A program made the translations under genes and the position numbers. The notes under the pieces were generated by a model that had not been told where the DNA came from, searched no databases, and was given only the letters and a program-made list of their open reading frames with translations. Shown one piece after another: positions 1 through 44,707 of a stretch of 44,707 nucleotides of DNA (positions are counted from its first letter, which is position 1; the number at the start of each line of letters is the position of its first letter). This DNA comes from Aurantimonas coralicida DSM 14790 (GTDB lineage: Bacteria; Pseudomonadota; Alphaproteobacteria; Rhizobiales; Rhizobiaceae), in contig NZ_ATXK01000015.1 in the NCBI RefSeq assembly GCF_000421645.1, forward strand, positions 1-44,707, written 5' to 3'.

Positions 1-419
1 TAGAGAGTATCTTGGCCGTTTCGATGAAGGTAAAGCGCCCGGGCACCCAAAGGGTTGCCGGGGCCGCCCTTTAGCCCTCCCGCGTATTTTGCATATTTCC
101 CTGGTTCGCGCTTGATCATGTTTGGTGTCGGCGTCCAACGGGGCCATTCAGCCTTCCGGCCAACTACTGCCTGGCCGGAAAAGCTCAGTCCAGCTCGGCC
201 TACGCCGATGCCGTAGCGCCGCGCGAAACCGTCTTCTTCCACCAGGTAAAGGAACCTCGCCTTCGGATCGACGACAATGGTTCCGGGTGTGAAACCAGAG
301 AAGGCGACACGCTGCGGCAGAAACTTCGTATCAAGCTCGAACGCTTGATGCGCGGCCGTTGGACCGGACAGGGCAGAGAATAGCAGGACACCAATCATGA
401 ACTGACGTCGGTTGGTCAT
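1..419 (-). CDS. L,D-transpeptidase (YkuD family), 3' end beyond window
   Basis: The frame opens at the ATG at 419 and stays open to the left edge, so about 139 residues are visible. The C-terminal part with the expected catalytic His and Cys lies outside the window. The N-terminus (MTNRRQF plus a hydrophobic stretch) looks like a signal peptide. The visible part matches the complete paralogue at 3486-4250 block by block: YGIGVGR, then SGQA/SGRA, then MIKREP, then NPLGARALY. The family forms 3-3 peptidoglycan cross-links or attaches proteins to the wall in the periplasm. Family assignment is firm; activity cannot be judged without the C-terminus. Confidence 0.85.
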   Translation of the reverse strand, partial: MTNRRQFMIGVLLFSALSGPTAAHQAFELDTKFLPQRVAFSGFTPGTIVVDPKARFLYLVEEDGFARRYGIGVGRAGLSFSGQAVVGRKAEWPRWTPTPNMIKREPGKYAKYAGGLKGGPGNPLGARALYLHRNGQDTL

Positions 420-460
420 CTCTTATCTCCGAAGTCTGACGCTGAAGGAGATGGTCGCAC

Positions 461-748
461 ATGGCCATTGATATTTGGTTGCTCGAGCGGGTTAGAGCAT
501 CGCTGCCGGATCGGGATTTGCCAAATACCAAAGAGCGCAGGTCAGAATTCATGCGCCGACTCCCGCAGTTCGATGAGGACGATTTTCAAGGGCTGATCGA
601 CAAACTTGCCGCGGCAGAGGTCGACGATACCGTCGGCGGCGGCGGCGGCGGCGGCAATGCGGTTGGAGGGCCAAGTGTCCCAACGAACTGCCAAACATTC
701 TCGATCGGTTCAGCTCGGGCGATCCGGACATCAGGAATTGGCGGGTGA
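461..748 (+). CDS. hypothetical protein with poly-glycine tract
   Basis: Unrecognised 95-aa frame, divergent from the transpeptidase at 1-419. A GAAGGAG ribosome-binding site lies about 9 bases before the ATG at 461, and the first 50 residues (acidic and amphipathic, RRLPQFDEDDFQGLIDKLAA) read like real protein. Seven consecutive GGC codons (635-655) then give a Gly7 run, and the C-terminus looks random. It may be a gene whose 3' end was changed by slippage in the triplet repeat, or a chance frame. No function is proposed. Confidence 0.35.
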   Translation: MAIDIWLLERVRASLPDRDLPNTKERRSEFMRRLPQFDEDDFQGLIDKLAAAEVDDTVGGGGGGGNAVGGPSVPTNCQTFSIGSARAIRTSGIGG

Positions 749-754
749 TCGGAC

Positions 755-1753
755 CTATTGGCCCGCCTGGTAGGGATCAACGAGAGCTGCATCGGGTCGA
801 CTGATCTGGACGGCGGTACTCGATGTTTCCCTGGCGAGCTCCTCCGCGCCGAGACGTGCCAGCAAGCTGCGGAATTTGGGGTGCATCCCGCCATCGACAT
901 AAGCCATCGCCATCTCGGCGCGGCCTTCTACAAGAAGCTTCTGCACAACCCGCTCGTCGTCGTGTCGCTTTGCCGACACTCGGGGATCGACCCTGGTATT
1001 CATGGCAGGACAGGCAGCGGTCGGTTCGAGTGCCGCAGCGCCGTCAACGCGGCGGGCATCAAACACGTAGCGCCCTCCGCAGGCCGCGACCGTCGGCTCC
1101 CTGCGGGTGACTTCGAAGACGTCGTATCCGAGCTTAAGGTTGCGCCAGAACTCGATGTTCGGGTCGCCCTGATGCTTCGCCATCTGCTCAGCCGTCATAC
1201 GGAATGGGAAAGACTGGACCTGAAAATCGCTTTGTCCGATCCGGAAGGCACTTTGCGCCTCGGCGTACACCTCGGCCACGCCATTGTCTGTCATGGCAAA
1301 GCAACCCGCGGAGGAACAGGCGCCGTGGACCATGAGGGAGTCTCCGGTGTAACCGAGCGCTCGTTCCAGTTGGTTCGGATAGCCGAGATTAAAGGAGCGG
1401 TGATATTTCGAGTTCGGGTTCATCAGGCTTGCCGTAACCTGATAAAACCCCTCGGGCGCCTGCCTGTCGCCGTCAGCCGTCTTCGGCCCTAGCCGCCCTG
1501 ACCAGCGGCACATTGGATGGGTCTTGTGAAGCGCGTAGCGGCCGTCTGCCCCCTGCCTCCAAACCTCCAGCTCGCTTTCCTCCTTGAATATGCGCATGAG
1601 AATCGAACCTTCCGGGCGGGTTCTCTCGGCCACTGCGAGAGTCGCCGGCGCCAGGTCCGTGTAGGCATCCTCCGTGATCGAGACACACCCGCCGATGGAC
1701 AACAGGGTGATCGCGGTAAACATTGCCCGCGCCACATACGGCAGGGAAGGCAT
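755..1753 (-). CDS. L,D-transpeptidase lipoprotein (YafK-like)
   Basis: 332 aa from the ATG at 1753. A longer start at 1879 would overlap the upstream gene and bury the export signal. The N-terminus has a short hydrophobic stretch ending in a lipobox (LSIGGC, Cys about residue 23). The catalytic motif HGACSSAGC (His about 143, Cys about 151) is the YkuD/YafK signature. The rest is typical of the larger YafK-like murein transpeptidases: a basic peptide-binding region before the motif and a long C-terminal tail. It would act in the periplasm, anchored in a membrane, on tetrapeptide stems. It lies 90 bp downstream of eipB on the same strand. Confidence 0.8.
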   Translation of the reverse strand: MPSLPYVARAMFTAITLLSIGGCVSITEDAYTDLAPATLAVAERTRPEGSILMRIFKEESELEVWRQGADGRYALHKTHPMCRWSGRLGPKTADGDRQAPEGFYQVTASLMNPNSKYHRSFNLGYPNQLERALGYTGDSLMVHGACSSAGCFAMTDNGVAEVYAEAQSAFRIGQSDFQVQSFPFRMTAEQMAKHQGDPNIEFWRNLKLGYDVFEVTRREPTVAACGGRYVFDARRVDGAAALEPTAACPAMNTRVDPRVSAKRHDDERVVQKLLVEGRAEMAMAYVDGGMHPKFRSLLARLGAEELARETSSTAVQISRPDAALVDPYQAGQ

Positions 1754-1844
1754 TAGATCGTAGGAGTTCAGGGTCGCGCCTCTCTCAACGGCTGGATTTG
1801 GAACCACGCGTCGGCGGCCGGGATCGTGCACCAGTTTCCGCATC

Positions 1845-2684
1845 TCAGGAGGCATCTTCGCAGTCAGGCGCCGACGCAAGCTCGAGCTTGGATAGTGAGC
1901 CCGAGAACGCGTAGTCGCCGTTGTCGATTATGATGTCGTCCGAGATGCCGTTCTCGTACAGGGTGTAGCTTGTCTGGAACAGTGGCAGGCCGTCCAGCTT
2001 GCTGTCACTATTGTAATAGGACTCCGCCACCCGCCATCTGCGCAGATCGAGCATCGCAGCGACAGGCGAGGAGGCAGCCTCAGGATTCGCCGGTCCGGGC
2101 GGCGTTGCCTCCGCTTCGACGGGGGTGATGATCGCCGTCGTCGTCAGGAGTTTCCCTGCCTCGTTGTCGCCGTCATAGAGACGGGCCTCGACGAGGCTTT
2201 CCCCAGCAATCGCCATGTCGATGAGATCCATCGTGTGCGCTGTGGGAAAGACCGACAATGGCAGGTCGAACGTTTCGGCACTTGGCTCGGCAATTTCAAC
2301 ACGCGTACGAGTATCCGTATTTGTCGCGCTGCCGCGGATGACCCATCCCTCGACGTTGTCGACGAAGGTCCGCGTGGTGAAGTGGTAGGCCCTTGCGGCG
2401 AAATTCTCGACCGAAACCGTCTGCTGGTCGGTGACGACGGTGGCATCCTCGCGCTCAAAGCGGGCGACGAAGCGGTAGTCCAGCTCGATCTGCTCACAGG
2501 CTTCGCGCTCGAGTTTAAGGGCGATGCGTCCGCTGCCACCGACGAGATCGGAGGACTTGCGGAGCATAGACATATCGTAGACAGCCAGATGGGGCACAAT
2601 GTCTGCTGCCTTGGCAGGGAACGCAAACAAGCTGGTCGCGATCATCGTCAAGATCAGGGCCGAACGAGATCGATCACGAGCCAT
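1845..2684 (-). CDS. eipB: EipB family cell-envelope integrity protein (DUF1849)
   Basis: 279 aa from the ATG at 2684, overlapping the upstream stop by 11 bp. A longer start at 2732 would add a charged stretch before the signal peptide. Residues 1-27 form a signal peptide ending around AKAADIVPHLAVYDM, where mature DUF1849 proteins begin. Two cysteines, about residue 63 (REACEQ) and about 275 (PDCEDAS), sit where the Brucella EipB disulfide lies, and the length is nearly that of Brucella EipB. EipB is a periplasmic beta-spiral protein that supports envelope integrity under stress. Its place beside L,D-transpeptidases and copper chaperones suggests a periplasmic stress module. Confidence 0.8.
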   Translation of the reverse strand: MARDRSRSALILTMIATSLFAFPAKAADIVPHLAVYDMSMLRKSSDLVGGSGRIALKLEREACEQIELDYRFVARFEREDATVVTDQQTVSVENFAARAYHFTTRTFVDNVEGWVIRGSATNTDTRTRVEIAEPSAETFDLPLSVFPTAHTMDLIDMAIAGESLVEARLYDGDNEAGKLLTTTAIITPVEAEATPPGPANPEAASSPVAAMLDLRRWRVAESYYNSDSKLDGLPLFQTSYTLYENGISDDIIIDNGDYAFSGSLSKLELASAPDCEDAS

Positions 2685-3180
2685 GATGATGGTCCTCCGG
2701 GGGTGATCCCGCGGCAAGCACATTCGCCACAATGGTCCGTTCGCTGCCGTCGAAGAAGGAAACTGTAACGGGCACCATTGCGCCAGGCGACAAGGCCGGC
2801 TCCTGCGGGGCAGCCAGGAGATGCAGGCCTGTCTCCTTCATGAGAAGTTCGGAGCGTGCGGGAACGGCAAGACCACCGGACAGGCCCGCTCGTGGCTTGT
2901 CCTCTGAATGCGGACCGCGGGAGACGGCGATGCGGGCAACGGCCGGGCTTGTCACCCCGCTGATCGTCACGCTGCTACCGGTGCCGTTCCAGACGACCAG
3001 ATAGAGGTCGATCGGCTCGGCAGGATCGGGAGACAGGACGAACTCGGCGTGCTCAACCGTCAAGAGTTCGCCTGGTCTGGAAGGGTGCACCGTCCTGGCA
3101 GACGCCGATCCGGGTACGAACGTCAGGATTAGCGCAAGGGTACTGACCGCCACGAAGCGTCGATCCATTTGGGCATTCAT
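2674..3180 (-). CDS. PCu(A)C-like periplasmic chaperone, metal site partly lost
   Basis: 168 aa with a signal peptide (residues 5-28). The body follows the PCu(A)C (DUF461) cupredoxin-like fold: an EPIDLYLVVWNG strand, a GLAVPARSELLMKETGLHLL block and a VPVTVSFFDGSERT strand. The canonical copper ligands H-x10-M-x21-H-x-M are mostly absent: the first His is replaced around SEDKPRAG and the late HxM is not visible. A terminal HHHGS could bind metal instead. The gene overlaps eipB, so the two are probably co-expressed. The fold is inferred from pattern only; it may have a structural rather than copper-delivery role. Confidence 0.6.
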   Translation of the reverse strand: MNAQMDRRFVAVSTLALILTFVPGSASARTVHPSRPGELLTVEHAEFVLSPDPAEPIDLYLVVWNGTGSSVTISGVTSPAVARIAVSRGPHSEDKPRAGLSGGLAVPARSELLMKETGLHLLAAPQEPALSPGAMVPVTVSFFDGSERTIVANVLAAGSPPEDHHHGS

Positions 3181-3485
3181 CCTTGACTAGGTTCGCGACT
3201 GATTTCAGCGACAGTTCCGGCGGATTTGAGGCGATCGCCTCGCCGACGACGGCGGTGGGTGTTTGGCGGACCACCGATATTCGATGATCACGACAGCCGT
3301 GGCTCAGCGACCGCGATGCTCGTCCGCTTACGCAATTGTATGGCAGGACTTATCGGCACATCGTTTGGATGGCCGGACCGTCCGAAGATCGGAGATCGGG
3401 TCCAAACTCCGGCCCGGTCCTAAACGGCGAACGCTCGAACTTGTGAGGGAGTCCGCCAGACTCGATGGCGCTCGGTCACCCGCTG
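3181..3485. other. intergenic stretch, no gene supported
   Basis: About 300 bp between the transpeptidase stop at 3486 and the PCu(A)C-like start at 3180, both on the minus strand. It probably carries the promoter of the PCu(A)C-like/eipB/transpeptidase group. Short frames on both strands lack ribosome-binding sites and recognisable protein features. No repeat or strong hairpin was seen. Confidence 0.4.
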
Positions 3486-4250
3486 TTAGGCAGACATAGC
3501 GGTCGCTGGATCCGGAATTACTCGGATAGGGGTTCCGTCCGGGACCCGTCCGTACAGGTCGATGACATCCTGATTCAGGAGGCGAATGCAACCAGAGGAA
3601 ACCGCTTTTCCGATCGACCAAGCCTGATTTGTACCATGCAAGCGGTAGAGCGTATCGCGCCCATCCTGAAAGATGTAGAGCGCCCTGGCCCCGAGTGGGT
3701 TGTCGAGGGACGGTGGCATTCCACCGTTCGCCGCACTGTATGGCGCGAGTTCGGGTTCACGCTTGATCATCTCGGCCGGAGGCGTCCATGTCGGCCATTT
3801 GCGCTTATAGGCGATCGTCGCCCGCCCTGACCAGGAGAAGCCGCCGCGACCGACGCCGATCCCGTAGCGCATCGCCGTTCCTTCTTCCATCACGAGGTAG
3901 AGGTACTTGGCGGGCGTATCGACAACGAGCGTTCCGACCCGCTCGGTGGTGGGGTAGTCGACGACTTGCCGCCAGAGCCGTCGATCGAGATTGCTAACGT
4001 CGACCGCCGGGATCGGAAAGCGCTCATTGGGCATCGCCCGGTACATCGCGGGGAGTACGGGCTTGGGCTCTGGAGGCTTGATCGGAACGACACGTGTCGG
4101 CTCCTGCGTGGAGACGCAGCCCGTGAGCGCAACGCTCGCCATTACCGCAATGAATGCGCGACGGTCCATGCCGGTCGCTCCATCCCGGCTTGCCGAATCG
4201 CACGATGGATGGGTGATTGCCGGGGGGCGGCGCGTCTTGGCGTCGATCAT
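3486..4250 (-). CDS. L,D-transpeptidase lipoprotein (YkuD/ErfK family)
   Basis: The catalytic signature is complete: HGTN (His about residue 205) followed by SSGCIRLLNQD (Cys about 221). A lipobox (VALTGC) follows a hydrophobic stretch that begins at MDRRAF. The ATG at 4250 has an AAGGAG site five bases upstream, giving 254 aa with a long N-terminal region before the signal. The ATG at 4169, with GGAG eight bases upstream, gives 227 aa with a conventional lipoprotein signal and is a good alternative. The enzyme would make 3-3 cross-links in the periplasm. It is the intact paralogue of the gene cut by the left edge. Confidence 0.85.
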   Translation of the reverse strand: MIDAKTRRPPAITHPSCDSASRDGATGMDRRAFIAVMASVALTGCVSTQEPTRVVPIKPPEPKPVLPAMYRAMPNERFPIPAVDVSNLDRRLWRQVVDYPTTERVGTLVVDTPAKYLYLVMEEGTAMRYGIGVGRGGFSWSGRATIAYKRKWPTWTPPAEMIKREPELAPYSAANGGMPPSLDNPLGARALYIFQDGRDTLYRLHGTNQAWSIGKAVSSGCIRLLNQDVIDLYGRVPDGTPIRVIPDPATAMSA

Positions 4251-4450
4251 GTCTTCTCCTTGAAATAGGCGTGGCCCGAGAGGCCGTCGAGTTCTCATCG
4301 GGTTCTTGGATCGGTTCGCTCATGCGCGCAAACGCGGTACGGCGAGCGCGTGAACCGGCCTTAAAAGCACGGATGCGAGAGCGGCGCGGGAGCGATGAAT
4401 TCGAGCTGCCGCGCTACAAAAGCTTTCGGCTCAGTGCTGTTGTCTAGTAA

Positions 4451-4786
4451 CTACGAGATGGGTGGACGCTCGATCCGGCCGGGGGAGCCTCCGGAGCCCA
4501 ACTCGATCGACCGCGGAAGGGGGAGCACGGCTCTGCGAGGGCTCTCCACAAACGGCCCCACGACCTGCATTGCAGGAAGTTTGCAGTGGAGGGCGTGGGC
4601 CGAACTCGCCTCCTGCGTCGTCGCTGGCGCCGGGCCGTCCATAGTGCCCGCTCCATAGAGCGGATCCAATGAAAGCCGCTCCGCCATGTGGCAGGGACTT
4701 TCGACCGCCTCGACCACGGCCGCGGCGTGACTCATCGACCCAAGTAGCAGGGCGGCAAGCAGCGCGAGGCGGAGGAAAATTCCCAT
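4451..4786 (-). CDS. small exported Cys/His protein
   Basis: 111 aa from the ATG at 4786 (MGIFLRLALLAALLLG...HAAA is a clear signal peptide). The longer frame upstream runs antisense to the antitoxin gene and is discarded. The mature part has SPCHM and HALHCKLP (possible metal ligands) and ends in RIERPPIS. Two other small exported proteins here (11341-11685 and 36109-36498) share the layout: signal peptide, a few Cys/His/Met residues and a terminal E-[RQ]-P-P motif. The layout resembles small DUF2946/CopL-like proteins of copper loci, but no family is claimed. A 9-bp palindrome lies just upstream. Confidence 0.6.
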   Translation of the reverse strand: MGIFLRLALLAALLLGSMSHAAAVVEAVESPCHMAERLSLDPLYGAGTMDGPAPATTQEASSAHALHCKLPAMQVVGPFVESPRRAVLPLPRSIELGSGGSPGRIERPPIS

Positions 4787-4809
4787 GGATGGGTCATAGC
4801 AGCGGCTTT

Positions 4810-4837
4810 GTTGCTCGCAACTTAAAGAGCGAGCAAC
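4810..4837 (-). promoter_or_regulatory. perfect 9-bp inverted repeat over a possible promoter
   Basis: GTTGCTCGC (4810-4818) and GCGAGCAAC (4829-4837) are perfect inverted copies separated by 10 AT-rich bases. On the minus strand TTGCGA, 16 bases, TATGAC resembles a -35/-10 pair that the palindrome overlaps, about 25-50 bases upstream of the small exported gene at 4786. It looks like an operator; the regulator is unknown. It could also serve the divergent antitoxin gene. Confidence 0.45.
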
Positions 4838-4945
4838 TTTGTTTGATGTGACACGCATGGCGACATGGTGGTGGCTTCCGCATTGACCAGCCCCCCCCCC
4901 TGGGGCGGGAAAGGGTACGAATGTTATGCTTTCAGGAGCTATGCC

Positions 4946-5200
4946 ATGAGGGAGTTCACGTTCTCCGACCTGAACCGCAGCTCGGGCGACATCCTCGACC
5001 GCGCGCTGAGCGAGCCGGTGGGCCTGAGGAAGCGCGGGAAGCGGAAGATCGTCATGGTCCCGTCGGAGGCCTGGGACAGACTCAGCCGGCTCGACGAGGG
5101 CCACCAGGCGCACTGGGTCGACCAAGCGCCGGAGGAGGACCTCGAGAACCTCATGGCTGGCTTCCAGGAACTCATCGACGCCGGGGAGCACGCCGAGTGA
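4946..5200 (+). CDS. Phd/YefM-type antitoxin
   Basis: 84 aa from the ATG at 4946, with CAGGAG five bases upstream; a longer frame from 4865 has no such site. MREFTFSDLNRSSGDILDRA is the N-terminal Phd/YefM pattern (a DNA-binding and dimerising domain that begins with a strand and the 'exerting the tag of residues' helix), followed by KRGKRKIVMVPSEAWDRL. The acidic C-terminal part would bind the toxin. It overlaps the toxin start by four bases (GTGA), the usual coupling of type II pairs. The toxin is broken, so this antitoxin is probably an orphan. A run of ten C (4891-4900) precedes the gene. Confidence 0.75.
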   Translation: MREFTFSDLNRSSGDILDRALSEPVGLRKRGKRKIVMVPSEAWDRLSRLDEGHQAHWVDQAPEEDLENLMAGFQELIDAGEHAE

Positions 5201-5498
5201 ACGTCGGCGGGGTCTACCGCTTCAACTACCTCTGGGACCATGAGGCGGAGCGCGGCGAGGAGAGCGGCCGCAAGATCCGCCGCATCGTCTTCATGATGTA
5301 GATCGGCGGGTGGCGGTACCTGTTCCCGATGTCCGGTGACCCGCCAGCGCCGCGCGAGAACGGCGTTGACGGGTGTTCGTGATCGTTCCCGATATGGAGC
5401 GCCGCCGGATTGGGCTCGGGCACGACACCGAGAAGCCAATCCAATGCGGAACGCTTTCATCCTCGGTGCGGCCTCTTTTCACCCCTGTGCCGCAATGA
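5197..5498 (+). pseudogene. decayed toxin gene (PemK/MazF-like), partner of the Phd antitoxin
   Basis: GTG at 5197 overlaps the antitoxin stop. The first 34 codons (VYRFNYLWDHEAERGEESGR) match the start of growth-inhibitor toxins found beside Phd antitoxins. A TAG at 5299 ends the frame. Downstream in the same frame LFPMSGDPPAP is recognisable, and after a shift IVPDMERRRIGLGHDTEKP follows, both in the order expected for the family. There is therefore at least one nonsense codon and one frameshift over 300 bp. The PemK/MazF-like label rests on remembered family patterns and is moderate; the decay itself is directly visible. Confidence 0.55.
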
Positions 5499-5628
5499 GC
5501 GCATTCGCGCGGGCTGGGGCATGTTTCGATTTCCAGATTTTTGCGAAAGGCCGGTTCGTTGGCTGCTTGTGGGTGGCGTCGGCAGCAGCTTTTTGCTCGA
5601 GTCAGCTTGAGCGCCGCTTCGGCATCTC

Positions 5629-6249
5629 TCAGCTAGCCAACAGGCGCTCAACTTTTTGCCGCTGGACCTCTGGCGACTCGTGGATGTCCAATGTGCCGTA
5701 AAAGCTTCCGTCGCGATCAAATAGGTAGACCCCGGCGGAATGATCGACCGTGTATTCGCCGTTCTCCAGCGGAACGAGTGCGCGGTAGGCCTTGAAAGCC
5801 GAGAATGCCTCGTCAACTTCTGCCTCTGTGCCGGTCAGACCAACAATCTGCGGATCAAACGACTTTAGGTATTCGTTGAGCCGCTCCGGCGTATCCCGCT
5901 CCGGATCGCCGCTGATCAAGAGTACCTGAAGATCGTCGCCTTGGGGACCAAGATCGTCCAGCAGCACCGAGAGTTCACCAAGGGTCGTCGGACAGATATC
6001 CGGACAATTCGTGAAGCCGAAGAACAGCGCTACCGGCTCACCCCGAAAGTCACGCCATTCACGGCGTCGCCCTTCGTGGTCGACAAGAGAAAACTCGCCG
6101 CCAATGTTGGCGATACCGGATGACGCTTCTCCGGGGAGGGGAGCCTGACCCGAAGCGCGCATGATGGTGACGCCAGCAGTCGCGCCCACGAACAGGCACA
6201 GGACGACGACGGCGCCCCACAACGTTCTGCGAAGGGTTTTCGGGCTCAC
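5629..6249 (-). CDS. SCO1/SenC copper chaperone
   Basis: 206 aa with one N-terminal membrane anchor (residues 10-31). The thioredoxin fold carries the copper ligands CPDIC (Cys82, Cys86) and a conserved His in VDHSAG (about His170). SCO proteins deliver Cu to the CuA site of cytochrome oxidase or act as periplasmic thiol reductases. The start overlaps the PCu(A)C stop by four bases, so both are made together. It is the last gene of the zntA operon. A second, divergent SCO-like gene lies at 15020-15658. Confidence 0.9.
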   Translation of the reverse strand: MSPKTLRRTLWGAVVVLCLFVGATAGVTIMRASGQAPLPGEASSGIANIGGEFSLVDHEGRRREWRDFRGEPVALFFGFTNCPDICPTTLGELSVLLDDLGPQGDDLQVLLISGDPERDTPERLNEYLKSFDPQIVGLTGTEAEVDEAFSAFKAYRALVPLENGEYTVDHSAGVYLFDRDGSFYGTLDIHESPEVQRQKVERLLAS

Positions 6250-6731
6250 TGTCGTTTCTCCAGATGGCTATCTGACGCTTCCGCAGGGCGTCCGCCGAAG
6301 CCTTCGACTGTGAACTCGACCGGCACGGAACCCGCCTTCTCGAACACGAGAGTTCCTGCGAAGGGCTCGGCTTCCAGAATCGGCTTCTTCATGCCCGTCA
6401 ACATCACGTGGGTGGCGCCTGGCTTTAGTGAGATGGTTTCGCCCGGAGCGATTGGGAGCCCACCCTCGAGCGGGCGCATCCGTGCGACTCCGTCGACAAT
6501 TTTGGAGGTGTGCAACCTGAATCCTGCCGAGACGTCCGCGGAACCGCCAATCAGCCGATCCGGCTCGCTGCCGTTGTTCGTGACTGTCAGATATCCCACG
6601 CCGGTCTTGGCTGTTGCAGGCGTTGCGCGCGACCAGGGATGACCGATGACCAGGTCCCCGGCCGTTACTTCGTGCGCGGCCGCAGCTCCGGTCAGGGTGA
6701 GGACGAGGACGATCGATGTCGGAAACCTCAT
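6246..6731 (-). CDS. PCu(A)C periplasmic copper chaperone
   Basis: 161 aa with signal peptide (residues 1-19). The copper-binding pattern is complete: His74, Met85 (HTS...RMRPLEGG), then His108 and Met110 (THVML), matching H-x10-M-x22-H-x-M. The family carries Cu(I) in the periplasm and works with SCO on cytochrome oxidase. It overlaps the neighbouring stops and starts by four bases on both sides (DUF411 upstream, SCO downstream). A degenerate homologue lies at 29580-29913. Confidence 0.92.
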   Translation of the reverse strand: MRFPTSIVLVLTLTGAAAAHEVTAGDLVIGHPWSRATPATAKTGVGYLTVTNNGSEPDRLIGGSADVSAGFRLHTSKIVDGVARMRPLEGGLPIAPGETISLKPGATHVMLTGMKKPILEAEPFAGTLVFEKAGSVPVEFTVEGFGGRPAEASDSHLEKRQ

Positions 6732-7201
6732 TGTACTGGAACATCCTTGGACTGCGGGTAGGTGTCGTAGACGGTTGCAGATCCGTCAGTCTGCACGAGA
6801 AGTACGTCGTACGGTTCGCCGCTTTCGCCCATGCCGGGAGACCCCACCGGCATTCCGGGCACGGCGAGGCCGATCGCATCCGGTCGCTCTTTAAGGAGGC
6901 GCGCCACAGAGGCGGCCGGAACATGCCCCTCGATGACATATCCTTCGACAAAACCGGTGTGGCAGGAAGTCTGATCCTGCTTCAGTCCGGCCTTCATTTT
7001 TCGAGCATACAGATCAGCCATCGCGAGGTTGTCGTTCGTCACTTCGAACCCGGCGCCCTCCATGTGTTTAATCCAGCCGATGCAGCAGCCGCAGCCAGAT
7101 GTGGAAAAGACCTCCACCGATTCGCCTGTCGCCGATGCGACGGACGACATCATGAGTAAGCCTGCCGCAGCCGTCGCGAGCGTGTTCCCAAAACTACGCA
7201 T
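6728..7201 (-). CDS. DUF411 metal-binding protein
   Basis: 157 aa from the ATG at 7201, which has AAGGAG seven bases upstream; the longer frame from 7303 overlaps the methyltransferase gene. A signal peptide is followed by STSGCGCC (Cys37, Cys39, Cys40), then SCHTGFVEGYVIEGHVPA and LAVPGMPVGSPGM, the DUF411 core. DUF411 proteins are periplasmic, often encoded beside copper systems and thought to bind copper through the Cys cluster and Met residues. It lies 25 bp after the methyltransferase-like gene and overlaps PCu(A)C. A second DUF411 is at 12817-13320. Confidence 0.88.
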   Translation of the reverse strand: MRSFGNTLATAAAGLLMMSSVASATGESVEVFSTSGCGCCIGWIKHMEGAGFEVTNDNLAMADLYARKMKAGLKQDQTSCHTGFVEGYVIEGHVPAASVARLLKERPDAIGLAVPGMPVGSPGMGESGEPYDVLLVQTDGSATVYDTYPQSKDVPVQ

Positions 7202-7226
7202 CTTGCTCTCCTTGATTTGACACGGA

Positions 7227-7826
7227 TTAGAACCATCGTCGCACCCGGGACCGGTAAGCGACGTATTGGTCTGTGAAGGCACTTTCGAGGAACCGCTCCT
7301 CATCCCGGACCTGAATCTCGCAGGCCAGCCAGAAGGCGGTGGCGCAAACGATCATCGCGATCGACGGAACCGCCAGTGCCAGGCCTAGGGCCATTGCGAG
7401 CATGCCGAGGAACACCGGGTTGCGTGAGACCCCAAATGAACCCTGCGTGACCAGTGCGTCCGGCGCGGCGGAGGGAACTCCCACACGCCAACGTCTTCCC
7501 ATGCTGGACTGTGCAAAAACCGTCAGGAACTGGCCTGCCAGCGCCAACGCCAATCCGACTGCGTGCAGCCATTCGAGCTTGCCGACCGGACGCAGGATCG
7601 GCCACCTTATCTCTGCGGCGTATCCGATCAGCGCGCCAAGGGCGCCGATGACACTCAGGCGGAACAATCCCTGTGCGACCTGCTGGCGTGAGTTTCCGGC
7701 GAAGCCGTAAGCCTTGCCGTCGATCATGGACGACGTTCGGCTGGTTGCAATCATCAGCCAGAAGCAGGTTGTCAGGAGAACGATGAGAGGCCCGAGGCGG
7801 AGGACTTGCTCGGTCACGTTGATCAT
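7227..7826 (-). CDS. isoprenylcysteine carboxyl methyltransferase-like membrane protein
   Basis: 199 aa with about five hydrophobic segments. The C-terminal third has the ICMT/PEMT-like pattern: GSFGVSRNPVFLGMLAMALG, a further membrane span, then RDEERFLESAFTDQYVAYRSRVRRW. Bacterial members are SAM-dependent membrane methyltransferases of mostly unknown substrate. The start overlaps the zntA stop by four bases, so it is translated with the metal ATPase. Its substrate in a metal operon is unknown; a lipid or thiol is possible but unsupported. Confidence 0.8.
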   Translation of the reverse strand: MINVTEQVLRLGPLIVLLTTCFWLMIATSRTSSMIDGKAYGFAGNSRQQVAQGLFRLSVIGALGALIGYAAEIRWPILRPVGKLEWLHAVGLALALAGQFLTVFAQSSMGRRWRVGVPSAAPDALVTQGSFGVSRNPVFLGMLAMALGLALAVPSIAMIVCATAFWLACEIQVRDEERFLESAFTDQYVAYRSRVRRWF

Positions 7827-9997
7827 TGCGGCCTCCAGCCGAGCAGTCGCATGGCGTTGGCTGTCACCAGTACCGTTGCTCCTGTATCTGCCAGGATAGC
7901 TGGCCAGAGGCCCGTCACGCCGAGTAAAGTCGTCACCAGGAACACCGCCTTGAGGCCAAGCGCGATCGCGATGTTCTGATGAATGTTGCGCATTGCGGAT
8001 CGCGACAAGGCAATCATGTCCGGAATGTCCTGAACCCGGCCATGCAGGACCGCGGCGTCCGCTGTTTCCAGAGCCACGTCGGTCCCTCCACCCATGGCGA
8101 TGCCTATGTCTGCGGCAGCCAGGGCGGGGGCATCGTTGATGCCGTCGCCGACCTTGGCAACGAAATGGCCCTCCGCCTGGAGGTCTCGCACCGCCTGCTG
8201 CTTGTCCTGCGGCAGCAATTCCGACCGCGCCCGGATCCCCAGGCTCTTCGCTACGGCGTCTCCTGTCCGTCGGTTGTCGCCCGTCAGCATCATGATCAGG
8301 ACGCCTCGACCGCGCAGGGCCCTGAGCCCCGATGCGGCATCGGGGCGGGGCTCGTCCCGCATGGCGATCAGACCTGCAACCGTGTTACCGGCCAGAAGGA
8401 CGGAGACGGTCTTGCCCGCGTCGTTGAGAACGGTGATCTTGGTGCTAACGTTCTCGCAGATCTGCGTGCGCCGACCTGCAGCCAGGGGAGAGCCGAGGAA
8501 TACCCGTTCGCCGCCGACGCTGCCGGCGATCCCTTCGCCCGGAATGGCTTCGGCGTCGAACGCCGGCGGGAGCGGCGCCTTCCTGGCCTTTGCCTCCTGC
8601 AGAATTGCCATAGCCAGCGGGTGGCTTGATCCCTGTTCCAGCGACGCGGCCAAGGAAAGTATGTCCCGCTCCGCTCGGCCGATCGCGATCACGTCGGTGA
8701 CCTCGGGCTTTCCCATCGTGATTGTCCCGGTCTTGTCGAGCGCGACAGCGGTCACTCTGCCGAGGTTCTCCAGTACCGCACCGCCCTTCATGAGGAGACC
8801 TCGGCGGGCACCGGCGGACATTCCGGCAGCGATGGCCGCAGGGGTCGAGATGACGAGCGCGCAGGGGCAGCCGATCAAGAGGATGGCCAGACCCTTGTAG
8901 ATCCAGTCGTTCCAAGGCTCGGCGAAAAGGAGCGGAGGCAGGATCGCCGTCAGCGCCGCGAATACCAGGACGCCAGGGGTGTAGTAACGGGAGAACCGGT
9001 CGATGAACCTCTCGGTTGGGGCCTTTGCCTCCTGGGCCTCCTCCACCAGCCGCACCACACGCGCGATGGTATTGTCGGAAGCGGCGGCAGTGACCTTGAT
9101 CCGCAGCACACCGCTTGCATTGATCGTGCCCGCGAACACCGTGTCGCCGACGCTCTTGCGCTTTGGTACGCTCTCTCCTGTCACGGGCGCTTCGTCGACC
9201 TCGCCGGCTCCCTCGGCGATGACGCCGTCCGCCGCAACGCGATCGCCGGGGCGCACCAGAATTATGGAGCCGACGGCCAGTCCGTCGGCGGCTACCGCGA
9301 CCGTCTCGCCGTCCCGCACCAGAAGCGCCGTCTTCGGCACGAGGTCCGTCAGGCCCTGAATATTCTTCCGTGCCCGACCGGCGGCCACGCCCTCCAGCAT
9401 CTCGCCGATCAGAAACAGGAGGACCACGGCCGCTGCTTCTTCCGTCGCGCCGATGATCACCGCGCCGACGGCGGCAATCGTCATCAGCATCTCGATGGAA
9501 AACGGCGAGCCGTAGCGAGCTGCTGCGGCGGCGCGCCTTGCGATCGGAACGAGGCCAACGGCGAGTGCTAGCAGGAAGGCCCAGCTCTCAAACGCTGGAA
9601 AAGCCACGCCCGCCAGATAGGCAATTGCCAATGCGAGGCCGCACGTCAGCGTCAGAACCGCCTTGGGCGTTCTCCACCACGCTTCATCGCCAGCATGCTC
9701 GTGGGCATGCGAATGATGGTTCGGATTCTCGCCATCAGTGGGAGCCGCCGCATTGCCGGTTCCTCGGACGCCGCGGCTAACTTCTCCGATTCCGTAACCG
9801 AGGTTCTTTACCTGGCGGATGATTGCTGCCGGAGTGAGCGCCTTCTCGTGTGCCACCGTCATCGTGCCGGCCGCGACCGACACGGCTACGTCTCCGACGC
9901 CTTCCAGACGTCGCACAGCCTTGTCGATCTTCGACGCGCACGAGGCACAATCCATGCCGCTGACGCGGTAGCGTGTCTGCTGGAGTTCTGCCGCCAT
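7823..9997 (-). CDS. zntA: Zn/Cd/Pb-exporting P1B-type ATPase
   Basis: 724 aa. An N-terminal HMA domain (GMDCASC, Cys17 and Cys20) is followed by a His-rich linker (NHHSHAHEH). Next come six to eight membrane spans with the CPC metal motif (IGCPCALVIS, near residue 376), the phosphorylation site DKTGTIT (near 420), MLTGDN and VGDGINDAPALA. The last spans contain GLKAVFLV and LADTGATVLVTANAMRLL, whose Lys and Asp mark the Zn/Cd/Pb (P1B-2) group rather than copper pumps. It exports divalent metal from cytoplasm to periplasm. It heads an operon with a methyltransferase-like gene, DUF411, PCu(A)C and SCO, behind a MerR-type promoter. Confidence 0.93.
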   Translation of the reverse strand: MAAELQQTRYRVSGMDCASCASKIDKAVRRLEGVGDVAVSVAAGTMTVAHEKALTPAAIIRQVKNLGYGIGEVSRGVRGTGNAAAPTDGENPNHHSHAHEHAGDEAWWRTPKAVLTLTCGLALAIAYLAGVAFPAFESWAFLLALAVGLVPIARRAAAAARYGSPFSIEMLMTIAAVGAVIIGATEEAAAVVLLFLIGEMLEGVAAGRARKNIQGLTDLVPKTALLVRDGETVAVAADGLAVGSIILVRPGDRVAADGVIAEGAGEVDEAPVTGESVPKRKSVGDTVFAGTINASGVLRIKVTAAASDNTIARVVRLVEEAQEAKAPTERFIDRFSRYYTPGVLVFAALTAILPPLLFAEPWNDWIYKGLAILLIGCPCALVISTPAAIAAGMSAGARRGLLMKGGAVLENLGRVTAVALDKTGTITMGKPEVTDVIAIGRAERDILSLAASLEQGSSHPLAMAILQEAKARKAPLPPAFDAEAIPGEGIAGSVGGERVFLGSPLAAGRRTQICENVSTKITVLNDAGKTVSVLLAGNTVAGLIAMRDEPRPDAASGLRALRGRGVLIMMLTGDNRRTGDAVAKSLGIRARSELLPQDKQQAVRDLQAEGHFVAKVGDGINDAPALAAADIGIAMGGGTDVALETADAAVLHGRVQDIPDMIALSRSAMRNIHQNIAIALGLKAVFLVTTLLGVTGLWPAILADTGATVLVTANAMRLLGWRPQ

Positions 9998-10024
9998 CGG
10001 TGGGTCCCATCTTCTGCCACCGGA

Positions 10025-10055
10025 TGGCTACAACCTCCAGCGGCTAGAGGAGCAA
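10025..10055 (-). promoter_or_regulatory. MerR-type promoter/operator of the zntA operon
   Basis: On the minus strand TTGCTC (-35, 10050-10055) and TAGCCA (-10, 10025-10030) are separated by 19 bases, the over-long spacing activated by MerR-family regulators. The spacer contains the imperfect dyad CCTCTAG-CCG-CTGGAGG. The arrangement and dyad closely match the site before dsbB (18995-19025). The likely regulator is the PbrR/CadR-like protein encoded at 18458-18886. The zntA ATG lies 28 bases downstream of the -10. Confidence 0.7.
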
Positions 10056-10301
10056 GCCCCTGATCGTAGAAATGTTTCACAAGATATCAGCCGACCATCC
10101 CGGTGTGCATCAAAGGCGCCTTGAATGACAGGATGAGGCCCCCGCTTTGGCCCGCCGAACCCTTCCGATTCTGTCGCCCGGAGCTAGGTTCATTCAAGCC
10201 TTCGGATCGTTGAGCGCAGGGCAGGAAAGCCTGATGAGAGCAACAGAAGTTCATTATCTGCCATCGCACCATCGCCAACACGACAGCTCAGGGGACGCGG
10301 C
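10056..10301. other. divergent intergenic region
   Basis: About 250 bp between the zntA promoter and the ZIP-like gene on the plus strand. No convincing gene is present. It presumably holds the promoter of the ZIP-like gene, but no MerR-type spacing was found on the plus strand. Confidence 0.4.
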
Positions 10302-11174
10302 ATGAGTAGTTTCTGGCAGGTCTTCTTCCTGTCTCTCCTGCCGGGAGCGGGAAATTTCGCCGGGGCGCTCGTGGCAGAGTTCTGGAAGCCGTCTTCCCGA
10401 CTACTGAACTGGGCGCTGCATGCCGCTTCCGGAATCGTCATCGCGATCGTCGCGGTCGAACTAATCCCCGAGGCCGTAGACGTTCTGGCCGGCTGGTGGC
10501 TCGCGGCAGCCTTCGCGGCGGGCGGCGTCTCCTATGTCATGATCGAGGCCCTCGTGGAGGGACTTCAGAAGGATGGCAGCCGCGGGAACCGAACGGGGAT
10601 GTGGATGATCTACGTCGCCGTCGCGGTGGATCTCACCAGCGACGGCATGATGCTCGGAACGGGCTCGGCCGTATCCAGCAACCTTGCGATGGTTCTGGCG
10701 TTCGGCCAGGTATTGGCCGATGTCCCGGAAGGCTACGCCGCGATGGCCAACTTCCGGGACAAGGGGGTGCCCCGACGGCGTCGGCTGCTTCTTTCGGCGT
10801 CGTTCATCCTGTTTTGTGTCGGGTCCGCCCTCGTCGCATTCTTCATACTGCGAGGTGCGGGAGAGAGCGTGAAGATGGCAGCCCTTGTCTTCGTTGCCGG
10901 CTTGCTGACCGTGGCAGCCGTCGAGGATATGCTGGAAGAGGCGCACGAGGCGCGCGAGGACGACCGGGGATCCGTGCTTGCTTTCGTGGGGGGCTTCACC
11001 CTTTTCACGCTTGTGTCAGCCGGGTTGGAAACCGTGACGGGTGGCGAAGCCCGCGCAAGCGAACCTATCGACGCTCGTATTTTCGCAGGACAGCAAACCC
11101 AAACGATGCCTGATGCGGCGGCCTTTGCCGAAGGCTATCAAAATAGCCTCTTGTCGCTCTTGACCTTCCAGTGA
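10302..11174 (+). CDS. ZIP-family-like metal transporter
   Basis: 290 aa with about seven to eight membrane segments. HAASGIVIAIVAVELIPEA resembles the ZIP helix with His and Glu ligands, and DLTSDGMMLGTG and LADVPEGYAAMANF resemble the paired metal-binding helices of ZIPs (HN-x-P-E-G-like, with Asp replacing His in the first). The middle loop is short, and the C-terminal 50 residues form a hydrophilic tail. ZIPs usually move Zn or Fe into the cytoplasm, so importing activity in a resistance island is odd; some homologues are thought to run differently. It is divergent from zntA. A second, more canonical ZIP is at 20271-21053. Confidence 0.7.
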   Translation: MSSFWQVFFLSLLPGAGNFAGALVAEFWKPSSRLLNWALHAASGIVIAIVAVELIPEAVDVLAGWWLAAAFAAGGVSYVMIEALVEGLQKDGSRGNRTGMWMIYVAVAVDLTSDGMMLGTGSAVSSNLAMVLAFGQVLADVPEGYAAMANFRDKGVPRRRRLLLSASFILFCVGSALVAFFILRGAGESVKMAALVFVAGLLTVAAVEDMLEEAHEAREDDRGSVLAFVGGFTLFTLVSAGLETVTGGEARASEPIDARIFAGQQTQTMPDAAAFAEGYQNSLLSLLTFQ

Positions 11175-11340
11175 GGGGAAGCCCCATCTGTTCACTGCGA
11201 TGGTAATGGACCATCGTGACGCTAGCCGTGGGATGTCCAGGAGATCAGATGGTCTGCTCGCCATGATCCGGTCTGGCTTCAGGACAGATCGCCCATGTGC
11301 CGCGCTGGCAATTGGACAGAACGAGGAATAGCCTACGCTC

Positions 11341-11685
11341 ATGCAGTTCATCGCCCGCCTGATATTTGTCGCACTCCTCGCCGCATTCGCGGCGAGTTCG
11401 GTTGCGCATGCGGCTGGCTCGGCAAAGATGGCCGCCGACATGGTGGCCATCGACGTCGCATCCATGGACATGGCGGACTGCGAGGCCTGTGATGGTCCCG
11501 AAGTTGGCGGTATGGGCCTCGCCTGCGATTTCCTTTGCGGCTCAGGCAGTCTTGCGGCCGTCCTCGGACCGCACGGCGATCGGTTCGTTCAGCCGACGGG
11601 CGGTCTATTGGACCCGGCGGTAACTGACGACCATTGTGGCCTGACGTGCCCTCCGACAGAGCAGCCCCCTCGAACTCTCATCTGA
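11341..11685 (+). CDS. small exported Cys-rich protein
   Basis: 114 aa with signal peptide (residues 1-24, SSVAHAAG). The mature part is rich in Met, Asp and Cys: MDMADCEACDG, LACDFLCG, DDHCGLTCPP, and ends PTEQPPRTLI. Seven cysteines and the Met/Asp cluster suggest metal binding or disulfides. It shares its layout and proline-rich tail with the proteins at 4451-4786 and 36109-36498. A hairpin with a T-run directly follows the stop, so it may be transcribed alone. Function unknown. Confidence 0.6.
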   Translation: MQFIARLIFVALLAAFAASSVAHAAGSAKMAADMVAIDVASMDMADCEACDGPEVGGMGLACDFLCGSGSLAAVLGPHGDRFVQPTGGLLDPAVTDDHCGLTCPPTEQPPRTLI

Positions 11686-11688
11686 TCT

Positions 11689-11720
11689 GACGCCCGGCGC
11701 TATCGCGTCGGGGCGTCTTT
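11689..11720 (+). terminator. rho-independent terminator
   Basis: GACGCCC (11689-11695) pairs with GGGCGTC (11711-11717); the inner bases GGCGC/GCG can pair as well, and TTT follows. It begins four bases after the stop of the small Cys-rich gene, so it should end that transcript before the beta-propeller gene. Confidence 0.6.
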
Positions 11721-11821
11721 CCGTGACTATCGGTGCGTTGGCGCCGAAGCACGGTGGTGACCGATGCCGGATTATTTCCGGCTTTTCGGCAGACGACCAA
11801 TCGATCAGTGACAGTTGAACA

Positions 11822-12805
11822 ATGGCTCGAAATCCCGACCCGGCGCCTTCGGGCGCCACCATGTCCGCCTCCGGGAGCCCGCAGGGCTTCCTCCATCAGA
11901 CCCGACGCGGATTTCTGTCTGCTTCCTTGACCGCAGTCGGACTTCTGGCGCTTCCGGTCGCGTTACGCCCGGCCATGTCGGCATCGTTCCCGGCCGTGGT
12001 TCTCGCATTCGACGGGAAGGCGCTGCTCGTCGCAGGAGCAACGCTCAGTCGCAGCGACGACGGGGGACGCACGCGAAGCACCTTGTCCGGGCCCGATGGC
12101 ATCCTTGCGCTGGCAACGCATCCCGAACGGCCAGGCCGCATCGTCGCCGGGCTCGCTTCCGGCCGGGTTGCCATCTCGCAGGATGGAGGACGCACATGGA
12201 AAGATCGTGCTGTCGGAAACGGCGAAGGGGCCGTCGACACGGTCATCATGGCGGCTGGCCAGCCCGACATGATGTACGCCGCGATCCGCAGTGACGGCCT
12301 CTGGAAAAGCGAGGATGCCGGCAGGAACTGGAGCCTCGCGATGGACCGTCCGTGGCTCGATGATGCGGAGCGTGATCTTCGCTCGCTTGCCTCGGTCGAT
12401 CTCGCGACCGGCATGGGCGGGATCTGGATCTACGCGGGCACCGACACCGGGATCACGCGCGTGCCGGATTGCTTCTGCCGTTGGCAGGACGTTCAGCCCG
12501 GCAACGCGATGGACGCTCTGGTAGCCGGCGATGCACCGCCTCCCGAAGCGCCGCTGCCGTCGGGCGAGCCGGTCCGTGCGCTGGTCAGCGTACATACCGC
12601 CCCGGAGACCCTCTACGCCGCGCTGCCGTCGGGTGTCTGGAATTCAAAGGACGCCGGCGTCGTCTGGTCCCGTTTGACGTCGGGTGACGCCTCCGCCGTG
12701 GCGGTGAACCCGATCGATCCTGAACACATCGTCGCCGCTCTGGATGGCGGCCTGAAACAGAGCCGCGACCGCGGCATCACCTGGTCCGCGCTTGCGGCAT
12801 CCTGA
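11822..12805 (+). CDS. exported Asp-box beta-propeller protein (BNR/YCF48-like)
   Basis: 327 aa. A twin-arginine-like signal (TRRGFLSASLTAVGLLALP) is followed by repeated Asp-box motifs: SDDGGRT, SQDGGRTWKD, SEDAGRNWSL, SKDAGVVWSR and SRDRGITWSA, about one per 45-60 residues. Such repeats build sortilin/YCF48-type propellers. Homologues in copper loci have no proven activity; an assembly or scaffold role is a guess. The start at 11822 lacks a clear ribosome-binding site, and 11861 is an alternative. DUF411 follows 11 bp downstream, so this is the first gene of the 11.8-15.8 kb operon. Confidence 0.75.
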   Translation: MARNPDPAPSGATMSASGSPQGFLHQTRRGFLSASLTAVGLLALPVALRPAMSASFPAVVLAFDGKALLVAGATLSRSDDGGRTRSTLSGPDGILALATHPERPGRIVAGLASGRVAISQDGGRTWKDRAVGNGEGAVDTVIMAAGQPDMMYAAIRSDGLWKSEDAGRNWSLAMDRPWLDDAERDLRSLASVDLATGMGGIWIYAGTDTGITRVPDCFCRWQDVQPGNAMDALVAGDAPPPEAPLPSGEPVRALVSVHTAPETLYAALPSGVWNSKDAGVVWSRLTSGDASAVAVNPIDPEHIVAALDGGLKQSRDRGITWSALAAS

Positions 12806-12816
12806 AGGATTTTATC

Positions 12817-13320
12817 ATGAAGAAAGCTTTTGCCATCACCTCGATTGCGGCCCTCGCGGTCGCTGGAGGTATTGCCTTCGGCACCTTGTCCTCGGCGCAG
12901 GATGCAAGCCGGGCGACCACCGCTGATGCCGCCCCCACGGAACAGACCATGCCGTCCAGGCAGGTCACGATCTGGCGGGACCCCAACTGCGGGTGCTGCG
13001 ACACCTACGCCGAGTACCTCGAAAGCAAGGGCTATCATGTCACCCGCGTCGACGATCCGGGTTTCGATCGGCGCTCGGTCGAGGTCGGCGTGCCGCAGGA
13101 CGGGATCGGCTGCCATCTCGCCGAGATCGACGGCTACTACGTCAGCGGCCTCGTGCCGGCGGAGATCATCGAGCGCCTGGTGACGGAGCGTCCGAAGATC
13201 GCCGGTATCACGCTCCCTGGCATGCCGGGCAATGCCCCCGGAATGGCACCGGAGAAGACCGGCACGTTGAAGACGTATGCCTTCGGCGAGGGCGGAATCT
13301 CCGTCTACTCCGATGAGTGA
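12817..13320 (+). CDS. DUF411 metal-binding protein
   Basis: 167 aa with signal peptide (about residues 1-27). The core matches the copy at 6728-7201: RDPNCGCCDTYAEYLESKGY (CxCC cluster), GIGCHLAEIDGYYVSGLVP and ITLPGMPGNAPGM. It is periplasmic and probably copper-binding. The stop overlaps the start of the 47-aa membrane peptide by eight bases. The order propeller, DUF411, micro-membrane peptide, cytochrome c makes a compact translationally coupled unit. Confidence 0.88.
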   Translation: MKKAFAITSIAALAVAGGIAFGTLSSAQDASRATTADAAPTEQTMPSRQVTIWRDPNCGCCDTYAEYLESKGYHVTRVDDPGFDRRSVEVGVPQDGIGCHLAEIDGYYVSGLVPAEIIERLVTERPKIAGITLPGMPGNAPGMAPEKTGTLKTYAFGEGGISVYSDE

Positions 13321-13456
13321 GTGCATGGGCGGAATGATGGGCGGGCCGATGATGGGCCTGATGATGGCCGGCGGCGGGCTTGTGCTCTTGCTCGTCGTGT
13401 CGGTTCTGGTCCTTGGCGTCGTGGCGCTGGCGAAATACGTCCGGGGGCAGAAATGA
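13313..13456 (+). CDS. 47-aa Met-rich single-span membrane peptide
   Basis: ATG at 13313 overlaps the end of DUF411, and the stop at 13454-13456 overlaps the cytochrome c ATG (ATGA). The N-terminal third is MSECMGGMMGGPMMGLMM, followed by one 20-residue membrane span and a basic end (ALAKYVRGQK). A related 40-aa peptide at 44231-44353 has the same plan (Met-rich start, one span, ALVKYLRR) and also lies beside a cytochrome c. The Met cluster could bind Cu(I) at the membrane face. It is too short for many gene finders, but the tight coupling on both sides supports it. Confidence 0.75.
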   Translation: MSECMGGMMGGPMMGLMMAGGGLVLLLVVSVLVLGVVALAKYVRGQK

Positions 13457-13941
13457 AGACAATGGCAGTCGTCCTCGCCACCGGTGCTGCGGCGACGGCT
13501 TTCGTGGTCGCCGCCGTGCTGGCGGAGCAGCGCGGCGGCGAGGCGGCTGCGCAGGACGTCACCTTCCTGGGCGAGCCGGTCACGGCGGAGGAGATCGCTC
13601 TTGGGCAGGACCTTTACGCCGCGAACTGCGCGTCTTGCCATGGCGACAATCTGGAGGGTCAAACCGACTGGATGCGGCGGCTCGATAACGGCCGAATGCC
13701 GGCGCCGCCGCATGACGAGACCGGGCACACCTGGCACCACGCGGATCGGCAGCTCTTCATCATTACAAGGCTGGGCGTTGGTGGGGTCGTGCCGGGCTAC
13801 GACAGCGACATGCCCGCCTTCAAAGACGTGCTGACGGACGAACAGATCCGGACAGTGCTCGCCTTCATCAAGAGCACTTGGCCGGAGCGGCAGCGCACGT
13901 TTCAGGCCGACGTCACAGCGAACGACGAGGGTGACTCGTGA
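13453..13941 (+). CDS. class I c-type cytochrome, exported
   Basis: 162 aa from the ATG at 13453. N-terminal signal or anchor (residues 1-33), then the haem motif CASCH in LYAANCASCHGDNLEGQ. A His-rich loop (HDETGHTWHHADRQLF) precedes the likely axial Met in DMPAFKDVLTDEQI. The single-haem domain resembles cytochromes encoded beside multicopper oxidases and DUF411 genes. It would carry electrons in the periplasm, perhaps from copper oxidation. A second cytochrome c at 43806-44219 sits beside the sister micro-peptide. Confidence 0.88.
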   Translation: MKTMAVVLATGAAATAFVVAAVLAEQRGGEAAAQDVTFLGEPVTAEEIALGQDLYAANCASCHGDNLEGQTDWMRRLDNGRMPAPPHDETGHTWHHADRQLFIITRLGVGGVVPGYDSDMPAFKDVLTDEQIRTVLAFIKSTWPERQRTFQADVTANDEGDS

Positions 13942-14030
13942 ACACGGCTGTCGCTCGAGATCCTTGGCAGCGGGACAGCGCGGAGGGCATCGCGCTGTTC
14001 GGAAACATCATCGCAAACGGAAGGAACTGA
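13938..14030 (+). CDS. possible 30-aa leader or gene remnant
   Basis: A GTG at 13938 overlaps the cytochrome stop (GTGA), and the frame runs 30 codons to a TGA just before the next gene. The sequence (NTAVARDPWQRDSAEGIALF) is not recognised. The overlap suggests translational coupling; it may be a short coupling peptide or the tail of a lost gene. Confidence 0.2.
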   Translation: MNTAVARDPWQRDSAEGIALFGNIIANGRN

Positions 14031-14032
14031 AC

Positions 14033-14308
14033 TTGACCGACACATCTCATCCGGCCCCGAGGCCGCGCTCCGCTGGGTTTCGCATGCCGCTGGGCCGCAG
14101 GGGGCTGGTGATCGCCACGATGGCGATCACCAGCGCGGGGATGGCGTTGAACTGGGGCTGGCTCACGGCGATCGGGGCCGCACCGTTGATCCTGGCGCTC
14201 GCCCCCTGCGCTGTGATGTGCGCCACCGGATACTGCGTCATGTGCAAGAGCAAAAGCTGTGACGCAGACAGGAGCCCGACCGACGTGCCGGGTACGACCA
14301 GGGACTGA
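14033..14308 (+). CDS. small membrane protein with Cys-rich C-terminus
   Basis: 91 aa from a TTG at 14033, with AAGGAA about eight bases upstream. Two hydrophobic segments (GLVIATMAITSAGMALNWGW and AIGAAPLILALAPCAVMCA) are followed by TGYCVMCKSKSCDAD. The four closely spaced cysteines after the second span could bind metal or form disulfides. Similar short proteins occur near copper genes, but I know of no named family. It sits between the cytochrome and the Met-rich protein in the operon. Confidence 0.6.
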   Translation: MTDTSHPAPRPRSAGFRMPLGRRGLVIATMAITSAGMALNWGWLTAIGAAPLILALAPCAVMCATGYCVMCKSKSCDADRSPTDVPGTTRD

Positions 14309-14334
14309 AACCAAACCCAACTGAGGTAACGACC

Positions 14335-14673
14335 ATGAAAACGAACACCAGACTTGGCCTTGCGATCGCGTTCGCGGCCATCATTGCCGCACCCGTGACC
14401 TTCGCGCAGGAGGATGCCGCGCCTGAGAAGATGATGCAGGGCGACACCATGAAGGGCAGTGACATGCAGGGCGGCGACATGTCCGGCATGCAAGGCATGA
14501 TGGGCGGTGAGGAGTCCGGCATGCAGGGCATGCAAGGCATGCAAGGCATGCAAGGCATGCAAGGCATGATGCAGATGATGCAGCAGATGCGCCCGATGAT
14601 GGAGGCCTGCACCGAGATGATGCAGGCAATGGCCGCCCAGCCTCACCACGCCGTCCCGAAAAACGACGGCTAA
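14335..14673 (+). CDS. Met-rich periplasmic repeat protein (GMQ repeats)
   Basis: 112 aa with signal peptide (residues 1-24, VTFAQ). The mature protein is dominated by Met, Gln, Gly and Asp. Five tandem 9-bp units (GGCATGCAA/G, 14518-14562) encode GMQ repeats, followed by MMQMMQQMRPMMEACTEMMQ and a His pair near the end. Met-rich periplasmic proteins of copper loci bind Cu(I). No catalytic features are seen. The DNA repeat is perfect enough to slip, and each change keeps frame, so length variants are expected. A strong hairpin follows. Confidence 0.75.
   Translation: MKTNTRLGLAIAFAAIIAAPVTFAQEDAAPEKMMQGDTMKGSDMQGGDMSGMQGMMGGEESGMQGMQGMQGMQGMQGMMQMMQQMRPMMEACTEMMQAMAAQPHHAVPKNDG
14518..14562 (+). 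repeat. 9-bp tandem repeat, five copies (GMQ codons)
   Basis: Five head-to-tail copies of GGCATGCA(A/G), each coding Gly-Met-Gln, with a partial sixth unit. The copies are almost identical at DNA level, including codon choice, so they arose by recent slippage. Copy-number changes would alter the number of Met ligands without shifting frame. Confidence 0.85.
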
Positions 14674-14679
14674 TAGTCG

Positions 14680-14709
14680 CGCAGGCCCGCACCGACATTC
14701 GGGCCTGCG
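14680..14709 (+). terminator. strong hairpin, probable terminator
   Basis: CGCAGGCCCG (14680-14689) and CGGGCCTGCG (14700-14709) are perfect inverted copies with a 10-base loop, seven bases after the Met-rich gene stop. There is no T-run, so termination may be partial. It separates the Met-rich gene from the SCO-like gene. Confidence 0.5.
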
Positions 14710-15019
14710 TCTCCCCGCTGAAAGAGACCCGATGAAATCAGCCTACCTCTCCCTGCCTCGCCTACGACTGCGGGCGCTGACGGATATCGGCGCGCTCGGT
14801 ATTGGCGCTGCGCTTCCCAGGCGAGGGTGCGCAGCGCGGACTATCAGTCAGGCCCGTCACCGACGAGACGGCGCAACCGGGCCAAACCGCCCACGTCAAA
14901 GCTCGGGAGTTCTCGGTATCACGCCTGATCCCGGATCAGTTGACGAACCAACCAGTCGGAGCGAGAGAACACGGTCTCTCGCAGGCGCGTCGCGGCGCTC
15001 ACCGGGAAGGTCACAGCCG

Positions 15020-15658
15020 GTGGCAGTCCGCCGACGGCTTGGAGGGCGGATAGCGGAACGTATCGTTCTCATCCTGGCGTTGATGCTCGCGCCCATTGGA
15101 AGCGCTTCCGCGCATAGTTCCGACGCCCCGATCGACGAACTCATGGCCGAGCGGGAGCCCGCCTTCGAGCATTCCGATGGACGCCTTGCGCCACCGCTGA
15201 ATGGGACCGCTGCCGACGGATCGACGGTGCGTCTGGACGGGCTTCAGGACAAGATACTCGTGGTCAGCTTCGCACCCGCGGTCTGCGGTTCGCCTTGCAT
15301 TGCGCAGCAGGCGCTTTTGCGCGCGGTGCAAGAGGGGGTGAACATCACGTCGATGCGCGATCGGGTCACCTTCCTCACGGTGGGTGTCGCCTCTGTCGCA
15401 GACTTGGACAGATCGAACTGGCTGCCCGTCACGGTGGGTGATGGCGCCGCCAAGGCGGCGGCGTCCTTCGCAGCCCTGTCCGCGCGTACGACCTACGCGC
15501 CAATGATCCATGTCATCGACCGCGGTGGACGCCATGCCGCCATCTTCCACGGCGCGGAATTCGCCCGCACGAACCTGATTGTCTACATCAACGCATTGAC
15601 GAACACGCCACCGCCGGAGAGCGGCTGGCTCGACAGCATCCTTCGAGCGTTTCAATGA
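15020..15658 (+). CDS. SCO1/SenC-like exported thioredoxin-fold protein
   Basis: 212 aa from a GTG at 15020, preceded by GGAAGG about nine bases upstream. The frame extends back to 14732, but that part is Arg/Ser-rich and not protein-like. A signal peptide (VLILALMLAPIGSASAHS) is followed by a SCO-type core with CGSPC (CxxxC) in FAPAVCGSPCIAQQ and a His in AAIFHGAEF. It is more divergent than the SCO at 5629-6249. The stop overlaps the start of a truncated membrane gene by four bases. Confidence 0.75.
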   Translation: MAVRRRLGGRIAERIVLILALMLAPIGSASAHSSDAPIDELMAEREPAFEHSDGRLAPPLNGTAADGSTVRLDGLQDKILVVSFAPAVCGSPCIAQQALLRAVQEGVNITSMRDRVTFLTVGVASVADLDRSNWLPVTVGDGAAKAAASFAALSARTTYAPMIHVIDRGGRHAAIFHGAEFARTNLIVYINALTNTPPPESGWLDSILRAFQ

Positions 15659-15807
15659 TCGCGGCGCCGATGTCACATGTTGCGGAGCGGCGAAACTGGC
15701 TGGTCGCGCTGCGCCGTTATCTCGTATTCGCGGCCCTTGCGAACCTTTTGTGGGAGTTCTCCCACCTACCTTCTCTCCGCTCGTTCCCGCGTCCGAGGCG
15801 TTCATGA
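15655..15807 (+). pseudogene. truncated membrane protein, N-terminal fragment
   Basis: ATG overlaps the SCO-like stop (ATGA). About 38 codons read like the start of a multi-span membrane protein (RRYLVFAALANLLWEFSHLP), similar to small proteins with an 'NL-WEF--MPLYT' start seen after SCO genes. After HLP the sequence becomes low-complexity and stops at 15807. The join at about 15770 marks the end of the operon and the start of unrelated DNA. Gene family uncertain; truncation likely. Confidence 0.5.
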
Positions 15808-15904
15808 AGGAGGCGGCGTCCGGCAGGACTCCGGTCTGTGCTTCTCGAGAACCCACCGTCGACCGAGGTTGTTGTCGACCTCGGCCGCATGATGACCGTG
15901 GGCC

Positions 15905-16364
15905 GTGGTCTGGAGCTGGACGCGGCAGGAAGGTTTCCGGACTGACGAGGGGCGGGCCGGGTTCGGAAGCGCGCTTGAGCGCAAGCACGGGCGCTTCGTC
16001 TACCCGGACGCCTTCGTACGCGCACTATCCAGGTGGCGCAGCCGCATCGTTTCGAAGCACGAGAAGGATTCGGAACTCGGCCGCATCTATCGATCAATCC
16101 GGATGCTCCGCGTCACGGCGTACCCGCATTGGGAGGCGGGGGCTGTTGAAGTCCTGCTGTTCGCGGTCCTCGAGGACGGCGAACTTCCCGCCACAGAAAA
16201 GGAGTTGGCTGCGGAGCTGAATGCCCAGCTCGACCCCGTCGCCCTTCCGGAGGGGTACTCCTGGGTCGAGGGACGTCTTAAGGATCGGCACCCTCGACCA
16301 ACTCACGGCGCGCGACCTGCACGAGAGCCAGGTCTTGGACCTGAATTTCCTCAGCGGGATCTGA
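15905..16364 (+). pseudogene. frameshifted unknown gene
   Basis: The frame starting at 15905 becomes protein-like from about 15960 (GRFVYPDAFVRALSRWRSRI, then IRMLRVTAYPHWEAGAVEVL, then VLEDGELPATEKELAAELNA). Near 16275 the sensible reading moves to another frame: RIGTLDQLTARDLHESQVLD, then LNFLSGI and a TGA at 16362. In the original frame only Arg/Pro-rich nonsense follows. So one frameshift near 16275 breaks a gene whose 5' end is also unclear. Family not recognised. Confidence 0.45.
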
Positions 16365-16983
16365 AACATCGTTCCTGAGCGGCCGAGGGAGTTCGTCGGC
16401 ACTCCGAAGGCGCCTCGTGGACTGCTTCGCCTTCGCTTAGTGACCTCTGACCCGTGCCGAGTCAACCTTTCGCGCACTCCTTTCGGATCGAGTCAGGTTC
16501 CGCGCCGACAGAGTCAAAGACCTAGTCGCAGTGGCGCACCTTAAATCAATATAAACAGAGACTTAGTCGATTCACTGAGTCATTTATCCGGGTGCGGCTA
16601 CAGGAGAGGAGACGGCGCAGAGCGGGAGGACGATTGAGAAGCTGTCTTCTTCCGAGCCGTAAGCAGTATGCTTCCGAGCCGCCAAGGCTGCGGATTCATT
16701 TCAGTGACCGAAGCCCGTCCGACAAATTCCCCGGTGCGCAGTTCCGATTCTGACCCGTCGAAAACCGAGCCTCCGTGCGCACACTGCCTCGTGGATCTGA
16801 CACCAACCATCATGGAATCGCGCTGTGGAGCCACGACTGGAGGTGGGATTATTCGCCAGAGCCGGGTTGAGGTGTCCGTTTACATCTGCCTCCCAACGCT
16901 GTCCGGCGCTCGTCAGAAATCACTTTTGCTGGGCCGAGTTTTCGGCAAGGAGAAGCAGACTCTGGAACTCGGTGCGGCCGGTC
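16365..16983. other. intergenic stretch with GAGTCA repeats
   Basis: About 620 bp with no supported gene. Four direct copies of GAGTCA start at 16459, 16490, 16511 and 16577 (spacings 31, 21 and 66 bases, the first two near whole helical turns), next to a short AT-rich patch around 16540-16560. Two frames cover 16598-17006 on opposite strands; neither has a good start signal. It could hold regulator-binding sites or be debris from a lost element. Confidence 0.35.
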
Positions 16984-17925
16984 TCAATCATCCTCTTGCC
17001 GGCTAGGACGGGCGTCGTGGCCATACAGATCTGCGCTGCAATGCGACTGGTCCTCTCGCTCGAACTCGAGCGTTGAATGGGTGATGCCGAACTCGCTTTC
17101 GAGCATCCGCTTGATGGCTTGCTTGATGTCTTCGAGGCGATCCCAGGCTTTCTTCTCTATCACCACATGGGTGTCGAGAGCGGCAACATGCTCCTCCATC
17201 TGCCAAAAATGGGCATGATGGATGTCCGCGACACCGTCGACTCCGCGTAACGCATCGACAACGGAGTCGTTGTCGATGTCCGGCGGGCTGCCCAGCATCA
17301 GGGTCCGGATCGGGCCTCCAATCTCGGTGAAAGCGAGATAGAGGATGTAGAGCGCGATGCCGATCGTGATGGCCGGATCAACCCAGCGCATGTCGTAGAG
17401 AATGATGAGCGTACCGCCGATGATGACGGCAAGCGATGCCAGTGCGTCCGAGAGATTATGGAGGAAGAGCGCGCGGATATTCACGCTGCCTTTCTGCATG
17501 GAGTACGTGAGCAAAGCCGTTAACGTGTCGACCACAAGTGCCACGCCGCCCAGGATGACCACCGTCCAGCCCGCGACCTCGGGGGGATCGATCATCCGCA
17601 TGCCGCCCTCGTAGATCAGGTAGAAGCCGACGAGGATCAGCGTGGTGTAGTTGATAAGCGCCGCAACGATTTCGATCCGGCCATAGCCGAAGGTCATACG
17701 TGCATCCGCCGGCCTCCGTGCGATCTTGCGTGCGGCAAAAGCAATTGCCAGCGACGCCATGTCGGAGAAATTGTGCAGTGCGTCGGCGACCAGCGCGAGG
17801 CTGCCGGACAGGATGCCTCCAAAAATCTGGGCGACTGTCAGTAAAGCGTTGGCCCAGATTGCAATCGAGACCCGGCGGTCGCCGGAATCCGGGTCGATAT
17901 GCGCATGTCCATGATCGTGCGGCAT
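16984..17925 (-). CDS. cation diffusion facilitator (Zn/Cd exporter)
   Basis: 313 aa from the ATG at 17925, preceded by AAAGGGAA; the ATG at 17946 has no such site. A His-rich N-terminus (MPHDHGHAHID) is followed by six membrane spans with the CDF metal site HNFSDM in span II and HNLSDA in span V. A cytoplasmic C-terminal domain contains HHAHFWQMEEH and ends in a Cys/His tail. This matches CzcD/ZitB-type proton antiporters exporting Zn, Cd or Co. A MerR-type promoter lies 165 bases upstream, inside the gap before ynfA. Confidence 0.92.
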   Translation of the reverse strand: MPHDHGHAHIDPDSGDRRVSIAIWANALLTVAQIFGGILSGSLALVADALHNFSDMASLAIAFAARKIARRPADARMTFGYGRIEIVAALINYTTLILVGFYLIYEGGMRMIDPPEVAGWTVVILGGVALVVDTLTALLTYSMQKGSVNIRALFLHNLSDALASLAVIIGGTLIILYDMRWVDPAITIGIALYILYLAFTEIGGPIRTLMLGSPPDIDNDSVVDALRGVDGVADIHHAHFWQMEEHVAALDTHVVIEKKAWDRLEDIKQAIKRMLESEFGITHSTLEFEREDQSHCSADLYGHDARPSRQEDD

Positions 17926-18088
17926 CGGATGTTCCCTTTGGCCCATAGTGCTGAAGAATCGACGCCCATAACGGTCCGCGGACGCAGTCCAAGGATTTGC
18001 GGCCTATCACCCGTGTGCCATAGGTGCATTGGCGCATCGTGCGGATGGAGCGGTGCACCAACATCAGCCGAAGAATCGGTCGACGAGA

Positions 18089-18119
18089 CGTGTAATCGCT
18101 CCAGCAACTGTAGCTTCAA
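18089..18119 (-). promoter_or_regulatory. MerR-type promoter/operator of the CDF gene
   Basis: On the minus strand TTGAAG (-35, 18114-18119) and TACACG (-10, 18089-18094) are 19 bases apart. The spacer holds the dyad GCTACAG-TTG-CTGGAGC (6 of 7 arm pairs, first G shared with the -35). The spacing and dyad are of MerR type, so the CDF gene can be induced separately from ynfA. The -10 is weak, as is usual for activated promoters. The leader to the CDF start is about 165 bases. Confidence 0.55.
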
Positions 18120-18129
18120 GAGGAAAGAT

Positions 18130-18456
18130 TCAGGCGCCACGCGGGGCGGCGAGTATGATCGCTGCGCCGAGTAGGCAGACTGTGGTACCGAGCACATCCC
18201 ATCTGTCGGGGCGATGTGCTTCGGCGAGCCACATCCAGAGGACCGAGGCCGCGATATAGACCCCGCCATAGGCGGCGAAGGCTCGTCCCGCTGCGATGGT
18301 ATCGACCTGTGCGAGAAGCCAGCCGAACGCCACAAGAGCGACCACACCCGGCGCGAGCCAAAGGGCAGATGCATCAAGGCGCCACCATGCCCAGATGGCA
18401 AAGCAGCCGGCGATCTCGGCCAGCGCGGCAAGCGGATAGACGAGTGCCGCGGGCAT
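18130..18456 (-). CDS. ynfA: YnfA family (UPF0060) membrane protein
   Basis: 108 aa with four predicted spans and the family motifs [34 protein letters not shown] and [20 protein letters not shown]. YnfA resembles small multidrug resistance-type proteins in size and topology. Its substrate is uncertain. It follows the MerR gene by one base on the same strand, so the two are probably co-transcribed. Confidence 0.9.
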
Positions 18457-18457
18457 T

Positions 18458-18886
18458 CTAGGCGCCGATCTCGTTGTGGTCGGTCAGGCATTCAGAATGG
18501 TCGCGCAGTACCTCCAGCACGCGGCAATCGGCTGTTCGGCCACCGCTACATTCATGCACCATGCGTTCGAGTTCCGTACGCAAGGCTTCCAGCCGCGCGA
18601 GACGCTGCTCCACCTGCTTCAACTGCCGTCTCGCAATGGAGTCGGCTTCCTGGCACGGCTTATCTGGCTGATCGCTCAGATTCAGGAGTTCGCGGATCGC
18701 TTCCAGTCTGAAGCCGAGCTGTCGAGCATGACGGATGAAGGACAACCGGTCGAGTTCGGCGTCGCCGTAGCGCCGCTGTCCGCCCTCGGTTCGGCCCGGT
18801 TCGGGCATCAGCCCGATCTGCTCGTAGTAGCGGATCGTTTGCACCTTCGACCCAGTCTTCCTGGCAAGAGCGCCAATAGTCAGCAT
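18458..18886 (-). CDS. MerR-family metal regulator (PbrR/CadR-like)
   Basis: 142 aa from the ATG at 18886; the longer frame lacks family similarity. The N-terminal helix-turn-helix is clear ([22 protein letters not shown]), followed by a coiled-coil dimer helix. Cys78, Cys113 and Cys121 occupy the positions of the three metal-binding cysteines of PbrR/CadR regulators, with a further Cys133 and His111, so Pb/Cd/Zn sensing is likely. Three MerR-type operators in the window (before dsbB, the CDF gene and zntA) are plausible targets. It is divergent from the dsbB operon and upstream of ynfA. Confidence 0.88.
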
Positions 18887-18994
18887 CCGCGTCTCCGCAA
18901 TGTTCCAGTCTTGGTAGATACTGCTGCGCGGATCGGCAAGGGGAGCTCCCGAGTCACAGGCACGTGAAACCATCGTGGGTCTCAGGAAAGCAGC

Positions 18995-19025
18995 TTGAAC
19001 CTCCAGTAGCTTGAGGATGTAGGAA
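18995..19025 (+). promoter_or_regulatory. MerR-type promoter/operator of the dsbB operon
   Basis: TTGAAC (18995-19000) and TAGGAA (19020-19025) are separated by 19 bases containing the dyad CCTCCAG-TAG-CTTGAGG (6 of 7 arm pairs). This closely matches the PbrR/CadR operator type and the site before zntA. It points at the dsbB-dsbA-ZIP operon, with a leader of about 155 bases, and lies 110 bp upstream of the divergent MerR gene. Confidence 0.7.
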
Positions 19026-19061
19026 CGCAATGAACCGAGAATCGCGGTCAGGCCGATTGTA

Positions 19062-19190
19062 TTGAAACTGACACCCTTCCGGAAATCGTGTGCGGGCGTC
19101 TCGGAGCACGCGTTCTTCATGCTGCTGGCCCGGACGGGAATTCCCGCTGGGGAGGCGCTCGCTGAGTTGAGAGGGTACATAGACGCATGA
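19062..19190 (+). CDS. possible 42-aa leader ORF before dsbB
   Basis: A frame from TTG at 19062 (or ATG at 19119, 23 aa) ends in a TGA overlapping the dsbB start (ATGA). It reads KLTPFRKSCAGVSEHAFFML, then LARTGIPAGEALAELRGYID. The overlap suggests translational coupling with dsbB, and it lies in the leader made from the MerR-type promoter. There is no clear ribosome-binding site and no recognised family; it may be the tail of a lost gene. Confidence 0.3.
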   Translation: MKLTPFRKSCAGVSEHAFFMLLARTGIPAGEALAELRGYIDA

Positions 19191-19612
19191 CAACGAGAGT
19201 GACTGGCGAAGCAGCGTTGACTGCCGCATGGGTTGTAACGGTTGTGGCGTCGCTCTCGGTGCTGTTCATCGGCGAGGTGCTGGGCCGGATGCCCTGCCTG
19301 CTGTGCTGGTATCAGCGTGCCTTTATGTTTCCGCTACCAATCGTCCTAGGCCTTGGCCTCTGGTGGCAGGATGCCCGCGTCGGGCGCTACGGTGTAGCGC
19401 TCAGCCTCGGGGGGGGGATGGTCGCGCTTTGGCATATCGGCCTCTACGCGGGCATCATCCCGGAGCCCGTCCAGCCATGCACCGCGACGGGACCTTCCTG
19501 CACCGACGACAACCAGGCAATCCTTGGCGTCCCCATCCCGCTTCTGTCGCTTCTGGCCTTCATTCTCACGGCGAGCTTATCGATTCTCTCTTTGAAGGAA
19601 CCGCGTTCATGA
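19187..19612 (+). CDS. DsbB-family disulfide oxidoreductase
   Basis: 141 aa with four membrane spans. The first Cys pair is CLLCWYQR and the second, periplasmic pair is CTATGPSC, the DsbB/BdbC layout. It reoxidises a DsbA-like partner and passes electrons to quinone. The stop overlaps the next gene's ATG by four bases, pairing it with the DsbA-like protein. The MerR-type promoter upstream suggests metal induction. Confidence 0.9.
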   Translation: MTTRVTGEAALTAAWVVTVVASLSVLFIGEVLGRMPCLLCWYQRAFMFPLPIVLGLGLWWQDARVGRYGVALSLGGGMVALWHIGLYAGIIPEPVQPCTATGPSCTDDNQAILGVPIPLLSLLAFILTASLSILSLKEPRS

Positions 19613-20274
19613 CCCGCCGACCATTGATTCTGTCCATTCTTGTCGTGGGCCTTGCGGTCTTCGCTGCGGCCTCGTGGTTCGCTACGCGCCCCGCGGCCAT
19701 CACCGCCACTGCCACGGGGACCCTCCCGCCTGAGCAGGCTGAGGCATTGTTGCGACCGTATTCGCCGATCCTTGGACCGGAGCAAGCACCGGTCACTATT
19801 GTCGAGTTCTTTGATCCCGCCTGCGAGGCTTGCCGCGCCTTCTACCCGACTGTGAAGCAGATTATAGCCGAGCATGGCGCGGCGGTGCGCGTGGTCCTAC
19901 GCTACACACCGTTCCATGGCGAGGGGTCCGAAGAAGCCATCCGCGTCCTTGAGGCGGCGAGGATGCAGGGCGTCTTCGAACCGGTGCTTCAAGCCATCAT
20001 GCGCGAGCAGCCGCAATGGGCCTCGCATGGAGCTCCTGAGCCAGGGCTGGTCCTGCAGATCGCTGCAAGTGCGGGACTCGATGCCGATGCCGCTCGAACA
20101 CAAATGCAGGCGCCTCAGACAACGGCAATCCTGAACCAGGATCGCGCCGATGTGGAAACCATGGGTGTAAGCCAGACTCCGACATTCTTCGTAAATGGGA
20201 GGCCGCTCGCGCCGTTCGGAAAAGCGGAACTGAGGACGAGAGTGGCCGAAGAGGTAGCCGCAAGTGGCTCGTGA
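19609..20274 (+). CDS. DsbA-family thiol:disulfide oxidoreductase
   Basis: 221 aa from the ATG at 19609, which overlaps the dsbB stop; the longer frame from 19228 lies within dsbB. A signal or anchor (residues 1-27) is followed by EFFDPACEACRAFYP (CEAC active site), a helical insertion, and the cis-Pro loop GVSQTPTFFVNGRPL. It resembles the DsbA/DsbG-like proteins paired with small DsbB enzymes. It could fold Cys-rich exported proteins of this island or protect thiols from metals (inference). It overlaps the ZIP start by four bases. Confidence 0.9.
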   Translation: MTRRPLILSILVVGLAVFAAASWFATRPAAITATATGTLPPEQAEALLRPYSPILGPEQAPVTIVEFFDPACEACRAFYPTVKQIIAEHGAAVRVVLRYTPFHGEGSEEAIRVLEAARMQGVFEPVLQAIMREQPQWASHGAPEPGLVLQIAASAGLDADAARTQMQAPQTTAILNQDRADVETMGVSQTPTFFVNGRPLAPFGKAELRTRVAEEVAASGS

Positions 20275-21053
20275 CTGAATTTTCCCCGATAGCTCTCGGA
20301 TTTTTGGGCAGCCTTGCTGCCGGATCCCTGACCGCCTTCGGTGCCGTTCCGGTGCTCTTTGGACGACTTCCTTCGCAAGGAACGCGAGATCTCTCGCTCG
20401 GGTTCGCGGCGGGGGTGATGCTGGCCGCCTCGTTCTTCTCGCTGATCATTCCTGCGCTCGACGCTGCTGAGTTGCAATTCGACAACGAGGCGGCACCGGC
20501 TGCTATCGTCTGCCTGGCAATCCTGCTCGGCATGGGCGCCGTTGCACTGATGAATGAGAAGCTGCCGCATGAGCACTTTAGCGTGGGGCGCGAAGGGCCC
20601 GAGGCCGCCTCGCTCAGGCGCGTCTGGCTCTTCATCATCGCGATCACAATCCACAATTTCCCGGAGGGTCTTGCTGTCGGCGTTGGCTTCGGATCAGGCG
20701 GGCTGAAGGACGGATTGCCTTTGGCCATCGGGATCGGGTTGCAAAACGCCCCCGAGGGTCTTGCTGTGGCCGTGTCGCTTCTGGGGGAGGGGTATTCAAA
20801 GCGTCGTGCTTGGGGCATCGCCGCACTGACTGGGCTGGTGGAACCGATCGGCGGTCTGCTCGGCGCGGGTATCATTACGTTTTCGCAGCCGCTTCTGCCT
20901 TGGGGGTTAGCCTTCGCCGCGGGCGCGATGCTCTATGTGATCAGTCACGAGATCATACCTGAGACGCACCGTAGGGGGCATCAGGACAAGGCAACTCTGG
21001 GCCTGTCCATCGGTTTCGTCCTCATGCTGTTTCTGGATGTCTGGCTTGGTTAG
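20271..21053 (+). CDS. ZIP family metal transporter
   Basis: 260 aa from a GTG at 20271 that overlaps the dsbA stop. Eight predicted spans. The two metal helices are canonical: ITIHNFPEGLAVGVGFG and GLQNAPEGLAVAVSLL, with HEIIPETHRRGH near the end. This fits the bacterial ZIP group (ZupT-like). Encoding a ZIP together with DsbA/DsbB behind a metal-responsive promoter is unusual. AT-rich DNA begins directly after the gene. Confidence 0.9.
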   Translation: MTEFSPIALGFLGSLAAGSLTAFGAVPVLFGRLPSQGTRDLSLGFAAGVMLAASFFSLIIPALDAAELQFDNEAAPAAIVCLAILLGMGAVALMNEKLPHEHFSVGREGPEAASLRRVWLFIIAITIHNFPEGLAVGVGFGSGGLKDGLPLAIGIGLQNAPEGLAVAVSLLGEGYSKRRAWGIAALTGLVEPIGGLLGAGIITFSQPLLPWGLAFAAGAMLYVISHEIIPETHRRGHQDKATLGLSIGFVLMLFLDVWLG

Positions 21054-21188
21054 ACATCCTCTCATAACAGCAATTCATTGTGAAATACCGAAAATTCGGC
21101 GAGCTATATGTGATTGGTATCGTATATCTATGTAAATCGTGCAGAATCTGGTTAATATTATTATTTGATTATATGAAAGGAATGTAAA

Positions 21189-21419
21189 TTGTTGAGGATT
21201 GGAACTCTTGGGGTTATGGCGATAGCTGTAGTATATGCCATGATCGCGTTTTTTGGAGCAATGGGTCTGGGTTACTTGGCTCTAATGATCGCTGGAATGT
21301 CAATTTCCATAGGAGACGGGTATTTAAATTTTGTTTACGCAATATTGTTTATGGGTTCGGCAGTAATCGCGATAATCGCCGGAAAAGGCTACCTCGATTC
21401 AAGAGATCGTAACGAATGA
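21189..21419 (+). CDS. small two-span membrane protein in AT-rich DNA
   Basis: 76 aa from a TTG at 21189, with AAGGA eight bases upstream. Two or three hydrophobic segments (IAVVYAMIAFFGAMGLGYLA, then FVYAILFMGSAVIAIIAGKG) and a charged C-terminus. Its base composition and that of the flanking 21054-21480 stretch are clearly more AT-rich than the rest of the window, which points to recent transfer from a different host. Function unknown. Confidence 0.5.
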   Translation: MLRIGTLGVMAIAVVYAMIAFFGAMGLGYLALMIAGMSISIGDGYLNFVYAILFMGSAVIAIIAGKGYLDSRDRNE

Positions 21420-21857
21420 GTCTAATAATTTCTGCGGAGTTCGAGTAATAATTCCCGAATTTTCTTAGGATGTCTATTCGTCCACTGGCGGTCAGAAGAT
21501 TGAGTTTGGCCACAATGCGAGAAAATATCAGTAAGCAGTAATCAGCGATCTGCTGACGAGCAGGATCGTGTCCGCCGCGAGGAGGGGAAGGCTGTCGAGT
21601 TGACCCGGCAAGCGGAATGGCCCGCGGCTTACATCCGGAAGGAGGCGGTGACGAGCCTCGGATACGAGAAGTGGCTGTCGACGTACCTTTTGGAACACCG
21701 GGCCACACGCCGGAAGAACTCGCCCGGCGTTCCGACCACTCCTCAGGTCGTGCTCGAGACGCACTGCGGGACGCGGTCGCACTGCGGAAGGACATGAACA
21801 GACCGGGCACGAGGCGCGGGGGGTAGCAGACTGACGGGCCGGCGCGCGCCGACCGCC
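21420..21857. other. stretch without a supported gene
   Basis: The first 110 bases continue the AT-rich patch. From about 21540 GC rises again. A plus-strand frame at 21617-21826 ends in a plausible helical stretch (PEELARRSDHSSGRARDALR) but has no good start signal; it may be a gene tail. A change of composition near 21540 marks a probable junction. Confidence 0.3.
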
Positions 21858-22190
21858 TCAAAAATGCCGCTGCCACAGGCGCCTCGCGAAGAACGCGCCG
21901 ACGCACAGTGCAGTCAGCATCCCGGTCGCCACAACAGCGGCCGCCTTCGCGCCCGGCACCTCCGCAAGCTGCCTCCGGTAGGTCGGAGAGCTGGCGAGAT
22001 GGCCATCTCGCCCACGACGCCGCCGAAACGCCGGCAGCCACCACAAGTCCACGAACAGGCCGAGTGGGAAGCTGGCCGTGATGAGCATCGGCCTCGCCAG
22101 AGGAAGGACCGCCGCAGGCCTCCGTACTCCGGCCTTCGCCGGGTTGCCAGCCACCTGCGCGGTGCCCTGAAACAGAAAGGGGCGTCCCAT
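21858..22190 (-). CDS. hypothetical small membrane protein
   Basis: 110 aa. Two hydrophobic segments (PMLITASFPLGLFVDLWWLP and AAAVVATGMLTALCVGAFFA) flank a basic loop. It starts 22 bp after the upstream unknown gene on the same strand, so the two are probably co-transcribed. No family recognised; genes of this kind occur in phage-derived or mobile regions. Confidence 0.45.
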   Translation of the reverse strand: MGRPFLFQGTAQVAGNPAKAGVRRPAAVLPLARPMLITASFPLGLFVDLWWLPAFRRRRGRDGHLASSPTYRRQLAEVPGAKAAAVVATGMLTALCVGAFFARRLWQRHF

Positions 22191-22212
22191 CTTTGAGCCG
22201 CCCCCGCAAGCG

Positions 22213-22815
22213 TCATTCCATCACCAGTCGAGGCCCACCCGCCTTCCGGTGCCGCACCCGATCAGTGAAAGACTCGATCGCCGACGGCTCCTTTCGTCCG
22301 GCCAACTCCTCGGCCGACGGCTCCGCTTCCCGACGCCGACACGGTTCGACACCCAGAGCGCCGCCGCCCATCCCCCGCGCCAGCCGCCCGCAGACGAGGC
22401 CGCCGGCTGCCGCAAGGCGATTGAGGTCGTGCGGCCGGAGCCGGAGGAGCCAGCTCACCTGGTCCGGCGACAGCGCCGACAGGTCGACCTGCCGGCGGTC
22501 CGTCGCCGAAGCGCGGGCGTAGGCGTGAACGATCGCGGACACCGGGTCCGTTCCATCGGGGCGTGGCTCGAGGACGGACGGAAGCAAGCCAGGGAGTTCG
22601 CGGGCGCGACCGCGCTTGGCGACCAGCGCCGCGATGTCCTTCGCGGTGTCCGGCGCCGGTGCGGGCTCGGGCGGCATGGGGAGGGAGCCGCCTCCACCGC
22701 CGAGCATCCGGCCGGGTATGGACGCCAGCCAGTCGAGTGCGGTCCAGCACCAGCGGCCGGCGGCGGCGAGGCTGGAAGCGGCGGCGCGGAGTGCGGCGGC
22801 GATGGCTGCGAGCAT
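22213..22815 (-). CDS. hypothetical protein, Ala-rich with N-terminal hydrophobic segment
   Basis: 200 aa. An Ala-rich N-terminus (AAIAAALRAAASSLAAAGRW) is followed by a proline-rich linker, then a helical domain with VDLSALSPDQVSWLLRLRPH and DLNRLAAAGGL, and a basic C-terminus. Base composition and codon pattern support coding. No family recognised. Together with the next gene it forms a minus-strand pair at the edge of the unknown-gene block. Confidence 0.5.
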   Translation of the reverse strand: MLAAIAAALRAAASSLAAAGRWCWTALDWLASIPGRMLGGGGGSLPMPPEPAPAPDTAKDIAALVAKRGRARELPGLLPSVLEPRPDGTDPVSAIVHAYARASATDRRQVDLSALSPDQVSWLLRLRPHDLNRLAAAGGLVCGRLARGMGGGALGVEPCRRREAEPSAEELAGRKEPSAIESFTDRVRHRKAGGPRLVME

Positions 22816-23093
22816 GCGGGTGTCCTCCCTCTAAGTGCACCGAAGGATGGTGGCTAAAATTGCAAGCGGCGAATTGAGCCTCTGCGAACCGCATTTCGAG
22901 GACGGGCTCGACGCGCCGCCCGACTCCTGGGATGTATCCCGTCCCACATCAATGGACGTCCGATGATCCCCTCCGTCACCCTCATCTCCAGCACTGCCGC
23001 CACCGTCGCGGCCCGCCGCATAGGCGGCGTGTGGCTGCCGAGCATGAGGGTGTCTGGCACCGACCCGAACGGGTGCCGCAACGGAGGATCGGC

Positions 23094-23786
23094 ATGTCCG
23101 ACAACGACAACAGCATCATCAGCCTCGACGACCTGAACGCGACCCAGAAGAATTTCGGGATCGTTTACTCCGACGGCGGAGTCCCGGCCGACTTCGCGAA
23201 GGTCGCAATCATCGCACTGACGGTCCGCGAGCAGTTCGCGACCAACCCGGCCCTGTTCGGCGGGGCGCCGGAGATCTTCCCCGACCCCGAGGACCCGACC
23301 CGCCAATGCTTCGTCCTTCGCGGCGCTGCGGTGTGGGTATGTACGCAGACCGACTTCGGTCCGCACCTACTCGACTTGGTCAAGTCGACGGGCGCCTGCT
23401 TCCGCCGCCGGGATGGGATGGCGTTCCTGATCTCCGCGCTGGCCCGAGACGCGGCATTCGCGGAGCGATTCAACGCCCGCATCGACCCGGTGGAACTCCT
23501 CGAGGAGAAGCTGGTCGGTTACCTCGAGCAGCACGGCTACCGTCTCGTCTTCGAGGTGCTCGAGAAGGCCGGCACGCCGGAGGAGCCCTGCACGATGATG
23601 ATGCACGAACTGCGCGAATTGATCCTCGAACACCACCTCGAAACCGTAGTGTGCACGCGCATGCCGATCTTGGGGCTCACCCGCCTCCAGCTCGGAGACG
23701 TGCTCGATGGTTGGATGGGGGCGCACGACAGCAGTGTTCAGCGCCTCCTTGGTGACATGCCGGAGTTCGGGGCGGAGCACGAATGA
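23094..23786 (+). CDS. hypothetical protein (230 aa)
   Basis: The ATG at 23094 has GGAGGA six bases upstream; the longer frame has no support. Soluble, acidic, alpha/beta-like: FGIVYSDGGVPADFAKVAII, then AAVWVCTQTDFGPHLLDLVK, then LEEKLVGYLEQHGYRLVFEV. No catalytic motif or family recognised. It overlaps the next gene by four bases. The pair stands alone on the plus strand between minus-strand unknowns and a phage lysis remnant. Confidence 0.65.
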   Translation: MSDNDNSIISLDDLNATQKNFGIVYSDGGVPADFAKVAIIALTVREQFATNPALFGGAPEIFPDPEDPTRQCFVLRGAAVWVCTQTDFGPHLLDLVKSTGACFRRRDGMAFLISALARDAAFAERFNARIDPVELLEEKLVGYLEQHGYRLVFEVLEKAGTPEEPCTMMMHELRELILEHHLETVVCTRMPILGLTRLQLGDVLDGWMGAHDSSVQRLLGDMPEFGAEHE

Positions 23787-24148
23787 TGGCCGAGGTCGTG
23801 AAGCTGAACCCCAAGCTGCGCGCCGAGGGGAACGCGCGGACCAGCGGAGGTGCCGAGGTGCGCGACTTCCCCGACCGCGAGCGCGAGGTAGAGAACGAGC
23901 GGCTCGACTTGCTGGCAGACTGGCTCGCGGAGAACGAGGACTGGCTCTTCGAGTTGGTCCTCGAGCGCTCGGACGAGCCGTTCCGGGACCACGACCACTT
24001 GTCCGAATGGGTCCAGCTCAACTGGGAAGGATCCGAAACCTTCAGCGGCGCGCCCCGCGAAGGCCTCCGGTGGCAGGCGGCGAACGACTTGCTCTTCCAC
24101 TGCATGGAAGGCGAGGAGTATGACCTCGAGGCTCTCCGACCCGAATAG
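23783..24148 (+). CDS. hypothetical acidic protein (121 aa)
   Basis: ATG overlaps the stop of the preceding gene (ATGA). Highly charged and acidic: REREVENERLDLLADWLAEN, then EDWLFELVLERSDEPFRDHD. Such acidic small proteins occur as immunity, antitoxin or anti-defence proteins, but nothing specific supports any of these here. Probably functions with the 230-aa partner. Confidence 0.6.
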   Translation: MMAEVVKLNPKLRAEGNARTSGGAEVRDFPDREREVENERLDLLADWLAENEDWLFELVLERSDEPFRDHDHLSEWVQLNWEGSETFSGAPREGLRWQAANDLLFHCMEGEEYDLEALRPE

Positions 24149-24211
24149 GGTCGCTCGACGCCAAGACGATCACGACAAAGGCCCCGGCACCACTGCCGAG
24201 GCCTCTTCGTT

Positions 24212-24397
24212 TCAGGCCCGCCACCCGCAGCGCACGATACCGAACCTGTTGTGCTCCAGCACCTGCCGCACATGGTCGTCCGCCGTCGGCCGGATCGCCT
24301 GCCACCCGTCGCAGCCGGACGGGCTACCCGTCGTCGCGCACCCAGCGAGGCAGCTCGTCGCGAGCGGCGCGATTATCGAGACGGTCAACTTGTTCAT
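24212..24397 (-). CDS. small lipoprotein, phage Rz1-like
   Basis: 61 aa from the ATG at 24397, with AAAGGA nine bases upstream. Signal and lipobox (CLAGC), then SGCDGWQAIRPTADDHVRQV and FGIVRCGWRA. The CDGW-IRPT start and CGW end are typical of small lipoproteins next to lysis genes in alphaproteobacterial phages (Rz1-like spanin position). The preceding Rz-like frame is broken, so this is probably a prophage leftover. Confidence 0.6.
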   Translation of the reverse strand: MNKLTVSIIAPLATSCLAGCATTGSPSGCDGWQAIRPTADDHVRQVLEHNRFGIVRCGWRA

Positions 24398-24570
24398 CGA
24401 TCCGGTTCCTTTCACACAGCGCGTCGAGGAGGCTGGCGCTACCCGAGACTCCTCGGCTCGCCGCCCGGCGCCGTACACGCGGGCAAGGATGCCGAGGTCT
24501 ACCAGTGCGCCGGCCCCGGCGGCCGCGAGCCAGCGGCCGGCGGGGGCGCAACCAAGCGAGGGCGGCGGTC
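24398..24570 (-). pseudogene. Rz-like lysis gene remnant
   Basis: From an ATG at 24570 the frame gives MTAALAWL, but the membrane-anchor reading (GRWLAAAGAGALVDLGILAR, then VYGAGRRAEESR) lies in another frame and runs without a stop into the lipoprotein frame. This is what a frameshifted, shortened Rz-type spanin would look like. The identification depends on position and pattern only. Confidence 0.4.
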
Positions 24571-24590
24571 ATGCGGCGACGCCTTCGTAA

Positions 24591-24779
24591 GCCCACAACA
24601 TCGCCGACCCCGATGACCTCGAGTACGAGATCGTCAGGGAATGCGTCGAGCGCGGCCGGGTTTGTATCGTCGCCGCTGACCTTCGGAAGAACGGCAAGTT
24701 CGCCGTCCTTGAAGGCGACTTCATGGACCACGTGAGCAAGAAGGTCGCGGAGATCGAAGAGGTGGACAAAAGGCATTGA
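24591..24779 (+). pseudogene. 3' fragment of an unknown gene
   Basis: An open stretch of 62 codons after a TAA at 24588, lacking a start codon: DPDDLEYEIVRECVERGRVC, then IVAADLRKNGKFAVLEGDFM, then DHVSKKVAEIEEVDKRH. Composition and periodicity look like real protein. An ATG at 24571 in another frame could be its original start, separated by a frameshift. Family not recognised. Confidence 0.35.
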
Positions 24780-25421
24780 GAGCGGCGTGCGTCGCTTCCG
24801 CCTTCGCTCCCTCCACTGTAGCTCATGGAGCCGCCCCATTCATCCTGGCCGCCGGCTGTAGCAAAGGGCACGGGTTGAACGAACTCATCGCCGCGCGGAA
24901 CGTGTCAGCATCCGGCGTGCCATGAAGCGCCATCCGTAAACTGCCGTCGCAACAGCATACCGGATGGGCGCGCTCGAGGATCACATCGAAGCCGTGCGCC
25001 GCCTCAACGGCCAGCATGCAAGACTCGAACGAGATGACGGATCCTTGGATCGTCGCCCAATCGGCGGGCACCGAACTGGGGTCACGGCACCGGACCAGTG
25101 CCGTTTCCGCTGTTCGGCGCGGCTCGAGAAAGCTCGAAAAGTAGCTGCTCTTGCGCAGCGGCGAGCGTGCACCCTTCACGGTGCCTACACTTCCATGTCG
25201 AGGTGGATTCGGCGGCGGCGTATGCACAAGACGCCACCTTCCTGATCAGCCGCAGGATAAATTCTCGGGATCATCTAAATCAAACACTTACAGGTGCGAT
25301 CCTTCCTAAAAAACCATCAAAATCAATGGCTTGAAGATTTTCCAGTTTGACATTGAAGCAGAGTCATGAGATATTGGAGTTGTCTCAATCAAGAGGCGGC
25401 GTACTTCGAGGATACTGAAGC
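24780..25421. other. stretch with only weak coding potential
   Basis: Apart from the doubtful minus-strand frame at 24823-25227, nothing here looks like a gene. The last 170 bases (25250-25420) are relatively AT-rich and precede the small gene at 25422, so its promoter is probably there. Confidence 0.3.
24823..25227 (-). CDS. doubtful hypothetical protein
   Basis: 134-codon frame. The central and C-terminal parts (WATIQGSVISFESCMLAVEA, then AHGFDVILERAHPVCCCDGS, then LRMALHGTPDADTFRAAMSS) look like protein, but no start has a good ribosome-binding site and the N-terminus is basic and irregular. It may be a gene with a lost 5' end. Confidence 0.3.
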   Translation of the reverse strand: MHTPPPNPPRHGSVGTVKGARSPLRKSSYFSSFLEPRRTAETALVRCRDPSSVPADWATIQGSVISFESCMLAVEAAHGFDVILERAHPVCCCDGSLRMALHGTPDADTFRAAMSSFNPCPLLQPAARMNGAAP

Positions 25422-25718
25422 ATGGCAGTTCGATCTAAGGCGGTTAATACCGCTGAATCAAAAGTAGTTCGCGAAAATCCAGCCGCAGAATTCCGCAAAG
25501 CGGTGAAAGCAGCGGGCGCGACCTATGAAATCAACCGCGACCGAAGCAGCTATTCGGACGCAATGAGCATCAGCTTTGCGGATGGTCGAACGCTCCACCT
25601 TCGACACATCCCAGCGGAGTGGTCCGATCACATCGACACGTTAGAGGCGTTCATCGCCGACCCGAGCTCGCGTCGCTTCATCGACTGTAAGGACGGTTCA
25701 TTCGACGTCTGCGGATGA
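25422..25718 (+). CDS. hypothetical protein (98 aa)
   Basis: ATG at 25422 with GAGGATACTGAAGC upstream, a good ribosome-binding site. Charged, soluble protein: VRENPAAEFRKAVKAAGATY, then SISFADGRTLHLRHIPAEWS, then EAFIADPSSRRFIDC. No family recognised. It stands alone, with no nearby partner on the same strand for 340 bp. Confidence 0.6.
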   Translation: MAVRSKAVNTAESKVVRENPAAEFRKAVKAAGATYEINRDRSSYSDAMSISFADGRTLHLRHIPAEWSDHIDTLEAFIADPSSRRFIDCKDGSFDVCG

Positions 25719-25797
25719 GCCTCGCGCCAACGGAGCTGACCGAACATGAGCAGGTCTAGGGCTCAATACCGGAGGTCCCGCAGTGATGCCGGGGCCT

Positions 25798-25938
25798 CTA
25801 TGCTACAAGATCGGCATCAATAGACGGCGGTGCCAAGTCTATAGCGTTCGAGCCCTTGGCTGAAGAAGCCTCGAATGTGGTCGCCACGTCGGCTGCCGAC
25901 GCCGGATGGTCCACCAGCCATCGCGCTTTCTTGGTCAT
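25798..25938 (-). CDS. possible 46-aa protein
   Basis: ATG at 25938 preceded by CAGGAATC about nine bases upstream. The frame (TKKARWLVDHPASAADVATT, then FEASSAKGSNAIDLAPPSID) is soluble and unrecognised. It sits in the 350-bp gap between 25718 and 26067. Support is weak. Confidence 0.3.
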   Translation of the reverse strand: MTKKARWLVDHPASAADVATTFEASSAKGSNAIDLAPPSIDADLVA

Positions 25939-26066
25939 CGGTGAGATTCCTGGATGCAGGGCTCCAACGCAGGATGACGGAGACAAGCACGAGCGCGTGC
26001 GGACGAGACGTGGGATCGGCACTGTTGGTCAACGCCTGAAGCGCCGAACGAACGAGGGGGCAAACC

Positions 26067-26207
26067 ATGACCGCCACCGACCGCTACAGCGCCCTCCGCC
26101 GCCGTCTGCGCATGACGCAGCCGGAGATCGCCGTCGACCGCTTGGCGGCCCGGCTGCGCGGGCGCGCGCTGACTGACCTCGCGGAATTTGCAGGACTGAT
26201 TCAATGA
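26067..26207 (+). CDS. small basic protein (46 aa), HTH-like
   Basis: ATG at 26067 follows GAGGGGGC seven bases upstream. TDRYSALRRRLRMTQPEIAV resembles the first helices of a short helix-turn-helix (R-x-x-L-x-M-T-Q-x-E), followed by DRLAARLRGRALTDLAEFAG. The stop overlaps the next gene's ATG by four bases. A Cro/CI-like fragment is possible, but the protein is short for one. Confidence 0.5.
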   Translation: MTATDRYSALRRRLRMTQPEIAVDRLAARLRGRALTDLAEFAGLIQ

Positions 26208-26575
26208 CCCGGACCGACGCCGAACTGGAGGCCATCATAATGGCGAGGACCGCCGACATCTTATGCCAACAGCTCTCCGTCGTCGACGGCGTGTGCCGTG
26301 TCGAGATCTACGACCCGCCGGGCGCGGACGACGAGAACTGGGCCGTATCGCTCACAGCGTCGCCCGAGCGCGTCGAGGGGGAGTTCTATAGCAAGGGCGG
26401 CGCGCGCGGGACCGTCGTCTCGAACCCCGTCGACGCCCACGCCGCACGGGACGACTACGAACGGTTCCTGCGCGATCCCGCGTCCTGGTCGCGAGAGCTG
26501 TGGGCCGAGTTCGCCAAGTTCGACGACGTGCGGTGGGTCATCTTCGGCGAGACGTTGAAAATGTTGAGGGCATGA
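26204..26575 (+). CDS. hypothetical protein (123 aa)
   Basis: ATG overlaps the preceding 46-aa gene. Soluble alpha/beta protein: AELEAIIMARTADILCQQLS, then CRVEIYDPPGADDENWAVSL, then YERFLRDPASWSRELWAEFA. No motif or family recognised. The coupled pair has good coding character and is the second two-gene unit of unknown function in this block. Confidence 0.55.
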   Translation: MTRTDAELEAIIMARTADILCQQLSVVDGVCRVEIYDPPGADDENWAVSLTASPERVEGEFYSKGGARGTVVSNPVDAHAARDDYERFLRDPASWSRELWAEFAKFDDVRWVIFGETLKMLRA

Positions 26576-26716
26576 TAGCCGACGCTCGCATGGGTCAGCG
26601 ACCCTACACCTCAAAGTCTCTGGCTATTGTGGATCCGGTCCATCCTGAAAGTTCGAGGATGCCCGCCCTCCGTTTTGTCGATCGCGTGCAGGTATCGCCG
26701 GGTGTCGGCCTCTCGA

Positions 26717-27067
26717 GTGCGGCCTGAGCACCGCGGCGGGGACTGGAAGGTCTACGGTGCATTTGAGCACCGCCTCCCCGAGGGACTCGACCCGAAGAAC
26801 GGGCGGCATGTCGAGGAGGTCCGGATCTCCCTGTCCGCCCCCGTGGACGACATACGGGCCGCCGAAGAAGCGGTCGCCAAGCGGCTCGCCGAACAGATGC
26901 CTTTCACGGAATACCCTGAATGGATTGCCAGCCCGCGCCGGCGACGGCAGGACCCAGAAGCACTGTCACCGCACCAAGGCGCAATCAGAACAAGGCGATG
27001 GCCGCACCGCAGAAGAGAAGGAGCGCGACGGGGTCGATGCTTGCCAGGCTCGGGACGTCGAGCGTGA
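26717..27067 (+). CDS. possible gene fragment
   Basis: From a GTG at 26717 about 65 residues read like protein (RPEHRGGDWKVYGAFEHRLP, then EGLDPKNGRHVEEVRISLSA, then AAEEAVAKRLAEQMPFTEYP). The remainder is Arg-rich and overlaps the chrA remnant on the other strand, so the true 3' end is probably lost near 26930. No ribosome-binding site seen. Confidence 0.3.
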   Translation: MRPEHRGGDWKVYGAFEHRLPEGLDPKNGRHVEEVRISLSAPVDDIRAAEEAVAKRLAEQMPFTEYPEWIASPRRRRQDPEALSPHQGAIRTRRWPHRRREGARRGRCLPGSGRRA

Positions 27068-27145
27068 GCGGTCCGACCCGAACCTGGTAGACCTCCCGGA
27101 ACAGCACGTGCAGGCCGAACCAGAGGGCCAGATTGAGGATCTGTG
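26985..27145 (-). pseudogene. chrA: chrA (chromate transporter) 3' fragment
   Basis: About 53 codons on the minus strand read SQILNLALWFGLHVLFREV, then RVGPLTLDVPSLASIDPVAL, then LLFCGAAIALF and a stop. LNLALWF-LHVLF and the SLASIDPVAL span are typical of the last membrane spans of ChrA transporters. The frame has no start, the rest of the gene is missing, and the stop comes before the usual final helix. A small remnant of a chromate-resistance gene, 25 bp downstream of qatD. Confidence 0.65.
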
Positions 27146-27170
27146 AACTACGACACAAGCCCTCGTTCTC

Positions 27171-27926
27171 TCAGCTCACGAGGGCGGCGAGGTTCGTGCG
27201 GATCCGTTTTGCCATCTCGCCCTCGGGAATGCCGAATGACGACGCCAGCATTGAGGTGGCCCTGCCGACATCGGCTGGCCGGGCAGCGTCGTCTCCCTCT
27301 CGCGCGAACGGACCGTCTGTCTCCGTCAGGATCCGGTCGATCGGGACCACGGTCCTGACGATGGCCGACATCCGGTCGGACTGCATCATCGCCGCGTTGA
27401 TCGAGAACCAGCATCCAAGGTCGACGGCTCGCCGCGCTTCGGCCTTGCTGCCGGAGAACCAGTGCAGGACGACGTTCGACCGTCCCCGGGGTAGGTGCGC
27501 CTCCACCATGTCCAGAACCAGCGTGGCCGCGCGGACACTGTGGACCGAGAGCACCTTGTCACCGGCAGACGCGCACGCCACTAGGACGCGTCGGAACACC
27601 TCGCGCTGGCGCTCCAGGGAACGGAAGTGGGCAGGTCCGGCGTCGAGGCCGACCTCTCCGACGTACCGTGTCTCGGGAAGCAGCGCCTCGAACAGGGCGA
27701 TCTCGTCCCCGTGGTCCGCGACAAGCTGCGGGTGCAGGCCGAGTGCCGCCCTGACGTGTCGGGTCGCCGAAGCGAGATTGTGGTTGCGCCGCCAAGCGCG
27801 AGGCGTCGTCGTCACGGCGAGGGTGTAGAGCCCCGCCGCGTCGCACTCGCGCACGAGCTCCTCGAAGTCCGGGAAGAGGTCGAGGTGGCAGTGGAAGTCG
27901 ACCAGGGCCTCAGCCATCGCGACCAT
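27171..27926 (-). CDS. qatD: QatD, TatD-like nuclease of the Qat anti-phage system
   Basis: 251 aa from the ATG at 27926 (27917 is an alternative); both overlap the qatC end. The longer frame to 28346 is antisense-like nonsense. DFHCHLDLFPDFEELVRECD gives the TatD metal-binding HxH, followed by ALGLHPQLV, YVGEVGLDAG, LSVHSVRAA, VLHWFSGS and the ETDGPF Asp. This matches QatD, the TatD-type hydrolase encoded after QatC. It appears intact, but its partners are broken, so a complete defence function is unlikely. Confidence 0.85.
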   Translation of the reverse strand: MVAMAEALVDFHCHLDLFPDFEELVRECDAAGLYTLAVTTTPRAWRRNHNLASATRHVRAALGLHPQLVADHGDEIALFEALLPETRYVGEVGLDAGPAHFRSLERQREVFRRVLVACASAGDKVLSVHSVRAATLVLDMVEAHLPRGRSNVVLHWFSGSKAEARRAVDLGCWFSINAAMMQSDRMSAIVRTVVPIDRILTETDGPFAREGDDAARPADVGRATSMLASSFGIPEGEMAKRIRTNLAALVS

Positions 27927-29295
27927 CAAGCGGCCTCGCCTCGACGTCTTCGAGGACCTCGGCGACTTCCGCCATGCCGCGTCGGTAGACGCCGACGAGG
28001 TCTGGCACGATGGCGGCGTCCTCCAGCAGCGGGCCCGGCTTGTAGACCCATGTCTCGGGCAGTTCCGGCCTCTCCCGAAGGCGGGCGATCGCGTATTGGA
28101 AACCTCGCACCTGCCGTCCCTTAGCTTTGGTCGTATCGAGGACCTCGGAGGTGAGGTCGTCGAGTGCATACCCGGTTTCGTCCCTGCCGTCCCACGGCGT
28201 CCGCAGGAGCGAGGCGCGACGGATAATGCAGGGGAGGCAGTAGCCGCAATGGGCGTGGTCGCCCGCATACCAGCGCCTCGTCGACGGGTGCGCGCAGGAC
28301 AGCGACCAGCGGCGCCAGCGCCTCGAGGGCGGCCGGGTTCGCGCATCCGTCGACCATCTCACCCTTGGTGCGGTCCCAGTAGGGGTTCACGACGCGGCCC
28401 CGGATGCCGACGGTCGCGAGCAGCTCGTTCCAGCGGTGGATGTAGAACGGATGCGTCGTCCGCGTGCTGTTGCTTCCCACCCGCGTGACGTCGAGCGGCA
28501 CGTTCAGGAAGATCAGGCCGTTCTCCGGAACCCGGAGGTCGAACGGTCGGGCGAACGCCGACCCGGCGAACGCCGCGGCCGCGAAAAACAGGAAGGACCG
28601 CCCGCGGGTGGAGTTCTCGCCTCCGATTCCGGCGACGAGGTTGCTCGGGATGGTCATGGCCAGGCGGAGCCGGACCGGACGCGCGTGATCTGCCTGACGG
28701 GCCGCGAGCTCGCGGAACAGCCTGCCTTGGGGCGCGCTCACGCCGCCTTCGCCGCCGTGGCTGACGAAAAGGGGAAACCCCCCCTCGTGAAGTTCGTCGA
28801 CTGCCCCGATGAGACTGTCGAGACCGCCGGAGAACAGGGAGACCCCCGTGAACGGATGTCGTGTCCGCGATCTCGGCTGACGCGACAGAGGCGGGCGGCC
28901 GGAGCGAGGCAGGGGCGGAAGCGGACCGCCCACAGGTCGCCGGTCAGGAACCGGAGCATGCGCTCTAGGGGGGCGGTCGCCCGATCCCAGACGGCGACGT
29001 CGGAGACGGGAACGACGATGCTGATCTCACGCATCCACCCGTCCTGTGAGGCCTGCACCCGGTTCAGCCGCGTGTCCGCGGCATGGACGTGGGCCGCCAA
29101 CGTGATCAGGTCGATGCCGACCGCAGTGGGAGTCAGGTGCCAGCCAGCGAGGTGCTTCAGGGCGCGGTCCACACCGAAACGCAGGCTTCCCGCGGCGTCG
29201 AGGAGGTCGAGAGTGGTCGCGACCGTGTCCACGGCGCGCGGCGGCCGGAAGGCGTCGGCGGGCCCCAAGCGTCCGAAGATGATATGCTTGGTCAT
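27910..29295 (-). pseudogene. qatC: QatC (QueC-like), broken by two compensating frameshifts
   Basis: The N-terminal domain opens at ATG 29295 (KHIIFGRLGPADAF, then GIDLITLAAHVHAADTRLNR, then SQDGWMREISIVVPV, LTGDLW). Near 28870-28930 the reading must shift to reach the PP-loop SLFSGGLDSLIGAVDEL and NPYWDRTKGEM. Near 28290-28310 it shifts back to the original frame for HCGYCLPCIIRRAS (zinc Cys motif) and the C-terminal TGYALDDLTSEVLDTTKAKG. All parts of QatC are present in order, so the gene has a -1-type and a +1-type shift. Sequencing error is possible but two are needed. QatC is related to 7-cyano-7-deazaguanine synthase. Confidence 0.8.
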
Positions 29296-29561
29296 GCGTC
29301 GCCTCTCTCTGGACCGTCGGCGTAGCCTTCGAGTACGCCCATGGCCATTGTATAGATCCGTTCGATCGCCGAACGGACGCCGGCACCGGACATCAGTCGG
29401 CCGACCCCCGCCATCGCGGACCTCACCGCGCCGTCGACGAAGTCCCGGACGTCGGCCTCGGCCGACGCCGCGTCCTCGATGCTGTCGGGAAGGAGCACGA
29501 TCCCATTGGCCACCGCGTTCTTCAGTCGGTTGTCGATCGTCCCGACGATGAACCGCTCGAT
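29292..29561 (-). pseudogene. qatB: QatB C-terminal fragment
   Basis: The open frame ends at 29292, overlapping the qatC start by four bases. It can be read back to a TAA at 29562-29564: ERFIVGTIDNRLKNAVANGI, then VLLPDSIEDAASAEADVRDF, then VDGAVRSAMAGVGRLMSGAG. Position and length fit the C-terminal end of QatB, which precedes QatC. The rest of qatB and all of qatA are missing; 19 bp beyond the TAA a broken PCu(A)C gene begins on the other strand. The identity comes mainly from context. Confidence 0.6.
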
Positions 29562-29579
29562 TTATGCGCGGTATCCCAA

Positions 29580-29913
29580 ATGAGGTTGATGCATATCGCT
29601 ACTGCGGCGGCCATCAGCCTCGGCTTTGTCGGCCTCGCCGCGGCGCATGAGTTCAAAGCTGGAGGTCTCACGATCGACCATCCGTCATCCCGCCCGACAC
29701 TGCCAACGGCGAGGGTCGGGCGGGGTACTCGTCCGTCAGCAGCAGCGATGGAAGTTGAGCAGATCGGCTACCGTCGCGGGCAGGTTCGCGAGCCACGAGT
29801 AGCCGGTGGAGGACGGCGTCGCACGGATGCGTCCTGTCAAGGACGAAATCCTCATCAGGCCAGATGCGACGGTCACGCTCGATCCCGGGAGAGGCGCCTA
29901 CCCGTGGCGGTGA
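29580..29913 (+). pseudogene. PCu(A)C copper chaperone pseudogene
   Basis: ATG at 29580. Residues 1-45 match PCu(A)C: signal peptide, HEFKAGGLTIDHPSSRPTLP. After TAR the frame becomes Arg-rich. In other frames GYSSVSSSDGS (the GYL-V-N-GS block) and then VEDGVARMRPVKDEILIRPD, ATVTLDPGRGAY appear in family order, ending with a TGA at 29911. At least two frameshifts are needed. Compare the intact gene at 6246-6731. It adjoins the truncated qatB and marks the junction between the defence remnant and the mer block. Confidence 0.75.
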
Positions 29914-29953
29914 AACGCTGCGGGGTGAACGCAGCAGGACGAACTTAGCGCAG

Positions 29954-30370
29954 TCATGAGCCTTCGAGCGTTTCCAGAACCGCGCAGTCCGGCACATCAC
30001 CTCCCGAACATCGGGCCGCCGCCGCCGCAAGCACTATCTCAATCCGTCTGAGGTCTGCAATCTTCGTCCGCACGTTCGAAAGGTGGCGTTCGGTACGCTC
30101 CTTGATCTCCGCACAAGTCTGGTCGCCGCCGTCAACGAGGTCGAGAAGCCCCCGAATCTCCTCGATCGAGAACCCAAGCTCTCTGGCGCGCAGGATGAAT
30201 TTCAGCCGCGAGACATGATCCGAGCCGTAGACCCGGTAGCCTGCCGCCGTGCGCGGCGGATCGGGCATCATACCGATCTTCTCATAATAGCGGACGGTTT
30301 CGAGATTGCAGCCGGTTCGTCGCGCCAGCTCAGCGCGCCGCAGACCCCTCCCGGACGCGTGATCGCTCAT
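29954..30370 (-). CDS. merR: MerR-family mercury regulator
   Basis: 138 aa from the ATG at 30370; the longer frame is antisense to merT. Helix-turn-helix: RRAELARRTGCNLETVRYYE, KIGMMPDPPRTAAGYRVYG. The dimer helix carries Cys residues in QTCAEIKERTERHL and AARCSGGDVPDCAVLETLE, at the positions of the three Hg(II) cysteines of MerR. It is divergent from merT with the operator between them. It would repress without and activate with Hg(II). Confidence 0.88.
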   Translation of the reverse strand: MSDHASGRGLRRAELARRTGCNLETVRYYEKIGMMPDPPRTAAGYRVYGSDHVSRLKFILRARELGFSIEEIRGLLDLVDGGDQTCAEIKERTERHLSNVRTKIADLRRIEIVLAAAAARCSGGDVPDCAVLETLEGS

Positions 30371-30384
30371 CGCGAAAAACCCTC

Positions 30385-30415
30385 TTGAGCCTGTAGTTGC
30401 TACAGACCTTATAGA
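30385..30415 (+). promoter_or_regulatory. mer operator/promoter
   Basis: TTGAGC (30385-30390) and TATAGA (30410-30415) are separated by 19 bases. The spacer has a perfect 6-bp dyad CTGTAG-TTG-CTACAG. This is a classical MerR-type promoter directed at merT (ATG 30444), 15 bases upstream of the divergent merR start. Confidence 0.85.
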
Positions 30416-30443
30416 AGATCGAGCGGAGGATCGAAAGGCGAAG

Positions 30444-30839
30444 ATGATGAGCATCACGAACCGGGAACGTTGGCATCCCGCGGAGGAAGTCGGAAGCCGC
30501 CGGAAGGACTGGTTCGCGGCCGGAGGTGTCACTGGGGCGGTCTTCGCGTCAAGCTGCTGCATTGGGCCGCTGGCCCTTCTCTCGCTCGGCGTCTCGGGCG
30601 CATGGATCGGCAATCTGACTGCGCTCGAGCCCCTGAAGCCCTTGTTCGCAGCTATCGCGCTCCTCTTCATCGGCCTCGGGTTCCGGCAGGTCTACTTCCA
30701 GCCGAACACGATCTGCGAGCCCGGCTCCGTCTGCGCCCGGTCGCGATCAGCACTTCTTACCAGGACAGCTCTCTGGTCCGCCACTGTCCTAGTGCTCGTC
30801 GCGATCACGATCGACTGGTGGGCGCCGCTTCTTTACTGA
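30444..30839 (+). CDS. merT: mercuric ion transporter MerT
   Basis: 131 aa with three membrane spans. The first span contains the Cys pair that takes Hg(II): TGAVFASSCCIGPLALLSLG. The loop between spans 2 and 3 has FQPNTICEPGSVCARS, the second Cys pair. This is the MerT layout for importing Hg(II) from MerP to the cytoplasmic reductase. An ATG three bases later is an alternative start. merP follows 15 bp downstream. Confidence 0.92.
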   Translation: MMSITNRERWHPAEEVGSRRKDWFAAGGVTGAVFASSCCIGPLALLSLGVSGAWIGNLTALEPLKPLFAAIALLFIGLGFRQVYFQPNTICEPGSVCARSRSALLTRTALWSATVLVLVAITIDWWAPLLY

Positions 30840-30854
30840 GCAAGGAGGCTTTTC

Positions 30855-31187
30855 ATGAAATCCTATTTCGCTTCCACCGCCGCAGCCGCAGCCGTCCTAT
30901 TGGGGGCGCCGGCGATCCTGGCGATTCAGAGTTTGCCAGCCGCCGGTCAGACGGCATCCGCGCAAGCCGAACTCAAGACCGTGGTGTTCGACGTGGAGAA
31001 CATGACCTGCGCGACCTGTCCGATAACTGTCCGTCTGGCCATGGAGGCCGTCGAGGGCGTGCGCTCCGTCAAGATCGATTTCGAGGCGAAAACCGCCACC
31101 GTCGTCTTCGACCCCGCGATTTCCAATACCGCGGGGATCCGCGCCGCCTCGACGAACGCCGGGTATCCGGCAGCGGCGCAAAGCTGA
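30855..31187 (+). CDS. merP: periplasmic mercury-binding protein MerP
   Basis: 110 aa with an AAGGAGG site upstream. A signal peptide and a longer than usual linker are followed by an HMA domain with ENMTCATCPITVRLAMEAVE (CxxC Hg site) and IDFEAKTATVVFDP. MerP scavenges Hg(II) in the periplasm and hands it to MerT. The N-terminal extension (about 35 residues before the domain) is a little longer than in Tn501-type MerP. Confidence 0.92.
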   Translation: MKSYFASTAAAAAVLLGAPAILAIQSLPAAGQTASAQAELKTVVFDVENMTCATCPITVRLAMEAVEGVRSVKIDFEAKTATVVFDPAISNTAGIRAASTNAGYPAAAQS

Positions 31188-31193
31188 CGTGCG

Positions 31194-31450
31194 ATGAAGG
31201 ATCGCACCATCACCAGGTCCGGCATCGTTGGCGCCGTGGTCGCCGCGATCTGCTGCTTCACCCCAATCCTCGTCCTTGGCGTTGGCGCAGTCGGCCTGTC
31301 GGCCTGTCGGCCTGGCTCGGTTGGCTCGACTATGTGCTCTTGCCGGTGCTTTTCGTCGCGCTGGGGCTGATCGCCTACGGTCTTTGGCTTCAGCGCCGGG
31401 CGGCAGATTGCTGCACGCCCCCACTCGATCGAATACCGAAGGACGATGAC
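31194..31450 (+). pseudogene. merF: merF broken by an 8-bp tandem duplication
   Basis: ATG at 31194: KDRTITRSGIVGAVVAAICC, then FTPILVLGVGAVGLSA, the MerF start with its CC pair in span 1. At 31291-31314 the 8-mer TCGGCCTG is present three times in tandem; with two copies the frame would continue as WLGWLDYVLLPVLFVALGLI, AYGLWLQRRAADCCTP, the second MerF span and Cys pair. With three copies the frame ends at 31370 after 58 aa. The normal MerF frame has no stop before merA and is in phase with it, so the two-copy form would encode a MerF-MerA fusion. Confidence 0.85.
31291..31314 (+). repeat. 8-bp tandem repeat x3 inside merF
   Basis: Three perfect head-to-tail copies of TCGGCCTG, followed by GCTCGG. 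Two copies restore the MerF frame; three copies (as here) shift it. Non-triplet perfect repeats inside a coding region are typical slippage sites. Confidence 0.9.
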
Positions 31451-32875
31451 ATGGATGCATGCTGCTCAATGCCCCGCCAGGGCAGCTACGATCTCGCGGT
31501 GGTCGGCGCGGGTTCGGCCGGATTTTCCGCCGCCATCACCGCCGCGGACCTCGGCGCGCGGGTTGCCCTCATCGGCCACGGAACGATCGGCGGCACCTGC
31601 GTGAATGTCGGCTGCGTGCCGTCCAAGACAATGATCCGAGCGGCGGAAGCGCTGCACGGCGCCAGTGCTGCTGAACGGTTCCTGGGGCTCACGTGCGGAG
31701 TTCGGGTAACCGACTGGCCGTCGCTCATCGCAGCGAAGGACGATCTCGTTGCAAGCTTGCGGCAGAAAAAGTACGCGGACCTGCTGCCGGACTACGAAGC
31801 CGTGGACTACATCGAAGGCCAGGTGCGCTTCGAGGGCGACGCCCTCCTGGTCGATGGTGCGCCGCTCAGTGCGGGAAAAGTCATCATCGCAACCGGGGCA
31901 TCGCCGGTGATCCCGGACATCGCCGGCATCAGGGACGTGCCGGTCCTGACCAGCACAACGGCGCTGGAACTGACCGAGCAGCCTGCCTCGCTCCTCGTCA
32001 TCGGCGGCGGTTACATAGGCTGCGAACTCGCGCAGATGTTCGCGCGTCTGGGAACTGCGGTGACGCTCGTGACGCGGTCCCGTCTCCTGCCCGAAGCCGA
32101 GCCCGAGGTTTCGGAGGCGCTGACGGCCTATCTTAGGGACGAGGGCGTAACGGTCCGGACCGGAGTCTTCTACCGTCGCATCGCGCGTCACGACGAAGGG
32201 GCCGTGCTCACCGTGCTCTCCGAAGGCAGGGAAGTGACACTGAGCGCCGCCCGCGTTCTGGCGACCACAGGCCGGCGTCCCAACGTGGAAATCCTGAACC
32301 TTACGGATGCCGGCGTCGAGCTCGACTGGCGCGGCGCGGTCGTCGTCGACAACCGCATGCGGACCACCCGGCCCGGCGTCTATGCCGCGGGCGACGTCAC
32401 CGGGCGCGACCAGTTCGTCTACATGGCGGCCTACGGCGCGAAACTTGCGGCGAAGAATGCGCTGAACGGCGACAGCCTGGTCTACGACAATGGAGCCATG
32501 CCTTGGGTCGTGTTCACGGATCCTCAGGTGGCGGGCGTAGGGCTGACCGAGGCCGGTGCACGCGCCGCGGGATGTGACCCAAAGACCTCGGTCGTCCCGC
32601 TTGATCAGGTGCCGCGGGCACTGGTCGCCAGAGATACGCGCGGGCTGATCAAGCTCGTGGCCGACGCCAGGACCGACCGGCTGCTCGGTGGCCAGATCCT
32701 CGCGCCCGAGGGCGCCGACAGCATCCAGACACTTTCGATGGCGTTGCAGGTCGGCATGACGACGCGGGCGCTCGGTGAAACCATCTTCCCATATCTCACC
32801 ACAGTGGAGGGCCTGAAGCTCGCCGCACAGGGATTCGGCAAGGATGTGGCTAAGCTATCCTGTTGCGCCGGTTGA
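31451..32875 (+). CDS. merA: mercuric reductase MerA (no N-terminal HMA domain)
   Basis: 474 aa from the ATG at 31451. The FAD site VVGAGSAGFSAAITAADLG and the redox motif GGTCVNVGCVPSK (Cys50, Cys55) are present, as are the NAD(P) site VIGGGYIGCELAQMFARLG, TTGRRPNVE, YAAGDVTG, and the C-terminal LSCCAG vicinal Cys pair that delivers Hg(II). A CC pair near residue 4 (MDACCSM) replaces the usual NmerA domain. It reduces Hg(II) to Hg(0) in the cytoplasm. The upstream merF frame is open into this gene. Confidence 0.95.
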   Translation: MDACCSMPRQGSYDLAVVGAGSAGFSAAITAADLGARVALIGHGTIGGTCVNVGCVPSKTMIRAAEALHGASAAERFLGLTCGVRVTDWPSLIAAKDDLVASLRQKKYADLLPDYEAVDYIEGQVRFEGDALLVDGAPLSAGKVIIATGASPVIPDIAGIRDVPVLTSTTALELTEQPASLLVIGGGYIGCELAQMFARLGTAVTLVTRSRLLPEAEPEVSEALTAYLRDEGVTVRTGVFYRRIARHDEGAVLTVLSEGREVTLSAARVLATTGRRPNVEILNLTDAGVELDWRGAVVVDNRMRTTRPGVYAAGDVTGRDQFVYMAAYGAKLAAKNALNGDSLVYDNGAMPWVVFTDPQVAGVGLTEAGARAAGCDPKTSVVPLDQVPRALVARDTRGLIKLVADARTDRLLGGQILAPEGADSIQTLSMALQVGMTTRALGETIFPYLTTVEGLKLAAQGFGKDVAKLSCCAG

Positions 32876-32912
32876 AACATCGCGCCGCCCAAGACGTTTG
32901 CGACGCAGCGAA

Positions 32913-33326
32913 ATGCAATGCCTCATGACCGCCCAGCACGCGCCCTGGGCGGTCTCGCCCGACGATACGGAACAGAGGGAGCAGCGTGTCCGACCGGACC
33001 CGCCCTTCCGGGCCGAGATATTCGCCGACTACGCAGGTCTCGATGTCGACGAACCGGAGACGATAGCCGCAGGCATGGCCCTCCACTACACCTCCAGCGT
33101 TGGCAGGGGACCGGTCTACTGCGTGATGCGCCGGACGGCCGGGATGGACTCGCTCGGAGCGGTTGCCGCCGGCGGCGTGAGAATGTCCGTCATCCTGCAG
33201 GGGTCAATGACCGACGCTCTCGGTCTCAGCCCGCCGGAAAGGGGGCGCGAGCTCCGGGATTGGCGACGGCCTCGCATGGACTTTCGCCGCGGCGGTGGCA
33301 TCGGCCATTGTCAATTTCCGCTCTGA
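32913..33326 (+). CDS. hypothetical protein after merA
   Basis: 137 aa from the ATG at 32913 (32925 is an alternative). The first 90 residues look like protein: DPPFRAEIFADYAGLDVDEP, then ETIAAGMALHYTSSVGRGPV, then YCVMRRTAGMDSLGAVAAGG. The C-terminus is Arg-rich and less convincing, and the better-looking reading may continue in another frame (NFRSDEESAEQIVPEIPGEW around 33300-33370). It may be a frameshifted gene. It is not MerB as far as I can see. Position suggests a mer-linked accessory gene. Confidence 0.45.
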   Translation: MQCLMTAQHAPWAVSPDDTEQREQRVRPDPPFRAEIFADYAGLDVDEPETIAAGMALHYTSSVGRGPVYCVMRRTAGMDSLGAVAAGGVRMSVILQGSMTDALGLSPPERGRELRDWRRPRMDFRRGGGIGHCQFPL

Positions 33327-33579
33327 CGAGGAGTCGGCCGAGCAAATCGTTCCCGAGATTCCGGGAGAATGGCGGCTGCGCCGGGCCGGTTCAGACCGAC
33401 GTCCCGAAGCCGGAGAACTCTGGGACGCTCATCGAGACGGCGATCGGATGACGGATAGTCGCCCAGGAATGCCGCTCCCGACGCTGGGCGGAGCCGACGT
33501 CCTCTGCGACATCGGCGCTCCGTTCGGCTGGACAGCCTCGCGGCGGCGCGTCCGCCAACTTCAAGGAAAGGAATGAACC

Positions 33580-34926
33580 ATGGCTATCAGCTACGATCTT
33601 CTGATTATCGGCACCGGGACGGCAGCGATGGTTGCCGCGATGCGTGTGCGCGCGGCGGGGTGGAGCGTGGCGGTGGCGGATTTCCGCTCCTTCGGCGGCA
33701 CCTGTGCCTTGAGAGGCTGCGACCCCAAGAAGATGATGATCGGCGGCACCGATGCGGCCGACCACGCCTGGCGCATGCAGGGCCATGGCGTGGAAGGAGA
33801 TACCCATCTCGAGTGGCCAGGTCTCCTCGCCTTCAAGCGCAGCTTCACCGTTCCGATTCCGGACAAGCACGAGCAGCGTTACGAAGAGAAGGGCATCGAC
33901 ACCTTTCACGGACGGGCGCGGTTTACCGGACCGAACACGCTCGACATCGGAGGCACGCCGGTCGAAGCGCGACACGTCCTGATCGCTGCCGGTGCGGAGC
34001 CGCTGCGGCTCGGAATCCCGGGCGAGGAGCACCTCATCGACAACGAGGGTTTTCTGGAGCTCGAGAGGCTGCCCAAGCGGATCGTGCTCGTCGGCGGCGG
34101 CTACATCGCTGCGGAGTTCTCCCACATCGCCGCCCGCGCCGGCGCCAAGGTGACGATCTTCCAGCATGGCGAGCGCATGCTGAAGCACTTCGATCCGGAC
34201 CTCGTCGGCTGGCTGATGGACAAGTTTCGCGACCTTGGCATCGACGTTCGGACAGATGCAGAGGTGACCGCGATCGAGAAATCCGGAGAAGGCTATCGAG
34301 TTTCGGCGATGGACCTTGACGGCGAACTGACCGTAGAGGCCGATCTCGTCGTGCACGCCGCCGGGCGCAAGCCGGCTCTCACCGACCTCGATCTCGCCGC
34401 CGCCGGGATCAAGCACGAGAACGGGCGGCTCGTCCTGAACGCGCACCTTCAAAGCGTATCCAATCCGACGGTCTACGCCGCCGGCGACGCCGCTCAGATG
34501 GGACCGCCGCTCACCCCTGTTTCGAGCCATGACGCCAAGGTCGCTGCCGCCAATCTGCTCGAAGGCAACAAGCAGAGGCCAAACTACGACGGCGTGCCGA
34601 GCGTCGCCTTCACGATTCCGCCGATCGCCGCTGTGGGGCTCACCGAGGCCGAAGCGCGGGATAAGGGCATGAAGTTCGGGATGAAGAGCGCCCGCGCTGA
34701 GGGGTGGTTCACGGCGCGTCAGGCGGCGGAGAAGATCTACGGCTTCAAGGTGCTGGTGGACAAAGAGACCGACCTCGTCCTCGGGGCGCACTTGGTCGGT
34801 CCGCATGCCGATGAGGTCATCAATATCTTCGCACTTGCGATCCGCCACGGGATCACGGCCGAGAAGCTCAAGTCGACCATGTTCGCCTATCCCAGCGGGG
34901 CGTCCGATATTGGATCCATGCTATAG
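33580..34926 (+). CDS. FAD-dependent pyridine nucleotide-disulfide oxidoreductase
   Basis: 448 aa. FAD site LIIGTGTAAMVAAMRVRAAG, redox motif FGGTCALRGCDPKK (Cys42, Cys47), NAD(P) site VLVGGGYIAAEFSHIAARAG, and YAAGDAAQMGPPLTPVSSHD. The C-terminal dimer domain ends with YPSGASDIGSML. It resembles glutathione/mercuric reductase-like enzymes but lacks the C-terminal Cys pair of MerA and the His-Glu pair typical of glutathione reductase (a Tyr-Pro-Ser-Gly stretch instead). Probably a thiol or metal-related reductase; substrate unknown. It follows the mer genes on the same strand. Confidence 0.85.
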   Translation: MAISYDLLIIGTGTAAMVAAMRVRAAGWSVAVADFRSFGGTCALRGCDPKKMMIGGTDAADHAWRMQGHGVEGDTHLEWPGLLAFKRSFTVPIPDKHEQRYEEKGIDTFHGRARFTGPNTLDIGGTPVEARHVLIAAGAEPLRLGIPGEEHLIDNEGFLELERLPKRIVLVGGGYIAAEFSHIAARAGAKVTIFQHGERMLKHFDPDLVGWLMDKFRDLGIDVRTDAEVTAIEKSGEGYRVSAMDLDGELTVEADLVVHAAGRKPALTDLDLAAAGIKHENGRLVLNAHLQSVSNPTVYAAGDAAQMGPPLTPVSSHDAKVAAANLLEGNKQRPNYDGVPSVAFTIPPIAAVGLTEAEARDKGMKFGMKSARAEGWFTARQAAEKIYGFKVLVDKETDLVLGAHLVGPHADEVINIFALAIRHGITAEKLKSTMFAYPSGASDIGSML

Positions 34927-34970
34927 ACGTCGAGGGGGCGGGGCTGTCGCGGCCTATCCGGCGGGAAAGT

Positions 34971-35654
34971 TCACCCTAAGGTATCAACACTCCCGCTAAG
35001 CGTCTCGACGCCGGAATTGGCGTCCTTCAGCGCCGCAATGTAATTACGCGGGAAGAGCAAGTGGTTGACCGTTTCCATGCCCATAAAGTCAGCGATCTTG
35101 TTCGTGAAAGTCGAGCAGTTATAGGCGACGGCGTGCCAGAGCGGGCTGTTGCCCTGAAGCTGCCGGATCCGGCCAAGGATACGCTGATACTCTTCCGGTG
35201 TGAGTGCAATGGTCATCTCGTTCTGAAGATATCTAATCTCGGTGTCGCCGTCCGAGAAGCCGGTCTCGGATGGGACCGGGGCGATATGGCCCATGGTATA
35301 GACAGCGTTGCCGCCTGCGGGGTGAAGACCGGCGATCTCGGTCATGTTCGAGATGAGGACTCCCCCATTGTCGTAGGGGACGTTACCGCGCGAATCGAGT
35401 TCGCCGAAGGCGACGAACGAATGGCCGTAGCTTTCAGCATTACGGGCACGGAAAGAGATGAAATAGGGCTTCGCCAACTGGCCAACGGCGCTTTGCCCCG
35501 ACCAGGGTGTGAACCGAACCTGCTGATCGGTCCCGGCGAAGCTCGTGGCAGGAGCACCGACCGTCATGTTCGAATTCGAAGAAGTTGATGAGCAACCGGC
35601 AAAGGCCGCGATCAAGATTGCGATCGCAGTGAATTTCGCAAGAAACTTTGCCAT
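34971..35654 (-). CDS. lipoprotein with putative Cys/His papain-like fold
   Basis: 227 aa from the ATG at 35654; a TTG at 35669 adds five residues. Signal and lipobox LIAAFAGCSS. The mature part has ESYGHSFVAFGELDSRGN and, later, WHAVAYNCSTFTNKIADFMG: a His in the first and a Cys in the second, in the order seen in some permuted papain-like (NlpC/DUF4105-type) proteins. Role unknown; an envelope peptidase or amidase is possible. It is convergent with the reductase gene. Confidence 0.6.
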   Translation of the reverse strand: MAKFLAKFTAIAILIAAFAGCSSTSSNSNMTVGAPATSFAGTDQQVRFTPWSGQSAVGQLAKPYFISFRARNAESYGHSFVAFGELDSRGNVPYDNGGVLISNMTEIAGLHPAGGNAVYTMGHIAPVPSETGFSDGDTEIRYLQNEMTIALTPEEYQRILGRIRQLQGNSPLWHAVAYNCSTFTNKIADFMGMETVNHLLFPRNYIAALKDANSGVETLSGSVDTLG

Positions 35655-36108
35655 GTCGGTCGATCCCAAACGCGTCGTTGTTCAGCCACTCCGGCCTGAG
35701 CATTCACGACTTGCTGTGAAAATATGGGTGAGGAGCAAACCCCTAGTGGCTGACTAAGGCCTAAGTAGGGTGGCGTCTAGGAAGCGGAGCGTGAGAGGAC
35801 GACTTTCTTGAGTTTTCCGGTCCGTATTCTGGGGATGAGATTGAGAAGGCCCGCTTCCTTTGGCATCTCCGCCGCGCGCTCGCGCATCCCGAAGTGTCTT
35901 GGCCGGCAGCTCGAGGGTAGCGTGACGAGCGAGAACGCTGATCCGTTTGCATCCAAGAGCAAGGTGACGCCTTTCTTGAGTGGACGGTGCGCCCATCGGA
36001 AAAATTTTCCGATTTCATTGCCGCCATGCCTTCCGGGTACGTCGCATCAAACCAGGATACCGGACTCGAGTATGGACGTCTCTCTGAGATCATGATATCG
36101 ATACCTCA
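35655..36108. other. intergenic stretch before the copper block
   Basis: 450 bp without a supported gene. A minus-strand frame at 35777-35962 ends in RIRTGKLKKVVLSRS, vaguely like the C-terminus of an AMP-binding acyl-CoA synthetase, but it is too short to name. The promoter of the copper block should lie in 35900-36108; no CueR- or CopR-like box was recognised. Confidence 0.35.
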
Positions 36109-36498
36109 ATGACGTTGCACCGATCCCATGCTTGGATGCCAGCTCGGCTGCTGACCGCTTTTGCGGTTGTGCTGAGCATGCTGTTTGCGTCAGTCGGATC
36201 GGTTGGGGCGGATATCCCCACAATGTCCACGCAGCCTCCTGCCTTGTCGATGTCCGCTCAATTGGATGTCAGTGGGATGAGGGAGCATGTGCGCGATGGC
36301 GACCATGCTCCGTCCAAGGCTCATGACCACAAGGCTGTCGGCGGAAGTGACTGTGCGACGCACTGCGTTACGGCCGTCCCGCAGGCCGTCGGGCCGACCG
36401 ACGCCGTGCCGGTCAGCCGCAGTCTGTCCTACCCGCTCCTCTCGGCGGATCTGACCGGACAGTCCGGACCCACCACCGAGCGTCCTCCTCGAATCTGA
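36109..36498 (+). CDS. small exported His/Cys/Met protein
   Basis: 129 aa with signal peptide (about residues 1-34). The mature part is rich in His, Met and Asp: MREHVRDGDHAPSKAHDHKA, then SDCATHCVTAVPQ, and ends TTERPPRI. It is the third member of the small exported set with the E-[RQ]-P-P tail (see 4451-4786 and 11341-11685). It opens the copper block, just ahead of TolC and multicopper oxidase, which supports a copper-linked role. No family is claimed. Confidence 0.6.
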   Translation: MTLHRSHAWMPARLLTAFAVVLSMLFASVGSVGADIPTMSTQPPALSMSAQLDVSGMREHVRDGDHAPSKAHDHKAVGGSDCATHCVTAVPQAVGPTDAVPVSRSLSYPLLSADLTGQSGPTTERPPRI

Positions 36499-36662
36499 TC
36501 GTCCAGGGCTTTTCTCAGCCTTATTGCGTCTTCCGGCCATTCCTTGGTCGCAAGAAGCGTGGACGTCAGGAATTCGCCCACGGCGAAGCCTGATCCTCTT
36601 CCTCCATGACCGGTTCCGCGAGGCGCATCTCGCGGCGAACGGTATGGCGTTCAGGTTCAACA

Positions 36663-36908
36663 ATGAGATTCTCCATCATTGCCGGCATCCTGCCCGGCCT
36701 GCTTCTGGCGGGCTGTGCGGACGCTGCTCGGGGTCTGCCCGAAACAACCGTATTCCCGTCGCCTGAGGACCCGAGCATTCCCGGCGGAACACTTGGCCAA
36801 GCTTCCGTCGTCGGTGCCTATACCCATCGCATTGTCCGCGAGCCGGCAGGCTTTCGCGGTACGGGCGTAGATATGGCGCCCGTTGCCGGCCGGGAGCCGG
36901 CACTATGA
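36663..36908 (+). CDS. small lipoprotein
   Basis: 81 aa from the ATG at 36663; the longer frame from 36606 has no better start. Signal and lipobox LPGLLLAGC. The mature part (ETTVFPSPEDPSIPGGTLGQ, then GFRGTGVDMAPVAGREPAL) is short and unstructured-looking. It overlaps the TolC gene by four bases, so it is probably an accessory to that outer-membrane channel. Confidence 0.6.
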   Translation: MRFSIIAGILPGLLLAGCADAARGLPETTVFPSPEDPSIPGGTLGQASVVGAYTHRIVREPAGFRGTGVDMAPVAGREPAL

Positions 36909-38359
36909 GGCCGCTGTTCAAGGTGAGCAGCGTCCTTCTCCTGCCGCTGATCATGTCCGGCTGCGTCGCGGCTTCGGAGACATTCGAGCCGGATCTCGGC
37001 TTCAGTGTCGTGTCGGCAGACGCCGGACGCCGTCTGGGAAAGCAGACGGTCTGGGTCCAGGATCAGGCGCAGGCTGCGGCGGCCAACGAGCGGGTCCGGA
37101 ACCTGCTCGCGGCAAAATATATCGGCGCCGACGCGGCCGTGCAGGTCGCCCTTCTCAGCAACAAGGCGTTGCAGGCGGACTATGCAGAGGTCGGATTGTC
37201 GGTTGCCGAACTCTGGCAGGAAGGGCTCGCCGTCAATCCGAGGCTTTCGCTCTCCTACAGCGGGATTGGCGTCGGACGGACGATCGAGGGGCTGATCGCC
37301 GCCAACATCATCCGGATGATGACCCGGGAACGGCGCCTCGACGTCGCCGAGGTCCGGGTCCTCCAAGCGCAATTGCGGGCCGTCGATGCAACGCTGGCGC
37401 TTGCGGCCAGAACGCGTGAGGCTTGGATCGAGGCTGTCGCGGCCTGGGAGACGGTCGCCTATCTGAACCGTGCGAAGGTCGCCGCGGACGCTGCCGCGGA
37501 ACTGGCCAGCGAACTGGGCCGGACCGGAGCGATGCCGAAGGTCGAGCAGGCCCGCGAACAGGCCTTCTATGCCGAGCTGACCGGGCGGACAGCCGAAGCG
37601 CGATTGGCCGCGCAACTGGCGAAGGAAAAGCTCTTCCGGGTGATGGGCGTATGGGGGAAGAATCTCGATTTCGAGGTTCCGAACGCATTGCCCGCACTGC
37701 CCGGCAAGCTGAAGGCCTTCAAGGCGATCGAGGCGGAGGCTCTTCGCAACCGGGTCGACCTTCAGGTCGCGCGTCTCGAACTCGAGGCGCTGGCGCGGTC
37801 CTACGGCCTGACCGAGGCCACGCGATACGTGTCGGACCTGGAACTGGCTGCCGGCCTGGAAGTGGAGAAGGAAGTCGAAGAGCAGGAGGACGGAACTGAA
37901 GAAACGAATAACGTTGTTTCGGGTGTCATCGAAGTTGGGCTCGAAATCCCGATCTTCGACAGCGGGCAGGCCCGGCTTCGAAAGGCGGAATTCCAGTACC
38001 TGAAGGCCGCCAACCAGTTGGCAGCCAAAGCCGTCGATATCCGGTCGCAGGCACGCGCTGCCTACAAGGCCTATCGCGGCCGCAGCGAGATCGCCCGACA
38101 CTACCGTTCTCGCGTCGTGCCATTGCGGACGACGGTCGAGAAGGAAGCTCTTCTCACCTACAACGGGATGATCACGAGCACCTTCGATCTCCTCGCCGAT
38201 ACGCGGGCGAAGCTCGACGCGATCCTGCTCTCCCTCAACGCAAAGCGCGAATTCCACCTCGCCGACGCCGCTCTCACCGCGGCCGTCTACGGCGGTGGCG
38301 AAGATGCGCCCGAAGCCGCTGGTGACGCCGAGATGGCGTCCGCCTCCGGCGACGATTGA
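36905..38359 (+). CDS. TolC-family outer-membrane efflux protein
   Basis: 484 aa. A lipobox-like signal (LIMSGC) is followed by two TolC repeats: long helices with ALLSNKALQADYAEVGLSVA and IEVGLEIPIFDSGQARLRKA, the usual PIFD(S/W)G turn of OEP repeats. A short acidic insertion (KEVEEQEDGTEETN) sits before the second strand. Such channels serve CusC-type copper RND pumps, but no pump or membrane fusion gene follows here; the multicopper oxidase comes next. The inner-membrane partner must be elsewhere, or the channel works differently. Confidence 0.88.
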   Translation: MRPLFKVSSVLLLPLIMSGCVAASETFEPDLGFSVVSADAGRRLGKQTVWVQDQAQAAAANERVRNLLAAKYIGADAAVQVALLSNKALQADYAEVGLSVAELWQEGLAVNPRLSLSYSGIGVGRTIEGLIAANIIRMMTRERRLDVAEVRVLQAQLRAVDATLALAARTREAWIEAVAAWETVAYLNRAKVAADAAAELASELGRTGAMPKVEQAREQAFYAELTGRTAEARLAAQLAKEKLFRVMGVWGKNLDFEVPNALPALPGKLKAFKAIEAEALRNRVDLQVARLELEALARSYGLTEATRYVSDLELAAGLEVEKEVEEQEDGTEETNNVVSGVIEVGLEIPIFDSGQARLRKAEFQYLKAANQLAAKAVDIRSQARAAYKAYRGRSEIARHYRSRVVPLRTTVEKEALLTYNGMITSTFDLLADTRAKLDAILLSLNAKREFHLADAALTAAVYGGGEDAPEAAGDAEMASASGDD

Positions 38360-38376
38360 TCGAAAGGATCCGAACG

Positions 38377-39768
38377 ATGGTTTCGAGACGACAATTCATC
38401 GGGGCCGGAGCGGCTCTTGCAGGCGTCGCCGCCTGGTCGAAGACGTCGGCCATGGGGCTTCCGGAAGCGCCGATCATGGAAACGGCGGCCACCCAGCCGC
38501 CGCTGATGCCGACGGCCGGGCCGGACTACAATCCCGTGGTCACGCTGAACGGCTGGTCGCTGCCCTTTCGCATGAACAACGGCGTCAAGGAGTTCCACCT
38601 CGTTGCCGAACCGGTGGAGCGGGAGATGGGCGAGGGCATGACCGCCTATCTGTGGGGCTACAACGGCCAGGCGCCGGGACCGACCATCGAATGCGTCGAA
38701 GGCGACCGGGTGCGGATCTTCGTATCGAACAGATTGAGGGAGCACACGACCGTTCACTGGCACGGCGTCATCCTGCCCTGCGGCATGGACGGCGTGACCG
38801 GACTGACCCAGCCGGGAATCCCGCCGGGCAAGACGTTCGTCTACGAGTTCGACGCCGTGAAGAGCGGGACCTTCATGTACCATCCGCATGGCGACGAGAT
38901 GGTCCAGATGGCCATGGGGATGATGGGCATGTTCATCATCCATCCGAAGGACCCAACCTTCATGCCGGTCGATCGCGACTTCGTTTTCATGCTGTCGGCC
39001 TACGACATCGATCCCGGTGCGTATTTGCCGAAGGTCATGGAGATGACCGATTTCAATCTGTGGGCGATCAATGCCCGGGTTTTCCCGGATGTCGCACCTC
39101 TCGTCGCGGCCACCGGCGACCGGGTGCGGGTGCGGGTCGGAAACCTAACGATGACCAATCATCCGATCCACATGCACGGTTACGACTTCGAGGTGACCTG
39201 CACGGACGGAGGATGGGTGAGGCCCGAGGCACGCTGGCCGGAGGTCTCGATCGACATTCCCGTGGGGGCAATGCGGGCCTACGAGTTCGACGCGGTCTAT
39301 CCGGGCGACTGGGCCCTGCACTGCCACAAGTCGCACCACACGATGAACGCGATGGGACACGATATCCCGACGCCGATGAATGCCGACAAGGCCAGGATTG
39401 CGGCGAAGATACGCCAGATCCAACCGGACTACATGCCGATGGGCGAAACCGGGATGGCCGAAATGGCCGAGATGGCGATGCCGTTGCCAGACAACACGAT
39501 CCCGATGATGGCCGGCTGGGGGCAGTTCGGCGCCCTCGAGATGGGCGGCATGTTCACCGTGATGAAGGTTCGGGACGGGCTTGCGGCCGACGATTACGCC
39601 GATCCGGGCGATTACGAATTTCCCGCCGGAACGGTGGCCTACGAATGGACCGGATCGCTCCCTGAAGCGCCTGTCGCGCCGGCAGGCAGCGCCGACGGTG
39701 CCGCACTACCCCACACGCCATCCGCCAGACGCGTCATGCCGGCCGGCGGCGATCATTCCGGCCATTGA
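38377..39768 (+). CDS. multicopper oxidase (copper detoxification type)
   Basis: 463 aa from the ATG at 38377, preceded by AAAGGA nine bases upstream. Tat-like signal (SRRQFIGAGAALAGVAAW). All four copper motifs are present: HWHG, HPHGDEM, HPIHMHG and HCHKSHHTMNAMGH. The C-terminal part is Met-rich (MAEMAEMAMPLP) and ends HSGH. It resembles CopA-like/CumA-type oxidases that oxidise Cu(I) to Cu(II) in the periplasm. It lies 17 bp after the TolC gene and ahead of the cupredoxin gene. Confidence 0.92.
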   Translation: MVSRRQFIGAGAALAGVAAWSKTSAMGLPEAPIMETAATQPPLMPTAGPDYNPVVTLNGWSLPFRMNNGVKEFHLVAEPVEREMGEGMTAYLWGYNGQAPGPTIECVEGDRVRIFVSNRLREHTTVHWHGVILPCGMDGVTGLTQPGIPPGKTFVYEFDAVKSGTFMYHPHGDEMVQMAMGMMGMFIIHPKDPTFMPVDRDFVFMLSAYDIDPGAYLPKVMEMTDFNLWAINARVFPDVAPLVAATGDRVRVRVGNLTMTNHPIHMHGYDFEVTCTDGGWVRPEARWPEVSIDIPVGAMRAYEFDAVYPGDWALHCHKSHHTMNAMGHDIPTPMNADKARIAAKIRQIQPDYMPMGETGMAEMAEMAMPLPDNTIPMMAGWGQFGALEMGGMFTVMKVRDGLAADDYADPGDYEFPAGTVAYEWTGSLPEAPVAPAGSADGAALPHTPSARRVMPAGGDHSGH

Positions 39769-39813
39769 GGCCGGGACGCAAGGGACATCAACCACAACCA
39801 AAGAGGACCATTC

Positions 39814-40302
39814 ATGCGCAAACTTACGACGCTGCTGCTCGCCGCCATGTTGCCACTGGCTCCTGCCGCCGCCTTGGCGGCCGGGAGCCATTCGGGCGGG
39901 CACCACGACGAGATGATGCTCGGCAAGCCGGCGGAGCCCGCGCAAGCGGAGCGGACCATCGCCGTGCGGATGCTGGAGACCGACGACGGCGAGATGCTGT
40001 TCGAGCCATCATCGATCGCGGTCAAGCGGGGCGAGACCGTGCTTCTCGACATCCGCAACGATGGCGAGCTTGAGCACGAGTTCGTCATGGACGGGCAGGA
40101 GGCGATCCAGGAGCACAAGGCGCTCATGGAGAAGTTCCCGGAGATGGAGCACGCCGATCCGAACTCCGTGCGTCTGGAGCCCGGCGAGAGTGGCCAGATC
40201 GCCTGGACCTTCACGAATGACGGCAGCTTCGAGTTCGCCTGTCTGATCCCCGGCCACTACGAATCCGGCATGCACGGTCCGCTAGACGTGGCCGCCAAGT
40301 AA
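39814..40302 (+). CDS. cupredoxin-domain copper protein
   Basis: 162 aa with signal peptide (residues 1-22). A His/Met-rich N-terminus (SHSGGHHDEMMLG) precedes a cupredoxin domain whose type 1 copper ligands are visible: His in DGELEHEFVMDG, Cys in FACLIPGHYESGM with its His and Met. An insertion rich in Glu/His/Met (EKFPEMEHADPN) sits before the last strands. It would shuttle electrons or copper with the multicopper oxidase. 46 bp after that gene. Confidence 0.9.
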   Translation: MRKLTTLLLAAMLPLAPAAALAAGSHSGGHHDEMMLGKPAEPAQAERTIAVRMLETDDGEMLFEPSSIAVKRGETVLLDIRNDGELEHEFVMDGQEAIQEHKALMEKFPEMEHADPNSVRLEPGESGQIAWTFTNDGSFEFACLIPGHYESGMHGPLDVAAK

Positions 40303-40333
40303 TCTCAAACACTGAATACGAGGAATGTAACAA

Positions 40334-40723
40334 ATGAAAAAGATTATCATCGCGGCTATTGCGAGCACGCTGATCACCTCATCTGCCTTCGCCGGCGGGC
40401 TAGTGCCCGGATCGGAAGCTGGAATCGAAAGTCATGAGACTGCCGAACGCCTTGCGATAGCGAAAGGAGGAGGGCATATCCCGGCAAATTCGGTGGATCA
40501 TACCATATTTAGTCATCCGCCTCAGACGTTCGGCTACAGCGTTCCAGATGCAGGCGTAAGCAACCACAACATCATTCCCGGCTCTGAATATGGGATTGAG
40601 AAGCTGGAGGAGACCAGAAGAGATCAGGTGCAGTCTGGGAGTTTCGCGACCGGGAAGGCAACTGCCCCGACCCCTCTCGGCTGGAACTTCCTCGTTCCCG
40701 GATCCGAGTATGGCCTGCTGTAA
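40334..40723 (+). CDS. exported protein with three PGSE repeats
   Basis: 129 aa with signal peptide (residues 1-20) and AGGAATG upstream of the start. Three copies of [LI]-[VI]-P-G-S-E-[AY]-G-[IL] at residues 23-31, 80-88 and 120-128 are spread along the mature protein; the last is the C-terminus. Between them are HTIFSHPPQTFGY and a charged helix. No catalytic residues or metal cluster seen. It lies between the cupredoxin and the CusF-like genes, so a copper-linked role is inferred from position only. Confidence 0.65.
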   Translation: MKKIIIAAIASTLITSSAFAGGLVPGSEAGIESHETAERLAIAKGGGHIPANSVDHTIFSHPPQTFGYSVPDAGVSNHNIIPGSEYGIEKLEETRRDQVQSGSFATGKATAPTPLGWNFLVPGSEYGLL

Positions 40724-40809
40724 TGCTGGTTATCGTTGGCCAGATGGAAGAGCGTCTGGCTAGCGACACTCGCGACCAAACAAATCAAATCTTATGAAGG
40801 AAAAATACG

Positions 40810-41091
40810 ATGAAATTGACCAAAATCGCGACATTCGCGTTCCTTTCGTTCTCTGTGGCGAGTCCTTCGATAGCCGCTGAATTCACCAAAGGAACCGTGC
40901 AGAAGGTCGACGCCAAGGCCAAGAAGCTGACGATCAGGCATGAGGAACTGGTCAATCTCGACATGCCGGCAATGACGATGGTGTTCGTCGTCGCCGATCC
41001 CGCGATGCTGGAAACGGCAAAGGAAGGTCAGGCGATCGAGTTCGTTGCGGAACGAGTTCGCGGCAAGTTGACCGTCGTTGAGATGAAATAA
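40810..41091 (+). CDS. CusF-like copper-binding protein
   Basis: 93 aa with signal peptide (residues 1-22) and AAGGA eight or so bases upstream. The CusF fold signature is complete: GTVQKVDAKAKKLTIRHEEL, then LDMPAMTMVFVV, giving the His and the two Mets of the Cu(I) site. The Trp that caps copper in E. coli CusF is replaced (MTMVF). It binds Cu(I)/Ag(I) in the periplasm and hands it to efflux pumps. A hairpin follows the stop. Confidence 0.9.
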   Translation: MKLTKIATFAFLSFSVASPSIAAEFTKGTVQKVDAKAKKLTIRHEELVNLDMPAMTMVFVVADPAMLETAKEGQAIEFVAERVRGKLTVVEMK

Positions 41092-41099
41092 GCAACATT

Positions 41100-41129
41100 C
41101 CCGCCGGGCGGCGCCAACCGCCCAGCGGG
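41100..41129 (+). terminator. hairpin after the CusF-like gene
   Basis: CCCGC-C-GGGCGG (41100-41111) pairs with CCGCCC-A-GCGGG (41118-41129), with a six-base loop and one mismatch. There is no T-run, so it could be a weak terminator or an mRNA-stabilising hairpin. It lies nine bases after the stop. Confidence 0.45.
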
Positions 41130-41166
41130 ACCACGTCCCAAGTCCCACCATCCAGAGACCCGCCTC

Positions 41167-41616
41167 ATGAAATACTCGACCTTCGGCGCGATGATCGCGA
41201 CCTCCACCATCGTGATGTTCGGACTGATGTATCTGAACACCTACAGCCTCGATCACATCCTCTTCAGCGAAACCCGGGCATGGATGGCGATCGTCATGGG
41301 GGCGACAATGGCCGTCATCATGCTTGCCTTCATGCTCGGCATGTACCGAAACCGAACGGCCAATGTCGCGATCTTCGCCGCTGCAATCATCGCCTTCGCC
41401 GGCTCGCTCTATCTCGTGCGCAGCCAGGACACGATCGCGGACGTCGCCTGGATGAAGGCGATGATCCCGCATCATTCGATCGCCATACTGACCAGCGAGC
41501 GTGCCAACATCTCCGATCCGCGCGTCCGCAAGCTCGCCGACGAGATCATCGAGGCGCAGCGCCGGGAGATCGGCGAGATGAAGGCTCTGATTGCCGATCT
41601 CGAGGGCCAGGACTGA
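41167..41616 (+). CDS. DUF305 membrane protein
   Basis: 149 aa with three membrane segments (residues 5-25, 38-60 and 65-83). The C-terminal DUF305 part shows DVAWMKAMIPHHSIAILTSE, then ANISDPRVRKLADEIIEAQR, REIGEMKALI. The HH pair and Met residues of DUF305 are thought to bind metal, often copper. It faces the periplasm with the DUF305 tail. 75 bp after the CusF-like gene. Confidence 0.88.
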   Translation: MKYSTFGAMIATSTIVMFGLMYLNTYSLDHILFSETRAWMAIVMGATMAVIMLAFMLGMYRNRTANVAIFAAAIIAFAGSLYLVRSQDTIADVAWMKAMIPHHSIAILTSERANISDPRVRKLADEIIEAQRREIGEMKALIADLEGQD

Positions 41617-41679
41617 TTCGCTGAGTGACCTTCAAGATCGAAAACGGGAATCGTTTGCGGCGGAGCGCAATTCACACCG

Positions 41680-42990
41680 ATGGCAGTAGTTGACTTTGCA
41701 GGGGAGGAACTTGATCGGACGATCATCCGGGTGGAATCCCGCAATGAGATGCGGACCGTCATCTGGCGGTTCTTCGCATTGGCGGTCTTTGCGATTTCGG
41801 TGGCTTTGGAACCGGACATCGAAAGCCATGGGATCCATCTGATACTGCTCGCCGCTTACACCGGCACGTCCTTCACCGCAGTGCTTCTCGTCGCGACAGG
41901 CGCGTTCCGAGCGAGTTTCAACTGGGTTTACGTGTTCATCGACGCGGTGCTTGTCGTCTACCTCGCGGCAGAGCACATGTTCATCCCGGGAATCTCGGTC
42001 TCCGATGCGCTGGCCACGCCAAGTCTCGCCATCGCGTTCGTCCTCCTGGCGCATGCCAGCATGCGAATGCGTGTCGGACCCGTCCTCTTCTTCGCAGCGA
42101 TCGTGTCGCTCGGGTCCATCGTAACTGGGGCGATGTCACTCTTCGCTGACCCCTACCGATTGGGCCTCGCGCAGGAAGATCTTCAGGCGGCGAGTGTTCG
42201 GCTTCTGGCATTCGCCGCTGTTGCGGCCATCCAGATCATGCTGGTCGTGGACATCAAACGCTTGGTGAGATCAACTCTGTCGAAGTCGAGTGAACGTGCC
42301 AACCTCGCTCGCTTCTTTTCTCCAGGGACAGCCGAACTCCTCGCTTCGAAAGGGTTGGGCGTTGGCCTGGGACGCCACGAGGCGGCCGTCATGTTCCTGG
42401 ATATCCGCGGGTTCACCAGCCTCGCAGAGAAGATGCCCCTTGAGGAGGTCGCATCACTGCTATCGGACTTCAGGTACCGCGTCGTCGCGATGGTCTCTGA
42501 ATACGGTGGCACCATCGACAAGTTCATCGGCGATGGGGTCATGGTCGTATTTGGCTTTCCCGCATCCAGCCAGCAGGACACCGCGAATGCATTCGACTGT
42601 TCCCAGCAGTTGATTCAGCAGCTTGACGCGTGGAGTGACCGACGTGTCGGCTCCGGTGAAGCTGCGCTGTCTTTTGGTATAGGTCTGCATCACGGGAGCG
42701 TCATCGGAGGCGTGATCGCCGCCGGGGCTCATAACGAATGCACTGTACTCGGCGACGCCGTAAACCTTGCGAGCCGGCTTCAGGCGATGTGTCGAAGCCT
42801 CGACGCGGATATCGTGATGTCGCGAGCCATGGCCGAGCGGTTGCATGAGCACCGGTTGGACGAACGCTGGACCGTGAAGTCCCGTGCAAGGATCCCTGGT
42901 CGGACTGGAATGTCGGATGTCGTCTACCTTCCATCTAGTCGAGCACGTCCCGCAGTGCCTGAAATGGCGGGCAGGGGAAAGGTTTCATGA
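41680..42990 (+). CDS. membrane-bound adenylate/guanylate cyclase (class III)
   Basis: 436 aa. Five or six membrane spans in the first 205 residues are followed by a class III cyclase domain: AVMFLDIRGFTSLAEKMPLE (metal-binding Asp), EYGGTIDKFIGDGVMVVFGF (second Asp region), GLHHGSVIGGVIAAGAHNEC, TVLGDAVNLASRLQAMCRS. Family members make cAMP or cGMP; the base-specificity residues cannot be assigned safely. The soluble domain is cytoplasmic. Lying among copper genes it may link envelope copper state to a nucleotide signal (inference). Confidence 0.88.
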   Translation: MAVVDFAGEELDRTIIRVESRNEMRTVIWRFFALAVFAISVALEPDIESHGIHLILLAAYTGTSFTAVLLVATGAFRASFNWVYVFIDAVLVVYLAAEHMFIPGISVSDALATPSLAIAFVLLAHASMRMRVGPVLFFAAIVSLGSIVTGAMSLFADPYRLGLAQEDLQAASVRLLAFAAVAAIQIMLVVDIKRLVRSTLSKSSERANLARFFSPGTAELLASKGLGVGLGRHEAAVMFLDIRGFTSLAEKMPLEEVASLLSDFRYRVVAMVSEYGGTIDKFIGDGVMVVFGFPASSQQDTANAFDCSQQLIQQLDAWSDRRVGSGEAALSFGIGLHHGSVIGGVIAAGAHNECTVLGDAVNLASRLQAMCRSLDADIVMSRAMAERLHEHRLDERWTVKSRARIPGRTGMSDVVYLPSSRARPAVPEMAGRGKVS

Positions 42991-43078
42991 CATCTGCCGC
43001 CGCTGCGGCAATCAATCCGAGCCAGACGGTCGCACCGGCGCGCGATGAAGGCTTCTGCGGCTGGGGAGGGCCAGCACG

Positions 43079-43795
43079 ATGACATGTTCGATCAGTCGCC
43101 GGAGCTTCCTGCTCGGATCGAGCGCGATGCTTGCAACGACTGGAATATCGAGGGCATCCGCCGCCACACAGCACCTTCTCGTCGCTGCCGTAGGCCAGGC
43201 GCAGATCGTGCCCGAGACATTCGCAGGCCCCACGCCTGTCTGGGCATTCAACGGTACCGCGCCAGGGCCGGTGGTGCGGGTGCGTGCAGGCGAACGTCTG
43301 GCCGTCGATGTCGAGAACGGCCTCGATCAGCCGACCAGCGTGCACTGGCACGGCATCCGGATCGACAACGCGATGGATGGCGTGCCTGGCCTCACGCAGG
43401 CGGCGATCGCGCCCGGTGAGCAATTCTCCTACGATTTCGTCGCGCCGGATCCGGGGACCTACTGGTACCACTCCCACAATCGATCCTGGGAGCAGAATGC
43501 CCGCGGGCTTCACGGGGCGCTGATCGTCGACGAGCCTGAGCCGTGGCGGGGTGCCGACCGCGACCTCGTTCTGGTCCTCGACGACTGGCGTCTCGTCCAG
43601 GACGGCTCCATCGCAGACGGCTTCGGCCAGATGATGGAGTGGGCACATGGCGGCCGCATCGGCAACACGCCGACGGTTAATGGACGCCTGGGCTCAAAGA
43701 TCGCGGTCCGGCCGAACGAGTGGGTCCGGGTGCGCCATTGCCACATGCTGGAGCATGCCGCCGGCGGAATGATGATCTGGTTCGAAGTGACATGA
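43079..43795 (+). CDS. multicopper oxidase with large internal deletion
   Basis: 238 aa from the ATG at 43079, with GGGAGGG upstream. Tat-like signal (SRRSFLLGSSAMLATTG), then a normal first domain: NGTAPGPVVRVRAGERLAVD, SVHWHGIRIDN, GTYWYHSHNRSW. After VNGRLGSKIAVRPNEWVRVR the sequence jumps straight to HCHMLEHAAGGMMIWFEV, the last copper motif. The expected region of about 190-200 residues, including the HPxHxHG motif, is missing in frame. At least one trinuclear-site motif is gone, so normal oxidase activity is unlikely. The cytochrome c gene follows 10 bp downstream. Confidence 0.85.
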   Translation: MTCSISRRSFLLGSSAMLATTGISRASAATQHLLVAAVGQAQIVPETFAGPTPVWAFNGTAPGPVVRVRAGERLAVDVENGLDQPTSVHWHGIRIDNAMDGVPGLTQAAIAPGEQFSYDFVAPDPGTYWYHSHNRSWEQNARGLHGALIVDEPEPWRGADRDLVLVLDDWRLVQDGSIADGFGQMMEWAHGGRIGNTPTVNGRLGSKIAVRPNEWVRVRHCHMLEHAAGGMMIWFEVT

Positions 43796-43805
43796 GGAGA
43801 CGCCG

Positions 43806-44219
43806 ATGACGGCATCGAAAGCGACCATCTCAGCCATCGCCGGCGCGCTCGCAATCGGCGCGTTCCTTCTCTGGTGGACCCCGTCCGGAGGACCGGCATC
43901 CGACGAGCATATCGTGGCCGTGACAGTCCCACAGCTCTCCGTCCGGGCGGAGCGTGGACAGGAACTCTTCGCCGCGAACTGTGCTGCCTGCCACGGGGAT
44001 AACGCCGGCGGCACCGAACAGGGGCCGCCGCTGATCCATCGGATCTACGAGCCGAGCCACCATGGCGATCAGGCATTCCTGATCGCGGCGACGCAAGGCG
44101 CCCGTGCCCACCACTGGGGCTTCGGAAACATGCCGCCGGTTGAGGGCGTGAGTGAGCGCCAAGTCGTCGACATCGTCGCCTATATTCGCGAGGTCCAGAA
44201 GGCCAACGGCATCTTCTGA
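43806..44219 (+). CDS. class I c-type cytochrome, membrane-anchored or exported
   Basis: 137 aa. An N-terminal hydrophobic segment (residues 6-25) is followed by one haem motif CAACH in LFAANCAACHGDNAGGTEQG. A His-rich stretch (EPSHHGDQAFLIAATQGARA, HHWGFG) precedes NMPPVEGVSERQVVDIVAYI with the axial Met. It probably accepts electrons from copper oxidation and passes them to the respiratory chain. It follows the deleted oxidase by 10 bp and is convergent with a Met-rich micro-peptide gene. Confidence 0.9.
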   Translation: MTASKATISAIAGALAIGAFLLWWTPSGGPASDEHIVAVTVPQLSVRAERGQELFAANCAACHGDNAGGTEQGPPLIHRIYEPSHHGDQAFLIAATQGARAHHWGFGNMPPVEGVSERQVVDIVAYIREVQKANGIF

Positions 44220-44230
44220 ACCCGCCACGA

Positions 44231-44353
44231 TCACCGTCGCAGGTATTTCACCAGCGCCGCGATCACCAGCACGAAGACTACAAGGACGAAAATGCCCCAG
44301 AGTCCCATGCCAAAAGGCATCCATCCCATATCGCCAGAGTGTTCGCCCATCAT
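44231..44353 (-). CDS. 40-aa Met-rich single-span membrane peptide
   Basis: ATG at 44353, with GGGAG about nine bases upstream; the longer frame to 44467 has no support. MMGEHSGDMGWMPFGMGLWG, then one membrane span and ALVKYLRR. Met/His-rich start, single span and basic end match the 47-aa peptide at 13313-13456 (ALAKYVRGQK end). Both copies neighbour a cytochrome c gene. A Cu(I)-binding membrane role is inferred from composition. Confidence 0.7.
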   Translation of the reverse strand: MMGEHSGDMGWMPFGMGLWGIFVLVVFVLVIAALVKYLRR

Positions 44354-44485
44354 CGTTGTTCTCCCTGCTGAAGGTGGCTTTTCCGTCGGGTAGTCTTGAA
44401 AGCCAACGGCGGAGTTCTTGTCGAAGACGAGGAGCGTCCCCGATCCCGGTCCGCAGTGTTGGCACATGGTTGGAACGAGGAGGCT

Positions 44486-44707
44486 TCAGCCTCCCCCGAT
44501 CATGCGAAGGGGCATCCACAGACCCATGCCGATCATGACAAGGTTCTCGGTCAGCGACACGAAGCCCAGCGGCACGTTCGAGCCGCCGCCGACGCAGGCG
44601 CATTTGAGTTCGCGCTTCTGCACATAGACCGCATAGAAGACCGACACGGCGCCGATCGTCCCGATGACCAGCGCGATCGGCGCCGACAGCCAGGTGAGGG
44701 TGCCGGC
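44486..44707 (-). CDS. MauE/DoxX-like membrane protein, 5' end beyond window
   Basis: The frame runs in from the right edge for 73 codons and stops at 44486. LTWLSAPIALVIGTIGAVSV (membrane span), then FYAVYVQKRELKCACVGGGS, NVPLGFVSLTENLVMIGMGL, WM. KCACVGG--NVPLGFVSLTEN is a conserved pattern of small redox-associated membrane proteins (MauE/DoxX-like) in copper loci; the CxC pair may take part in thiol chemistry. The N-terminal spans are outside the window. It lies upstream of the 40-aa peptide on the same strand. Confidence 0.7.
   Translation of the reverse strand, partial: AGTLTWLSAPIALVIGTIGAVSVFYAVYVQKRELKCACVGGGSNVPLGFVSLTENLVMIGMGLWMPLRMIGGG

Follow-up and report, generated by a model that had tools for sequence, protein, structure and literature searches.

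Qat gene pieces and their flanks

The window analysed here, a stretch of 44,707 nucleotides that makes up an entire contig of the Aurantimonas coralicida DSM 14790 genome, carries pieces of a Qat operon on its minus strand. Furthest downstream is qatD (27171..27917), an open frame of 248 aa that family profiles place among the TatD-family nucleases, matching PADLOC model PDLC02215 over positions 3-248 of 250 (2.5e-113, 375.6 bits). Ahead of it, qatC occupies 27910-29295 in three pieces: a first (28888..29295), a middle one that contains SGGLDS (28310..28885), and a third (27910..28308), covering positions 1-136 (9.5e-43), 138-328 (2.3e-77), and 329-452 (1.2e-43) of the 453-position model PDLC02214, and hence 1-452 when combined. 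The first and third pieces share one reading frame and the middle piece lies in another. qatB, whose N-terminal part is missing, is represented by a tail (29292..29561) comprising the final ~85 profile positions (206-290 of 294 in PDLC02213, 4.7e-11; 105-189 of 191 in PDLC02211, 2.5e-12). The order B-C-D on one strand has been kept, as has the junction of qatC and qatD, where the third qatC piece, up to its TGA, and the start of qatD share 8 bases.

With the NCBIfam models, QatD scored 339.1 bits against a cut-off of 230, compared with 115.8 bits for the general TatD model on the same protein, and the fragments all fell below their whole-protein cut-offs (QatB piece, 37.4 vs. 100 bits; QatC pieces, 94.6, 234.6, and 122 vs. 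280 bits). A Pfam search (E up to 1) returned TatD_DNase in QatD and no match above cut-off for the QatB and QatC pieces. A sequence-only reading of this DNA had proposed a QatB tail, a frameshifted QatC of full span, and an open QatD in qatBCD order, with most of qatB missing; PADLOC and NCBIfam agree on this arrangement and assign the pieces to the Qat families rather than to unrelated ones. QatD also contains HCH, GEVGLD, SVH, LHWFSG, and TETDGP, which we take to be the metal-site motifs of TatD nucleases; HCH, GEVGLD, and TETDGP are identical in all 77 aligned QatD relatives, and SVH and LHWFSG are variable.

On the right, QatB similarity begins directly after a stop at 29562, and a remnant of a PCuAC-type copper chaperone gene starts at 29580 on the plus strand (29580..29909), bearing out the cut beside a broken copper chaperone gene that had been proposed at 29562-29580. 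This remnant, identified by comparison with an intact PCuAC paralogue at 6246-6731 (Pfam PCuAC), keeps its N-terminus and continues in another frame with a stop; on its own it had no Pfam or NCBIfam match. On the left lies the C-terminal remnant of a chrA chromate-transporter gene (26910..27140, minus strand), with one in-frame stop and likewise no Pfam match on its own, which aligns with residues 472-548 of a 549-residue Chromate_transp (Pfam) frame at another locus, L006 (77 aligned columns, 79% identical). In several genomes, DNA similar to 26900-27141 runs out at 27140 or 27141, and we read this as a second cut, at ~27140, at the opposite end of the qat block, so that its flanks are two wrecked metal genes. 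The window also encodes MerR, MerT, an HMA protein, a ZIP transporter, and a metal P-type ATPase, together with a MerF-plus-oxidoreductase frame and a second such oxidoreductase.

The qatABCD genes form an anti-phage system (Gao et al. 2020, cited in PMC13279940). According to the part of PMC13279940 available to us, QatB and QatC alone protect against lambda-vir, with the unstructured QatB N-terminus and its MGTS glycine motif and the catalytic residues of the QatC active site both being essential; QatA and QatD are dispensable against this phage, and their loss restores susceptibility to some phages only. The locus resembles the system described in that part of the paper in its B-C-D order, in the SGGLDS motif and C-terminal cysteine cluster of QatC, and in having a QatD of the TatD family, but differs in having no qatA, a QatB without its N-terminal 70%, and a QatC spread over two frames; among the features of a working Qat system, QatD is thus present, and QatA, the QatB N-terminus, and a single-frame QatC are absent.

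Searches of the A. coralicida genome, with one model each for QatA and QatB, returned no match to QatA (KAP-family NTPase, NF041923) that reached the cut-off, the best being 28.5 bits against 600 over positions 15-75, in keeping with the earlier claim that qatA is missing here; a working qatA was not found elsewhere in the genome either. No QatB match reached its cut-off, the sole one being the tail in this block, and QatC was matched only by the pieces described above. Since the QatB N-terminus and an unbroken QatC are both missing and the genome holds no other QatB or QatC match, Qat immunity is probably dead at this locus.

The same broken block in four genomes

The window is 99.94% identical to DNA of Aurantimonas manganoxydans SI85-9A1 (44,707 columns, one 18-base gap), and its positions 1-20000 and 24708-44707 are 100% identical (rounded) to sequences of Jiella sp. 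LLJ827 (two contigs) and the Fulvimarina MAG NAT173. Comparison with Jiella and Fulvimarina over 20174-34917 gave 4 and 6 base differences, and the 2,421-base qat block itself has none in A. manganoxydans, none in the Fulvimarina MAG, and one in Jiella. As a chromosomal control, a single 20-kb region of A. manganoxydans was 95% identical in A. coralicida and at most 76%, in patches, in Jiella and Fulvimarina, a large contrast with the DNA around the qat block.

This agreement bears on whether the breaks are real. Sequencing error can be rejected as their source, as the letters match in four assemblies. A broader alternative, in which the breaks arose in assembly or programmed frameshifting reads across them and a shortened QatBC still works, would account for the return of the QatC end to its starting frame, but besides the matching assemblies it has to contend with the stop at 28738, where the starting frame terminates ahead of the second frame change, and with a QatB that lacks its essential N-terminus, leaving it a negligible probability.

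Near-identity to A. manganoxydans (G006) begins, in Fulvimarina and Jiella, at a tRNA-Lys(CTT) gene (G006 1476324-1476399) and ends, in A. coralicida and Jiella, at G006 1579240; the left end was thus seen in one pair of genomes and the right end in the other. The last 45 bases of the tRNA are repeated at G006 1579196-1579240 (45/45 bases), giving an element of ~102.84 kb, of which the final 14.6 kb is 99.3% identical in Jiella. The right 45-bp repeat is exact in A. coralicida. Beside the right end is a 463-aa integrase-like protein that scored under the Pfam cut-offs for both Arm-DNA-bind_3 (24.6 vs. 27 bits) and Phage_integrase (20.3 vs. 27.1 bits) and aligns over its full length in A. coralicida (100%) and Jiella (98.5%). 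The qat block therefore rides on an integrative element of ~102.8 kb that sits in tRNA-Lys(CTT) and is bounded by a 45-bp repeat; what had been described as a metal island is itself this integrated element. Because the same lesions occur across genera on an element that has spread, the block was presumably broken before the spread, and the element would have spread without working Qat immunity.

Several other features of the element were recorded. The left tRNA-Lys repeat of Jiella matches the 45-base core exactly, and the right one (G060:C5, L127:5396) departs from it at 3 positions. Two stretches of ~1.4 kb in A. manganoxydans (G006 1479102-1480526 and 1493306-1494724), with 8- and 16-base overlaps at their joins, are absent from the Jiella and Fulvimarina copies and are possibly IS insertions. 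Outside the window, the element encodes a DarT-DarG pair (L019:17340-19057, equal to G006 1557339-1559056), both genes open (PADLOC 225.8 and 405.2 bits), with proteins 100% identical in A. coralicida and Jiella and frames open in the three copies where this part was seen; this is apparently an intact phage-defence toxin-antitoxin system. Within the window, two plus-strand frames at 22932-24148 show strong coding bias (third-position GC 0.82 and 0.89) and have no Pfam match, and the DNA flanking them (22211-22899 and 24071-24589) resembles sequence from the element's right part at 73-74%.

The sequence-only reading had suggested looking for an intact qatABCD at this place in close relatives, and none was found in the 60 genomes searched: at 26900-30000, 24 of the 60 (A. 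coralicida included) had some match, which extended beyond ~500 bases only in A. coralicida and A. manganoxydans. In a draw of 199 genomes of the family from a larger group, QatC exceeded the cut-off in 7, and the wreck was present in 3, namely A. coralicida, A. manganoxydans, and G223, which to judge by its coordinates is most likely the Jiella genome already counted. As alternative carriers, plasmids were rejected (2 of 72,556 records matched 25400-31500, at mer genes only; the best plasmid QatD was 62% identical among the matches listed, 15 of 99), as were viruses (one distant match, 29%).

Probable erosion of the operon

Taken together, the locus very probably began as a complete qatABCD operon that has since eroded, and it is now a passenger on a recently moved tRNA-Lys(CTT) element. 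In the order of events that we infer, a rearrangement inside a metal-resistance region would have removed qatA together with the first ~70% of qatB, and at the other side most of the chromate-transporter gene; qatC carries two further frame-breaking lesions, and the ~102.8-kb element bearing the fragment has moved between genomes of Aurantimonas (two), Jiella, and Fulvimarina. The proposal that a defence operon was sliced by island turnover thus stands as far as the operon is decapitated, frameshifted, and embedded in a metal island; a deletion fits both flanks, and the turnover itself is tied to the event order suggested above.

The sharp cuts in unrelated genes at both ends would also be expected if a ready-made 2.4-kb piece comprising the qatB tail, qatC, and qatD had been inserted between two metal genes without any decay in place. 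However, a repeat search of 26800-30100 revealed no convincing repeat or IS end at either junction among the families listed (direct, 20 of 31; inverted, 25 of 62), and within the window the missing front of chrA is not picked up again beyond the qat block, arguing against a clean insertion into this gene. We consider the arrival of a ready-made piece unlikely; a larger insert may instead have been trimmed by deletion on either side.

Comparison with related loci places the eroded operon against its usual state. From a contig scan, the best 80 of 408 QatD relatives were kept, 4 of which are cut by contig ends, leaving 76 with enough upstream sequence. Four open genes were present in 68 of these 76, which points to the intact operon as the normal state, in a survey that reached its loci through QatD and to which operons that have lost qatD are invisible. 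The 8 exceptions are the 3 copies of this wreck, L047, L065, L089, in which QatA and QatC are in pieces, and L030 and L033, which may be alignment artefacts. The closest QatD outside the element among the best 80 (67% identical) belongs to Mesorhizobium sophorae ICMP 19535 (L023), where all of QatA-D are PADLOC-matched and the same 8-base qatC/qatD overlap occurs; unlike at our locus, all four genes are open. Decapitated operons like ours occur in L065 (Burkholderiaceae MAG) and L047 (Bradyrhizobium sp. NAS80.1): their front part is gone, no qatA was found, and qatD is open. L065 (2776-4418) also keeps a QatB tail, starting at profile position 215 of 294 against 206 of 294 here and thus at nearly the same loss point, but its QatC is unbroken, whereas only the end of qatC, with the open qatD, is left in L047 (4717-6014). 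A frame upstream in L065 resembles a photolyase.

The frequent incompleteness of Qat genes has been published before: the part of a MAG survey available to us (PMC10924106) describes incomplete and solitary Gao_Qat genes in most MAGs, for which it proposes genetic erosion or other functions. The locus is like that material in its incomplete Gao_Qat genes and unlike it in that the latter is a survey, which in the part available to us does not deal with this locus; our literature search found no paper on this Qat wreck. The locus is most likely an ordinary gene wreck. The one thing that sets it apart is that a tRNA-Lys element of recent spread carries it about in an already broken state. It clearly illustrates how defence genes erode on a mobile element, with the same broken Qat block in several genera, and a reminder that finding a QatD or a QatC piece is not the same as finding a Qat system.

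QatD as a survivor

The open qatD raises the question of whether it was retained for a use of its own. The sequence-only reading had hinted at another use; in a fuller version of this idea, the protein would serve the host or the element as a solitary TatD-type nuclease, the other qat genes having decayed around it. Were this so, an element with an open DarTG pair would be spreading a lone QatD nuclease among alphaproteobacterial genera. In its favour, QatD is open with its motifs, and its frame is likewise open behind the decapitated operons L047 and L065 and indeed in 80 of 80 loci, although three of these are this wreck and all were found by QatD itself, which biases them toward openness. 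Solitary Gao_Qat genes also occur in MAGs, with non-defensive roles as one option in the available part of PMC10924106.

The open frame is nevertheless expected by chance: given two frame breaks over the 1,368 bases of qatC, a simple Poisson estimate puts the chance that the 747 bases of qatD escape any at ~0.34. In a near-invariant-column test, which has little power, 3 of 92 columns were broken in QatD and 4 of 123 in the QatC pieces, so that no extra constraint is visible on QatD, and by this measure QatD is no better conserved than QatC. These rates lie on the worse side of average yet within range (QatD, 0.033 vs. 0.013; QatC, 0.033 vs. 0.016), with 4 of 45 non-redundant QatDs (of 77) and 5 of 32 non-redundant QatCs (of 67) breaking near-invariant columns as badly or worse. 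As both proteins fall within the range of intact relatives, the wreck looks young; the decay of QatC, whose pieces keep their motifs, looks young or incomplete. A scan of 26800-30100 found no sigma-70-like promoter, a weak test given that 0.1 was expected in shuffles and that such scans miss many promoters, and the element copies are so alike that selection on QatD is not measurable. We therefore find no support for another use; retention of QatD as a lone nuclease seems quite improbable, and it probably has no function of its own here. Elsewhere in the A. coralicida genome, a second QatD-like protein (G000:C10:84813-85571) is TatD-type by similarity and 34% identical to this QatD.
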